Shown here one piece after another: positions 1-64,000 of a DNA stretch of 64,000 nucleotides. Position numbers and translations under genes: made by a program. The stretch's first letter is position 1, and each line of letters opens with the position of its first letter. The notes under the pieces are model-generated. The model did not search any database and had not been told where the DNA came from. It worked only from the letters and a program-made list of their open reading frames with translations. The DNA comes from Mariannaea sp. PMI_226 (taxonomy: Eukaryota; Ascomycota; Sordariomycetes; Hypocreales; Nectriaceae), in NCBI GenBank assembly GCA_024336345.1, contig JANFOG010000012.1:310001-374000 (forward strand), in the 5' to 3' direction.

Positions 1-1314
1 GATTACCAAGTCCGTACTTGGCCATATTATCGTAGAATTCAGTCTCGGGCTCGGTCCATTGGAGAATTGTCCAGTTGTCGTCCGCTCTCATAAGATAGAA
101 GCAGTATTCTTCACCGTCTCTGAGAGCGAGCCATTGGCGACCCGTAGAGCCGCACTTCTCGCGCGAATCAACGTTCTTGTCGGCAACTAGAACCATGCGG
201 GCGGCCTTCAAAACATCATTTGCTACTTTGACCTTAATATTGTAAGAAATAGAGTCGAAGGCGGCAGTAACGGCTGCCGTGTCGTCGTCAATCAGAAACC
301 AGCCACCATTGAAAAACTTGGCGATTTTGCTCTGATAGGTATCCCACTTGGGTGCTGGTAAGGAGTTATACTCATCATCGTTCTGGCCATGGCCTGTGGC
401 GATACGAAGGGTATTTTCTAGCGTTTCGACGGCCTTTGCAAAGGTGCCAGCGAGAGCACTTGAGATGGAGCCTTGGTCGATTCCACCATTGTCACCCTTT
501 GCACTTGCTAGGCCAGAGAAGAGGCCGCTAAGGAATCCTAGGCCAGCACCTACGCCAGGACCCTATCGCGCGAATTCGACGTTAGCGCTGGAGTAACCAA
601 AGGAGGAAATTGGAAGACGAGGTCTCAAGAGCTTACCAACGCAAGGCCTCCAAAAGCTCCTCCCATTGCGGAGGCAGCGGAAAGCCAGGACAACACATCG
701 CCAGTGTTAGCTTCGGAGCCCTGAAAGTCACTGACCATCTGCCCGATGTTCAGACCAGAGATGAGAGCGCTATCGCTAAGTTTACTGTGAAGCACATTGA
801 ACTTTCCATGCATGCCTTTGACAGCTTGGAAGATCCAGTACGAGTCTTTGCCCAAGGCGTTCGTTCCGTACTTGTCATATTGATCTTCACAGGTCATGCC
901 TCCCAAGGGATCACAATCATCAGCCAACAAGGAACAGCCATCGACACTAGACTTCCCTGAAGCAGTGCCACCTTGGACCAGGGTCTCCATGTGCTTAACC
1001 CATGAGTTTTGGCCATCTATTGAGATCCAGATTGTCAGCTGAATTATTTTGGTCTTATATTCCCGTCGTGGCAGGAGATATATATTTACGTAGGAACTTG
1101 AACGAAACTAACCTGATGAAGAAACGATAGTCAAGTCAAGAGAAATACCTGCCGATGTTTGATCCCAAAGCGCATCGACACCTTCAGGGGTGGTCAGATC
1201 CCAACCCTGACAGAGTGATTGTTTACTGTCCAAGGCATCTCTCTTGGCGATGCTGGGAGTTGGTGAGGCTACAGCTGAAATAGCAAAAATCAGAAAGCCA
1301 GCAGTAGACTTCAT
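1..1314 (-). CDS. Secreted protein of unknown function, 3' end cut by window edge
   Basis: Three exons fit in phase: 1314-1113, 1016-637 and 562 to beyond position 1. Introns are 96 and 74 bp with GT-AG ends. The first ATG opens a typical signal peptide (MKSTAGFLIFAISAVASPTP) followed by a KR dibasic site near residue 25, so the product should be secreted and perhaps Kex2-processed. The mature part contains Cys residues (SLCQGW, DGCSLL, MTCEDQ, REKCGS, EYCFYL), a Gly/Ala-rich hydrophobic stretch encoded around the exon 2-3 junction, and a Trp-rich part near the window edge (WTILQW). I see no catalytic motif of a known enzyme family and do not recognise the family. About 320 residues are visible and the C terminus lies outside the window. 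The reading frame is intact, so the gene looks functional. Confidence 0.75.
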
Positions 1315-4300
1315 TTTTTACTAACAACTTCGAGGGACTCGGAGCTTGAAAAGAATGTTTAGCCAATGTGAAGAGGTTAACGGCTGGCTGGCTAGGAAGG
1401 AAATGAGTAAGATCAGGATGAAGGTGAGACATGAACAGTTCCAGTAACATGAGTTGATTTATATATCTTTTCGTCTTTCAAGCTGCCCACCCCATAGACC
1501 ATGACCACGACTGTCTGTTTACTTCTAATCATAACTGAGTCCAGGTCTGCACATGCTTGGGCTGCTCGTATTTTCCTCCATTGACTTGTAAAAACGAATA
1601 GCATACTAAGGATCTGGCTTGAGATGAGAGGATTCCGCACGGCTTCCAAGGTACAAAGGAGACGTAATCAACAAAGATTCAAGATGCATTTCAGCAAATT
1701 AAGCATCCATTTAAAGTTAAATGCAGCGCTTTTCGACATTATCCAGCCAGTCAGGATCTTAGAATTGCTAGAATTTCACGTTGAAAGGATTATTGCCCCG
1801 GCGCAGATGTTACAGAACGGATTTGATTTTGTTTCAGTGTATCCCTCCATACCAAAGACATAGCCCATTACAGTGTTGCAAGCTTCCTTGTTTAATCTCA
1901 ACTTGATATGGAAATGAGAGTGGCAATGCAATACTCAGCGTAGGTCAACGTCATGAGACGAACCAATGATAACGGGAGAAGAGACATAAGCATGCATACA
2001 GACGTTGAGGAGTGACAAGGCAGAGCGATCCTGAAGGTATCAGCGCTGGTTTTGCCCTACTCCGGTAATGGACAGCGTTCAGGGTATCGGTTAGGTGCCG
2101 AGTGACTAAGCACTGGTGATATGGCCCCGAAATAAGGTAGTACAGTATTGGCTGGAGTTCGGCCATTAAACGAAACTAACAAGCCGCGTGCTGGTCAAGC
2201 TGGCGGCCCAAGCCCTTTGCCATTAACTCAAGCATTTTATCCGAACTTTCAATATTCATCAAGATAGTCTTTCAATAGAACACTCGGCTTACCAGGAGGC
2301 AAGTGGCGACTGGTTTCCTTAGCTTTCCATTTTCACGAGCATCGGCTGTGATGTGGTTGTGTCACAGGTTGCCGCGCGGTATGAATTTAGTAGTCATTTT
2401 TGTTCAACTATCCAAGCAAGGTGCCAGAACAGGAGCAAGAACACGCGACCCGAGCGGAACGAGCAGCTGCGCTAGAAGAGAAAAAGGGACTTTTGCTACA
2501 GGGCTTGGTGATCTGGACTCCACACTTGACGACCAAGAAAGAGAGCACGCGCGTTTGTCCTTTAGAACATCTGTGATGTCAGTGGAAGTCCCCGATTAGG
2601 AGCTCGAGCCCTCAATTGGGAACAGGATTCCGTGTATATACACTTGTGCCAAAAGCGGTAGTATCGTGCGCTGAATCCTAGTGGAGCCCTTCTGAGAAAA
2701 TCCAGTTGCGTAGGTATTGATAGATTGAGATAGCCCTGAGCACCGCAGGCCTGGGGAGGGTTAGCAGCAAGCATTTACTTTTATATGATATCCAGTACCA
2801 TTCGGTCGGCATCACAAGCCTCCTCAGTTCCGGTTATATGAGTGTTACAATATAAATCCATTTTCTACTTGCCAGCTTGGAGTTCAGATTATGGCCGGCG
2901 CTTTATTTTCTGCTTGGTTGTTTGTGCACCGACCGTTGTAAAGCTCATCATGAACTCCTTTTGGTTACCTGACCAGAAGACGCCCCTGAGCAAAACCATC
3001 CTGCCATTCGCCTCTCCTTTACTGAGCACCTAACAAGCGAATCTTTCTTCTCTTCCCGTTTCGAGTCTCCACAACAAAATTGTTTCTTCTTAAACCCATT
3101 ACTCGCTCCGGAGGAACCTTAAGAGTTAGTAGAGATTCTGAAGCAATTTACTCACTTCTAGATAGGACCCTCCATCACGGTTGTATCGTTCATGAGATAC
3201 TGGATCAAGTGATAATTTTCTACCGAATCGCGACGAATCAAATACAATGATTGCGCCTACCTAAGAGCTACTGGCGTATTGCGGTGGTTGACTCAAGAAG
3301 GCGCTCTTCGGATCTGAGAGGACGATCAAATTAAAGAACAGCCTTGTCTTGTTGACAAACTTTCTTTATGCTTTAAACCAACGGCAACCATTTTCCTCGA
3401 TCCAGCATCAAACGACTCAGCAAGACAATCATGTAGACAAACAAAATGTAAGGCTTCATTTTTAGGCCACATTACTCTCGTGCCCTATTAACACCATCTC
3501 CACTGATCGTGGCTATCGTGGCATCATTGGCTACCCTATCAAGATCAACTTTAACGCATCCGTATGCAGCTTTTAGTAACCTAACCAAACTCAACATGTC
3601 AGATGAACCGACCTCCTCAATGAGTATAGAGTCCTCATTCCCTGCATCGCATTATCACGAAATCCGACACAATCACTCCTCTCGTATCGGCGCCCTCATC
3701 CGCCAACGGTGCATGATCAGCTCCCATAGTGGATTAACTTGCGTTTGGAAAAGTGTCGATGAGCGCTTGGAAAGCGACCAGAGAGGGCGTGCCCTGTCAA
3801 TTGCCGGAATGGACCTTTGTTCATTGTGATGTTTTTGGCGATCTACTTAGATTGTTGTTATGGTGATGTTTCAAAAGGGTCGCAAGCGAAGCCGCCGACA
3901 GAGTCCAAACCAAAATATGAATACGTTGGCGTTATTATCTCAAACTTGCTCCGGCTTATTAGCCATCCAACTTGGGGGGGTTGAGTTGGGCTGGGTTGGA
4001 TAGGATATCTATTCCTTCTCGCATATAGTACGCGCCATGCTGCTGTAAGCATCCAGGGTTAAACGTAGTATCTTTTCTAACGCCAGGCAAGACACAGTTT
4101 GGAGAGTTCTGGTACAATAGCTTTGCAACCTGGTACCCGCTTGAGAGGCCCCAGGGCAAACATGCGTATTTATTGTTGGGTCAATATATCGGTCGTCTTC
4201 CGCGGTAACCCTTTATATCCGATGCTTATATGGAGGAAATTCATTTGCTGTTATGCCTTTAATATGTGTTACCCATTACCCATAAACAAATCAGAGAGTT

Positions 4301-4402
4301 TTTGGTCACGTATATTCTCTTGGGTGATATTCAAAGTACTCAGCATAATTGCTCTGAGGGTCCACCGCCTCTCCTCCAAAGTGCCAAACCTCGGTGCCCA
4401 TC
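1315..4402. other. Intergenic stretch without a supportable gene
   Basis: About 3.1 kb. Short ORFs occur on both strands but none has splice partners, a signal peptide or family resemblance. A short open stretch at 2421-2590, rich in Glu, Gln and Ala, may be a coding relic. An 86-residue-class ORF starting at the ATG near 3596 has no recognisable content. I see no RNA gene here. Confidence 0.5.
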
Positions 4403-5379
4403 ATGGCGCCGAACGAATCAAGCCGGCTATGTATAGATACCTCGAGCCTACCAGATATTTCAAAGCCAGAAATGGACTTTCTTGACTCTTCATTCTTTCA
4501 ATCCGATAAGTCTCCTAGACCGCAACTTCCAACGCCTGCTTCGATCATTGAAGCTTATGGAGACGGAGGAGCCCGTGTCGTAAAGATTGAGAATCTGAAC
4601 ATCGCTGTCAAGATTAACCATACCTCTCATCTAAGACTAGAGGAGGCGCAGACAATGCGTGTGATCCGACAAATCTTCCCAAATGGTGAAGTTCCTGTCC
4701 CCGAAGTTTTCGGATTGAGAAGACACCGTAACCAAAACTTCGTCTACATGAGTCTTGTTCACGGAAAAACACTACGAGAAGCGTGGCCGTCACTCACTAA
4801 AGGTGACAAGGAATTGATCGGGAGCGAACTTCGTCAAATCATCGCCTCACTGAGGCTCATTACTCAAGATTGCCCCAATCAGATTGGTAGTTTCGCTTTC
4901 CCTTTGGTCGCAGGGGTATTGCTAACTTCAGCCCAGCATCTGTCAATAATGGAGTAGTGCAAGATAGATTTTTTATACTTGACTATGAAGAAGGCCCTTT
5001 TTTGAATATCAAGCCCTTCAATGATTGGCTATTTGCTGCAGCGACTCGCCAAAGGCCTGGACCTGACGGAATTGCTGGTCTCGACCTTCCCGAAATGTAT
5101 CGAGACTTGATCCCTGATACCGGAAACGTTTATTTTACGCACGGGGATCTCACACTGGGCAATATCATCATCTCATCTGATTCATCGCCGAAGATCTGTG
5201 GCGTCATAGACTGGGAGCAGGCAGGTTGGTACCCCGAATATTGGGAATACTGCAAAATGATGTACGGAGTGGAGCTTTACCATGACTGGCGCGAGGAGGA
5301 CTGGCCTGACAAGATAACCAAACCTTTCGAAGATGCTTTTTTTGCCTTTTCCGAATACTCATTGTGGCGTTGTCCATAG
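4403..5379 (+). CDS. Aminoglycoside phosphotransferase (APH)-like kinase-fold protein
   Basis: Two exons, 4403-4886 and 4937-5379, joined across a 50-bp GT-AG intron, give 308 residues. The splice restores a continuous frame (codon GCA at the junction). The kinase-like fold is shown by an N-lobe lysine in the stretch AVKINHT, by the catalytic loop HGDLTLGN near residue 230, and by the metal-binding VIDWEQAGWYP near residue 253. These correspond to Brenner's motif and the DFG-equivalent of the APH/choline-kinase superfamily (Pfam APH). Fungal genomes carry many such proteins with unknown small-molecule substrates, so drug resistance should not be inferred. The ATG at 4403 is chosen because it is the first in frame and gives the usual family length of about 300 residues. 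The protein ends shortly after the last helix, as in relatives. Confidence 0.88.
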
Positions 5380-6868
5380 CTGACCGATCCAGCAAACATG
5401 GCTCACTCTAGCCTCCTAAACCCCAGCTAGTATATAAACTACATTTGTTACCATTCCAGAGATACTCTACATAGCTACTCAGCTTTAAATACAAGTTGAT
5501 TGCCACAATTTACTTGTGCCTTACCAGACATAATACTCAGTGACACACCTATCAACGCCCAACAATACTGTACTAGACCGTCACAAAAAAAAGGCCTAAC
5601 ACAAAATAAATATAAAATAATAAAGTAATGGCCTTCATAAGTTTATACAATGCAATGAATAATAATTAAATATAAAAAGGTAACACTAGAACTTCAATTA
5701 GTGCCAAAATGGGCGGGCTCCATATTATGTTGCAACCCCGTGACTAGACTTTGGTGCAAAATCGTGTGGTTATTTTCAGACTCAACTTCAACACGGCCCC
5801 GTCTTACCCGTCTGTGCCTCGTTCCACATAGGCACTCACGCTACCGACCTGCTCTGTAAGCGGGGTATTCCTCTACCTTGCCACCAATCTTCGAATCCTT
5901 GTCTAAACACGGCAGTGCCAATGATGTCACTTGATGGAGAACATAAACAGTGAAGCAGTCAGATTTCTCCAATACGGGAATTTGACGTATTCGACATTGT
6001 TTCTCTACTCGTTGCTGTGTACGAGATTCGAGTCAATCTCCCGTCAGGTACTTTTTGGTTTCAGCTACGAGAATGTACTTGTCCAATGTAATACTACGCT
6101 ATTGTGATCATAAGCTACAGTAACTCTCTCAGTCATTGCGCCCTTCGCTTACCAGTTGCTATGATGGGAATATGTGCCGTTTTGTTATACATACACGAGC
6201 GAGGTGGCACAGTACAAGTACCGGGGTGAATGCTTAGATCGGGGAGTTGAATCGAACAATGGTCACGGAATACGGGAGCGGGTCTTAAAAACTAGCCGAG
6301 GGAATCCGAGTTTAGCAGGGGGAAAAAAAGATCGCCTAGCAGCTTTGTCAGTATTTTGGGGGGGGCTGAATGCTGGTCATAGCCCAAAGAGCCAGGAATA
6401 CGAGAGGAACTTAGCCAAATGCAGGCGACGGTCAGGTGAACCCCCAGAAAATACGATATGTGCAGTAATACTAGGACGTACAGAGTAGGATCGCCTGGGA
6501 GAGAATCTGGAACGCGAATAGATCCTCAACTTGCATTTCTTGCACACCATATCGAGTCTATCGCCGAGACCCGGCATCAGGTGCTTTTTTTTTTACAGTG
6601 GCCGAATGGAGCATTCGGATGAACACCGACCTCGTAATGAGATGTCATCGATCCCAGGGCAATGCTGGTACTATGTTTATAGTTATCCATTAGCTTATCC
6701 ACCTGGCTGGTCATTTCGAGTATAAAGAGCATCGTCGACTCTCTCCAATTCCAGTCTCATCACTCAAATCTCAGCACGCTCAAGCATCTCAACAGACATC
6801 TTACCAACAACAGATTACATTCTATCTCTTTTCCCAAACCTTTATTTGATCAACAAAAAATCGCAAAC
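5380..6868. other. Intergenic region upstream of cerato-platanin
   Basis: About 1.5 kb. The first third is A/T-rich with short A runs. No convincing gene is present. The last 150 bases carry a TATA box and a pyrimidine-rich leader typical of a strongly expressed fungal gene. Confidence 0.5.
6721..6727 (+). promoter_or_regulatory. TATA box of the cerato-platanin gene
   Basis: TATAAAG lies 148 bases upstream of the ATG and is followed by a CT-rich leader (CTCTCTCCAATTCC and similar). This layout is common for highly expressed secreted-protein genes in filamentous fungi. No experimental start site is known. Confidence 0.5.
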
Positions 6869-7407
6869 ATGCAGTTGCCCAGCATTCTCTCAATCTTCAC
6901 CCTTGCCACTGCCGTGTCGGCCATCACTGGTTAGTCAACACCTCTCTCTCAGCCATCGGCACCGGAAATCAAACTGACAATTACTTATAATAGTCTCCTA
7001 TGACACTGGCTACGATGACCCTAACCGCTCTCTCACCGCCGTCGCTTGCTCTGACGGTGCCAACGGCCTCATGACCAAGCACCCTAGCTGGAAGAAGCAG
7101 AGCGATATCCCTCGGTTCCCCTACATTGGTGGTGCTGAATCAGTTGCTGGGGTTAGTATACCTCTCGACGCTCCATTTCTAGCTAGAAAGCTGACATGTA
7201 ATCCAGTGGAATTCTCCCAACTGCGGCCTCTGCTACAAGGCCACATACAAGGGCAAGACAATCTACGTCCTTGCCATTGACCATGCCGCCAAGGGCCTCA
7301 ACGTTGGCAAGAAGGCCATGGACGTGCTCACCAACAACCAAGCCACTCAGCTTGGTCGCATCGACACCAGCGTCACCCGTGTCGACAAGAAGTTCTGTGG
7401 ACTGTAA
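6869..7407 (+). CDS. Cerato-platanin family secreted protein
   Basis: Three exons, 6869-6929, 6994-7151 and 7207-7407, give 139 residues, the usual family length. Both introns begin GTTAGT. Residues 1-18 are a signal peptide ending ATAVSA. The mature protein starts with the family hallmark VSYDTGYDD and contains CSDG, the NCGLCYK motif, the VLAID strand and the terminal FCGL, giving the four conserved cysteines that form two disulfides. Cerato-platanins (Sm1, Epl1, SnodProt1) are small expansin-like proteins of the cell wall and culture fluid. They bind chitin oligomers and can be recognised by plants as elicitors. No residue expected for the fold is missing, so the gene looks intact and functional. 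Confidence 0.97.
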
Positions 7408-8081
7408 ACGAACGATGAACGACCGAATTTGACTTACGAAATTATAATGGGATTCTTTGCTGAGAGCAAGAAATAATCAGTATCTTTCAATGTATATCAT
7501 TAAAGCGCCTTTAGATGACCACAGTTAGACAACCATAGCGCAAGGTCATAAATTGATTTTATTAGATGAAACATGGTATCCGATTCTGAAGTTGCCATTT
7601 TTTTTTTTTTTTTGCAAGACGTACGGTCAAGGAAAAGGGTCCAAATACCTAACTTGGTTGACTATAACCAGCTAGATTCTAACACGGCACTGACGCACCC
7701 GGCAACACCCATACTCTACCTTAAATCCAATCGGCGGCGGGTATAAGTGGGCTTTGAGATTGTTAAAGACGCTGATAGCTTCGTCGGAGTCTGGAAAACC
7801 CCACGCAACCGTGGGCGCCCAGGGCGAAATTGGCAAGGAAATGACTGGGAAATGCGGCACGGAATGGAAGATGCACGTCCTATTCGCCTTGGAGTTTTGT
7901 ACTAGTCCCAGAAAAACTAACTCAGGTTATCATGTGCTGGAATGGAGAGACCCACTGGGCGCTTGATCCGGAGCGCCTCAGTTCAGATTATTACAGCATT
8001 TCGACTCCAACTTCCCCTCACATTGGCCACGCCGGCCCTTCCTCTCTGTGTCTTTTCTACAGGTTCCGTCTGTCACTCAGA
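7408..8081. other. Intergenic spacer
   Basis: About 670 bases between two genes on the same strand. A 17-base T run lies near 7598. No gene or RNA seen. Confidence 0.5.
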
Positions 8082-9413
8082 ATGGCGGATCCTCTAAGCA
8101 TAGCCGCTTCACTGGTGGCTGTGGTCACTGCCGCTATTACATCGACTGTGTCGCTCATCGACACAGTCAAGCGTTTCAAAGGTCGCAATAAGACTTTACA
8201 GAGGCTACAAGAGGAGCTCGAAGACCTCAGCAGCGTTTTGAAGGCGCTTAAAGACTCTATTGGTGCTGATATTTCGATACTGGCGCTCCTCGAAAGTCCA
8301 GTCAAGCGATGCGACCAAGTATGCTACGAATTTGAGAAGGCTATGCAAGAGTTCAGTGGCAAGCCAAAGGCGAGCATCCTAGACTGGGCGAAAATGGAGT
8401 TTAGGAGAGACAACATCAACGGATTCCTCGACACGCTTGCAGGATATAAATCCACTATTGCGGTTGGCCTAGGAACTATCAACTTGTGAGTTACATAACT
8501 CTGATGTCTTGGAACAGTTACTGAGCATCCTACTTTAATGCCCAGGCATACATCCAGAGTATCTCACCAAGTCCTCAAGGAGTATGGCGAGATAATCAAA
8601 GACACCGCGTACAATCTGAAAATCCATCTGCAGCGTATCGACGAGGAAATCGAACAGCTTCCGGCCGAGACCCCAGGCAATTCAAATTTCAATATCGACC
8701 TCGAAGACGAAAAGGCGATAACAGAGCAATGTCTTCGGATATGCGAAGACGCCAAAGCACATATAGATTCTTTGAATAACCGTGAACCGTCTCTGCAGTA
8801 CGGGACCTCATCAAGTTCCACTGCAAGTGAAACTCGGCGACAGTTCGAAGCGCAGTTGCTTACGCGCCAAGTTTTGAACGATAATCGAGATAGCTTCGCC
8901 AGAACCATCGGTCATCTTCGAAGCCGCCTGGAGTCCCTTACATTAGACGGATCACCTGGAAGAGATGAGGAGAGAAAAAGATTAATGGAAGACATTAACA
9001 TTTCCAAACAATGCTTGGAGGTGTGTAAGATGGCTTCTGACGAAGCCTCTCAAAAGAAAAGCTACATTGTTGGAGAGGCGATTGCTGAGGGCGAAAGCGA
9101 CCAACTGGTCGTTACCACTCTCGCTGACCTTTTTGATGTCAAAAAAGCATTCTCTAGAGGCGGATCAGCGCAGCTGATTGGCTCAATGACAGATGAGTCA
9201 CTCCAACAATTAACTGCGCAACGATATCAAAGCAAATTTGGAGCTGCTCAGAGCGACAAGGCTTCTTCCATTACTTCACCTTCAACTCTGCAGACTCGGG
9301 AGACGACTCACAGTTGGCTCCTACCCCAATCGAACAGGATGGATCAGATGCTAGATCCTGAAGCTGGAAATTTTAAACCGTCTCCCAATGAGATGAGAAA
9401 GAGGACTGGGTGA
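8082..9413 (+). CDS. HeLo-like / PigL_N domain protein, stand-alone
   Basis: Two exons, 8082-8485 and 8546-9413, give 423 residues. The N terminus (MADPLSIAASLVAVV...) is the signature of the fungal N-terminal domain of STAND proteins, Pfam PigL_N (PF17111), of the HeLo-like group: a hydrophobic first helix followed by helices containing KRFKGRNKTLQRLQEEL. In NLRs this domain is the death-effector module, and the free domain can act as a partner protein. Here no NACHT, NB-ARC, ankyrin or WD40 part follows. Two later stretches, about residues 195-230 and 300-320, repeat the pattern EEK..(I/L)..C(L/E)..C, as is usual in these proteins. The C-terminal 100 residues are polar and look disordered. 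I see no amyloid-type motif at either end. Its role is unknown, but a relation to immune-like or incompatibility functions is plausible. Confidence 0.85.
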
Positions 9414-11620
9414 GGCGACACTAATACGGTGAGGTCTAGTGAATCGAAGTGCATATTCAATAATTCATCCTTAGAACTTGGCACCCAAGCTTGGTGAAAC
9501 GTCAAATAAGCAGACATATTGGACCGGGCCCTTTCCTATACCAGCATCACCATTTTTTCATTTGCACCTAGGTAGATCAGGTTGACTTGATATCTCTAGA
9601 GTGTTCTAACCTAGATTTTAAAAATTCTTAATTGAGAGTTCTAACCTATTTTTTCGATCTGAAGTATTCGGTTTGAATTTGAAATCAAAACATAAATATG
9701 TTCGTACATACAAATCCTGTCCATGTGCTTGGTCAATTAATTTCCCAACAACGGAGCTGGTGAAACCTATGTTGGACAGCTGGTGTGGCTGAATCTAGCC
9801 GTCTTTTTCCAATGCCACGCCATATCCACTGCAGCATAACGGTTAGAACAACATGTATCATTTCTTTTGATTTTCAGTGTCATAGTACCCGAATACCACC
9901 CTAACGACGGCTTAGCCTTGGAACACTACGGGTTACCCGCGCGTAACTTTATACGTGTTATGTTAGCGTGCAATAATAGGATAGTAAGTCAATAGAGCAG
10001 CAAGTAATAACGCAATACCCATGAAACTGATATTTACTTCATGCTTAGGATACTCGACTTCCGTCACTATGAGGAATATGCCGTTAAGGGCTGTTATACA
10101 CCATGGGATTCTCCTACACAGACTGCAAGGCCCCAGCGCTAGACTTTTGATTGCGTTCCTCTTCGATAAGCGACCGGTGTAATGATGGAGTACTGATTTT
10201 GTTTGTCCTGTCTTTGTTGTATGTAAGCTATTGTCGTTACGGTCGTTGAGTGTAAGTGGTATGATACATGTGTCGGAGGTTTAAGAGCAGGGTACGGTAA
10301 ATATTACAACAACAGTGCGGTGGTGGCCGTGGAGTCAATATCGGAAAACCGGAGTTTCTTCACCATGGGGAAGTCAGTGAGTGTGGAATTGTGGTTTGGA
10401 TATGGAATCTAGATGAGTAATCGATCAGTTGGTCAATGTATCGACTAATCGAACATTAATCCACCTGTTGGGAGACTTATCACCTCCACATCAGTGAAGT
10501 TGGCATACATTAGAAGAATGGTGCACTCCATCAGGTTCAAATGCTCTTCTTAGGGAACGAAGCTGCGTATCACGGTCGATTTAATAGCGTACATAGCTAC
10601 CGAGCTGGATATTGACGTCTCAAGCCTATCTTCACACAACCTGGCTGCGGTTCTGTAACCCCCACTCGCCTCGGTATCAAGACGGAGCAGAACGTCGTTG
10701 ATTGGTAGTGATGGTGGAGGCGCATACGAGCACATTATTCACCCTACTGTATAGATAATTTCGTTCGTCCGAATCGACCCATCTATGTCCTAACGGCAAG
10801 CCTGTTGCCATTCGCACCGCTTGGAATCGAGAGGATCCGCATCTACTGGTCTGCGAACGTGATGGCTTTGGTGTACAGGGTCGAGGGGCTGGTTCTTGAA
10901 GGTAAGCTACATTCCGTCGTTGAAGTCCTCGAGAGGTTGAGGATATTTTTTCCTCTGCGTGATCAATAAGAGAGAGGTTGTCAGAACAAGTCAGACAATA
11001 GCAGTGAACAGTCAGTTACGAAGCCGCTGGGGATAATGGCAAGGAAGGTAGAGATCGTAAGGTGTAGGGGCGCATACTCGAAGACATACACAAATGCATG
11101 ATGATAACGGTAGATATCTAACATAATTACTCAAAATCTGACATGTCGGCTCCTCACGTACCCAGGTAGGTAGCTAGTACTCCAACCGAGGAGTTTGTGA
11201 AGGAGGGCAGTTAGGCAGAGTGGGTGATCCCATAGCAATGCATGCCTTGCACCTCAAGTGTAGGTACTGTAGCGAGGGTAACAATGGTTTGCTATTGCAA
11301 GAACGCGACTGCTGGTGCACCGGACAACCGCCGCAGCATCACAATGAGGTTAGGTGGGTAAACTCGGTAACTACCCAAGGTACCTACCTGGATTAAAGGG
11401 ATAAGGGCCAGCTTGTTTGTTGTAATTCTTGTCTTCCTCCCCTTCTTCAATGTGCTTTCGCCACAAGTCTCCTTGCACTCTGCAACAACACAAACACCAT
11501 AACGACAGTAATTTCTTCCATTGAATATCTTTGACCGATTTACACATTCGAACAAGAAAGCCCACTTCTTCGCGCTCTCGAGGTTCCGACCACCCCGTTC
11601 TACACACACGGCACAGCAAC
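9414..11620. other. Gene-free stretch
   Basis: About 2.2 kb with no ORF that has splice partners, family resemblance or a signal peptide. Stop codons are dense in all frames. It leads into the repeat island that starts at 11.6 kb. Confidence 0.5.
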
Positions 11621-11736
11621 GCTTGAATAGCCGCCAAGACATCAATGGCGCCACACCAACATCGCCATATGCTGGGGGAGAGGTCATTTTCACATTCAAA
11701 AAACACAGCATCACGGTGTCTTGGCGGCTATTAAGC
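11621..11736. mobile_element. MITE-like element with about 20-bp terminal inverted repeats
   Basis: The left end reads GCTTGAATAGCCGCCAAGAC. The right end, reverse-complemented, reads GCTTAATAGCCGCCAAGACA, identical apart from one inserted base. The enclosed stretch is only about 75 bases and has no coding capacity, as in miniature inverted-repeat elements. The same end sequence recurs alone at 15163-15185, with matching flanking bases (AGCATCACG) on its 5' side. No clear target-site duplication could be assigned by eye. It could also be a hairpin inside a larger decayed element. Confidence 0.5.
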
Positions 11737-12843
11737 CCACAGGCACCAAAGGTGTCACACCGTTATCGCTACATCCTGGAGAAGAGGTCCTGTAACTTCC
11801 TGAATAAAATTATCACCATTCGGGATCCGGAGCGGCCAAATTCGCTCCACCCCAGGATGTAATCATCACTACAGCAGAAGTTCTATTTCCTCGTCAAGAC
11901 GGAAAAGTAAGAGAATGATCTCAAAGTGTAAAGTCTTCGATCTTCAACTTCCCTTGGCTTCTAAATGCCAGAGCCAACAACCAGGTTTGAGGAGACCTTC
12001 GACTCCTCGGAAACAGGGGCCGTCATTGCAAATGGAAGTAAGTCATGGCTGCGTTGGATATCTTGGGCTTGTGCGTGTACCATACTTTTTATCTTTGTGA
12101 AGCCCAAGAGGTCTTAGTATGAAATGATAGCTGAAACGGGAAAATCTTTTATCATCACCTCTTTGACTTTTCAAATCATTCACTCCTATTTAAACCCATT
12201 TGAGAACGGGCCATAAAAATTTGGTGTGAATGCTCTTTTTTTGTTTCATTTTTGTATTGCCGCTCACCGAAAATGCTTCTTGACTAGCCACTGTGATACA
12301 TCTTTATACAACTTCCATCCGTTGCTGGGTCACATGACTTCGTGGGCGTGTTGGTTGAGTCAGTGCTCCCAGCACAACACCAGGCTCTGGTATTCAACAT
12401 TCGAAATAACTACTTTGACAGCTATATACGTACGTCGCGTGTATTTCAAACACATATCCTACATTAATATTATCTGTCATTATGTCTGAATTTTTTTCTC
12501 CCAAGTTTCTTACCAATGCAAGTAATTCATTTTTAGCCCTCAAAGATGACCAACTTCAACCAGGTAGGTTGTGTGGTCGTGAAGGCACGGTCATTAAATC
12601 GGGCAAAAACACAGTTAAATTAAAAAAAAAAAAATAGGGTTGTGATTTTGCTATGGCAGCAAATGTCGCCAGTGGGAGCATCATTGGTAACAATGCAATA
12701 CATTAAGCAGGCAGACCTCGCGATATAGCACTTAACTTCAATTTGACCTCTCCAGCTGGAGGATATTGCTTCACATTGATATTTGAAGACATTTACGGTA
12801 AGCAAAACACCACAAAACCCATCGTCAAGCCGACTTTTTGATC
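11737..12843. other. Repeat-island spacer
   Basis: No gene seen. The stretch contains a 13-base A run near 12621 and A/T-rich sequence. Its short ORFs have no recognisable content. Confidence 0.4.
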
Positions 12844-13104
12844 AAATGTCAGCCGATGTGGTTGTTTTTGGTCACGAATCTCACCTAAAAATAGCAACTG
12901 TCGCCTTCGACACCTTCGCCTGCAATGCACTCATCCAAGCCGCAATCGACCCGACTACCATTTCCGTCGCCCGCGATGCCTTCACCCACGCTGTATTCCG
13001 ACCAACCATCATTTCCGCTGCCCATAATGCGCTAATTTCCTCCCTCCGGTGCCAAACATTGCCTTCAGTACGAAAGCCGGGCAGTGTAACTGTAACTATT
13101 TGGT
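12844..13104 (+). pseudogene. Short ORF with degenerate 17-residue repeats
   Basis: An ATG at 12844 opens 86 codons. Residues from about 20 to 70 contain three diverged units of roughly 17 residues, visible as TVAFDTFACNAL, TTISVARDAFTHAV and TIISAAHNALISS. At DNA level these are degenerate 51-base units around 12895-13045. The protein has no family I recognise. It is best read as a fragment of a repeat-containing gene in the repeat island, since no start-site context, intron partner or continuation could be found. The same unit length, 51 bases, is used by the repeat gene at 14.1-14.3 kb on the other strand, although the sequences differ. Confidence 0.3.
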
Positions 13105-13629
13105 AACGGGCATTTTAACGGCTCAATTCCCGGCCACACTCAAACAGTTCCGAACGAGCGGATAAGCCCGCCTCCTCCAAGTAGTATTTTCATCACAGTG
13201 GTAGTTCTATTCAGTTCAAATAGCCCAAAATGCGGTCTTTCTCACCTCATTCAAATCGCTCAAAGTCGCTGTTTTCGTCAACGTGTTCATTTTGGCAAAA
13301 CCTTGGCTAACCCGGCTGTTATTTACTTTTTCTTGTCAAGAGTCATCTTCGGTAAAAGGAAATAAAAAATAAGTAGAAACGAAAAGAGAACATATACACC
13401 AAATTTGTATGGGGTCGTTCTCAAAAGGGTTTAAATATGAAAGCATGCTTGGAGTTTTTAGATAGATAATTAGGTACTCTTCTGCACACTCGCGCTGATG
13501 AACAATCAATTTCTAACCCAGCTCGCCTATCCGTCCCCCTTCACCTTGGTTGTCCCTCAACCCGCGTAGAATGTGTTTATCTATAGAATCCTTCACTGAG
13601 ATGTCATCATCATCAAAACGTATCACACC

Positions 13630-14065
13630 AACCTAAATATCCCAAGAAAGCCCTGGGCAGTGAATGTAAAGTCCCGGTAGCTCTTGTGCAGCTGGTCTGC
13701 CAGAGTACGCAATGGTTGAAGCATCTATCCTAAACACTTTCCAGTCACCGTCTTCCTTGGGGTGGCAAATGAAATCGTATAGACATGGCGTTGGTTGAGA
13801 GTCCATCTCTTTCCCTTGGAACTAGCCGTGCTTCACTCCAACCTGAATGTCTCAAGCACGCTTTGGGGAGTGAGTGCAAAATTCTGGTAGTTCTTGTGCA
13901 GCCGGTCTGCAAGAATATGCAAAATTTGAAGCGTCTATTTCAACCACCTTCCGATCGCTGTCTTCCTCGGATTGGCAAATGAACTCGTAGTAGACATCCG
14001 TAGTAGACATCCGTAGCAGACAGCTCTTTGATTGAGAGTCCATCTCTTTCCCTTGGAAATAGTCG
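13630..14065. repeat. Diverged tandem duplication of a coding-like module of about 200 bp
   Basis: Unit A (about 13630-13823) and unit B (about 13838-14062) are recognisably the same sequence. Both run from CCAACCT(A/G)AAT through CTTGTGCAG(C/T), GTCTTCCT(T/C)GG and GGCAAATGAA to GAGAGTCCATCTCTTTCCC. Read on the minus strand, both encode a similar peptide: Y(D/E)FIC(H/Q), then ED.D.KV..IDAS..AYS, then RPAAQELP. Amino-acid conservation between units suggests past coding selection. Unit B also contains a small direct repeat, GTAGTAGACATCC followed by GTAGTAGACATCC. Confidence 0.6.
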
Positions 14066-14569
14066 TGTTTGGCAATAATTCGGCTTCCGTGTCGTTGGTT
14101 GTGAGGACGGTGTGAAACCCGATGTTTTCATCACCCTCCGTGTCGTTGGTTGTGAGGATGGTGTGAAACCCAATATTTTCATCACCTTCCGTGTCGTTAG
14201 TTGTGAGGACGGTGTGAAACCCGCTGTTTTCATCACCTTCCGTATCTTTGGTTGTGAGGACGGTGTGAAATCCGATGTTTTCATCACCAAGGTCATCGGC
14301 CCGGCGCGGGCGTGGGCGCGGGCGCAGGCGCGAGCGAGGAGGTGCTTGCAGCGTGTGTGGGTGGGCAGCGTGACAATGGCCACAGCAGCCAGCATTCTCT
14401 ACAAGCAAGTTAGCACTGTATCAGCACAGCGAAAGCGATAAGACTTACCATCACCCACACAGAATGACAGGAAAATCCAGCCGGGTGAACCGGCGGAGAC
14501 ACTACAGGCAAGCCCGCCTGCTGGAGGACTACACCGAGTTAGTGAAGCGCCTACACAACGAGCAGGCAT
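13935..14569 (-). CDS. Candidate two-exon gene encoding four 17-residue tandem repeats
   Basis: On the minus strand, exon 1 (14569-14449, ATG-initiated) ends at GTAAGT. A 50-bp intron with a clear branch site (GCTAAC) ends TTGTAG, and exon 2 runs 14398-13935. Phases agree and the product has 194 residues. Residues roughly 79-146 are four copies of a 17-residue unit (consensus DENIGFHTVLTTNDTEG) preceded by an Arg/Pro-rich linker (SRLRPRPRPRRA) and a Cys/His-rich stretch (GCCGHCH). The C-terminal part runs into unit B of the tandem duplication just downstream, in a different frame from the one conserved between the two units. This suggests a frame change or an exon that is no longer used. The family is not recognised. 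On the opposite strand a 36-codon ORF (14464-14574) rich in Arg and Leu also looks coding-like, so strand assignment is uncertain. Confidence 0.4.
14084..14288. repeat. Four tandem 51-bp repeats, in frame
   Basis: Four consecutive 51-base units (core GTTGTGAGGACGGTGTGAAA), about 90-95% identical by eye. Because 51 is a multiple of three, the array encodes a 17-residue periodic peptide on the minus strand. Most differences between units are silent or conservative (Val/Ile, Lys/Asn, Ile/Ser). Confidence 0.85.
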
Positions 14570-14627
14570 GTTAGAGAGACTCAAAGAAAGGGGGGGGAAG
14601 CAGGAAAGGGGGGAAGCCCTCCCTAGG

Positions 14628-14780
14628 GGAGCAACCGAACGCTTCTGAGCAACTAAAGGAGTCCTTCAATGACCGAAGTCAATGAAACGGGTCAGCCTCT
14701 TACCAGAACTGACTCTAGACACCTAAAGAAGTCTTCCACGACGGGGGACGGCACGGGTATCGACGGTGGCGAAGGCGGCG
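14628..14780 (-). repeat. Dispersed repeat, copy 1 (inverted relative to the copy at 23.1 kb)
   Basis: The reverse complement of about 14628-14749 matches 23096-23213 with only scattered substitutions (core TTCATTGACTTCGGTCATTG). Weaker similarity continues into the GC-rich part up to about 14780. The copy lies 58 bases upstream of the ATG of the minus-strand repeat gene, in the same orientation relative to that gene as copy 2 has to its own downstream gene. Confidence 0.8.
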
Positions 14781-15162
14781 GCAGACACCTGCAAAACGTT
14801 AGAGAGGTATTCACAAAGCGCGGGAACAGCTACTAACGGTAGTGGTGGCGGTGTCATTCTTGTTGTTGTTGTTGTTGAGGAAGAGGGGGAAGAGGTCAGG
14901 ATATTTGTTTGGGGATGCCAACGGAAGACCAGCTGTTGAGCACCCGGCGCCGGACTCGGCCCCACCCACGCGTCAGAAGCTCACCAGACTTGGTAGAAAC
15001 TCGATGGCATAGCGGCGTGGGCGTGGGCGCGAGCGGGGATTGATTGCAAATTTTGTGCTATGGTGACGGAGGGCAAAGCAGCCAAGTCACGCTGCCGCTG
15101 TGAGCGAGGTCTTGATGACTGCCCTGACCGACACAACATCGCAACCTTACGACTTAGCATCA

Positions 15163-15185
15163 CGATGTCTTGGCGGCTATTAAGC
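15163..15185 (+). repeat. Solo copy of the MITE-like end sequence
   Basis: GTCTTGGCGGCTATTAAGC, preceded by AGCATCACG, is the same as the right end of the 11.6-kb element, in direct orientation. No matching left end was found near it. Confidence 0.6.
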
Positions 15186-15633
15186 ATCCAGGGGCGACGA
15201 GGAACCTGCCGCCACCCACTGCTAATTGTTATGTCTGCTTCTTTCTCATACCCAACACAAGTTCACTCTTACATTTCTATCAAGTTCTTACATATCGCTA
15301 TTCCGCAATCTATCCCCTCGCGCTTCCGCCAGTCCCACCGGAACACCGCCATTCATTCTCAAATGGCGGCGGGTGTTGCCCCTTGCACCGCCGACCAGGT
15401 GAGAACAAACTCACACCTCACAAAACTTTGCATCTACCTTCAACCCAACGTCACTGTCAGTAGCATTTACACACATTTCTCATCACTCGGTGCCCGGTGT
15501 TTGTGGCGCATTCTACAGTCTGTCGCTTTTTGTTTTGTGGCGTCCATGTTTCTCAAGTTAGCAAAAATCATCAGGCCGCTAATATCCTTATCGTTCAGGC
15601 CGCAACCCGTGACCAAACCTCATTTCGCCTGCG
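15186..15633. other. Repeat-island spacer with a possible short upstream exon
   Basis: An ATG at 15364 starts a 12-codon stretch that ends at GTGAGA, resembling a small first exon, but no acceptor gives a long frame. Otherwise no feature seen. Confidence 0.3.
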
Positions 15634-15895
15634 ATGGCGACCGATTCTGCCCTAGCACCGCGGGTGAGAGAATTTGTGAGTGCCGAGGAGTCTTGCTGTG
15701 AGAACGAGCCCGACTAACCACGCATGTTTCTAGTCTCTCCCTGCCCTTCATACATTTCCTACTCAGAACGGATACGTCCGGAGGCACGAACAAGGAACCC
15801 TCATTGAAATGCAAAATGAAGAAGAACTTTTGAAAAGATTCAACAAGAGCCAATTTCAGTTTAAGGCGTGGTCAATTGCGCCTATCCCAGGCTAG
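15634..15895 (+). CDS. Candidate small two-exon gene, 63 residues
   Basis: Exon 1 (15634-15663, MATDSALAPR) ends at GTGAGA. The 70-bp intron carries a good branch site (GACTAAC) and ends TTTCTAG. Exon 2 is 15734-15895. Phases match. The product has a charged middle (EMQNEEELLKRFNKSQ) likely to be helical. The family is not recognised. Support comes only from splice signals and an amino-acid composition that looks coding, so an expressed gene remains unproven. It lies in the repeat island and may be part of a mobile element. Confidence 0.35.
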
Positions 15896-16302
15896 ACAAC
15901 GTCTTTTCACGAAATCATGGCTTGTGCTGGTCAAAACTCCCGGGCGGTCGGTTGGATGAACGAACAATTTTGTTGCATGTTAGCAGAATAAAAGGGTTAT
16001 ATTAACCCAGTCCTCGAATTTTATTTGCTTTATTCTTTCCCTTCTGGCGCTCTATTAGCCACAAGGGTGCGTGATATTCTGTCTGATCTTGTCAATTCGT
16101 TTGCCAGCATGTGAATCATGCGATCGCCGCCACATTTGAAAATGTCGTAAATCCAAGACCAATTCAATGCGTAATTTTCCACCTTTGATCTGCCAGGATT
16201 TCTCCACCAGTAATTACCAATACCCTGCTATTGAAATGGAGGTTTCTCTCAAGACATCCGAAAGCCTGGCGAGTGGGAGAGATGATACAGGCAGTGCAAA
16301 TC

Positions 16303-16371
16303 TAACATAGCATAACATAGCATAACATAGCATAATATAACATGACAGAACATAACATCACGTAGCATATA
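16303..16371. repeat. Imperfect decamer microsatellite (CATAGCATAA)
   Basis: The unit ACATAGCATA is repeated about three times perfectly and then decays (ATAATATAACATGACAG...). It lies about 230 bases downstream of the large membrane-protein gene. Confidence 0.8.
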
Positions 16372-16605
16372 GGCAACTTATAATTGGATGTCATATTGAA
16401 CAAATATGGAATTATCCCATTCCCATTGGTTGTCATTGAGGCCGTGGATTTCGTTCCCAAAGAATTACCGGCAAATACAAGGTGCTGAAAGCTCCAAAAT
16501 AAAGGGAATCTTGTTTCGAGCTTCTTAGCATGCACCCGCTAGTGAGGCCCCCCCAGTTGGTGCCATTAGTTGCTCTATCGCCACGCCAAGTGCCTTACCT
16601 ATTCC

Positions 16606-19600
16606 CTAAAACTTCAGCCCACAAGTCCCTATAATTCCGACAAGAATGGTTCCGGCAGTCATCCACCAACTTGCTACCCCAAAAGCTCCCTGAATGTCAT
16701 TCTTCAGAACCCCCCACAAAATCCCAAATAACAAACTTGGAGGGAAAAAAGCCATGCCTAGGATTGTCCAAATTTTCCCCCAGTCCCAATCCTCCTGAAT
16801 GTAGATCCCCCAAGCCTCCATGACGCCAGTGGTTGGTGCAGAATTTGGATCTGGAAGCTCTCCACACGCCCTTTTAGGGATTTGTTGTAGAATCAACGTG
16901 GAGTCTGGCGCTGGATTGTCTGGATTGGCAAAATAATCCATCATCAAATTGGGTCCAATTGGCGGTGAGAGTTTCGCTGGCACTGGGCTACATTCGTATT
17001 CTATGCCTTGAGGACAAACAAGGCGAGCCGGGGGAAGGCATTGGCAAGCCTTGCCTTTCTCGCAAATTTCATAATGACACCTCACATCAATATGCTGAGG
17101 ACCTCCGTACCCAAACTAATGAATGGTTAGGTATCAATGCTTGGAGAACATTAGGCTTACTCACCTTCATAAACTGAATACTCTGGACTGTTCTTAGTGA
17201 CCAGTATGGTCTCCATCTTCCTCTAAGTTTACGATAGCTGTCGCGTAGTAAGCGAAACAGCTGCCGGTCATCTGCGAGATCTGTGGCCGGTAATTGATGA
17301 AGTTTGGCACCATATCTCCCATTCTCAACGCAAAACATGAGATGAAGGCTTCTAGGTGACTTCTGTCCTGTTTCCAGATCGCCGTTGCTACCATCAGGCA
17401 TTGTCTTATGAATATTGTTCTCTTGCACTAGCTCTATACTGGTAGTATATTCCGAGCTAGGTGTGTGTGGTGAAGAATCATTTGAACTTGTTGAACTCCG
17501 TGAACTGGAAGATAGGTGTCGGCTGTGTGAAGAACTCCCGCTTGATTGAGGGACCCCGTTTAGATGCTCTTGCAGAGAGCGTAGTGCATCAGGCTCATGC
17601 TCGATGTAGTCGTCGTAAAGTTTGTGGCCGAGAGGCTGCGAGAGATTAGCAAATAAAACCAACCTGCCACCGCGCGACATCGGGCAAATATGCAACTTAC
17701 GTTTGTCCATCTAATACGCTGATGATGTGCCGGGACATCCTTCTCTCTCAGTCCAAGAAAAGACAAAATTGTGGAAGCCATAATAATTAACCTCGAACCT
17801 CTGGTGAGCCCCTGTTCGACTCTTTCAGTTCTCTCTGGCGAGGCTTCGTCCCAAGTCCTTTGCTCCCCCATCACATCAACAGAGCTTACCGGCTGTGCTT
17901 CGCTCTGTATGCTAGGTTCCACTAGATTACTACTCACATGCTCCTTGTCTGGCCTAAGGCTGGGGCTTGCAATGGGATTTTTGAGGTTTTGATCTCCGGA
18001 ATCCCCACGCTTTTGGGAGGGTTGAAATTTATCATTCATGTAATCGGCCATCAATCCACGACCCAGGTGTTGTTGGGTACGATTGCCACCAGTCTGACTC
18101 TCCCCGTAACACGACGGGGTTAGGACCTCGAACAATCGGATTGGCGAGGTAATTGCGGTGTTGCGGGCGTCTACAATCCTTTGGCGCCATTTGGTCAGGG
18201 GAATTAAATCAGGCTGGATGAACCAATTGAGTGCGAAGAAAGAGACAACAAGGAACCAAAACGCTTGCACTTCTAAACCAAATGGCAAAATCCGGGCTTG
18301 TATGATTGCTGCTGCGACGACAACTGGTGCCATGACTTGCAGCTGCATGAATATAATCAGCGTCACAATGCACAAATATAAATCAGTATTTTTGGCTTAC
18401 AAAATTGGCATTCAAATTCTGCAGGGCAATGACATGGCCGCCCATCATGTCAATGTAAAGTATTAGCTATAATGAGATATTAGTATCGGCTCCATATTCA
18501 ACGACCTAAATCGATTTCACTTGGGGTGGTACTGAGAAGTGTAGCTCATGAGTGACGTAAATTAAGAGAAATGCACTTGCAGGTCACTCACATCCCTTCT
18601 GTAGTGGTCGCATTGGGTCCTCAATTCCATAAAGCCTCTCAGAATGCGTTTATAACTTTCGACCTTATGGCGAATTTGTTGCAGTAACAACGAGATCCTG
18701 CGGGTTCTTGGGGTAAAGTTCATAAATGTGTCCAGGAAATCATTATTGAAGCATGTTATGATGTTATCAAGTGTGCAGATGAGAAATTCCAAGAGCTCTT
18801 CAGTTTGCTGAAGCCAATTGCGACTTTTCTCTATTTTTGTTAGAGCTTCGAGAGAGCATTTCTGTGAAGTAGGAATGGCCACGGTGGTTGCGGGGTGTAA
18901 CTCAATCTACGAAAAAGGATCAATTACACTCAGATTCATAAGGTAAAAAGTATCAACTCACGAAGGTTGAAATTCCCCCCTGAACGGTGGTGAAAATATT
19001 CATCCATTCCTCATGCAACTGCACGAACCGATTTGAAAGAACCTCGAGGAAGAAATTGCATGGATCTCTGGACACCTTTTTTGCTTCCAGATTGCCGATG
19101 GTTGATGGATCCCATACCGGATGATCAACATCAGCATCATCTAGTTCTTCTTCTTCTGCGTAATACTCAACGGTGTCTTGGTTCTCTGGATCATGCTCGT
19201 AGAAGTATGTGTCGATAAGGCAATTTGACGTCCAGGTGGATTTGTTAGAACCATAGACCGTGAATGAGTGCTGAGTCTCGTGAAGTACATCTACCATCTG
19301 TGCACCAGACTGCGTCTCTGTGCACAAAAATGAGAGATTCCTCGACTTTCTCCATGGCGTGCCGTCTGCCTTCTTACGGCAGTCCTCTAACACGTTGTGA
19401 TCCAGATGATCTGTGCGGAGCACAAATGAAGGGAGATGATAAGTAAAGCAAAAGGTTCTTCCGCCATTCTGCTTGCAGAATTTATTATCAGCGCCTTAAG
19501 GAAGGACCCAGGTTGGTAGCAATATCGGAGACGAAGAACACTGACCACAGAGTTGAACTGAATTGAAGCGCAATTCTTTTGGCCTCTGATGTGACTCCAG

Positions 19601-20189
19601 AAAAAATCGGTGAGGATAGGGAATTCTAAAGCATTGGCGTTCAAAAGGAGTAGGCCCATTGACTCTGCGGTTGGATTGCCAATGTGGCTATCAAATAATG
19701 AGTTAGCCTCTCCAAATCAGATCCATATGGAGGCTGAGTTAGGATTCCTCACAATCTCCTGATACGTGCATCGGGTTCAATTTTATCATTAAAGCGCTTT
19801 CACTAGTCATCAGTGAGAAAGTTTAGAGTAATTCAAGTTCTACCTACTTTCCGTTGAAGGACGTTGTGGGCCCTTGAAGCCGACATGACCCCATTGTAGC
19901 TGCGAGCTTCGAGCCCATTGGTATCGTAGAGCCACAACGTCGACCGTTCAAATCTACCCGCTCGCAGGTTTTCCAGGGCAGCATTCAGGCCTATAGTCCG
20001 AAACTCGTCATGGACTTGATAGTGACGCCTCGGAGAATGGACTGGGATGTTGAAGAATGAGTCGAACGAAACTTCACCTCCTTGGTCTACTTGCTCTACC
20101 CACGGCTCGTTTTGACTCTCGAGATAGGGCCCAGATTGATTCCAATCAAAGATTAACTGATCAAAGGGGGCCGCTTGACCGACACTCAT
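16606..20189 (-). CDS. Large fungal membrane protein of the CorA-like Mg2+ transporter type
   Basis: Nine exons fit in phase: 20189-19848, 19796-19753, 19687-19546, 19471-18962, 18906-18592, 18466-18401, 18342-17701, 17635-17165 and 17115-16606, giving 1013 residues. The soluble N-terminal half includes FTYHLPSFVLRT. A hydrophobic pair around residues 500-560 (VMAPVVVAAAIIQ; FWFLVVSFFALNWF) is followed by a long Ser-rich, probably disordered cytosolic stretch. The C-terminal part contains CHYEICEKGKACQCLPPARL and SPPIGPNLMMDYF and ends in two more membrane segments (ILGMAFFPPSLLFGILWG; GVASWWMTAGTILVGIIG). This architecture matches a fungal family usually labelled CorA-like Mg2+ transporter, but I see no canonical GMN motif, so transport of magnesium is not shown. 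The start at 20189 is the first ATG. An in-frame GTG at 20276 and an upstream exon cannot be excluded. Confidence 0.8.
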
Positions 20190-21939
20190 TTTGGCCTGGA
20201 TGTTTAAGATTTCTAGATGGGAGCTGGAAAATGCCTTGCTCTCTCCCTCCCCCTCGCGGGCATCTAACGCACTCACAAAACAGACTGATGAAAGAATCCC
20301 GTTTGCGTGAACGATTGTATGAATACGTGTTCACTCTGGCTACCCTGCCTCTCCTCAAAGAGATTGCATATAGTCAATTGTTGGTGATTGTTTAGTGCGA
20401 AAGAAATTTGAGCTGGAGGAGCGGTCAAGTGATATGATGGTCCCGAGTAGGCACAATGCGATCGCTCTGTAAAGCTCTCTGCTAAATAGAGCCTCTGGGC
20501 TAATTATCTAGTTGGAATTCAAGCCACCAAGATGCATCATGGCACTTATGTCCTCAATAAATGTAACCCATCGGTAAGTGTCAGCATTTAGCCCAAGGCG
20601 CTTTATTTTGTCATTTATTTTCGTTGCCAATTGGAAAGCCCAAGGAAAGAATCACGCACGTTGAGGGCCTCAAAGACGAATTCAGGGCGTCCAACGATGC
20701 AAATATTTATTGGCTATCTTTGTGCCACGCCTCCTCTAAGTTACATCCGTCTTTCGGAGTAGCCGTCAACGGGCGCTGCACACCATCCAGGAGTGCCTCA
20801 CTTTCACGCACCCAGCCCAGTTCTCGCAAACCTTTTCGTCGAGACAAGGCAGGTTGTTCGATCATTTCTACCTCCTGTGTCTAGTTATCGTGGCTCCCAT
20901 TCGTTCGTATCTGTTGTTGCCCCGCGTAATATCTCCGTTGTCTGGTCCATGCACTTTTGGATAAGGATGACTGGAGGTGGTTGATTATATCTTGGCTTCT
21001 GACATCCATACATTACCCAGGTTCGGCAGAGGGCTTTCCCGGCCCTCCCCCTCCCACTGCCCATCTCGCCTGCGCAACATAATCTGAACCGGACCTAAGG
21101 ACACTCTCGCACTTTGGAAGCAATGAGCTGAGAGAATGCTGCAGCTCGCGTAGTTCACGTAGATGCTAATGCTTGCAAACCGCCAATAGTGGAAGCGTAT
21201 TTGCTGCTAGCCTCTCTACATTCTATGATACTTTAATAGTCAAAATCTATCTTTTCATCCACAGTTATCTTAATCCCTGCACCCCGATTGGGTCACTGTC
21301 TGGCAGCTACCCTCGTTCAAACGTCGCCCGTCTATGGATTTGGGTTTTCCAGATTAGCGGAATAAGGAGCGACAACTGCGAAAAAGGCAGACGCCCTCAT
21401 AGATAATTCGATCAATGGTGCTCTTATTTGATCGAAGGCACCCAACAGACAACAAACATAGACATTCGTCGGTCAGTGCTATTTTTTTAGGGTGCACCGC
21501 ATTCACATTGCAAGAACTACCATTCTAATATTCGGCCAGCCACCGATTACGACTCGTGAGTTACTAGCACTAATAACATGCCGATATGGTGTGTTGAAAA
21601 GTGCACTTTGAGTCTAGGCCGAAATCTTCTTACTCTGCAGATTTTGCAATCACCGTGGTGCATCTCAACAAATTAACTAAAACGAACCATACCCAAACAC
21701 GTCATAATATTAACTACATCCGCGGAGTAGTCCAATTGCAAGGTCTAGAGAATGTTGCCCGTTGAGGCTCCCGAGCGTCCGTCGTTCCAACCCGTCACGC
21801 TTGTGCAGAAGTCAAGAAGCGACGGAATTCTGCCTTGACATGGTTCTAGAGATTTCGTGGTTGTTTCATCGCACCCCTACTAAAAAAAATTCAAGTCTCT
21901 CGACACATGTTAGCATTGAGCCCCTAAGCCTAACAAGCC
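20190..21939. other. Intergenic stretch
   Basis: About 1.7 kb. An 86-residue ORF at 20624-20884 has Ser/Arg-rich content without family resemblance. Nothing else is supported. Confidence 0.4.
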
Positions 21940-22140
21940 CTACTGCCAACAATGACTCTTCCCACTCTCAACATCTATGCAGAAAGGTTTCTCAATCAAA
22001 ACGTGGACACCCGCGTTGGACAATTCTCGAGCCAGTGGGACATAGGTGTGATTCGGTGTGCAGATAATGGCAGCATCTGGCTTATGCTGAGACGATGCCA
22101 AAAGCTCAGTGAACCTCAAAGTTTCAACACCGTAAGTCAC
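21940..22140 (-). pseudogene. Fragment of a Gfo/Idh/MocA-type NAD(P)-dependent oxidoreductase
   Basis: About 50 residues are readable: KPDAAIICTPNHTYVPLA then ELSNAGVHVLIEKPFCID. This is the Rossmann-fold strand and the conserved EKP loop of the Gfo/Idh/MocA family, where the Lys contacts substrate. Sequence on both sides does not continue the family: the nucleotide-binding GxGxxG part and the C-terminal domain are absent, and a stop follows at SGKSHCWQ. It is therefore a relic of one internal exon, not a gene. No parent copy is in the window. Confidence 0.75.
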
Positions 22141-23024
22141 GCTCTCAGTTTTGTCAACGCCACCATTTCCACCTCAATAAACAAACGCAACCATCAGCAT
22201 TCAAACACGCTCTCAATCATTCCCAATTGTGTGCCCAACAGATACAGTATTAACACCCTTTCTTACCAACCCCGGAAAGCTTTTAACAAATAACGACAAG
22301 CAGGTCTCGTCGACTGCCGACCCTCCTTCGTCAGCGACCCCTCAGGGGGGCAAAGACCAGACTCGCGAGGGACCACAAGCTCAAAAAGCTTCATTGCCTT
22401 TGCGCTATCAGAAGATATGTCACGAAATAGGTTCAGTATAATTATTCAGGAGTGAGCTTCCACATTACGGCTCACATTCGGTCCGATAAAGTCAGCAAAG
22501 GGTAAAAGGCCAACCAAAATCTGTTTCGTGCTACAAATGACAGGCATGATTACAGTCTTACTTGAAGTGCCCGAGCCCAGGGACGCCTTTCCAAGTCAAG
22601 GTAACCCTGACCATGAGCCTACTTTTACAGACAACTGAACCTGTTAGTTGGAAATGTCTTATTCATTACACCACTATCACCCAAACCACAGTCATCTCGG
22701 AGTTCAACAAAGCCATACGGTCAAGGATAATTAAGATGCCTCGTCTACTCATATTTCAATTCTGCAGCCCGTTCTTTTCAAAATAAATCTTTAGTACAAC
22801 TACTGGAGCCCATAGTCCAGTTTCAGATTGTGAGTACCTTCCGTCTTTACTCGCCTTGCCTTGAGATGCCTGAGGATGAGAATGGGAATCAGGCAACTTG
22901 GGAGGATAACATGAAGTCTTCGATTTCTTCTTGTCGCTCTTTTTTTCGAGTTTTCCTCGTTGCACTGCTTTCGTTCTCTGAGGGTTTTTTTTTCCACCTC
23001 GTGCTGTCCCCGGCCGCCGCTGTT
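22141..23024. other. Intergenic stretch
   Basis: No gene supported. The right end becomes GC-rich and pyrimidine-rich, running into the dispersed repeat. Confidence 0.4.
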
Positions 23025-23213
23025 GCTGCCGCCGTCGCCCTCGCCGTCGATTCCCGTGGCTGTCCTCCGTGTCGGCCTTGCCCCTTGCCCGTCCCCCCCG
23101 TCGTGGAAGACCTCTTTAGGTGTCCAGAGTCAGTACTCGTAAGAGGCTGACACGTTTCATTGACTTCGGTCATTGAAGGACTCCTTTAGTTGCTCCGAAG
23201 CGTTCGGTTGCTC
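23025..23213 (+). repeat. Dispersed repeat, copy 2
   Basis: The core 23096-23213 is the inverted copy of 14628-14749. The preceding GC-rich part (GCTGCCGCCGTCGCC, CGTCGATTCCCGTG) shows weaker similarity to copy 1. It ends 63 bases upstream of the ATG of the gene at 23277, so it occupies that gene's promoter and leader position. Confidence 0.8.
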
Positions 23214-23276
23214 CTCTCCGTCCCCGCTATTCCCAACTTTACCCCTTTTTACCACCACCCCCCCCCTCTTACCGCA

Positions 23277-23898
23277 ATGGCGCCCCGGCGATCAGATCAA
23301 ACTCCCTTCAAGGGAAACGCAGCTCCTAAAGACCTAGAGAGCTACGATAGTAAGGCTATAAACACAATCCGTCTACCGTAACTAACCATATCAAGATATT
23401 ACAGGAACAAACCCCCCTGTACAGCAGGCAACCCCCTCACTCCGCCGCTCTTGTAAGTGACCACACACAACTGGTTGAAGACTTTTATTAATTTATATAT
23501 ATAGCCCGCCTTGGGAATACTCCTGGCGAACTATTTGCTCTTCCCACCTCGACAATCTCTCGTCCAAAGCGGAAGCGTGAGTTCTAATCATCCCACGGCT
23601 GAATCAGCTAATCAATTATACAGATTCTGAGAACTCCTTGAATGAATTGTTCTCAAAGCCGTCGGTAGACAAGAAACGTCTCGCAAAGGCTACACTCTCC
23701 TGGACTGCCTTTCCTTCCCCTAGTCAGACCCTTACTCCGACGCCTCGCAGATCGACTCGGCTTGCAGCCTCTGCCCGTCCTTTGCAGCATGTTCGACGCA
23801 AAGTGGTAGACTGTACCGGCAGCGCGTTTGGAATAATTGATAGCAAGCTGCCCACTATCAACATGGACACACAAATCCAGTTTCTTCATAAGCTTTGA
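23277..23898 (+). pseudogene. Four-exon gene of unknown function, probably truncated by an early stop
   Basis: Exons 23277-23349, 23405-23452, 23505-23576 and 23624-23898 join in phase across introns of 55, 52 and 47 bp, each with clean GT-AG ends. The product has 155 residues and is basic and Ser/Pro-rich. It carries two similar short motifs, LRRSSRLGNTP and PRRSTRLAASA, of the kind found in chromatin or DNA-binding proteins. The TGA at 23896-23898 is followed directly by more than 30 open codons in the same frame with coding-like composition (MATFVPSRNASVRRFCDYTG). The ancestral protein was therefore probably longer, and the stop may be a CGA-to-TGA change. The family is not recognised. Position beside a dispersed repeat and a chromodomain relic suggests an element-derived or element-captured gene. 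Confidence 0.55.
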
Positions 23899-24489
23899 GA
23901 GGATTTAATGGCCACATTTGTGCCTTCGCGAAATGCCTCCGTTAGGCGATTCTGTGATTACACTGGAGAAGAATTTTTGTGGACGCCCGGTCAGTTTCCA
24001 TGAAATCCATCTATCCTCTAGTCAAATCCCAAGGTCAGGTTGGCTACCATGCGTCTCCCAATGTCGGTTTGGTTATGACGGCATTAAATTTTATTAAGCG
24101 CAACCATCCGACGGTAGTCCTTCGGTCCCGCTTTGTGTTCTAACTGCAACTTTTTTCCCCATGGTGTACGCATGGCTTTTCTTTCTTTCTCCTTTTTAAC
24201 CAAGGTTAGTTAGGTACTGTAATTTAGTTGGGTACCGTACTGTAACTAGTTAGTCCATTTCTTGGTGGATGATTCTCGCTGTGATCTTCCCGCGCGGGAT
24301 TTTGGCTGACTGCGAGGGGGTTAGGAGCTAGCGGCAAGGGTGGACCCTTCGACATTAATATCGTTGCAATATGTCCAGAATCGTCGTGCCTGGTCGAACC
24401 TGCGTCAACTCTTGTTAGGATTCTTGTGTGATATCTTCTCATTGCAGTGCTCTTGAACCCTGGTTCTCTTCCTAGGATGCCCAGAACTA
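23899..24489. other. Decayed sequence downstream of the truncated gene
   Basis: The first 100 bases remain open in the frame of the upstream gene. The rest, including a pyrimidine-rich block near 24150-24200, has no recognisable content. Confidence 0.4.
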
Positions 24490-24702
24490 CGATGATTGGG
24501 CTTCCGGGCCGGAGCCTCTGAAGTCGTTCTTGGCCTCGAATTTGATAAGATCTTCGGGCGCAAGCCGCAAGAGTTTGCTCTCATACTCCCAAGTTCTTGA
24601 CTCGCTGCGACAGTAGCTCACCCACTTAACCCGGTATCTTGAGTCTGTGTTCGTCCGAGGCAGCGCAGCCTTCTCGAGAACGCGGATGACGTGATACACG
24701 TC
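24490..24702 (-). pseudogene. Chromodomain fragment, probably from a retroelement
   Basis: The minus strand reads DVYHVIRVLEKAAL, then RYRVKWVSYCRSESRTWEYE, then LIKFEAKN before a stop. This follows the chromodomain pattern (aromatic-V-I-L...YxVKWxGY...TWExxxxL...LIxxFE). The usual Gly after the second Trp block is replaced by Ser (WVSY). In fungi an isolated C-terminal chromodomain of this size typically comes from the integrase end of Ty3/gypsy chromoviruses. No integrase core, reverse transcriptase or LTR was found next to it, so it is a relic. Confidence 0.6.
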
Positions 24703-25059
24703 CAGGCCAGTGGCAGGATCACGTTCACCGCCTCAGCTGGGTTTAGTTACATCCTTATATCCCTTGAGCCTCATAATATCTTTATATCCAGAATAAATTC
24801 CCTTGGCCCCTGACAGAACAAGGATATGTGGCGTGGCCACTCTAATTACATTATCGAGATTTGATATCATGGCTATTGATACTCGGGGTACATCTCGCGT
24901 TTAGCAAAACCCCGTTAGTCGAGCGAAGCTGTTTGAAACGACAGCTGTAATAAATTGCTAACAATCACTAACAATCGATCTACCCATCAAACAAACGATT
25001 TCCCATAATTTCTTTTCATTCGCGACTGAATCGATATCACCTGACACAAATTCAGCAAC

Positions 25060-25671
25060 ATGGTTTCCCGTTTTCACGCCTTCAATCCACTCCGTCTCAG
25101 TAGGGGCATGGTTGGATTAAACCCTTGGTTTCGCTCATATCATAGCGTCATCGCCAAGTTCACCACTATCGATCCAAAGGGCATACCAGTTTCCTATGAA
25201 ACTGGAATTATGATTGGCGAGCCTAATGAGAGCTATATATATATTGAGCCTGAGGTTGGGGATGCAGTTAGATCTGGAATAATACGCCAACTTGGGTCTG
25301 GTGTAATTGGCAATCTCAAAACGCTTCCGCTTCAATTTTACCACGATTCCCGTTATTTCGCGCATAGTAAGTGCTAGAATTTATTCAATCTTGTCTTTGT
25401 TAACATATGCTAGAATCTGTGCCGCTTCCCCGGATTGATATTCCTCAAAATCTGGGTCAGTCCATTAGTAATACTAGTCCCGCTACGCTCTGGCTTTCCG
25501 GCAACTGGTATGCTATTACACTTGATGGAACTCCTGATGGTTAGTATTGAATACCAAACTAGTTTTCTGGGCAACTCTAATTGGCCCCCTCATTCAGAAA
25601 GCTTTGAAAGAATGTCACGAGAAAGCGCTAGTGAACTCAAGGGCGCATTGGAAAGGCTGAAGGACAGCTAG
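25060..25671 (+). CDS. Hypothetical three-exon gene, 168 residues
   Basis: Exons 25060-25366, 25414-25539 and 25598-25671 join in phase with short introns (47 and 58 bp; GTAAGT and GTTAGT donors). The protein contains an N-terminal Arg-rich, possibly amphipathic segment (FNPLRLSRGMVGLNPWFRSY) that could be a mitochondrial targeting peptide. This is followed by a beta-rich middle (YIYIEPEVGDAVRSGI) and a helical C-terminus (FERMSRESASELKGALERL). I do not recognise the family. It lies between the relic-rich stretch and the SesA/NLR cluster. No stop or frameshift interrupts it. Confidence 0.5.
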
Positions 25672-26580
25672 TAATTATATTTGAAGAAGTGATGTTTGAG
25701 AAAGTTAGGTCGATTGTGCGCCCCCCCTCCCCCCGTCCCGGTCGTGTGTTGGCACTCTGGCTTCTCCGATAAAGCTGAGTCTGTTGTTTGTAGACCATGA
25801 CGGTATCTCGGTTCCATGGCCTTTGGTCTGTGGGATATCGGGTCCCAGAATCTATGGTCTGTGCTTGCGCAGCGACAATGGATGTTAAACAAGCCATCGT
25901 CACAGGTAAACCTCCGAAAGTATTCATATTTAGTTCTCGTTCCACCTAACCCGCCAATGAGTATCTTGGCGAGACTGTGGGGTGGTCCGCGCCTATTTTG
26001 CTGAACGCTCTAGGAAAAATAGAACATGGTGGTGGTTCCTTTATTGGCGCACTGCTCCGTATCAACGCTGGCCTTGGGTGGAGTCTGGATACCTCGTTGG
26101 AAACGGCGCCGCTAACAGCAGCATAGAGACAGGGCGGTGAAAAAAATTATCATCTCTTTGCTTCCCTTCCACAGTTTCGCGTTGTGTGCATGCTTTCAAT
26201 CATCGTGTAGTGAGTGGAAGACAACCCATATACGATTGTCCCACATCAGACACCTGCATTCCAATTCTGAAAGGCCGGCCAACAATATGCGTAAGGCTCT
26301 CTCCTGAGGCAGTGCAGAGGCTTGTAGTTTCTGACATACACAAACGAGCGCGCCGTGGGAACAGAAATTGACGGGGCGATTCCCAATTGGCCAGATCCCA
26401 CCTCGCTCCGCAGGTGAAATGTAACAACAACCCAGCTACAGGAGGACATGAGGTACCCAGTAGATGCATCCTAGCAGTCTTGGCATGTTTAGCACGTGTG
26501 CTTAATTTCGCGATAGAAGAACTTGGCACTCAAGCAAGCCCCAAGTCATCACCAGCAAGACTCTTGCTCTGAACACGTTT
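25672..26580. other. Upstream region of the SesA-like gene 1
   Basis: About 0.9 kb, with a C run near 25721-25735. No gene supported. Confidence 0.4.
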
Positions 26581-27216
26581 ATGATGTCAGGACTCGAGAT
26601 CATTGGCTTAATCTCCGGTATTCTGACTATCCTTGACACAGTCTCAACACTCCATGAGGCGGTCCAAAACGCTCATGGTCTCCCACCCGCACTTCGCAAT
26701 ATAGCCCGACGGCTTCCGCTCGTCCAAGACACCCTCAAATCTGCCGAGGGACACATAAAGCAGAGTGGTGAGAATGAGACAACCTACGCAGCCATCAAAC
26801 CCATCATTGAAAACTGCAAGGAAAAGGCTGAGCGTCTGAGGGGCGTCCTCCAAGAAATGGCCCCCGAGACTGATCACTCAAGGTTCCAGCGTATCGGGCT
26901 GGCTATCCGCATACTCAGCAAAAGCCACCGGGCTGAGGAATTGATGAAGGGCTTGCTGGAAGATGCCCATCTGCTAGCAGGCAACAGAGCCATCAAGGCG
27001 GCCACCGAGGAGCAAGTGGCCGAGCTACGCAGAGCTGTACAGGAACTATCAGAAGTGTCTTCGTCGGGCCCCAATGGCAGCACATCGCCGATGTTTGCGC
27101 ATTACGGGACAGGCCATCAGTTGAATAATGCGGGCGAGGGCATTCAGAGAATCAACATGGGAGACGGGAAGCAGTTCGTTGCGCAGACAATGATCTTTGG
27201 GGAGTCTTGGGTGTGA
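26581..27216 (+). CDS. SesA-domain protein with C-terminal amyloid-type (sigma-like) motif, effector 1
   Basis: Intronless, 211 residues, starting at tandem ATGs. Residues 1-160 match the pattern of the SesA domain (Pfam PF17107, N-terminal domain of NACHT NTPases): GLEIIGLISGILTILDTV, then a helical bundle with LPPALRNIARRLPLVQDTL. The C-terminal residues 175-207 form a 33-residue Gly/Gln/Asn motif with three GxGxQ turns (YGTGHQLNN, AGEGIQ, GDGKQF) that is shared without gaps with the next gene and with the NLR downstream. In the sigma system first described in Nectria haematococca, such motifs are proposed to fold as amyloid and to be templated by the receptor, which then activates the effector's N-terminal domain. 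The role here is inferred from architecture and position, not demonstrated. The gene converges on effector 2 with 370 bases between stops. Confidence 0.88.
   Translation: MMSGLEIIGLISGILTILDTVSTLHEAVQNAHGLPPALRNIARRLPLVQDTLKSAEGHIKQSGENETTYAAIKPIIENCKEKAERLRGVLQEMAPETDHSRFQRIGLAIRILSKSHRAEELMKGLLEDAHLLAGNRAIKAATEEQVAELRRAVQELSEVSSSGPNGSTSPMFAHYGTGHQLNNAGEGIQRINMGDGKQFVAQTMIFGESWV
27103..27200 (+). other. Segment encoding the amyloid-type motif of effector 1
   Basis: Encodes residues 175-207. Sixteen of 33 positions are identical in all three cluster proteins: Tyr1, Gly2, Gly4, Gln6, Asn8, Asn9, Gly11, Gly13, Gln15, Asn18, Gly20, Gly22, Gln24, Ala27, Phe32 and Gly33. Confidence 0.8.
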
Positions 27217-27586
27217 ATTGAATCTTGGGTGAATTGACGACTGAGGGGCATGTTGCTGGTTTGGGTTACGCGTCGAGGTCTCTCATCTTTGGGAATAAAT
27301 ATCACGTCTCATACTTAACTAGTATTCGACCCCCAGTGTTGCACTGAAGGGTACTAGACTGGGCAAGGCAGTTGGACATCATAGGTATACTATATCTCAA
27401 CCATACTGATATAAGGCTCCATGTTGTAAGGGATTGCGCATACCTAAAGTCTTTCTTAACAGTCCTGTTGACCTCTGACCGTTAAAAGGTACCTAAATGT
27501 CCACCACCGAGGTACTCAGCCCACACCACCAGTTCTCACGATCTTGCCTTGAAAATAGAGTTGAACCAAGTTAGGGTGTGATGGAA
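27217..27586. other. Convergent spacer between the two effectors
   Basis: Both flanking genes end here, so it should hold their 3' UTRs. No gene seen. Confidence 0.5.
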
Positions 27587-28204
27587 CTATCTGGAACCGA
27601 AGTGCATCGTATTGGCATGATACTGACTCCCAGAGCCCATGTTGTTATTCTGAGTGCCTGACCCTGTGTTGTTGAGTTGGGGACCAGAGCCGTAATGGCC
27701 GAACTGGTTACCTCCCTCGTTAGGCATTGAAGGTTCCATCAGCGACAGCTCGTTGATAGCGCCGCGTAGTTCCTTGGCCTGTCTTTCGGTTGCTCTCTTC
27801 ACAGCACCATCCTCAGCGACAATAAGGACTGCTTGCATTATCCTTATCATTAAGACCTCCACCGCAGCCTCCTTGCCGTGTTGTCGCACAAGGGCAAAGT
27901 AGCGTGCCCTTCTCGACATCTGCGGTTCAAGAGCTATTTGCTCAAATATTTTCTGCAACAGTTCAATCTTGGTGCTGCATTCTTCTAGTGAACGTATTGT
28001 AACATCGCTTCCGGCAAGGTGAAGGGTTTCTAACTCGTTTCTGACAGCCTCGAGAGTTTGTTCAACAAGCCTAGGCCGTTGGCCCGTTTCGTGAAACGCT
28101 GGCGGGAGCTCTGTGTCGCCCATCAACGCCAGAGAGGCCTCCTCCACGATTTTGAGCGCAGCGATTGCGCCAGAGATAAAGTCGGCAATTTTGCCATCCA
28201 TCAT
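27587..28204 (-). CDS. SesA-domain protein with C-terminal amyloid-type (sigma-like) motif, effector 2
   Basis: Intronless, 205 residues, also starting at tandem ATGs. The SesA-type domain (residues 1-155) is recognisable (FISGAIAALKIVEEASLAL; LPPAFHETGQRPRLVEQTL) but has diverged well away from effector 1. The C-terminal 33 residues (171-203) stay close to the family pattern: YGSGPQLNN, TGSGTQ, GSGSQY and a final HFG. This contrast fits a protein whose signalling tail is constrained by the shared receptor while its effector domain varies. It is transcribed away from the NLR gene, with 506 bases between the two start codons, so a shared promoter is likely. No lipase-type SesB partner is present. 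Confidence 0.88.
   Translation of the reverse strand: MMDGKIADFISGAIAALKIVEEASLALMGDTELPPAFHETGQRPRLVEQTLEAVRNELETLHLAGSDVTIRSLEECSTKIELLQKIFEQIALEPQMSRRARYFALVRQHGKEAAVEVLMIRIMQAVLIVAEDGAVKRATERQAKELRGAINELSLMEPSMPNEGGNQFGHYGSGPQLNNTGSGTQNNNMGSGSQYHANTMHFGSR
27596..27694 (-). other. Segment encoding the amyloid-type motif of effector 2
   Basis: Encodes residues 171-203, the most regular of the three copies: each of the three turns has the form GSG.Q or GxGxQ with Asn-rich linkers. Confidence 0.8.
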
Positions 28205-28710
28205 TGGGTAAGTGATGAGATAAAGTTATGCTATCAATGTGCCAATTACACATGAACTGGCCAGGAAATGAGATTCCCAAGCCCAAACCAACTGCTGGCC
28301 TAGGGACATGAATGATTGAGAGGAGTGGTAACCTCCCCAGCTCCAACCACTTTGTCAAGTCCATTCTCAGCCACTCTCGACTTAGTTGCTTTCAACTGTC
28401 CTCGAGACGTCACCGTGGCTGATTTTCGACCCAATAGATCGCCTTGAAGGCACGCCTCGCCTGAAGCTGAGCGGCCGTTGCATTGACACGTGGCACCACT
28501 ACACAATAGTTGAGGCTCAATACTCGGCAGTGCATAGCGGAGAAAGAAACATACGGAATCCGTCAACGCGCCGCGAGATGTTGAACAGCAAACTTCACTA
28601 TATCTCTCAGGTAATTAAAAGCAGAATCGCCAAAGTCTACTTCTAGCTGGCTCCAAGAACTTCCAATTTCTTGCTTGAAGTCGTAGGTGTCTGATTCTTT
28701 TCCGCCAGTC
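28205..28710. promoter_or_regulatory. Divergent promoter region between effector 2 and the NLR
   Basis: 506 bases separate the two start codons, which face away from each other. Such head-to-head pairing is common for NLR and effector partners. I see no clear TATA box or named operator, so the assignment rests on gene order. Confidence 0.45.
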
Positions 28711-31700
28711 ATGTCACTTGACCGAAATTTCGATGGACAGAATGCGAGTGCCTGGAGCCAGCCTGTCAATTACGGACCCGGCACGCAGAGCAACAACACA
28801 GGCGACGGAACTCAAAATGTCAATTTTGGGGAGGGGCCTCAGTACAATGCGCGAAATCAGTACTTTGGTAGGGAATGAAGCCTAAGTAAACAGCAGACTC
28901 GCACAGCAATACAGCCAAGCTAATATTGTCTTGAATTCCAAGGTGTTTCGCAACCCGGACCCGAACCACGACAAGAATGCTTAAAATCACTTGCCTTTCC
29001 TGAGATGAATGATCGACCTAACGATATCGATGGCGCCGTAGAGGGGACGTGCGAATGGCTATCTCAACACCAGACCTACAAAGACTGGACCCGTCGCCAT
29101 CGAGGCTTGCTCTGGATCAAAGGAAAACCAGGCTCCGGGAAGTCGACGCTGTTAAAGCATGTGCTCCGAGCGACTGAAGCAAGGCCAGGTATCCAAAATG
29201 AGATAATAATCCTCTCGTTCTTCTTCCACGGGCGAGGCGGCGAACTTCAGAGAACGCCCCTCGGGCTCTTCAGATCGCTTCTTCATCAGCTCCTCAGCCA
29301 GGCGCCCGACGCAGTGTCACACGTCGTTGACGTGTTTGAACAGCGACGCAAGAGTATTGGAGAGGTGGAGATGAAGTGGCGATGGCATGTGCGCGAGCTG
29401 CTGGACTTCTTCAAGTCTTCCCTGCCCAAGGTCTTAGAGCGACGGTCGGTCATTGTCATTATCGACGCCCTAGATGAAGCTGGACAAGAGTGTGCAGTCA
29501 GCCTAGTCGACGATTTCAAGCGGTTAATGACAACACTCCCACCTACCACATCTAACTTCAGGATTTGCTTTTCATGCCGTCATTACCCTATTTTGGAGCT
29601 CGATTATGGATCGGTGATATGTCTGGAGTATGAAAATGGGCGGGATATTGCCGTTTTCGTGCAAGCCCAGTTTTCGAAGTCCCGAGTTAGAACGATATCC
29701 GCAATTACGAACACAATTACACGTGGAGCATCAGGCGTCTTCATGTGGGCACGTTTTGTTGCTAAACGGGTTCTGGAGCTTGAGCGCAAAGGGGAAAGCC
29801 TAGAAACGATCCAGGAGGAAATCGATTGCATCCCTCCTGATTTGGATGATATATACACCGGGCTCATCCAGAGCATGGAACAGAGGAAAGCATCCCGAAA
29901 ACTAATACAATGGGTCTGCTTATCTACGAGGCCTCTGTCGATAGATGAGCTACGATGGGCCATGGCTGTCGACTTCGACAGTTTATGTAAGTCACTGCGG
30001 CAGTGCCAGCAGTCAAAGAATTATGCATCGGACAACGAGGCGATGGAGAGGAAAATTACAACGCTCAGCTGCGGTCTTGCTGAGGCCGTACCGACGTCCG
30101 AAACAAGGGTCGTTCAATTCATCCACCAGTCGGTCAAGGACTTTTTCGTAAACAAGGGCCTATCAGCTTTGTTGGCCTTGGAGGGCGACTCGGTATCCAG
30201 TAATATGGCAGTCGGACTCGCACATTACAGCCTATCCAGGATCTGCATCCGCTACTTGGCAATGGAAGAGGTAGTTGAGTCGGCTGGCAAAAGTTGGACC
30301 TATTGGCCCAATGTCGATAGATTATACAATCCAAAAAGCAACATTCAAGAATACAAATTTCCTCTGCTACGGTATGCCGTGATGTTCGGTATGACTCATG
30401 CAAGAGAAAGTGAGACCAAGGGAGTGTGTCAAAAGGACTTATTAGAGTACTTCCGCTGGCCATCAAAACTTCTTCCACAATTATGGACACGCATTTGCTG
30501 GCTACGAGATGGATATTCTAATCATGACGAAGATGCCAACCTGGTACATGTGGTATCGAGGTATGGGTTACTAGGTCCGTTGCAAGTAATTTTGCAAAGG
30601 GCAGAGGAATTTATGGTTGATATTGATGGTGGTGATCGGACGCCGCTAGCATGGGCAGCATTGAATGGGCACGATGCTGTCGTCAAGCTGCTTCTCGCTA
30701 CGGGCAGGGTCGACATCAACATGAGAGATAAGGATGGTCGGACGCCGGTAGTATGGGCAGCATTAAAAGGGCGTGAGGCCATTGTGAAGCTGCTCCTCGC
30801 CACAGGCAGAGTTGATGTCAACATAAGAGATAACGATGGTCGGACGCTGGTAGTATGGGCAGCATTGAGAGGGGATGAGGCTATTGTGAAGCTGCTCCTC
30901 GCCACAGGCAGAGTCAATGTCGACATAAGAGATAACGATGGTCGGACGCCGGTAGTATGGGCAGCATTGAATGGGCACGATGGTGTCATCAAGCTGCTCC
31001 TCGCCACAGGCAGAGTTGATGTCAACATGAGAGATAATGATGGTCGGACGCCGGTAGTATGGGCAGCATTAAAAGGGCGTGAGGCCATTGTGAAGCTGCT
31101 TCTTGCTGCAGGCGGAGTTGATATCAACACAAAAGATTTCGTCTCTAAGCAAACACCACTATCCTTAGCAGCAGAGAAGGGGCATGAGGCTACTGTAAAG
31201 CTACTTCTTACTGCAGGTGGAGTTAATATCGACACAAAAGATTATAATGAGCAGACACCACTATCACTAGCAGCAAAGAATGGGCACGAGGCTGTTGTAA
31301 AGCTACTTCTTGCTACAGGCAGAGTCGATGTCAACATAAGAGATAACCGTTATAAGCGAACACCACTATCATTAGCAGCATTAAAAGGGTATGAGGCCAT
31401 TGTGAAGCTGCTTCTTGCTGCAGGCGGAGTTGATATCAACACAAAAGATTTCTTCTCAAAGCAAACACCACTATCATTAGCAGCAGAGAAGGGGCATGAG
31501 GCTACTGTAAAGCTACTTCTTACTGCAGGTGGAGTTAATATCGATACAAAAGATTATATCGAGCAGACACCACTATCACTAGCAGCAAAGAATGGGCACG
31601 AGGCTGTTGTAAAGCTACTTCTTGCTACAGGCAGAGTCGATGTCAACACAAAAGATTGCTTCTCTAAGCAAACACCACTATCATTAGCAGCAAAGAATGG

Positions 31701-32472
31701 GCATGAGAACATTGTTGAGCTCCTTCTTGCTACAGGCAGAGTTGACGTTAATGCAAGAGATAAATATAGTCAAACGCCACTATTACATGCAGCAGAGAAT
31801 GGGCATGGGAATATTGTCAAGCTGCTTCTTGTCGTGGGTAGAATACACGTTGATCCAAGAGATTATCTTGGCCGAACGCCGCTATCATTTGCGGCAAAAA
31901 ATGGGCGTACGAATGTTGTCAAATTGCTTCTCGCTACAGGCAGAGTCGATATTGATACAAGAGATAGTCGTGGTCGAACGCCGCTATCGTTCGCAGCAGA
32001 GTTTGGGCATATGGACGTTATTGAGCTGCTTCTCCCCACAGACAAAGTTGATGTTAATGCGAGAGATAATTTTGGTCAGAGGCCGCTATCATTTGCGGCA
32101 AGAAATGGGCGTACGAATGTTGTCAAATTGCTTCTCGCTACAGGCAGAGTTGATGTTGATGCAAGAGACAATCTTGGTCGAACGCCGCTATCGTTTGCAG
32201 CAGAGTTTGGGCACATGGACGTTACTGGGCTGCTTCTCCCCACGGACGGAATTGATGTCAATGCGAGAGATAATTCTGGTCGGACGCCCCTATCATATGC
32301 AGCAGAGTTTGGGCGCACAAACGTTATTAAGTTGCTTCTCGCCACAGGCAGAGTTGATGTTGATGCAAGAGATAATTCTGATTGGACGCCGGTAGCGTGG
32401 GCAGCGAGACGTCACAAATATCTCATGAGCGGGTGCGAGGATGCTATTAAGCTGATACGATCACATCGTTAA
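28711..32472 (+). CDS. NACHT-ankyrin NOD-like receptor with N-terminal amyloid-type (sigma-like) motif
   Basis: Two exons, 28711-28867 and 28943-32472, give 1228 residues. Residues 21-53 carry the 33-residue motif shared with both SesA-like neighbours (YGPGTQSNN, TGDGTQ, GEGPQY, YFG). The only intron falls exactly at the end of the motif. The usual pre-NACHT linker follows (ECLKSLAFPEM, then GTCEWL). The NACHT domain has Walker A GKPGSGKS near residue 113 and Walker B VIIDALDE near residue 226, then the RxxxSxR-like ICFSCRHYP. From about residue 616 to the end are 18 ankyrin repeats of 34-35 residues. Family knowledge predicts ligand sensing by the repeats, NACHT-driven oligomerisation and templating of the effector tails. 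The start at 28711 is the first ATG; an in-frame GTG lies 24 bases upstream. No stop or frameshift is present. Confidence 0.93.
28771..28867 (+). other. Segment encoding the amyloid-type motif of the NLR
   Basis: Encodes residues 21-53 and is complete except that the last Gly codon is split by the intron. It makes up nearly all of exon 1, so the motif sits on its own exon. Confidence 0.8.
30633..32440 (+). repeat. Array of 18 ankyrin-repeat units with recent internal duplications
   Basis: Units are 102 or 105 bases. Blocks 31081-31392 and 31393-31704 (three units, 312 bases) are nearly identical, including silent sites. Units at 30733 and 31039 also repeat at a 306-base spacing. Later units alternate two types (GRTNVVKLLL and GHMDVIELLL), indicating a two-unit amplification. 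Such homogeneity marks concerted evolution of the sensor domain, as known for HET-E/HNWD repeats. Long antisense and shifted-frame ORFs across this region are by-products of the repeats. Confidence 0.92.
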
Positions 32473-34255
32473 CCTCCACCCTACCGATCATCCGCTTCAA
32501 CGGCTTTTCTCACACATTCCCTGCAGCCGGCAAGCAGAAGTTGATGGCAAGTGAGATATTTGCATGCAAGTCTGATGAAAAAAGGAAGGAGAGAAATGTT
32601 GGAATGCCGACTTGTAGCTAGCAAAACTCGCAAATAGGATCGCTGGTTCCCTTAGCGCTTCTTAATCACATCCTAGCAGGAAACAGAGAATTTTGGTGGG
32701 AGCTTCTACTATATTGTCCTAGGTAGATAGGACGTCAAATACGACCAGTCCGGGTCATCACACATTCATGTATATTTTATCGAGTCGACATCTTAGCTTA
32801 CTTCCAGCACCGGAGTTTCATGACCCGATTTGTCTTGCCGGTTCTAGGCGAGTTAGATCATAACAGAACCAAATGGTCAGAAAGTATGTAAAAGACCCTC
32901 TTTCTCTCTGCTATCCTTTGCCTGTCTATCAACTATTAGCCATGTTTTATTACACTCTCTTGCCTTAAATCTAGCACAATTTACAGGTCCAGGTGTTAAT
33001 TTTCTTTTTACCCTTTGAAGGAACAAATTATCCCACTCCCATACTTGCGGCCTCTACGACTTCTGGTGTGCTTAACAGCTAATTTGCATCATTATCGAAG
33101 GATCTCTCTGTCATCTAATGGGATTACTTGGGGTTTAGAAAATGGTGGTAACTAGTTGGGCCAATTCAGTGAGCAACTAAACGTTACAACCGGTAGCGCC
33201 GAGCTAGCAGCAGACTGCATTGGCCCTTCGCATTCGCAGGAAAGCACATGCATTACATTGTCCCAGTGACTATTCCGCCTGCTACACGTGATTAACATGT
33301 TCGCGAGGGTTTTTAGCACAACATCAGATTCATTGATGGATACATATCCGAAGCTATTCATATCGGAAATTGTGGAGTCATAGAGACTGGAGAAAGGGTA
33401 TGTCGTAGCATCCAACGCCCCTATTGAGCTGTCTTTAGTGTCCTCTAACTCCAAGAAAACATGGCAGAAAATTTGACTTAAGAAAAGGCAAGCGAGACGA
33501 GATAATGGTAGAAGGATGAAAAATTGTGTTGCTCATGCATACTGGCCAAAAGCTATCTCAGCTTGAGAAGTGAACAAAACAATATTTCCCAAATACCTCC
33601 ATTAAGTGCGAAGAGCCAACGGCTCTGTTTGGTCTTTTCTCTAGAGGGTACATGGGTTGAAGCCAATAAATCGCTCCGAGCACCAGGCTCGGTTTGTTAC
33701 AAACCTCCCGTGACTTCTTCCTTGTTAAAGTCCTGATTTGGAGAAGTCAGCCACAGATCAGCACACAAAGGGAGTCAACTACAGACTCTACGCAGTCCAC
33801 TGTCAGAGTAGGTTCTTTTGTACGAAACGACAGACGCTCCTCTTCCTGCAATTGTTACTTCATCCGATCCTTTCAAGAGAACAAGGGTACATCCGCAAGG
33901 AATTGATTGACTACACTCCTAATTTATGTGAAATTATTTTGATTTTAGGTCAATTATCCAAATGAGTCAGTAAGAGTCCCGATTAGAAGCGCTCTACCCA
34001 CAGGCAATAGGTCCGTATTTGCGGAAAAGGCGATACAACATTGTCATGAGGTTCTGAGATGCAGTCGAGTGCTCCAATGTCTCAGTGAAGTGGATGCAAA
34101 TTCGTGTTCAAGGGAGATGTGCTTTGCAGAAGTGGTTGCCTGCCATTCTGCCCTGCTTCTGATCGGCACGAACCCTGAACCATCGCTTTTACTTCGTCCA
34201 AGTCTCTAGTTTACAAGTGAACTCATCCCTTCGTTTACATTATCATCAATAAACC
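32473..34255. other. Intergenic stretch
   Basis: About 1.8 kb. A minus-strand ORF near 33152-33454 has a plausible composition but lacks a start codon other than TTG and has no splice partner. Nothing else is supported. Confidence 0.4.
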
Positions 34256-36022
34256 ATGGCCGATAAGTCGTCTGTCATTTCTCTGAACCAGGAGGCGATC
34301 CTCCCAACCGCTTTCGTGGCAGAGACAAACCCTACAGTTCTGGCTCCAAATGTTACTTGGGAAGTCACAAATGGGGAAGTTCAAGGTGCAAACACTCATG
34401 AACATTCTCTTACAGCTCGCCAGGCCCTATTGTCCTATCCATGGGCTGTCTTTTGGTCTCTGGTCATCAGCATGTCCATCGTCATGGAAGGCTACGACAC
34501 CATCTTGATTGGCTCTCTCTATGCCTATCCAACCTATGCTCACCGATTTGGCAAATATGATGCGGCGACCGATACTTGGCAGGTGGAAGCCAAGTGGCAG
34601 AGTGCTACAGGCACTGGTTCCCAGGCGGGTGCCATTGTCGGTGCCCTCCTGAACGGTTTTATAATCCATCGATTTGGCTATCGGCCAGCTTTCATGGTAG
34701 GGGTGGCTTTGATGACGGTCTTCATCTTCGTATCCGTTTTCGGCTTGTCTGTTGAGCTGCAGGCTGTAGGACAAATCCTCTGCGGGTAAGTTCGGGTATT
34801 TGGTGAAGCGCCCATTGTATCTAGTTGCACATCTGAATGCCGTCTGACTTGGCTATTGCAGGATTCCATGGGGTATCTTTGCGACTATTGGCCCTGCTTA
34901 TGCTTCAGAGCTGTGCCCCCTTCCTCTCCGGGCTTATCTCACTGCTTACACCAACACCTGTTTTGCGACTGGTCAGCTCATTGGCGCCGGGATCCTCAAG
35001 AGTTTCATCAACCGTGACGATGACTGGGCGTGGCGTATCCCTCTTGCTTTACAGTGGCTGTGGATTCCATTGCTTATTGTCAGCGCCGCCTGGATGCCAG
35101 AATCACCTTGGCACCTGGTCCGTAACGGTCGATATGCTGAAGCAGAGAAGATTGTCCTGGGTTTGATGACCGAACAAGAGAAGCCGCAGGCACGATCTCT
35201 GGTAGCTCTTACGATTCACACCAACGATATCGAACGAAGAATTGCTGACGGAACTTCTTACTGGGATTGCTTCAAGGGCATTGACCTTCGCCGTACTGAG
35301 ATTGCTTGTGTTTCGTTTATTGGCCAAGTCACTTGCGGTGCCCAATTCGCTTACTCTGCTACCTACTTCTTCCAGCAAGCTGGTCTAGATTCAGAGACCA
35401 CTTACACGTTAAACCTCGGTGGTACGGGTATCGCTTTTTGCGGAACTATTGCTTCTTGGTTTTTGATGAAACACGCCGGACGCCGGACCTTGTTTCTGAC
35501 TGGAATGTCTATCATGAGTTTGTGGCTTTTTATCATTGGCTGCCTGGCCATCAATACCCATAACCCGGTTGTCAAATGGATGCAGTCTACCCTCTGCCTG
35601 GTTTGGCTTCTCACCTATTCGCTTACTGTTGGCCCCGTTGGTTGGATCATGCCAGCTGAAGTCTCGTCAACCCGCCTTCGATCCAAGACTGTTGTACTAG
35701 CCCGAGTCTCGTATTACATTGCACAAATCATTGCCAACATTATTCAGCCCTACATGATGAACCCTCAGGCATGGAATTGGAAAGGTAAAGACCATTAAAT
35801 CTCTATTACTACCCTGGGTTGATTTTGCTGATAGTTCTTGTAGGTAAAACCGGTTTCTTCTGGTTTGTTTCCGCGTTTTTGACAGTAGTTTGGGCCTTCT
35901 TCCGTCAGCCCGAGACCAAGGGACGAAGTAACAGGGAACTTGACCTCATGTTTGAGGCTAAGCTTCCCACAAGAAAGTTTAAGGAGTACCAAGCTGATAC
36001 CTACGTTGAGAAAAAAAGATAG
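34256..36022 (+). CDS. MFS sugar transporter, alpha-glucoside (maltose) permease type
   Basis: Exons 34256-34785, 34862-35784 and 35844-36022 give 543 residues, the usual length for the sugar porter family, with about 12 predicted membrane segments. Recognisable features include EGYDTILIGSLYAYP in segment 1, NGFIIHRFGYRPAF between segments 2 and 3, PESPWHLVRNGR at the start of the central loop, the GRR motif after segment 8 (KHAGRRTLFL), VGPVGWIMPAEVSSTRLRSK between segments 10 and 11, and the terminal PETKGRSNRELD. These place it in the proton-coupled maltose/alpha-glucoside group of plasma-membrane permeases. The actual substrate cannot be decided from sequence. The frame is intact. Neighbours give no pathway context: no glucosidase gene is adjacent. 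Confidence 0.93.
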
Positions 36023-36928
36023 ACACATGTAGATGGGTAAGTGTGCTGAATATCTCAAAGTAGTCCTCAGATTAGGCTTTTAAACAATGGACGATCAGAC
36101 GCACGAAGCGTTAAAAGGTTAAAGCGATTTCTCAATGCCAACTTCCTTATTTCCCTGCCACTGCCTCTATCTATCATGCAAAATGAATTAAAGACAATGC
36201 AGTGTAACACAATCGACTCTTTGTCGTTCGGTTATAAAATCAACAATTGGTTATATTTCGAGGCGTTCGACACGTCGTCCGCAAGTTTACGTGTTATAGC
36301 TATCATTGGCTAAATCAGAATTACGCTATTTTAGACGGAGTAGACATCAAGTTGTGTTAGATGATCAAGTATCTAAGTTGGTATATCTGTTGACAAGAAC
36401 TATCCGGCATCATGGATTGAAATGAGAATAAGTTTTTCAAAGTCAGAATAGTAATAGAATTTGCGATCACGGTTGGAAATTCATTATTAATTACTAGGGG
36501 AAGGCATATATTTTTCTCCATCTGTATGCGTCCCTCTCGGAAATTTCATCTGTCTTGGTATTGAGGATGACATCATCGAAGTGTAAGCCAAAGTAATGGG
36601 CTGCGCCAACTGTCACTTCGCCGCAGTCACGGCCATGACTACTGTAACATGTCATGCTCATATTTTTCTTCCATACTTGCAATAAAAACTTATGCTACTT
36701 GCATAATTTTGATTGGTAAATCGCATCTAATATTATAGTGCTTTAGCGCAGACATAAGCCAAGGCCGTGTGACGAGGTTTTCTTATGTGCCAAGTCGACC
36801 CCCAATGGCAGTGAATGGAAATTCTATATAATCCGAGACATCTCACCTTTGATGAATCATTAGTCGTCTTCCATCCCCTCAATCTCTTTCATCATACTCC
36901 CCCTTATCGTTGAAGCCCCATTGCTCCA
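36023..36928. other. Intergenic stretch
   Basis: Contains a 55-codon minus-strand ORF (36494-36658) with two Cys (TCYSSHGRDCG) that could be a small exon. No partner exon was found. The last 110 bases form the promoter of the next gene. Confidence 0.4.
36825..36831 (+). promoter_or_regulatory. TATA box of the first alpha/beta hydrolase gene
   Basis: TATATAA about 100 bases upstream of the ATG at 36929, followed by a CT-rich leader. Confidence 0.45.
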
Positions 36929-37750
36929 ATGAAGCCTACCATCGCATTCGTTCCTGGTGCTTGGCACACCCCGAGCCACTACTCAGCCTTCCTGCAGAAA
37001 TTGAGTGATGCTGGTTATCACGTCACCTCTGAGAAGCTCCCTTCTGTAGGAGCTACAGAACCCAAAGATCAGAGTGTAGCTGCAGATATGGCTATTATCC
37101 GAGAAAAGGTTCTTCTACCAGAGATTGAGCAGGGCAAGGACATCATCATGATCATGCACTCGTACGGTGGCTTTCCTGGATCAGCCGCAGCAAAAGGCTT
37201 CAGCAAATTAGAAAGAACTGCTGCTGGCAAGGCCGGGGGGATTATTGGCATGATTTTTATGTGCGCATTTGTGGCGAATGAGGACGAGTCACTGCAAAGC
37301 AAACTTCCAAACGAGCAGTTTGGGGACTGGATGATCGTAAACGTACAGAACGCAGACGCCCCATGTCTCGGACAGTTTCAACGCTGACTCAGTGAACAGG
37401 AAGAGAGTGGCCAGCTTGGCCTTAACAAGCCTGAAAGTGTGTTTTACAACGGTATTGAGAACAACCTTGTCGAAGCTGCCCTTGGTGGCTTGCAAAGCCA
37501 TGCGCTTGCCGCCTTCACCACTCCTAGCCCTCCACCTGCATGGAAGGATGAAGTATTCAACGGACGGCGTGCATATATCAAGTGCCAGAACGACATGGCA
37601 ATTCCAATTGTGGCGCAAAAGATGATGGTAGAGTCCACTGGATTGGACTGGCAGGAGTTGGACCTCGACGCCAGCCACTCCCCATTTCTGACCCATAGCG
37701 ATGAGATGTGCGAGTTTATAGAGAAGCGTGCAGTGGAGTGGACTAAGTAG
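36929..37750 (+). CDS. Alpha/beta hydrolase-fold protein 1
   Basis: Two exons, 36929-37342 and 37400-37750, give 254 residues. The family pattern (Pfam Abhydrolase_6 type) is clear: VPGAWHTPSHY with the oxyanion-hole strand, the nucleophile elbow MHSYGG with Ser78, and a C-terminal HSPF with the catalytic His near residue 231. The elbow reads IMHSYGG rather than the common GHSxGG. No signal peptide is present, so a cytosolic enzyme is expected. The substrate is unknown. It resembles the hydrolase at 39.9-40.7 kb on the other strand in length and motif spacing. It has no amyloid-type tail, so it is not the SesB partner of the NLR cluster. Confidence 0.9.
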
Positions 37751-39247
37751 GATATTGCTACGGATGTGATTCTGCATAATTACATGAATACTTCGAGCAT
37801 CTTGAGTTTGATATGGAATGAACTTTACCCATTTGTCTTCTGAATCTATACAGTAACCTAGTTTAAATCTTCGTTCTAGCAAAGAGCTCTCAGATTGAGC
37901 ACTCTACTTCTCCCATCTCACGCAGCTGAGGTGAGATCTCGGCACAGCAAGCCGCTGATATGCCTTATATGGCGTCACTTACAGACCACTGAGAGGCTTC
38001 CATATTCCATATAGCTAGCGTGTCAACAATGTGCCGACCTCATCGACAGCCATCAGGGGAGAAGGCCCAAGTGAGGGTGTGGAGACGGTACAAATGCTCA
38101 CCTATCATGCTTATTTTATAGCCAACTTTGGTAGTTTCATGCTTATTTTTTGTGAAAGAAAAAAGTAATAGAGGCTGGAGGCAGCTGACAGTACATCAGC
38201 AGAAGCTTGTCTCACCAATACCTCCGTTATCACACGGAGCTACTAGCAGCTAAAATCACGGCAGATCGCAGTAGCGAGCCAACTACTATGTAATAGCTGC
38301 ATGGCTAGCCCAGCTATGATTGAACGCCTTGGATATTTGGGCCGTCAGAATTGTGCAAGTTGCACTATATTTGTACATAGTAATGCTTGGCACAGAGGCA
38401 CTGCCAACTGCTCTGTTGGTGCCACCAAGAAGAAATATGTGGAGATTTTCGCAGAGCTGTGCCGCCGAGCTCATTCACCAGAAGCTCCACCACCAAGGTT
38501 GAAACTCCTCTCCAGGTATGAATTCTTCCGTTTTGTCACGATAGGCAGGTCGAATAGACCTCAATACTTTGAATAGCCAGGGGTCAGCATTTGCGGAAAA
38601 GGGTATAATGAGCACAGGCGCAGAGACGCCTGGCACCAACGAAACCTTTTTTCCTTTCCTTCGTCCCTCTCTTTCGAACACCAATATTTTGGATTGTTCA
38701 GTTGACGTTCGTGGTGTGTGGGTGGGTTACCGAGATCCGTGCCCCATCCAAGGGACCCATACGTGAACGGCTGGGATGGGAAAGCAAGAGAGAGCTGCTG
38801 GTCAATCGCATGTGACAGCTGTAAAGCAAGCAATACTGCCATTGAATAATTTCAGTCCGAGATCTCAAACTACAATTTAACGCAAAATAGCAGAAGAAAA
38901 AGAAAAGTAATCAACAAATCTTATAGAGTTGTTCGCTCAAGTTGGGATTGAGACTGGGCTATGAACAGGATCAGGATCTCTCTGTGGGCCGTCGGCCCAT
39001 CGGTTCGGTTAGGCTATGCATCGTAGCATCCAGGACTTTACCCATTTTCGTAAGGCATTTCTTCCCTCCCCCACGACACAGACACAGACAAACGAATTGC
39101 AACCAACCACGTGGCTCTCTCGAGCTGCACAACTTAGACTCTATGCATCTCACACAAAAATTCAAGCTACTATCAGATAAACTCTTTATATACGACCTGG
39201 GCAACGCTGCCAGCATCAGCCAGCCCCGTAAGGGCCTTCTGGCCCAC
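37751..39247. other. Intergenic stretch upstream of the tRNA
   Basis: About 1.5 kb, no supportable gene. Short ORFs near 38300-38580 show no family content. Confidence 0.4.
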
Positions 39248-39379
39248 GGATCGATAGCTCAGTGGTAGAGGTTAGTGATCCATATGTCTTACCATCATTC
39301 TTCAACTCCATATACTAACAAGCCAAACAGCGAGAGATTGCAGATCTCTAGGTCGCGTGTTCGATCCACGCTCGGTCCT
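39248..39379 (+). tRNA. tRNA-Cys(GCA), interrupted in the D arm by a 60-bp intron-like insert
   Basis: Exon parts 39248-39270 and 39331-39379 join to a 72-nt tRNA. The acceptor stem GGATCGA pairs with TCGGTCC (one G-U). The D stem GCTC pairs with GAGC, whose last C is in the second part. The anticodon stem AGAGA/TCTCT encloses the loop TTGCAGA, anticodon GCA. The T arm is GCGTG-TTCGATC-CACGC. The discriminator base is T, as expected for cysteine tRNA. A box (TAGCTCAGTGG) and B box (GTTCGATCC) are intact. The insert lies after the third base of the 3' D-stem strand, not at the usual 37/38 position. If the insert is not removed, the D stem cannot form normally. A decayed tRNA copy is the main alternative, but no other base deviates. 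Confidence 0.88.
39271..39330 (+). other. Insert in tRNA-Cys with full spliceosomal-intron signals
   Basis: The 60 bases begin GTTAGT, contain TACTAAC with its branch A about 13 bases before the end, and finish AAACAG. GTTAGT is also used as donor by four introns of protein genes in this window (cerato-platanin twice, the gene at 25060 and the SGNH hydrolase). Exact removal restores a perfect tRNA. No bulge-helix-bulge geometry at the canonical tRNA intron site is present. Confidence 0.7.
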
Positions 39380-39382
39380 TTC

Positions 39383-39387
39383 TTTTT
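39383..39387 (+). terminator. Pol III terminator of the tRNA gene
   Basis: A run of five T, with T2-3 just before it, starts a few bases after the mature 3' end. This is the standard RNA polymerase III stop. Confidence 0.75.
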
Positions 39388-39863
39388 GCAACTTGCTCAT
39401 CTAACAGTTATTTTGCTTCTTGGATAACTCACAGTATTAAATCAACTTCGGAACCGGGACATCGCCCAGCCACGACTTGTGGACTTTAACACACTTCTTC
39501 ACCCCCACTCTCGTTTCACCATGTTCTCAGGTTTATCTCAAACATGACAAAACCTCGCTGAGAAAAACAATATCCTCGGCCGATGCCGCAGCTTTATGTA
39601 TGACTGTCTTTCTGCATCAAAATACATACAGATCTTTATCTATCGAAGCGAATATAGACTATGTATTTCCCTAGACAACACATGCTTCCGAAAATTACAT
39701 CACATGCCAGCCGATTTAGCGGGCCGTCAAATCGCTCCGAAGCCCACACACACACGCACACTCACACTGATACATTTCAGATACCCGCGCTAATCTAGCT
39801 GTGGACCTGGATTAATTACAGTAACCAGTTTTCGTTCCTGCATCTGCTCTATCTTAAACGTAT
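39388..39863. other. Spacer between tRNA and hydrolase 2
   Basis: No gene seen. Contains a CACACACACGCACAC stretch near 39749. Confidence 0.5.
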
Positions 39864-40715
39864 TTATGCCTCAACAGCCTGAATAGCAACAAGCAGCTTA
39901 TCAGGCACGCTCAAGAACGGGCAGTGGCCCGCCTCAACGGTAGCGGTTCGGGGCTCAGGGCCAAGCTGAAGAGCCATTTGCTGCTGTATGGGGTGAGGTA
40001 GGGCGTTGTCGTTTGAGCAGAAGATGTACTTGCAAGGGACCCCGTTTGCCCAAGGCTCATAATTCGAGGGAGTAGCGAAAAGCGCCGCCGAGGTGTGCGT
40101 CATCTCCTGGACCCATTTGGCTTGATCCTCCGCATTCAGGTCATTGAATGCCACCTGAGGCAGCATTTCGAGGTTACCAGAAACACGGTCGCCCTAAAAG
40201 ATTTCACCGATTAACATAATAGGCTAGTATCATCGGCTTCGTAAATGACGAACTTGTATATCCATCCACGGCAGAGGTTGACCCCCCAGCATATCCATCA
40301 GGCTTTTGCCCTTGGGAATCATGAAAGCGGACAAGTAGATGATGCCGGTGACATCAAATCCAGGAACAGAGTTGCTTCCAACAACGCCACCAGAGGAATG
40401 ACACAGAAGGACCACCTTCTTACCCTCGTTCGAGAGCTTGGTAAGGACAGCCTGAACCTCTGCAACATCCTCAGCTAGCCCAGCCAAAGGAAGCTCAGTG
40501 CCACCGACCGTTTTGAGAGGCACATACTCAGTGGGGTACCCAGCTTGGTTCAACTTTTCTTGGAACCCGTCCCAAGCGATGGGCTTTTGCCATGACCCAG
40601 GGACAATGACTACCAAAAGAAAATTATAAGACACCAGTTCTCTGACGAAAAGAGTAATGAAATCTGACGATGATGGGAACTCACCAATGGTTGGTTTGGC
40701 CTGAATACTCGACAT
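39864..40715 (-). CDS. Alpha/beta hydrolase-fold protein 2
   Basis: Three exons, 40715-40685, 40609-40254 and 40193-39864, give 238 residues. The first exon holds only ten codons plus one base (MSSIQAKPTI). Joining restores the family start TIVIVPGSWQKPIAWDGF. The nucleophile elbow is LCHSSGG with Ser82. The C-terminal EAGHCPFLS provides the catalytic His. The middle contains YIFCSNDNALP, the usual acid-residue strand. The protein belongs to the same small Abhydrolase_6-type group as hydrolase 1, three kilobases away and on the opposite strand, but the two differ too much to be a recent duplication. The substrate is unknown and there is no signal peptide. Confidence 0.9.
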
Positions 40716-41919
40716 ACTGGTGGAGATGGCGGGTGATACACCTTGTAACTTCTGCAAGGGAAGAGGCTGTGGAGACGCAAGGAGAAGATGGGGCCCAAAA
40801 AGCAAATAGGCGCGAAGGAACAAATTAAGACTGGCTTATCCTAATATTCCTAACGCGTACAAAAGGGTAATAAGTGAGAAACAATCTACACATGAAAGAC
40901 GGAGTTCTGCAACTTGTGTTTAAGTACTTGGAGAGGAGGGGAGGGGTGCATAATCTTCTTCTGTGTCAATGAAGCCACGATCTGGAGTTGGGCGGGGGCA
41001 AAACGGTGGGAGAGGGGGGCTGGAGGCTCAGGCAATCACAAGGCTAAAAACAACAAGGACTGAGAAATATGATCATGTTTAGTAAAGATTATGAGGCAAG
41101 GGGAACCACATGTCATCCCAACGCGGCCGGCAACTTTGCCATGGATAGGGAACTTGCGACAACGAAAACCAGGGGTCCTTCTTGTCATAACCAGTAACGA
41201 AACAAACATGTCTGCAGGGGCAAAGAACATGCCTAGGTAGTGGACGTAATTTTCCCGGGAACAAGAAGGCACTAGATCAGAGTTCGTACGTTTGAATGGA
41301 GTCTTGTGTAACTAGCAGGGCAGCAGGGCGATGTCATTACCCTATGAGGTTAACTGTGGACTACTTCGGGGATAAAGGCTGTTCCTGTTGAATGGGGAAT
41401 GTAACGCTCAGGCGAACTTTTGGAACTACGTGCCGCATCGCTTAAGCAAACCCCCCCATGCATCAAGAGGGACCCTTGATGTATCACACAGTGGACTTCA
41501 ACGGCTTGACGGCTGGAGAAATGCAACCGCAGTTCCCAATGAAATTCTTTTGCAGGAAAACTTGCTTCATTCAGCAAGTGTATCTCCATACCTACGTAGA
41601 ATCATCCCACCTACAGCCAGGGTATCCCCCTCATCAATCCCTGGTCACTCTCCAGTTGTTGATCCCGATCTGCGGGTTTTCAGGAGTGTCAAATTTGACC
41701 TGCGCGTATCAAATCTATCTTTGAGAGAATCCTTGCGGAGAGATTCTGCCGATATCTTGCTCAAGTTCCCAGTAATATATGCTGTCCCTTCACCCACCAT
41801 GCCTATGCGAATCCGAAAAAAAAAACCGTCCACTCCCCATGTCTCTTTACCTCTTTTACAATTCATCACGACGACGGCCCTGAGCTCTTCTTTTTGAGCT
41901 CTTTTGAGCGGGGGCGAAC
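40716..41919. other. Intergenic stretch
   Basis: About 1.2 kb, no supportable gene on either strand. The final part is pyrimidine-rich, as is usual before fungal start codons. Confidence 0.4.
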
Positions 41920-43335
41920 ATGGCATCGATCCGGAGAGAGTACGATGAGGCGGCCGCAAAGGCTGCCTACATAGACGAACTGCACAAGCAAGCTAAGCTG
42001 CAGGACCTGACCCAGGACTTGACGAATCCAACAAGGAATCTAAGCATTGCGTTTACCGTGATCGGTGTATTTTTCGTCGGCCTACGGTTTTTGGCCCGCA
42101 AGCGGCAGGGTGTTCATATTGGTTATGATGACTATCTAATGATTTTTGCCATGATTTTACTGCTTGGCAATTTCATTTTCAACATGATTTGTAAGTCTTT
42201 GTACTTCATCCAAAAGCCTTTTTCAGTCGATAATCATCTAACATATGGTTTAAGTATTGAAACAAGGCGTCGGAAAACACTCTGGTGCATTGACAGTAGA
42301 CGAGCTCGCAACGCTGAACAAGGTAGATAGTTATAACAAACTGCGATGAGAGAATTCAGAAGAAAACGAACAGTCTGCTAACATTAGACTTTCTAGACCC
42401 TAGTCGGTGCAGAAATTGTTTACGTCACGGCCGTCAACGTGTATAAGATCTCGCTCCTCTTCCTCTACAACCGCATCTTTCCTCTTCGAAGCATACGACT
42501 CGGTAGCTACATTTGCGGAGGCCTTTCTACCGCATGGAACCTGGCTTGCATCTTCGCTGCTACATTCCAATGCAATCCTCGGGCGAAGATATGGGAGCCC
42601 TGGCGGGATGGATTCTGCATCGACCTGTTCCTAACACAACTTTGCATTTCTATTCCTACGATAATGTGTGACGTTGCGATTCTTGCGTTGCCGATACCCC
42701 ATGTTTGGAAGCTGCAAACAAATAGAACACAGCGTATCCTTATCACCGGCATCTTTCTGCTAGGGTCATATGTCGTTTTCACCAGCTGTTACAGATTCTA
42801 CGTTTACTTGCATTACAGCAAGTCTGACATACCATGTATGGGCAACTAAACCTACCAGCCAGTGCCACGAAGAATCTCTTGCTAATATTCTATACTAGAT
42901 ACTCTAGCAATGCCCATCGCTTGGAACATCATTGAAGTATCCAGTGGAATTGTCTCAGCGTGTCTGCCAACCCTCGGCCCATTGGTCCGCCTCGTTTTCA
43001 CCTCTCTATATCCGTCCTCGATGCAACAAAGCCACGGCCACGGATACTCAAAGACGACCTCCAACGGGCTCCAAACGATCGGCGGTACGGGACAACCGTC
43101 TACTCGCTCTGGTGGGTGGAACAATATCCAAAGTGGCCATATGAACGACAGTGGTGAATTGGGAGTTTTAGGACCGTCAAAGCCTGTCAGTGGCGTAAAT
43201 GTTACGATATCTTACAACAGAGATAAGAGTGGTGACGATTCAAGTAACGACGAGATTCCTCTCACATCTGTTTCCCAACAGAAAAGGGGACAAAGTTCGG
43301 CAATGTCAAGTGGAAAAGTCAATAGAAACTATTAA
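41920..43335 (+). CDS. Fungal rhodopsin-domain integral membrane protein (PTH11-like group, no CFEM)
   Basis: Four exons, 41920-42190, 42255-42322, 42397-42835 and 42899-43335, give 404 residues. The pattern is that of the fungal rhodopsin domain (Pfam PF20684): a first membrane segment, the conserved YDDYLMIFAM, GVGKHSGAL, then YVTAVNVYKISLLFLYNRIF, a WNLACIFAATFQCNP segment, and about seven membrane helices ending near WNIIEVSSGIVSACLPTLGPL. The last 110 residues are hydrophilic, Ser/Gly-rich and probably cytosolic. Relatives are often called PTH11-like G-protein-coupled receptors, but receptor function is shown for few of them. No N-terminal CFEM cysteine pattern or signal peptide is present. 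Confidence 0.88.
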
Positions 43336-45112
43336 CGAAATAAGGCAAGAAGATAGAAGACTTGGAATAAAATTTCTGATTAAAGATGCTGTATAGAAGA
43401 GAAAAGTTGCCTTGAATCATTGGTACAATGAGTGGTAATGAAATATGGGCTTCGAGTATAAATATGCCATCCCGATGCCAGACATCGCTGCTATGATTCT
43501 TGAATATTCACGCTTGCTCTCCCATCTTATTTCAACTTGCGTATTGTCTTTCGATGTTTAATTTAATTTCCACTCAAGGACAGAATACTAGTCGCATACA
43601 ATGTTTAACTTACAGATACCTTAACATAGAGTCGATCTGTATCTGGTAGGGGTTGCTCAGCCTCGTCCTCGGATGGTTTGCAGGTCAAAAGTTTTCTATT
43701 GTAGAACCCTCATTGTAAATTTCCTTTTAACAAACAAGTGGTATAAATATTAATTCCAAATACCAGGAAAAAACTAGTTTATACACGAATCCGTTCTTAA
43801 CGATCAAAGAAGCCAAATTGTTGCTCGCTGCATATAGCTAGTCCACATGAGAGTTGGATGGAGCCCACAGTACTGCGATTTCACAAATGAAAAATATAGG
43901 TATATTAACCAAAGCCTCAAATGCGTTAGGAGAGAAACAAACTAAAACATTCATGCTGCTATGGCCTCCGTCACGTTAAAATAACATTCGTGACCATGTA
44001 TGTCATCCTTCCACAGCTGATTCTTAGTGGATTTTTCGATTGAGAAACAGCTGCTAGAGAATGGCGTGATATTCAAATAGTTCAATATATAGGAAAACAA
44101 TTGCTTGATTTTGGACGATCGAGGCAACCAATTCACTCAGTGAGGATTATCGATTTCGTTATGTGTAAACATATAATATTATGGTGAGGGCGGAAAAAGC
44201 GACCGGCCTACAGAAACCAACAACTACTTCCTCTCGATATGCAGACAGCTACGAGCAATGTCATGAATTTAAAGTCAAAAAACAACACGATACCACGAAA
44301 GGGAAGTTTTTGGAGCAAGATATTTCCAGTCAGGATTGAAAAAGAACTCGCTGAGGATGACAAGGTTCACCAAGCGATGAGGCGACGGAGGCACGTGAGG
44401 GAGTCTCACTACATGACGAGGCACTAGGACAGCTGGAATTGATAATTCTTGCGTTTGTGCCAGAGGTTGCTGCTAGTTTTGGGGGCAAGTATCAATTGTT
44501 GTTGAACTGATGGCTGAGATCGACTTGCAGCAGATTCACAACAGTTTAGGGCTCGTTTGAATCTTTCATCCGTCACTTAGCTAATGCAAACTGATTTACC
44601 TTCAGCTCTTACTACAGCGATTTCGTAGCTATTCGCAGGCTTGCAAAGGTTAATACTATATAAGTCGTTGGGCGGGAAGCTTTGGTTAAGTTCCGCCTCA
44701 TTATGTCACATCGAGCCAAATCTTTCCTCTGTACAGAATGAAAGACCGGTGAGACGGTAGATGATCTCGAGGAGGGTTGGCAAAAGTGTTTAAGTGAGTT
44801 GACAAGATGAACAGAATAGCGATCGTTATGCCTTCAGCAATAGCGCTGAGGTTGTAGTAGCAAAATTGCTACCACTTTCGTATCTACCAACGTTGATGAT
44901 GTAAAAGTCGAGTTTTTCTCTCGAAAGCCCCTTATCAAGCCCCAAGCCTCGACAGATACAGTCCTTAGGATCGATTGAGTTTAACACAGGGTAGAAATTA
45001 CCATGATATTCCGCTCACTGTAGAATAAATACATGGAAACTATCAATTATGCTCTAATATATCTCTAGTCAGGATGGAGAGGGATTTCCATGTAGAAGGA
45101 GACTCATTTGAA
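43336..45112. other. Intergenic stretch with one possible small ORF
   Basis: About 1.8 kb, A/T-rich. An ATG at 44239 opens 62 codons on the plus strand, basic and with FWSKIFPVRIEKELAEDDK. No intron or family evidence supports it as a gene. Confidence 0.35.
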
Positions 45113-46385
45113 TCATCTTCTAAGGTCCCCGACTGCCAGCGGAGAAGTACGACGGTAATGCCAAGACGAGGCGTCACTAAATACCCTCTCATAACCCAAG
45201 ACCCCCTCAACTAGATGCAAGATCAAGGTTGGTGACACCGTGAACTGGAGCCCATATCGGTGCTCGCAAGTCAGTTTCAACGTGTCGTAGGTTAGCCCAA
45301 AGCCGCAAGTCCCCTGGTTGAGCTCAATCTCTACAGCGGGTGGCTGTGTGTCGTCAGTATTGTTTCCAAGGTATATTGCGAACTATTGTGATCTATTGGG
45401 GAAAAAGAGACTTTAACGCGAGAAACAGGGCACCACCACTCACCTTATCCGATAAGCTGGGATTTAGCTTGCACCACCTCTTTAAGTACTCGTGCAAGAC
45501 ATCTAGCGTCCCAGCATGCGAACACTGGACTTCAATCTTCTTACTACCAAAGGCGTTGATGATGAGATGATATGGTGGCTTCAGGAGAAGTGTCCCAGGC
45601 TTGGGGAGATTGTTCGGGTCTGGAAGAAACTCAACTGCCGTTGAGGTTTTAGTCTCAGCCATCTTTTTCGTTGGCTCCGGGGTCTCTTCGATACCAACAT
45701 CGTCCCATTCATCACCAGTAGTGGAGTGAATTGGGACTGGCTCTGAGGTTTGCTGTGTCTTCTTTTCAAAGCAATCCAGAAGCTGCTCCTTGAACACCTG
45801 AGCGAACTGCACAGGTTGATATACGTGGACCTTTGGGATGGATACGACGAAGGCTCCAAGACTATCAGACCACAATGTTGACGCTCTTTCACCCTCACAG
45901 ACCTGTGAGTCAATGGTCAGTTGAGTGCCTTCACGATCGAGTCGTCCATTCTCCGGCATTCCTTCACTTATGGATGACCTCAACTTACTTCTACATTGAC
46001 CTTCAGTCTGGATCTGCCAAAGTCTTTGACCTTCCCAACCACCTTTTCAGACCACTCATCGTGGTTTGAATCATCCATGAGCTCCGCTATTGTCACGAAC
46101 CAGGTGTGAACAAAGCTGGTGACGACCTGGACCAGCTGCCCCTTGTCATCGTAAATCTTCTCCAAATCGGAGACGATTATGGGCCATTGCGGCTCGCAGT
46201 AAACATCAAGGCCGAGAACCTGTTTGACCTCCTTGATGGATTTTTGGAGAGGGGAGTCTACCTTCTCCCAAAAATCCCGAACGGCTATCTTGACTTTGAG
46301 TGGGCTAACATGAGTGGGGATGATTTGCGGTTAGTGGACAAGGGAAAATGCTTGATAGCTAGTAACCATGTGCTTACAGAGACAT
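45113..46385 (-). CDS. Hypothetical four-exon protein, 350 residues
   Basis: Exons 46385-46378 (eight bases, MSL start), 46304-45989, 45902-45444 and 45382-45113 join in phase across introns of 73, 86 and 61 bp. The protein is acidic to neutral and soluble, without signal peptide or membrane segments. Visible parts are a helical N-terminal region (FWEKVDSPLQKSIKEVKQVLGLDVYCEPQWP), a polar, Thr/Pro-rich linker around residues 165-190, and a beta-rich C-terminal half containing IINAFGSKKIEVQCSHAG and NQGTCGFGLTYDTLKL. I do not recognise the family. The tiny first exon is the least certain part; a start within exon 2 has no good ATG. The consistent phases of three introns make the gene model solid. 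Confidence 0.7.
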
Positions 46386-47402
46386 TTCAATTACGAGGTT
46401 TGTTCCGTGAACAATAATGGAACAGATTTGGTAGAGATTGAAAGATGAGGGGTATCGTTGTAAGAGGAATATTAGTTATGAGGCGATGATGAGCTGCGCC
46501 GCTTCTTTCGCGGAACGCTGAAGGATGGCGGAATTGCCTTGACCGGGAAAACGAAGGCCAAAGAGGCCAGTTGATACCTTTTCACAATTGCGAAGCCCCT
46601 CGGAAATCGGTCACCAACAGCCTGCCGGAGTATCTACGAATGGGATCGAGAGCCTTGAGCTGGCTTGCGCTTGTTGAAACCCCCGTAATCGACACTAGCC
46701 GACGCTATCTTTTCAGCTCGACCTGGTGGCGCAGCCCCAAGCGTCAACGCCGGCGACGAGGCAGATTAGAGGGCATTTCTTTTTGTCAACAAACCCCTTT
46801 CTTCCTTGCCGTGACTCCCGAACATCGTTGTATTGATTGATCTGATTATTCTTGAAATGGGCACATTGAGCTCGTGATATTAGCATGCAACACGAGAAAG
46901 GCAGAAGCTTCCCCAAACCGTATGAAGGTGCTTTGGTATCACCGCCGCAGTATTTCAATTTGACGCTGAGTATTGCCTGATATGCTTGGTAAATCTAATT
47001 AAGGACCAAAAAGAAAACATTCACACGTGTTTAGAAGGATGGGAGAAAAAACAAAACAATCAGTCTGTTCATTTGTTGTTGGGCTGTTGACTACGTATGC
47101 AGCAGAAAATTGGAATTTTTAAGAATGAGAGTTAAGCATAAGCATGAGAATGTGGAAATGGATCCAATACGGTATCCCATATCCTTGAAAACTACTGAGG
47201 TAGGACTCGTTTAAATTGCCCATGGTTGCTCGCAGCCCTCCCGATTTGATCTACGTGCAGCGCATGTTCCCCTCACGAGGCAAACTAGCTCTCAAATTCA
47301 CGCTCCTTGAGGCTGGTTTCACCTCAACTCACTTTGCAGGGGATGGTTCGTGCCTTGATTAGCGTGTTGATCGCCTTGACTTAGCGTGCACCCCGCTCTA
47401 AG
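46386..47402. other. Intergenic stretch
   Basis: About 1 kb, no supportable gene. Confidence 0.4.
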
Positions 47403-47778
47403 CTAACTTGCAGAAAGGAGACCAGGGGCAGCAGGATCTAAGACATCAAGAACGATTTCACGCATTGGGCCAGCCACGTTTGCTTTGAAGAAGTCAGTTG
47501 TGTTGAGCCTCATAACACAATGGCGTTCTTAGCATACGGAATATGCCAGAAGACGGACGAATCACATAATTCATACCTTTTGCGCATATTCTCGTTTCTC
47601 GACTCTCTGCTATGAGCGGGATGCAGCAATCCCAAGGGAGCAGGATAAAATAGTGGATGGTGGGACGGGACTTCAGCTCCAAGTTCAGCTCTGGATACAT
47701 GCGGAATCCATGTGACGCTAAGAATCCCTTGACCTGAGCCAGGCAGTGACAGAGGAAGCGCTCGTCTAAGCGTCCCAT
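47403..47778 (-). CDS. Candidate small two-exon gene, 108 residues
   Basis: Exons 47778-47577 and 47527-47403 join in phase (49-bp intron, donor GTATGA, acceptor GCTAAG). The product starts MGRLDERFLCHCLAQVKGF and ends DFFKANVAGPMREIVLDVLD plus a short tail. The composition looks coding and the second exon's NVAGPMREIVLDVLDPAAPG is typical of folded protein. The family is not recognised. The gene is divergent from the next one, with 171 bases between the starts. The very short intron and weak acceptor are the main doubts. Confidence 0.42.
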
Positions 47779-47817
47779 CTTGACATCGTGGCCCGAGTCA
47801 AGGGGGGTTGGCAAATG

Positions 47818-47828
47818 TATATAAAAGA
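47818..47828 (+). promoter_or_regulatory. TATA box of the gene at 47950
   Basis: TATATAAAAGA about 125 bases upstream of the ATG, followed by CT-rich leader sequence. Together with strong codon bias in the gene this suggests high expression. Confidence 0.55.
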
Positions 47829-47949
47829 GGCTTGGCCTCTACATGATATTGTCGGTCTACACTTCATCAATCATCTCAACCTCTTCCCCAGTCCTCCTTC
47901 ATAACATTGTTCCAAGCCATTTTCCCTTCTTGCAAAAAATCTAGCAAAT

Positions 47950-49075
47950 ATGCCTCGTCTTCCCCCCGCCGAGAAGCTCCCCCTCGCTGTGCGAAAGAAC
48001 GGTAAGGGAGAAATGCCTACCAGCCCTCTACGTCATTCAATTTGCTAACTTGTCATTACTAGTACGTGATGAGTGGGAGAATGAGAGAGAATCTTGGGAG
48101 AAGAAGTTCTCCGATATCCTTGGAACTGAGTGGAAGATCAACATCAACCCCGCTGCCATCTACCCATATGCCGAGGAGAATTCCTATGCCCACTCCTCCC
48201 TGGGAGCTTGCATTAAATCGTACGTCTGAGACTTTGTTCAGTATCTCTGCAATTGAAGCAACTGCTAATTATTGTCTCAACAAAAAAGTTACATCAGCGG
48301 AGCAGAATACCAGCTGAAGTACTACGTCGAAAAGTTCGGGGACCTGATCAAGGATGACATTAACACCATTGCTCATGCCCACGTGATCACAATGGACCTT
48401 GATGAGGACAAGCTCTTCAGCTACTGTGGTGTGAAGGTCACATCCGAGGGTGAGCTCGCCATCATCTTCGTCGAGGACAAGCTTGGCACCAACATCGACT
48501 ACGCCATGGAGAAGTCTAACCTCCAGAAGGCGCTTGATGCCGCTCCCAACTCCAAGCCTCTGAACCACACTGCCCGTGTTGGCATCAAGGATGACTACGA
48601 GCCTAAGATTGCGGCCGCGCAAGCTGAGCTCAACAAATACCTGGGCAAGGAGATCACTTTCGACCCCAACTTTGAGGACACTTGGGCGAAGCTTTCTGCG
48701 TCCAAGGATACCCGGGATGACTACCCTACCAACCTTGGTAACTTCGCTCTGAAGTATCTCGAGGGCCTTAACTGGTACCTCAAGTGCCAAAAGTTCCACG
48801 AGGATGATATGTTGCAGGAGGGTCTCACTGAGGCTCTCGAGGGAAATGCTATTCGCTTCCGCATCGTCGACAAGCTTTCCAAGTCATATAACGAGTCCGT
48901 TATTGAGGACGGCGTTCTCTATCTTCAGGTAAGTTCAGTCGAGGGCGATACATGTCCTGAGGTGGTCGAGTCTGTTCTTGGACAAAAAGTACTAATACGA
49001 TCCATTTAGACCACCGCTGCCAACTGGGGTACCAACATTGACCACGTTGCTGACGGCCTTGTTGAGCTGCTGTAG
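47950..49075 (+). CDS. Hypothetical, probably highly expressed cytosolic protein, 304 residues
   Basis: Four exons, 47950-48001, 48063-48219, 48289-48928 and 49010-49075, join in phase. The gene has a strong TATA box, a pyrimidine-rich leader, and codon use strongly biased to C-ending codons and AAG/GAG/CTC, unlike most neighbours. These are marks of high expression in fungi. The protein has no signal peptide or membrane segment. It contains RDEWENERESWEKKFSDIL near the N terminus, a middle part with YYVEKFGDLIKDDINTIAHA and ELAIIFVEDKLGTNIDYAM, and ends with NWGTNIDHVADGLVELL. I do not recognise the family. A structural or small-molecule-binding role cannot be told from sequence. All splice junctions are canonical. 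Confidence 0.8.
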
Positions 49076-49620
49076 TGAAACGAATGAATGAGGCATTACC
49101 ATGGGGCCGGGTTCGGCAAGTGTTACGAGAAAAATAAATCTATATCAATCCAGCATTAAGTTAGTAACTATGAATATCCAATAATTATTGTTTGTCAAAC
49201 AAGACAACTACCAATAATTGCCCCAGGAAGCTAGATGAAAGACAGTGAACCCGTGAAAAACGACTTTCTTTTTTCTTTTCGCCCTATTGGTCGTCGAACT
49301 AATTCCTTCTGAACTGCGTTGATGATCATGAGAGCAAGCATAATAAACCAAATCTCATTGTAGAGCAAGAGTATGCCCGTTACCGAGCAATAATAGAAGC
49401 GCGAATTTTTACTCACAATATCGCTGTTTGAAGGTAATCATTATTGACGTAAAAGAATTCTTAAGTCATTTCCGTTGAATATTCATTGAATCCACAAAGC
49501 AACGCTGCTCGAATCCACCCTCGCTTTACATAAATGGCATATATCTATAATATATGACGAAGAAAAAAAGTAAGCATTCAGTTATTCCGATGTTCCTTGT
49601 TAGTCAGGTCCCAAAGCCTA
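49076..49620. other. Convergent spacer
   Basis: Holds the 3' regions of the two flanking genes. A/T-rich, no gene seen. Confidence 0.5.
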
Positions 49621-51791
49621 TCAACAATGGAAATAGCATTGGACGGAATGGCCGACATCATTCTCCCTGAGCACAACCCCCTTCTCCCCGCGCTGATTTC
49701 CTGTCTCGCCAATCTTGTCCTGACAAGTCTCATCCCGGAAGTATGCACAATTTGTACCGTAAGTTCCATCGCCCATGGCCTTGATTCCGCCAAAGCCGGC
49801 AGGCCAAGACCAGCATTTACCATCACAGTGGTTAGGGCTCTGAGGCTTGTATTCGGCATCAGCACTACCACTATCTGTCTTATGATCGACCCAGATCTGT
49901 ACACATTGCATATTAATAATTTGGCCCGAGATGCCATCATGGTCACCCGCCGCACACTTCGTTCGGGGACCAAACAAGTGATCAAAGTATGGGTTCTTGA
50001 ACTGCTTGGTTGCTGGGGCTTGGCAACATTGACCATTGATTTGGTTGTCTGTAATTTTTGATAGAAACAAAGATTAGAGCTGGTTCTAAATTGAGCAAAA
50101 TGATATCTTGTAGCGGGGTCTTACTTGATGCATCATAAAGACAGTTATCCTCTCCAAAATATATATCTCCATAATTGATGGGGAACTTGGCCTCGAGCTG
50201 GCATCCAGGTGTAACCATATAATCCACTGTGTTGTCAGGGAATTTAGCGTAGATAGTTATAGTTGTTTCCTCGGTACTTTGATCATTTGTGACCTCTTTG
50301 AGATGTTTTTAGTATAGCGGTACTCCTAATTTGGGGTGGCAGTTTGTAAGGCTGGATGAAACTTACTCAAGGCATCGCTACCTTCACATTGAAGGATATC
50401 GCCGACATAGACACAACCTTTCCGAACGTGCTATTAGACAAATTAGAAAGATTTCTAGGTACAGTATATCATGAGTGTAATAGAGATTCCTCTACTTACA
50501 AAATTGGTTTCGGACTTCGCGTCGTTATTAAACCTATATTCTGATGTTAAATCTTTGGATGTTTTGGACAGGACCTTTCTTTCATAATGATATCACTAAC
50601 CTGTTCATCATATCGGAGCGAATGTAGTCTGCAACCAGCTGATGACCGTACTTTTTTGGGTGGAAAACAGAACTTTGCTGAAATTTGTCCCAAGCACCGC
50701 GGAGATCTTCTTGATCCTGTGGCGGTTCAGGAGCCCACAAATCCTCCTGGTTAGCCGGTCCTTGCCAGTCTCCAGTTTCTTCAAGTTGGGTTGAAAGGTC
50801 GTTGAACCAAACGTCATCATCTTGCACACCCCAGGGATCCTTGCCAGGTTCGCAGAATCGATGGCCTTGATACATGGGATCAATGTCAACGAAAACGAGC
50901 TCCTTTGTATTCTGGGGTATCCCAGCCTTCATCTGATTTATCGCCTCCGACATTTTTTGGTTAACCTGATCAACTAGAGAATTAATACTTGCTCTATTGT
51001 CTCGCCTCATGTTCAAAACGCCGAAGAGAAAGCTGAGCCAGTAACTTTTGAAGAATGTCTGCTTATCGCAACTGTCACCGCTCGACATATCCGGAGAGAA
51101 AAACTTTGTATAGCCAGTAATGTAAAGAACTCCTTTGTCAGACATACTGTTCAGAATAAGGTTAACCTTGCTCTGATACTTGGCCCAATTGTCGTTGTTA
51201 TTAATTGCATTTGCTGCTTTCTGGAGTTCCTGGTTGCAGCGAGCTTGAGCTGCAGTATCACCACCAGAATCCCTTTTGGGATAAACACAGTATCTCTGCA
51301 AGATAGGTTAGCAAAAAAAGGTGGCTATCGCTCGGCTGTTGCCAGACGGAAGATTTATATTCGAGACTCACCACAACGCTTGCAAAGTTGAAGTCATTAC
51401 CACTGATGGAAAGTGTTGCGACATGAGCACGGGTGCCTAGCATTTTCGCAACTTGCCCATCAATATTGTCCATAACATCTCCTGAGCAAGACATGAATTG
51501 CCAATCCGTCAACAGGCCATCTCGGTTGAATCCACCCGCCAGGATATTCGGGTAAGAGCCCGTCATACGCGCACATTGGTTGTTGCGACCTAGATCATGT
51601 CCAGGACCAACGGGTCCATCATCTGTCTTGTCTTTCAAAAAATTGCCCGCGCCAATACCTGCTGAGAAGCTGTCTCCAAAGTGGGCGAGAATGAACTTGA
51701 GTGGAATACCTCGCTCAGATATGGTCTTGGACTGGAGAGTCGGAGTCGCGAGGGCTTGCGATAGCAAGGCGAAAAGAACTGAGAGACGCAT
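49621..51791 (-). CDS. Secreted SGNH/GDSL hydrolase with long Cys-rich C-terminal extension
   Basis: Six exons, 51791-51372, 51295-50601, 50533-50500, 50430-50367, 50295-50125 and 50048-49621, all in phase, give 603 residues. A signal peptide (MRLSVLFALLSQALA) is followed by block I FGDSFSAGIGAG with nucleophile Ser41, block III SGNDFNF around Gly131-Asn132, and block V FHPKKYGH with candidate His352 or His358. This is the SGNH hydrolase (esterase/lipase) fold. From about residue 384 the protein adds over 200 residues with about 16 cysteines (CVYVGDILQC, QCCQAPA, HCDGKCWSW, QCYFHC), typical of an extracellular, disulfide-rich accessory domain that I cannot name. Exons 3 and 4 are only 34 and 64 bases, so this junction is the least certain part, although phases fit. 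The substrate is unknown. Confidence 0.83.
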
Positions 51792-54700
51792 CTTGTGTGT
51801 TGCCGCGCAAGTGGTTTCCGTGACTGAGTATAGCTTCCAAATCGGGTTTGTAACAAAGGTTGAAGGCAGGAGGCATTGTTATTTTTGTACTACAACTGAC
51901 AAATGTATCTCTGTGCAATATAGCCCCTGACACTATAATTCTGTAGCTCATCACAGGACTTGATTCCGGTCAATCGAGATATACAGTCCAGGGCAACAGG
52001 CTTTGTCAAGATTGGTAATCATCTAATTCATTAAATAAGGTAGCAGACAGGTCCGTCGACAAAGGAAGCCTTGCCGGGTCACCCATAGCTCAGATCCCAG
52101 GTTGAGAATGCAGGGGGAAGAGAGCACTGCAAAGTTTACCAGAGATTGGATGCACGATATAGGGTCATCATATGGACCAACCGATTAAGGCATGAATCAA
52201 GTCGGAGTAGAGCTGTTGGTATCCTCCATATCCTACCCCGGATTAGTGCTGATAGTAGAGGCTATCACAGAAGTTCTGGCACATTGAGTTAAGAATTGGT
52301 TATGTCCTAGTTTGCTTAGTACCTGGACTACATTACCTGACTTCCTAGTAACTAACCTGCCTCCTGCCGTTAAAAGCTAATAACTTCATTGAGTGTCTAG
52401 CGTGTAGCAAGTGGCAGAGCTGGAAAGAGATTCATTTTGCATGCTAAACCTAGTGCAACGTGATAGCTGCTATAATCCCGTTGTCTTGTTGATTGATCTA
52501 CTCATCTGCCTCCAATTGAACTTTTTTTTTAGAGATGTTTCAAGTCCCATGTGCTTGTTCCATTGTCTCAATTCGTAAACCCGAATACGAAAGCATACGA
52601 TACCATTTTACCTGACCTGTAGTCCTCATGTTGGGCACAAGTTGATCGCGTGTCAATCATCGAATAACTACAACACAGGTATTAACTATTGTCTTACTGT
52701 AAGTGGGACTTTACTTTGTTTGCAATACCCCATCCCAGCTCTCATCTCTTATCTGGAAATGGTTTCGGAGCAGTTCCCTCAGAAATGCTTAGCTCGGGTG
52801 CAGTGACATTCCGCGCACGGATCCAAATGTTACATTGGTATATCAAAACACTAATAAATGCTTAAAGTTATTGTTAGTTACTGTAAACGGAAAATAGCTG
52901 CATTATTAGTGTCCAATGATCTCCAATGATTAGAGGTGAATTTCTTAGATTTGTTGTAAAGTCATGAGCCGGGGATATTTCCATTCGTCTGAAACAATGA
53001 TTGAAGGGTCATCCGATCAGCTGGCATCATACCCTTGGCCAGAAACTTCTCAACACCAACCATGCCACTACCTTCGTGTGAAGACAACGCTGTTCTTTTC
53101 TTTTGGCAGATCGGTTGCCGTATAAAGACCAATATGGTGTACTTCTACGCAATCGGCTGCGCAGGGCCGAAAGTTGAAGGCATTGACAAAATTGACCAAA
53201 GGATGTTAGCAGGGGGTAGCCCTCAGCTGAAGACCGGTTGCTGGCATCCCTCCAACGCCCGAGTTCAGAGGGCATTATTGACTAGACGAACAATCCCTTG
53301 TATTTATCCTTAGTAGCGTGGAGGATGTAACAATAAAGCAGTGCCACAATAAACCTCTCAGCATGATCCATCGCATATGGTGAAGGTTCAGAAATTATGA
53401 GGTTGGCTTGGCTGACCGTGGTGAGCAAAAAAAGAAGAAAAAAAAAAGGAATTGCTCAATGGTTCACAGACAGATGATTCATAGTAAAAAATTTACATCA
53501 TGCACCTGTCTGGTGGTGATTCATGGCCTCAATCCATTGCCTCAAGTCTCTAGTAAAGTCGCTCCTCGAATTCTTCAAGACCAAAGTCCTTCCTTAGATT
53601 CCACTCTATCGAGATGACTATTCCAGGATTCGGCAGACACTATGATGTTTCACAGTCCAAGGAAATCGTATCTGATCTTGCCTCATAAAGTCAGGTAATT
53701 CTGCATCTAGTGTCCACACCCAGCGACTTTCTTTTTCAGGGCGTCGTACTCTAACCTGAAGGCCCACCAGTCGAGGCAAGCTTCTCAAATGGCACCTAGA
53801 AACAAACAGGTTAATAAAATATACATTAGCAAAAAGTACCTAATAGGTAAATAGTAATACTTAGGTCCAAATTTCACGCTAATATCCATGGATTCTTAAT
53901 CCCGACCTCGATCTACAACCTGCCAGAACAGAGTAGATGCAACCTTATTCAAGACAGTTCCTCACCAAGCAATCACCGGGGTCCCCACCTCTATGCTATC
54001 CTGTATTGGCAGGTCTAGAGTCGGACACGCCAGGATTGTAATTACACCTAGAATTATAATTGGAGTCTAGTCGAATGGCTGGGAGACGTGAGAAGAGAGG
54101 GTTATATCTATGAGCAGCGAGAATCAGTCTGAAACTCATGATTTCAACTGACTTGAGGCACAACCTGCCCCCGTGACTGAGTGCTCTTTCTTGCGCTCGT
54201 TGAATAATTGCGGATGACCATTCTTAACACGCACGTACTTGGTACAACGATGCGTCTTCGTAACTGCTGTAACGAACGAAACCTCAAACTGCCAAATCCC
54301 TGGGCAGCCCGTGTTATCTTGGAGATACTACAAAATTTTTGCCTATTCCTGTGTTGAAGTCTCATTACCTCACGTAAAAAGTTTAGTACGCTGATGCCCA
54401 GAGTCATACCACAAGCTCCTATTATTTCACTGACAGAAAAGACAAGCGAGGGATACAACTGGATATAATCACTAGAGAGACCGCTTTTGATAAGCTGTCT
54501 ATCAATAGTATAATTCACATTTAATAGGTTCGTTCTTCCTAAGCCAATGCGTTGGTATATTCCGGTTTTTTTTTTCTTTGCTTATCTTATCACTAATTAT
54601 CTTTGCCCAACACGAAATTAACTTACCTACATACTTGCTTTTCATTGTTTTACTTCTTGCTATACCCGCCATCATTCGACCGTATAGCTATGACCTTACA

Positions 54701-55530
54701 CACGGGTGTGATCATCCTACTAATATTTGTGTATAATAATATCACTTTACCCCTATTATATTATTTTTAATTCATCATTTGACTTCGTACACCATTTGAT
54801 CAGAGGCCGTCTCCATACGCGAAACCTTCACGCATTCCGTACACACTCGTTGCCGGATGGTTCTTAGTATGGCTCCTGTCCAAGAAGTATAATAAAACAA
54901 AAAGGCAAACTATCCAAAAGTTGGAAGAGTTTCGGATTGACGCCTTAGAAGCTCAATTTAGTTCATCTTCATTGATGTTAGGGGGGACGGAACTAGCCTT
55001 TCGATGCGGTGGGTTGCTGTCAACGACTTTAAGCTTGTTACAGCCACAAACTAGTATTAGTTCCCATTGAGCGAGCACATTTAGTTTCTAAATTCAGGCT
55101 GATTGTTACCGAAAGTACCATAATCTATGAAGCTTATCTAACTTTTATACGTTCAAGGACATAAAATTCCTTACGAGTAATCTGTAAGGCTGACAAAGAG
55201 AGGCGGGGGCTGTAGTCGCCAATGACTAACCCTTTTGATAGGCCAAATGGACTATTTTGCCGTCGTCAGACCCAATCAAAAGCCCCAATTCCTGCTTCAG
55301 TCTTAACATTATTCCGATTGCATTTCCCCAATAGATAAATAGTCTACAGGCGCATAAGAATGGGGATTGACTAAATGATTATGAATCCGGGCGTTTTCCG
55401 ACTGGTCGGCAGCACGACCACCTAATTACCTGCTCTAATGTGAACACTCCATCATCTCTTTTTCCATCGTGAATCGCAAATTTTTTGAGCATCCCTAGAA
55501 TCGGCAAATCCCAGCCCTCGTGGCGTGACG
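51792..55530. other. Long gene-free stretch
   Basis: About 3.7 kb. A minus-strand ORF of 124 codons (54144-54518), basic and partly hydrophobic, has no family content or splice partners. Lys-rich ORFs near 53408 come from A runs. Base composition is A/T-rich toward the right end. No RNA gene or repeat was identified. Confidence 0.4.
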
Positions 55531-57213
55531 ATGTTCCGCGAGATTGCCTACGGCCTTCTTGGCCTCATTGTGCTAGTATATGCCCTCGAGAAATCACTTC
55601 GTCTCTTTGATGATCCCCGCGAACCGCCCTCGTTGCCCGCTGGTGTGCCGTTAGTCGGGCACCTTATCGGCATGCTGCAGGAAGGAGTATCATACTACAG
55701 CCGGACAAGGTGAATCAAATTCTCTTTTCTATGGAATTAAAATCTCACTGTCTTGGTACGGAAAGGCTAACTTGTATTCGTAGCAAACAAACAAAAGACG
55801 AAATCTACACTCTCAACATCTTCAACACAAAACTCTACATCTGCAATTCCCAGCGCTTGATACCGCTTATTCAGAAAGCCTCCAAGACACTGTCATTTCG
55901 TCCATTCATACAAACCGCCGTTAGGGCGCTGGGCGATGCAACGGATGAAACATATCACCTATTTGGCGGCGAACTCGGTGACAACTTTAGCCATGCGATG
56001 AAAATAAGCCTGGCTCCCGGCCCCCATCTTGATGCCCAGAATCTGAGGATGGGCCGGCGTGCACTCATTGATTTGGCAAGCTTAGTTCAGTTAGCCTCCT
56101 CGTCTAGCGGTGGCGCCGCAAACATATTTCTCCTTCAGTGGGTAAAACACGCGGTGGTGCAGGCAAGCAGCTGCGGTGTCTTTGGCCAAGAGCACCCGCT
56201 CCGCGACCCAAAAGTGGAAGAGGCTTTTTGGTAAGACTCGACGACCTGCTAGTAGTATACGCCAACTTTGGTATCTCAGACCCTCAAACTAACTGTATCT
56301 CAGGACGTGGGAATCGTACAAGACCTCCCACTTGATTGGCACTGACTTCACTGGCAAGGGATATGCAGCACGGGATATCGTATTCGAAGCTTTCCGAAAA
56401 TACTGCAAGGCGATTCCGGAAGATGCTTCGTTGGTTATGAAGGAGCGACAGCGCGTCATGCTTGAGGGCGGCGTATGTGAGGAGGATGCGTATAAGCAAC
56501 AAGCGATATTCTGCTCCGGTGTTTTCCCCAACACCGCACCCACCATGTTCTGGACCATTTACGAAATCTTTTCGCGGCCGGAAGTTCTACAGGAACTCAG
56601 GGACGAAATTTCTCGGGAAGCAGTGACTGGATCTAGGGAGACTGGGTTCGTGCTCGACGTGGCCGCGGTCAAGACCACATGCCCATTATTGCTTTCTGTG
56701 TACCAAGAGACGCAGAGAACGAGGCACGTCCACGCTGTCATCCGAAAAGTAACTTCGGACACTCTGCTGGATGGGCAGTACCTGCTGAAGAATGGACATT
56801 ACCTTCAAATGCCTGGAAATCCTATTCACACTAGTACAGCGCTATACGGACCCAATGCCGACACTTTTGACCCATACCGGTTCATGCCGCAGAAAGGTGG
56901 CGATCAAAAGAAAACAAGGGATCCGAGTAGTTTTGTGGCTTGGGGCTCCCCACCTCATCTCTGCCCTGCCAGACAATTTGCTGCGACTGAGATTATGATC
57001 CTAGTAGCTCTACTCGTGATGAGAGTCGATATAAGCCCTGTCAAAGGGAGAGAGTGGGAGAGAAGTCCACCGTTGAATACGAGAGACGGGGTTACCGTTT
57101 ACAACCCTAAGAAGGATGTAGAAGTTAAGGTAGAAAGCCGAGAGCAATGGCGAGCCGAGTGGACTCTAAAGATGGGGGAGAGTAAAACCCGAATCTCTCT
57201 GGCTTCGGGCTAG
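55531..57213 (+). CDS. Cytochrome P450 with atypical heme-binding loop
   Basis: Three exons, 55531-55709, 55784-56230 and 56304-57213, give 511 residues. An N-terminal membrane anchor (AYGLLGLIVLVYAL) is followed by the Pro-rich hinge PPSLPAGVPLVGH, as in microsomal P450s. The K-helix ExxR is ETQR near residue 344. The heme cysteine is Cys429 in WGSPPHLCPARQFA. The HLCPARQ part matches the fungal P450 group related to CYP7/CYP8, where the loop is normally FGxGxHLCPAR. Here Phe at -7 is Trp, and the Gly at -4 is Pro. The I-helix region reads SGVFPNTAPTMFW. No stop or frameshift is present. The substrate cannot be predicted, and no biosynthetic cluster is evident around it. Reduced or altered activity is possible. 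Confidence 0.88.
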
Positions 57214-57579
57214 GTCCTTTCATTCTAAAAAAAAATATAAATCGACTTGTACAACCTCGTGTTACGGCTCACGTAAAGCATAGAGGGAGTTACCGATAAT
57301 GGATCGAATGCCCGTTTGCTCGTTCCGCAAAGCAAAAATAAACGAAGTTATCCGCCCTACCATCTTCTATACATTCTAGACAAAGTTGATCTTGCGTTCC
57401 AGCCTGATCGAAGTTATCGATAAGCTGTGGCCAAGGTGATGAAACACAAGCATATGAGAACATTCTGAGTCGTATTGTTGCGCGACTTGAAACCTGGAGT
57501 AACTCGAAGAAGTTCCGGCCAGTACCTGTGTTAAAAAGCAAAAAAAAAAGATACACTCCTGCCAATTGATATTTAGACC
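57214..57579. other. Convergent spacer
   Basis: Between two gene ends. Poly-A stretches near 57227 and 57540. No gene seen. Confidence 0.5.
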
Positions 57580-58953
57580 TCATTCAGTAACCTTCTGTGG
57601 CCATACAACTCTGCTGGTATCGCCCTCACTCCAAAAACCCGAACCTCCCTTTCGCCATAATGCGGACCTCTCATCAAAAGACTTCTCCATCCTTTCCATA
57701 TCTTCGTCCGAGTACGTGTGGGATGGTTGAGTCGGTATTGACTGAAACCTGTCGAGGATCTTAGACCTTTCTACGCGATCCAGGTCCCAAAATACATAGG
57801 CACGCTCGCGCAGTCCGGCAGCGTCGGAGAACATGACCCATTCGAAGCGTGGTGAGTTCGTATGGGCATGCAACCAGGTCGTTGAGGGTCCCTTGTCTGT
57901 GTCGTCGGAACTGGATTCGAGAGCCTCGAAGCCATCGCCTGAGGAATCGTCGTCATCAATTTCGCCTAGCTCGATTAAGGCCTCGGGCAGTCGCGATCTC
58001 CCAGCCATAAAGGCAGACTTGAGTAGATCTTTCTTGGCTTGGCACGAAGGTTCATGAACAATGCGGTGCACGAAATATACTCCTTGCGATATCTGTTTTT
58101 TTGTTTAATTTCGATAATTGTTAGCCCTTATAATCACATTCTGATATGGAAGAGGGAGCTTTGTGATATACCCAGAGCTGTCTAAGTTGGTTGTCGACGC
58201 CAAGTGTCAGATAGTCGATTGAGAGTTCTCCAAACTCGACGTCATGCGCTAAGACGTCATGAGACGCTACACTCTAACTGTCAGCTAGTAACCCTACATG
58301 ATTTTATAGCAGAGCAAACCTTGAGAGAACCTCTTCTCAAGAAAGTCGTAGACGCAAGCTATTTGCTCGTTCTCCCACGGAGAGTGTCGTGAAAACAGCA
58401 ACTCGTTTTCACTGCCAGAAAACGCTCCGCTTTCCGTGGATGGTGGATCAGTACCAAAGAGAACAAAAAAGAGTTCAGTTCGGTAGAAAGCACGGCAAAA
58501 GCGGAGGTATTCCGTGGGAGATAGTGTAAACTGGTCGAGGGCTGCTTGATTCTCTGGGAAAAGTAATCCCAATGCGTCTTCAGCGAAATCGATGACAAAG
58601 TCATGAATCGCGTCATGTGTACACCCCATTTTCAAGGCCAGAGGAAGATGAATATTTTGTAGCCTGGCAACGAGATTTTCTGGATCATGGTAGAGGGTGT
58701 CGAGCAGTTGATGAACCGAGGATATGGCCAGCGGACGAGGCAACCTATGTGCTTCCGCTAGAGCGATGGAATAAGGGAGCAGGGGTGACGGAATTTGGCG
58801 CCGTATGATTTCTGCTTGAACGCCAGAGCTTTCCTTGAACGATGAATGAAGGTGACGGCAAGATAGAAGAGACGGCGTGAGCCAGCGGATGTTGTCAAAC
58901 TTGCGGAAGATGGAGGCGACTACCTCGCAGGGCAAAGTAGTGATGGAGGGCAT
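57580..58953 (-). CDS. F-box-like protein
   Basis: Three exons, 58953-58331, 58271-58172 and 58092-57580, give 411 residues. The N terminus MPSITTLPCEVVASIFRKF followed by LLSCRHLHSSFKES has the F-box pattern (LPxE/LxxIF...L...CR). F-box proteins link substrates to SCF ubiquitin ligases through Skp1. The rest is the fungus-specific region commonly attached to this F-box (FGELSIDYLTLGVDNQLRQLW), with an acidic Asp/Ser-rich stretch (DDDDSSGDGFEALESSSDD) around residues 285-305. The exon 1 donor is placed at GTTCTC because the more obvious GTTTGC downstream leads to a stop. This junction is the least certain. The target protein is unknown. Confidence 0.78.
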
Positions 58954-59728
58954 GTTGAAGTAACTCAGCTCAACAACAAAACAGTTGATCAGATAGTGAG
59001 TGCACGAAGAAGAGGTGGGGCCTTCAGGTAACGGCAAATGCGGGGTTATCAGGTGTTGTTGTTGTAACTGCCCTCAAAGGTGTCTGACATGTCTATTTTA
59101 AACTGCACCATCAAGTCGCACATTGTTTGCTCAGCTACTCTGAGTCACTGTAGGTACCCCAACCCTCACCGGGATGTTGTAGGGCAAGGTACGGTGGTGT
59201 TGCCTTATGACCGTCAAAGGATACCCTCTTGTACGCACCAGCCTCGCTCCCTCGCACAAATGCACATTTCCATCCAGTCACAGTCGATCACGAGAAGAGG
59301 GCTTTCGCTAGGTATGCATATAAGCGCTGGCCTCAAGACTTGTTTCAAAGGGCAATGTGCAAATCCCCCGTACGCCCCGTGACAAGTTTTGTGGCCACTC
59401 AATGGACCTTTCGGCGCCACGAAGACGCGTTCAACTTTCACGCTTGCCAATAGGAACACAGTTCTTTCGGCATGATGTGTCCAGGTAGAGGTGAGATGGA
59501 AGTCACCACATCGGAGAGAACTGGGCGGCGTGAAGGACGAGGCATTTAAACCCCTGAGACGTCTCTACAATCACCCATACTTGGTCGACAATTCAAATCC
59601 AAGCAGGTAATTACCATTAATTGCTTCTTTATTGAATTTAAAGCATTAGCTTGCCCTGTAATCATCCACTTCTCCCTATTCAGATACCGTTACTATTTAC
59701 TCGGATTCGAGCTTGGTAACATTGCAAC
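58954..59728. other. Divergent intergenic region
   Basis: About 775 bases between start codons of an F-box gene and a small gene. No gene supported. Confidence 0.5.
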
Positions 59729-60250
59729 ATGTCTCATGGGACAACGCCAAGTGCGGAGGATGTCGCTGAGCTTCAAAGAACTTACACGGGTTTGGACAAC
59801 AACTTAAACTATATCCCAGGTCACACCATCGATGCCAAATATCAGGGGTACAAAGCAGCCCACGAGGCTGCCAAAGCCGCGGCAACGACTTACAAGACCA
59901 CGTCGGATGGCTTAAAGGTAACAAAGCCGTACGCCGAGCCTGCCAAGCCTGTTGGGGGTAAGATGTTTTACCAAGCTGGACATCAAACCCTAGCTCCCAT
60001 TGCAGGAGATGCATCAACTGCTGCACAATAGTAAGACTTCTTAATATCTACCAGAGATCGAACAAGGAATGCAACTAATAATGTGCCTAAACATAGCCAT
60101 TGCGACAGACGCACCTCGTTTAACACTACTTACAAACCGGTTCTCGACGCTAAAAACGAATACGCAGGTCATGTTCAGCAGGCAACACTGGCCCAACAGG
60201 CTGCAACGAAGTATGCAGGCTATCAGACCAAACATCAACAGTTTTCTTAG
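59729..60250 (+). CDS. Small Ala/Gln/Tyr-rich protein, 151 residues, unknown function
   Basis: Two exons, 59729-60030 and 60097-60250, join in phase (66-bp intron, GTAAGA to CATAG). The product has no signal peptide and is rich in Ala, Lys, Tyr and Gln with a near-periodic pattern: YQGYKAAHEAAKAAATTYK, YKPVLDAKNEYAGHVQQA, QQAATKYAGYQTKHQ. This suggests long amphipathic helices. The family is not recognised. The frame and splice phases are sound. It may be an intracellular structural or stress-related protein, but nothing in the sequence decides this. Confidence 0.6.
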
Positions 60251-61469
60251 GATTTATATAATTGTTGGAATACAAGGATCAAGGAGGCTTGGATTTTGGT
60301 TTCGGCTCACATCTCAGACAGCTGAGGAGATCATGTCATTTCCGACCTCTTCTTCCTAGTAACTGCGCCAATTCCGCTGGGCTCTAAGGGAACTGTTGGG
60401 AGTTAAAGGGACTAGGGCTATCTCTAGCTAAAGCAATTGGATAGCCTGATTTACCTTGATGTAAAGGTGTTAATTTCTCTAGCTAGCTCGAAATGTTCTT
60501 ATGGAAATAGCCCTTATTTCCTCAAGCTAACTATAGAACCGGCTTGCATGCCTGCTTATAGATTATGTTAGCAAAGGTATGCAATAGGTTCACTTAAAGA
60601 AATTGTATTTATAAAAGGCTGGGCCTCCTATATGGTCTCAATGAAAAGGGAACCTGTATTACCCTACCTAAGCATGAGGGAGAAAGAAGTCTTGAGGGTC
60701 CTTAGAAGAAGGCCCTCACTTTAACAGGATGGGTGCATCATCCATAAGGACCTTCACCTCACAAATCTCAAATTCTTCCTAATATCCTACTATAGCTTAA
60801 CACCATCTTTTTCCATCAGAGAACTATATCTTACTTGGCAGCTGTCGTATTATTAATATTGGAATTTGTGTCTCTCTTTATCGCTTTTAAAGTATTCACT
60901 CTTAATCTAATTTCATAATTTAGCTTGTTGTACAATCCGTGCTAGGTTCTTTTATTACTTCATCATTTATCTACTGCAAATATGATGAAGGAAGGTATAA
61001 CAAATCGATGGGACAGTAAGTGGAAATATTCTCCTTAACAGCCGCCCAGACAGCGGCTGGACGCGTTTTCCTAGCAATAGCGGCAGTCATCATTTTGTTT
61101 TCTGAATTGTGTTTGTTGCTTTGAGACGCAGCTGCTCACCTCATCAGGCATCGACTGTGAACTCTCTTAGCACGGACCACTCCGGGAGAGCCAAATAGAC
61201 ATTGACATCGTCCGTCTAATCTGTACAGATTACGGAGTAATCTGTAATCTGTTGCAGAGAGGAACTTGAGGAAGAAGACTCCACTTTTCCCCAGCCTCCA
61301 ATGCCGAAAGTACCGGTGCTGATTCAGCAACGTCGGCGATGCCAGTCGCCGCAAAAAGCTGCATTTTTGTCTCAGGCTGCGTCAGACACACACAAAAAAT
61401 AATATACACGCTGATTGTCTCTCACAAGCTGCGAATTTTCTCCGGGAGTTGGTAGGGATTTTTTTTGAC
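60251..61469. other. Intergenic stretch
   Basis: About 1.2 kb, A/T-rich in the first 700 bases. An inverted repeat CAGATTAC-GGA-GTAATCTG lies near 61226 and could form a small hairpin. No gene seen. Confidence 0.45.
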
Positions 61470-63133
61470 ATGGCCGTGGACTCGGCTGGCTGGACATTCG
61501 TTTGGAGGCCGACGCGCCTACGGAGCTTTTTCCTCATCGGCCTCAATCTGCTTGCATCTTCCGCTCGGGCCGCCGTCGACGGGATCGATCAGAGATGTCC
61601 AGATTACGTCGCTGACTATGGTATGTCGGAGCATCAGCGGTTACGTACTGTTGCTGACTGTCAAAATACACACTCCGGGATTGGAACCCCATTCATATCG
61701 CTAACAAGTTCTTGCAGCGCCTCTCATCTGGCTTCATTCAGATGATCCGTACATGCCGAGTGACCTTCTCACTCACATCCTACACACGACGCCATATCTA
61801 GATGGGCAGCCGATTCCCGACCTTCCAGCACTTGATTTGGATAATCTGGAAATCCTCAACGAGTTTAAGGGTCGAGTAGCCCTCACCTCCAATGATGATC
61901 CTACCAGTACTCCATTCCCAGAATGGCTTCTCGGTGAAACGCCAGATGAGACGGGCAGGATCCACAACAGCACGGCGTGTGTTGTGATTCTAGTTGAGAA
62001 GAATGAGCTTGATGTGGATGCATTCTACTTTTACTTTTATTCATACAACGAAGGGGCAAATCTCACACAGGTCCTGGAGCCGTTCGATCGGATAGCATCT
62101 GGTGGCCAGGAGAGTTCAATGCATTTTGGCAACCACGTCGGAGACTGGTATGCAATTCCTCTAGCCGCTGCTTTTTGTCTAAAGATTCCACTGACACTAG
62201 ACTCTTTATATTAAGGGAGCATAATATGGTCCGCTTCCACAATGGAACCCCTGTTGGCATCTATTACAGCCAGCATATGGACGGTGCGGCCTACAACTGG
62301 GACGACTCGAAACTCTCCAAAACTGATGACGGGCGGGTACGTTATCCCTGATAGCTGCTATTTCCAGATAAGGCATATTCGTTAACAAAATCTGTAGCCT
62401 ATTGTCTACAGTGCTCGTGGGTCTCATGCAAACTATGCAACACCAGGGTATGTTTTCTGCTATCCCATAGCCACACACACACACACACCCAGTTGCTCGA
62501 ACCGAGACTGACTTGACCGAACTTTCTAGCGACCAAGTCCACAATGTAGCCTTGGTAGATTGGTGTGATGAAGGGAGGCGATGGGACCCCGTCCTCTCGG
62601 CTTATTTCTACCATTTTGACCCTGCAAGTTCCGTCCTGACCCGACTGATTGCTCCCAACGAGCACTCTACCTCAGAACCAGCCTCCAATTTGACGTCCTT
62701 CTTCTACTTCCAAGGAATCTGGGGGGACACTCAATACCCGAGTTCGGATCCACGCCAGAAAACCACCCCACGCTTCGGGCTCAAGCGCTTCGAGTCCGGT
62801 CCGACCGGCCCACAATACAAGCGTCTCGTACGGAAAGGGCTCAAGCCAGACAATCTAAGAAAACTGGGTTGGATCGAGTGGGGTGCAGGAATTTACATGT
62901 TCTTTTACCCATGCTGCCTGAAGGGGTGGAGAGCATGGGTATCAACAGGTTTTATCATTGTCGTCTTGAGCCTGACTGTGATAGGAGTCAGGTACATATT
63001 GGGAAGGATGCGAGGCAAGATATCCGCATATCAAAAGGTGCCAGTGGAAGACATACCATTGACCGAGATGCGAGCGGACTATGATGATATTTTTTCTTCG
63101 TCTGATGACGATTCTGATGACGATTCTGATTAA
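61470..63133 (+). CDS. Vps62-family protein (vacuolar protein sorting-associated protein 62 type)
   Basis: Five exons, 61470-61620, 61718-62147, 62216-62336, 62398-62447 and 62530-63133, give 451 residues. An N-terminal hydrophobic segment (RSFFLIGLNLLASSARA) acts as signal sequence. The Vps62 domain (Pfam PF06101) is recognisable by APLIWLHSDDPYMPSD, GDWEHNMVRF, PIVYSARGSHANYATPG and VDWCDEGRRWDP. Near the C terminus is one membrane segment (FIIVVLSLTVIGVRYILG), followed by a cytosolic tail that ends in an acidic Ser/Asp run. Yeast Vps62 and Tda6 are linked to vacuolar protein sorting, but their biochemical role is unclear. The topology suggests a lumenal domain anchored in an endomembrane or the plasma membrane. 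The ATG at 61470 is the first in frame and gives the best signal sequence. Confidence 0.9.
62473..62490. repeat. CA dinucleotide repeat inside the last intron of the Vps62-type gene
   Basis: (CA)n of about eight to nine units in the intron between exons 4 and 5. Confidence 0.85.
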
Positions 63134-64000
63134 AGAGGGGGGAAAGGTGGCTTGGGGGGAAAGGCGTGACTCCGTTGGGAAATAGACCGGGCACTTTTGC
63201 ATGCATGTTGGATAGAACAAAAGGGTAGGCTTCGCATGACATTTAGACTATGACAATTACGGTGAATACAAAAACCACATCATTCATGGCTGATTCAGAT
63301 TTATCAAACAATTTATAGACTGAGATAAGTGTGCAGTCAAGGATTCCGTTGCTTGTTTTCGAGGTTCAAGATTTAGACTAGCAAACTGCATTTATGATCT
63401 GCTCTCATCGCACATCAGTCACATATGGTCCATTACTTGTACTCACTTTTAATTGGAAACACTCACCACGGAATCACGGATTGCGATTGCGGTGATATTC
63501 AAGCCCTTCTATACGGTAACACATACTGCGGGGGTGTGGGTTTTGATTATGACTGGGCAGTGCCAGCTTATTGTGTTGAATAACGGGAAGGGAGCTTTCA
63601 AATATTTCCAATTCAGATGTGCATGTAATGTATAAACCCCATCTATGTTCTTAGTTTATCCTAGCAAATAACATTGCAGACGGCTCAGAATGAAAAGGAC
63701 GCAGTAGTCTTTAATTCCCATCGTGATTTTAGTGCCTCCTCCGGGTGGGACCTCATTCTCCTCAATGGAGACATAAATTGGGTAAGACGAAAACTCAATC
63801 ATTTCTTTCTTTCTAAGTTTAATATTAGGATTTACACTGGGCGTTACTAGCTACCGCCTTAAATACTTTATTCAAGCACTCTCTGATGGCATTGGTACTG
63901 TCAAGGAATAATAATCCCTATTCCAATCATAGGTTTTAAATAGGCAAATCTGCTATTATCAGGAACTATCTCAAGCAGAGGGATAATGGATATAGGTTTG
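63134..64000. other. Intergenic stretch to the window edge
   Basis: No supportable gene. Short ORFs near 63453-63635 have no family content. A gene just beyond the edge cannot be excluded. Confidence 0.4.

Follow-up and report, generated by a model that had tools for sequence, protein, structure and literature searches.

Does a locus of Mariannaea sp. PMI_226 in which a NACHT-ankyrin receptor lies beside two SesA-domain proteins encode a receptor/effector signalling unit joined by one short motif, and does it represent a new system or a further example of a known one? In the window (the whole 64,000-nucleotide stretch of contig JANFOG010000012.1 that was analysed), three adjacent genes, two encoding SesA proteins and one the receptor, lie inside 5.9 kb (positions 26581-32472):

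26581..27216, forward strand: SesA1, 211 aa, intronless; SesA-domain effector with a C-terminal sigma motif
27100..27201, forward strand: sigma motif of SesA1, residues 174-207
27587..28204, reverse strand: SesA2, 205 aa, intronless; diverged second SesA-domain protein with a C-terminal sigma motif
27596..27697, reverse strand: sigma motif of SesA2, residues 170-203
28711..32472, forward strand: receptor, 1228 aa, two exons, predicted splice
28711..28867, forward strand: receptor exon 1, N-terminal leader, then sigma motif
28768..28866 plus a split last codon, forward strand: receptor sigma motif, residues 20-52, with the last Gly codon interrupted by the intron
28868..28942, forward strand: predicted receptor intron, 75 bases, GTAGGG...CCAAG, phase 1, from frame analysis
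28943..32472, forward strand: receptor exon 2, NACHT, winged helix and ankyrin repeats
30636..32391, forward strand: ankyrin array; 17 complete units, each 34-35 residues long, some near-identical

The reading frames of SesA1 and SesA2 are intact, the receptor needs one predicted intron, and no RIP damage was seen in the five locus segments tested. Two splices keep the receptor frame: the predicted one, and an alternative with its acceptor at 28975 that would lose 11 residues and change the last Gly of the motif to Glu.

The N terminus of the receptor and the C termini of both SesA proteins share a motif with three GxGxQ units. The three copies align ungapped over 34 columns, 16 of them invariant (Y G G Q N N G G Q N G G Q A F G), in agreement with an earlier note that had described an ungapped 33-residue motif with 16 invariant positions and three GxGxQ turns in the three proteins. 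When the three sequences were shuffled with composition kept and shifts of up to 5 allowed, none of 20,000 three-way shuffles reached 16 invariant columns (maximum, 5), and none of 5,000 shuffles equalled the pairwise score of the receptor motif with either the SesA1 or the SesA2 tail. The motif also matched the Pfam model NACHT_sigma (PF17106; cut-off, 27.6 bits): the SesA1 tail scored 34.5 bits and the SesA2 tail 31.9 bits, and the receptor motif scored 23.3 bits (E = 7.2e-5), under the cut-off. Although the composition of the motif is skewed to G, N and Q, the shuffles and the Pfam matches reduce chance resemblance or plain low complexity to a practically negligible explanation. A six-frame search of the genome with PF17106 returned the three motifs of this locus (receptor motif, 22.2 bits, E = 0.009) and one further match (E = 1.36); within the genome, the sigma motif is nearly restricted to this locus. 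At the DNA level, the motifs are identical pairwise at 59-61 of 99 bases. Recent copying or gene conversion of the motif is unsupported, because agreement at third codon positions is limited to 13-15 of 33.

The receptor has the sequence features of an NLR. Its NACHT domain carries a Walker A (GKPGSGKS) and a Walker B (VIIDALDE) motif; exon 2 matches PF24883, PF05729 and ankyrin families over their cut-offs, and the winged helix PF22939 scores 25.4 bits, just under its cut-off of 27. The sole Pfam match of exon 1 is PF17106, and the receptor has no effector domain of its own. An orthologue search with the N-terminal 62 residues gave four candidates, none of which scored; as such a search depends on shared 5-residue words and an annotated 5′ exon, this is weak evidence against receptor orthologues.

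Both putative effectors belong to the SesA family (PF17107), with matches over the cut-off for SesA1 (118.5 bits, E = 2.5e-34) and SesA2 (82.4 bits, E = 3.6e-23, spanning 119 of 122 model positions). Their SesA bodies are 31% identical to each other and their motifs 62%. SesA1 has relatives in Thelonectria olida (82% identity) and Dactylonectria macrodidyma (71%), and SesA2 has one in T. olida (72%); by sequence identity, these matches show both SesA genes to be present in a related genus. Compared with T. olida, the motif is the less conserved part of SesA1 (26/34 identical, against 135/158 in the body), whereas the reverse holds for SesA2 (29/34 against 103/155). Motifs are closer between orthologues than among members of one cluster, and the published pattern in which motifs group by cluster was not reproduced in this comparison with the T. 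olida orthologues. The SesA1 tail is predicted to be unstructured. Searches of the PDB gave no match to SesA1 by sequence and none with Foldseek at E ≤ 0.001; the MLKL matches of Foldseek fall in the range usual for helical bundles, and HET-S HeLo was absent among the 50 structure matches listed, an absence that excludes nothing. The structure model of SesA2 was unusable (mean pLDDT, 41).

These differences between the two proteins bear on whether SesA2 is an executioner at all. It may instead be a modulator, a decoy or amplifier that bears the tag without executing, comparable to HET-s next to HET-S. Its lower PF17107 score, the want of a confidently predicted fold and the better conservation of its tail than of its body would fit such a role, which we nevertheless consider somewhat unlikely: the PF17107 match is nearly full length, and no stop, frameshift or other inactivating change was seen in the gene.

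Is the system new? The earlier note had compared the locus with the sigma cluster of Nectria haematococca, and the PF17106 and PF17107 matches and the adjacency of the genes do reproduce the published layout. As in the N. haematococca Ses locus, a SesA protein of closely similar length (SesA1, 211 codons, versus 210) carries a C-terminal sigma motif, and an NLR described as having an N-terminal sigma motif, a 5′ intron and ankyrin repeats completes the likeness (PMC3321046). The ankyrin array of the receptor is borne out; that it replaces WD40 repeats as a departure from N. haematococca is not, since HET-eN itself is said to display ankyrin repeats (PMC3321046). In contrast to the Ses locus, a second SesA gene takes the place of SesB here. 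The six-frame PF17106 search of the genome revealed no SesB lipase with a sigma motif, and two alpha/beta hydrolase frames downstream (36914-37384 and 40233-40835) had no sigma match. A genome search with PF17046 ("Ses_B") gave two matches, under the cut-off and outside this locus; this model is reported to be a misnamed PP motif (PMC12261475), and the search therefore tests PP, not SesB. Because a sigma-bearing SesB was not found, we have not filed the locus as orthologous to the complete Ses locus (sesA, sesB and het-eN); from its sequence it would be classed as a sigma-type cluster.

Such clusters have been described by Daskalov et al. in 2012 (PMC3321046), some with ankyrin receptors, some with two adjacent sesA copies and some without sesB. 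By that description, the Fusarium and dermatophyte clusters likewise pair effectors with STAND proteins in varying orientations and with varying repeats, some having two adjacent sesA copies and some lacking sesA or sesB; they differ from the present locus in species and sequence. The novelty implied for an ankyrin receptor with two SesA genes therefore does not hold, each feature being already in print (PMC3321046), and the locus is a new example of an already described sigma signalling system, not a new system. It resembles two further systems without being a member of either. In Podospora anserina HET-S/NWD2, the C-terminal motif of the effector likewise has its match at the N terminus of the adjacent NLR, but the motif is HRAM and the effector HeLo. 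In Chaetomium globosum HELLP/SBP/PNT1, one receptor and two effectors also have a motif in common (PMC5485727), but the motif is PP and the effectors are HeLo-like and a putative lipase.

Given this architecture and common motif, the locus is very probably a sigma-type, trans-acting NLR/effector unit in which receptor oligomerisation leads through motif templating to the switching on of SesA. The ankyrin array would sense a ligand, and the NACHT domain, as in its family, would oligomerise. Oligomers would place the N-terminal sigma peptides next to one another, where they could adopt a beta-solenoid or amyloid fold that would template the corresponding C-terminal tails of both SesA proteins. 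This would collect the helical SesA domains and activate them, most likely to execute cell death at membranes, or else as a prion-like, self-propagating switch of the kind seen in the N. haematococca Secteur. Against this reading stand the sub-cut-off PF17106 score of the receptor motif, the opposite conservation of the motif relative to the body in SesA1 and SesA2, the missing grouping of motifs by cluster, the orthologue search with the receptor N terminus and the structure comparisons; in N. haematococca itself, support for the sigma motif as carrier of the infectious element has been called indirect (PMC7889193). The motif could instead be a non-amyloid docking tag that holds the receptor and its effectors together as a soluble complex or a condensate. 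Repeats rich in G, N and Q can drive condensates, and none of the computed results shows an amyloid. We regard this account as quite improbable, given that a synthetic het-eN sigma peptide is reported to form fibrils in vitro, an unpublished result quoted in PMC3321046.

The locus could be a bistable developmental switch first and an immune device second, maintaining a self-propagating cytoplasmic state like Secteur, with cell death not its main output. The sigma element of N. haematococca requires SesA (PMC516043), and the near-equal lengths of that SesA and SesA1 also speak for a switch. Against it, no sigma-bearing counterpart of SesB was found here; s* mutants of SesB no longer show the growth alteration but keep the pigment (PMC516043). 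We judge a primarily developmental role unlikely, and retain the trans-acting NLR/effector unit as the best reading. The sigma unit is compact, looks intact and combines two SesA effectors without a lipase, and so makes the role of SesA testable in the absence of SesB.

The genome contains two other SesA-NLR loci (C23 and C24), whose tails are matched in their own neighbours and not by PF17106; the cross-locus tail comparison was also run with the ends of the SesA domains left out. The own-neighbour matches suggest putatively separate channels. At C23, around 2.224-2.229 Mb, a receptor that unites SesA, NACHT and WD40 in one protein carries, between SesA and NACHT, a tag in common with a free SesA protein next door. 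Tentatively, three or more SesA-NLR amyloid channels may operate in this genome, kept apart by private tails and with canonical sigma at the present locus, the cis receptor of C23 also recruiting a second effector. In Podospora anserina, other motifs are known to work in parallel and not to cross-seed (PMC7889193), and the newer part of the proposal is the cis-plus-trans design of C23, by which, if true, a self-contained receptor could recruit and amplify via a second effector. The three loci form a natural set on the specificity of short amyloid tags, and raise the question of whether receptors of cis and trans design can change into one another.

Introns of phase 1 that fall within the terminal FG codon (window position 28868; L012:3007; L013:2412) were considered as a sign of sigma exon homology, and this reading was rejected. 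The phase is not specific to sigma, because two genes elsewhere in the genome that encode PNP_UDP-NACHT proteins (L023 and L026) likely have a phase-1 intron too, at the domain boundary. What is left is a weak hint of exon swapping.

The two SesA genes and the adjacent NACHT-ankyrin receptor gene together span 5.9 kb of the window (G000:C4:310001-374000 in the assembly searched, G000, of 42.2 Mb and 25 contigs):

26581-27216, + strand, SesA1, single open frame
27587-28204, - strand, SesA2, single open frame
28711-32472, + strand, receptor, one intron required

The receptor intron is most likely 28868-28942, as predicted from the sequence, interrupting the final Gly codon of the motif; past it the frame is open and stop-free up to 32472, and both Walker A and Walker B were found. 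The three tails, C-terminal in SesA1 and SesA2 and encoded by exon 1 in the receptor, aligned over 34 columns with no gaps and 16 invariant positions, confirming the shared motif reported in an earlier note. When each sequence was shuffled (composition kept, shifts permitted), all 20000 trials gave 5 or fewer invariant columns. In the hmmscan against PF17106 (NACHT_sigma), whose cut-off is 27.6 bits, SesA1 scored 34.5 bits and SesA2 scored 31.9 bits, both above it, whereas receptor exon 1 fell below it at 23.3 bits. A six-frame search of the whole assembly up to an E value of 10 yielded four first-look candidates, all four of which were scored: the three window copies (37.2, 35.5, and 22.2 bits) and one match outside the cluster (15.2 bits, E = 1.36). 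Within reach of this search, the sigma motif is nearly confined to the window locus, which argues for a dedicated channel. These results support the earlier reading of the locus as a sigma-type receptor/effector unit, with a mechanism that we infer from the family.

The nearest named relatives were SesA proteins of Thelonectria olida (Nectriaceae, Hypocreales), 82% identical to SesA1 and 72% to SesA2, and a Dactylonectria macrodidyma SesA protein was 71% identical to SesA1 (searches listed three proteins for SesA1 and two for SesA2, the window's own included). Because each SesA gene has a T. olida relative, and both relatives are recorded on contigs of equal length (627071), the pair probably predates the Mariannaea-T. 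olida species split. SesA1 and SesA2 share 48/153 residues in their bodies and 21/34 in their motifs. The motif DNA segments are identical at 59 to 61 of 99 bases and at 13 to 15 of 33 third codon positions, so motif likeness is maintained at the protein level and not via recent copying. Compared with T. olida, the SesA1 motif (26/34, 76%) is less conserved than the body (135/158, 85%), whereas the SesA2 motif (29/34, 85%) is more conserved than the body (103/155, 66%). According to PMC3321046, such extensions group by cluster and not by orthologue; this grouping was not reproduced among the SesA motifs compared at the present depth, where that of SesA1 matched its two orthologues at 26/34 each and SesA2 at 21/34.

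Genome-wide, PF17107 (SesA) gave seven matches, two in the window cluster and five at other loci:

C20: SesA frame ahead of a NACHT-ankyrin frame
C24, L013 (G000:C24:471000-480900), 1796-6974: SesA, then NACHT and WD40 frames
C23 near 2.224 Mb, L012 (G000:C23:2223000-2232900), two PF17107 matches: free SesA (1230-1883) adjoining a SesA-NACHT-WD40 gene (2364-3006 and onward)
C23 near 1.836 Mb: SesA at L004:1246-1899 (- strand), divergent to an ankyrin NLR at 1538-5469 of L028 (G000:C23:1836000-1843500)

The C20 locus showed no G/N/Q-rich tail by eye. At the C24 locus, the frames can be joined via a 278-base phase-1 intron sited in a terminal FG codon, and the linker is Gly/Asn-rich. At 2.224 Mb, the pattern GGxGQQNNPxGGxNTFxSGYN is common to the free SesA tail and the cis linker of the neighboring gene, with 29/56 residues identical between tails versus 44/149 between SesA bodies. 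At 1.836 Mb, the SesA tail and the predicted first exon of the putative receptor share an ungapped stretch containing TTN, IVG, and GSG.F blocks (score 72, 0/5000 shuffles). PF17106 matched none of four tails of the non-window SesA loci (E <= 10), nor the start of the putative 1.836-Mb receptor (E <= 0.1).

We then scored each of four free tails against each of four receptor-side segments, giving 16 pairs; the segment from C24 lacks a free tail as its partner. The same-locus pairs, four in number, all scored above 5000/5000 shuffles (scores 72 to 142). Among the 12 cross-locus pairs, SesA2 versus the C23 linker also exceeded 5000/5000 (score 63), two pairs were equalled or exceeded by 1 and 11 of 5000, and the other nine by at least 111. 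With SesA domain ends trimmed off in a second run, the same-locus pairs remained at 0/5000 in four of four cases (scores 72 to 132); across loci, SesA2 versus the C23 linker stood at 4/5000 (score 57), and for the eleven remaining pairs the count ranged from 52 to 4296. In both runs, the best-scoring partner of each tail was its own neighbor. Since the likeness between SesA2 and the C23 linker persists after trimming, the C23 tail may be a distant sigma relative.

The receptor's ankyrin array (30636-32391) contains 17 full units, whose 31-residue cores have mean pairwise identities of 62% (protein) and 72% (DNA). The best unit pairs are identical at 97.8% of bases, and a 312-base block is present again at 288/312 bases (Tandem Repeats Finder was also run), which points to recent unequal exchange. 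This high internal similarity is confined to part of the array. Some fungal NLRs are known to carry internally similar repeats, which have been tied to rapid diversification (PMC4986451, PMC9815663). Of 23 NACHT-region matches listed in the genome, two are the receptor itself. Among the best other matches, a PNP_UDP_1 phosphorylase domain precedes NACHT, over the cut-off, in the genome segments L021, L023, and L026, so the kin of the receptor body may differ from those of its sigma exon; L022 looks PNP_UDP_1-like by eye, yet no PNP domain was matched in it at E <= 1e-5. Likely phase-1 introns lie where the N-terminal module meets NACHT in five NLR genes (window 28868, L012:3007, L013:2412, L023:1415, and L026:1422), an arrangement that would fit a history in which N-terminal modules were swapped as exons; L021 and L022 lack an intron at this boundary.

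Considered one at a time, the main features of the window locus are all already described by Daskalov et al. (2012, PMC3321046), and the finding therefore adds another example of a known sigma-type system. The sigma element depends on SesA, and the s1 allele is a Gly-to-Glu change at the end of SesA (Graziani et al. 2004, PMC516043); this change plausibly falls inside the sigma motif. A 2021 review termed the evidence linking motif to sigma element indirect (PMC7889193). Sigma was reported in 71 NLR sequences, with four combinations of HeLo-like with sigma (Wojciechowski et al. 2022, PMC9815663), and for a single genome of Fusarium oxysporum a 2025 paper gave a count of 17 sigma motifs, together with one new SesA-NLR pair, "GDQN" (PMC12261475).

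Of 126 one-kb segments, 6 passed both simple RIP thresholds; they lie at 22501-24000 and in four further stretches of 1 kb, all outside the cluster. A frame at 8505-9410, about 17 kb away, matches the C-terminal part of PF17111 (PigL_N, HeLo-like family). The neighbors at 34253-42846 are ordinary: several frames of the sugar transporter type, two of the alpha/beta hydrolase type, and one with a fungal rhodopsin domain; a phosphotransferase-like (APH) frame, GDSL-lipase-like frames (under the cut-off), and a cytochrome P450 frame lie within 4891-5376 and 50585-57210.
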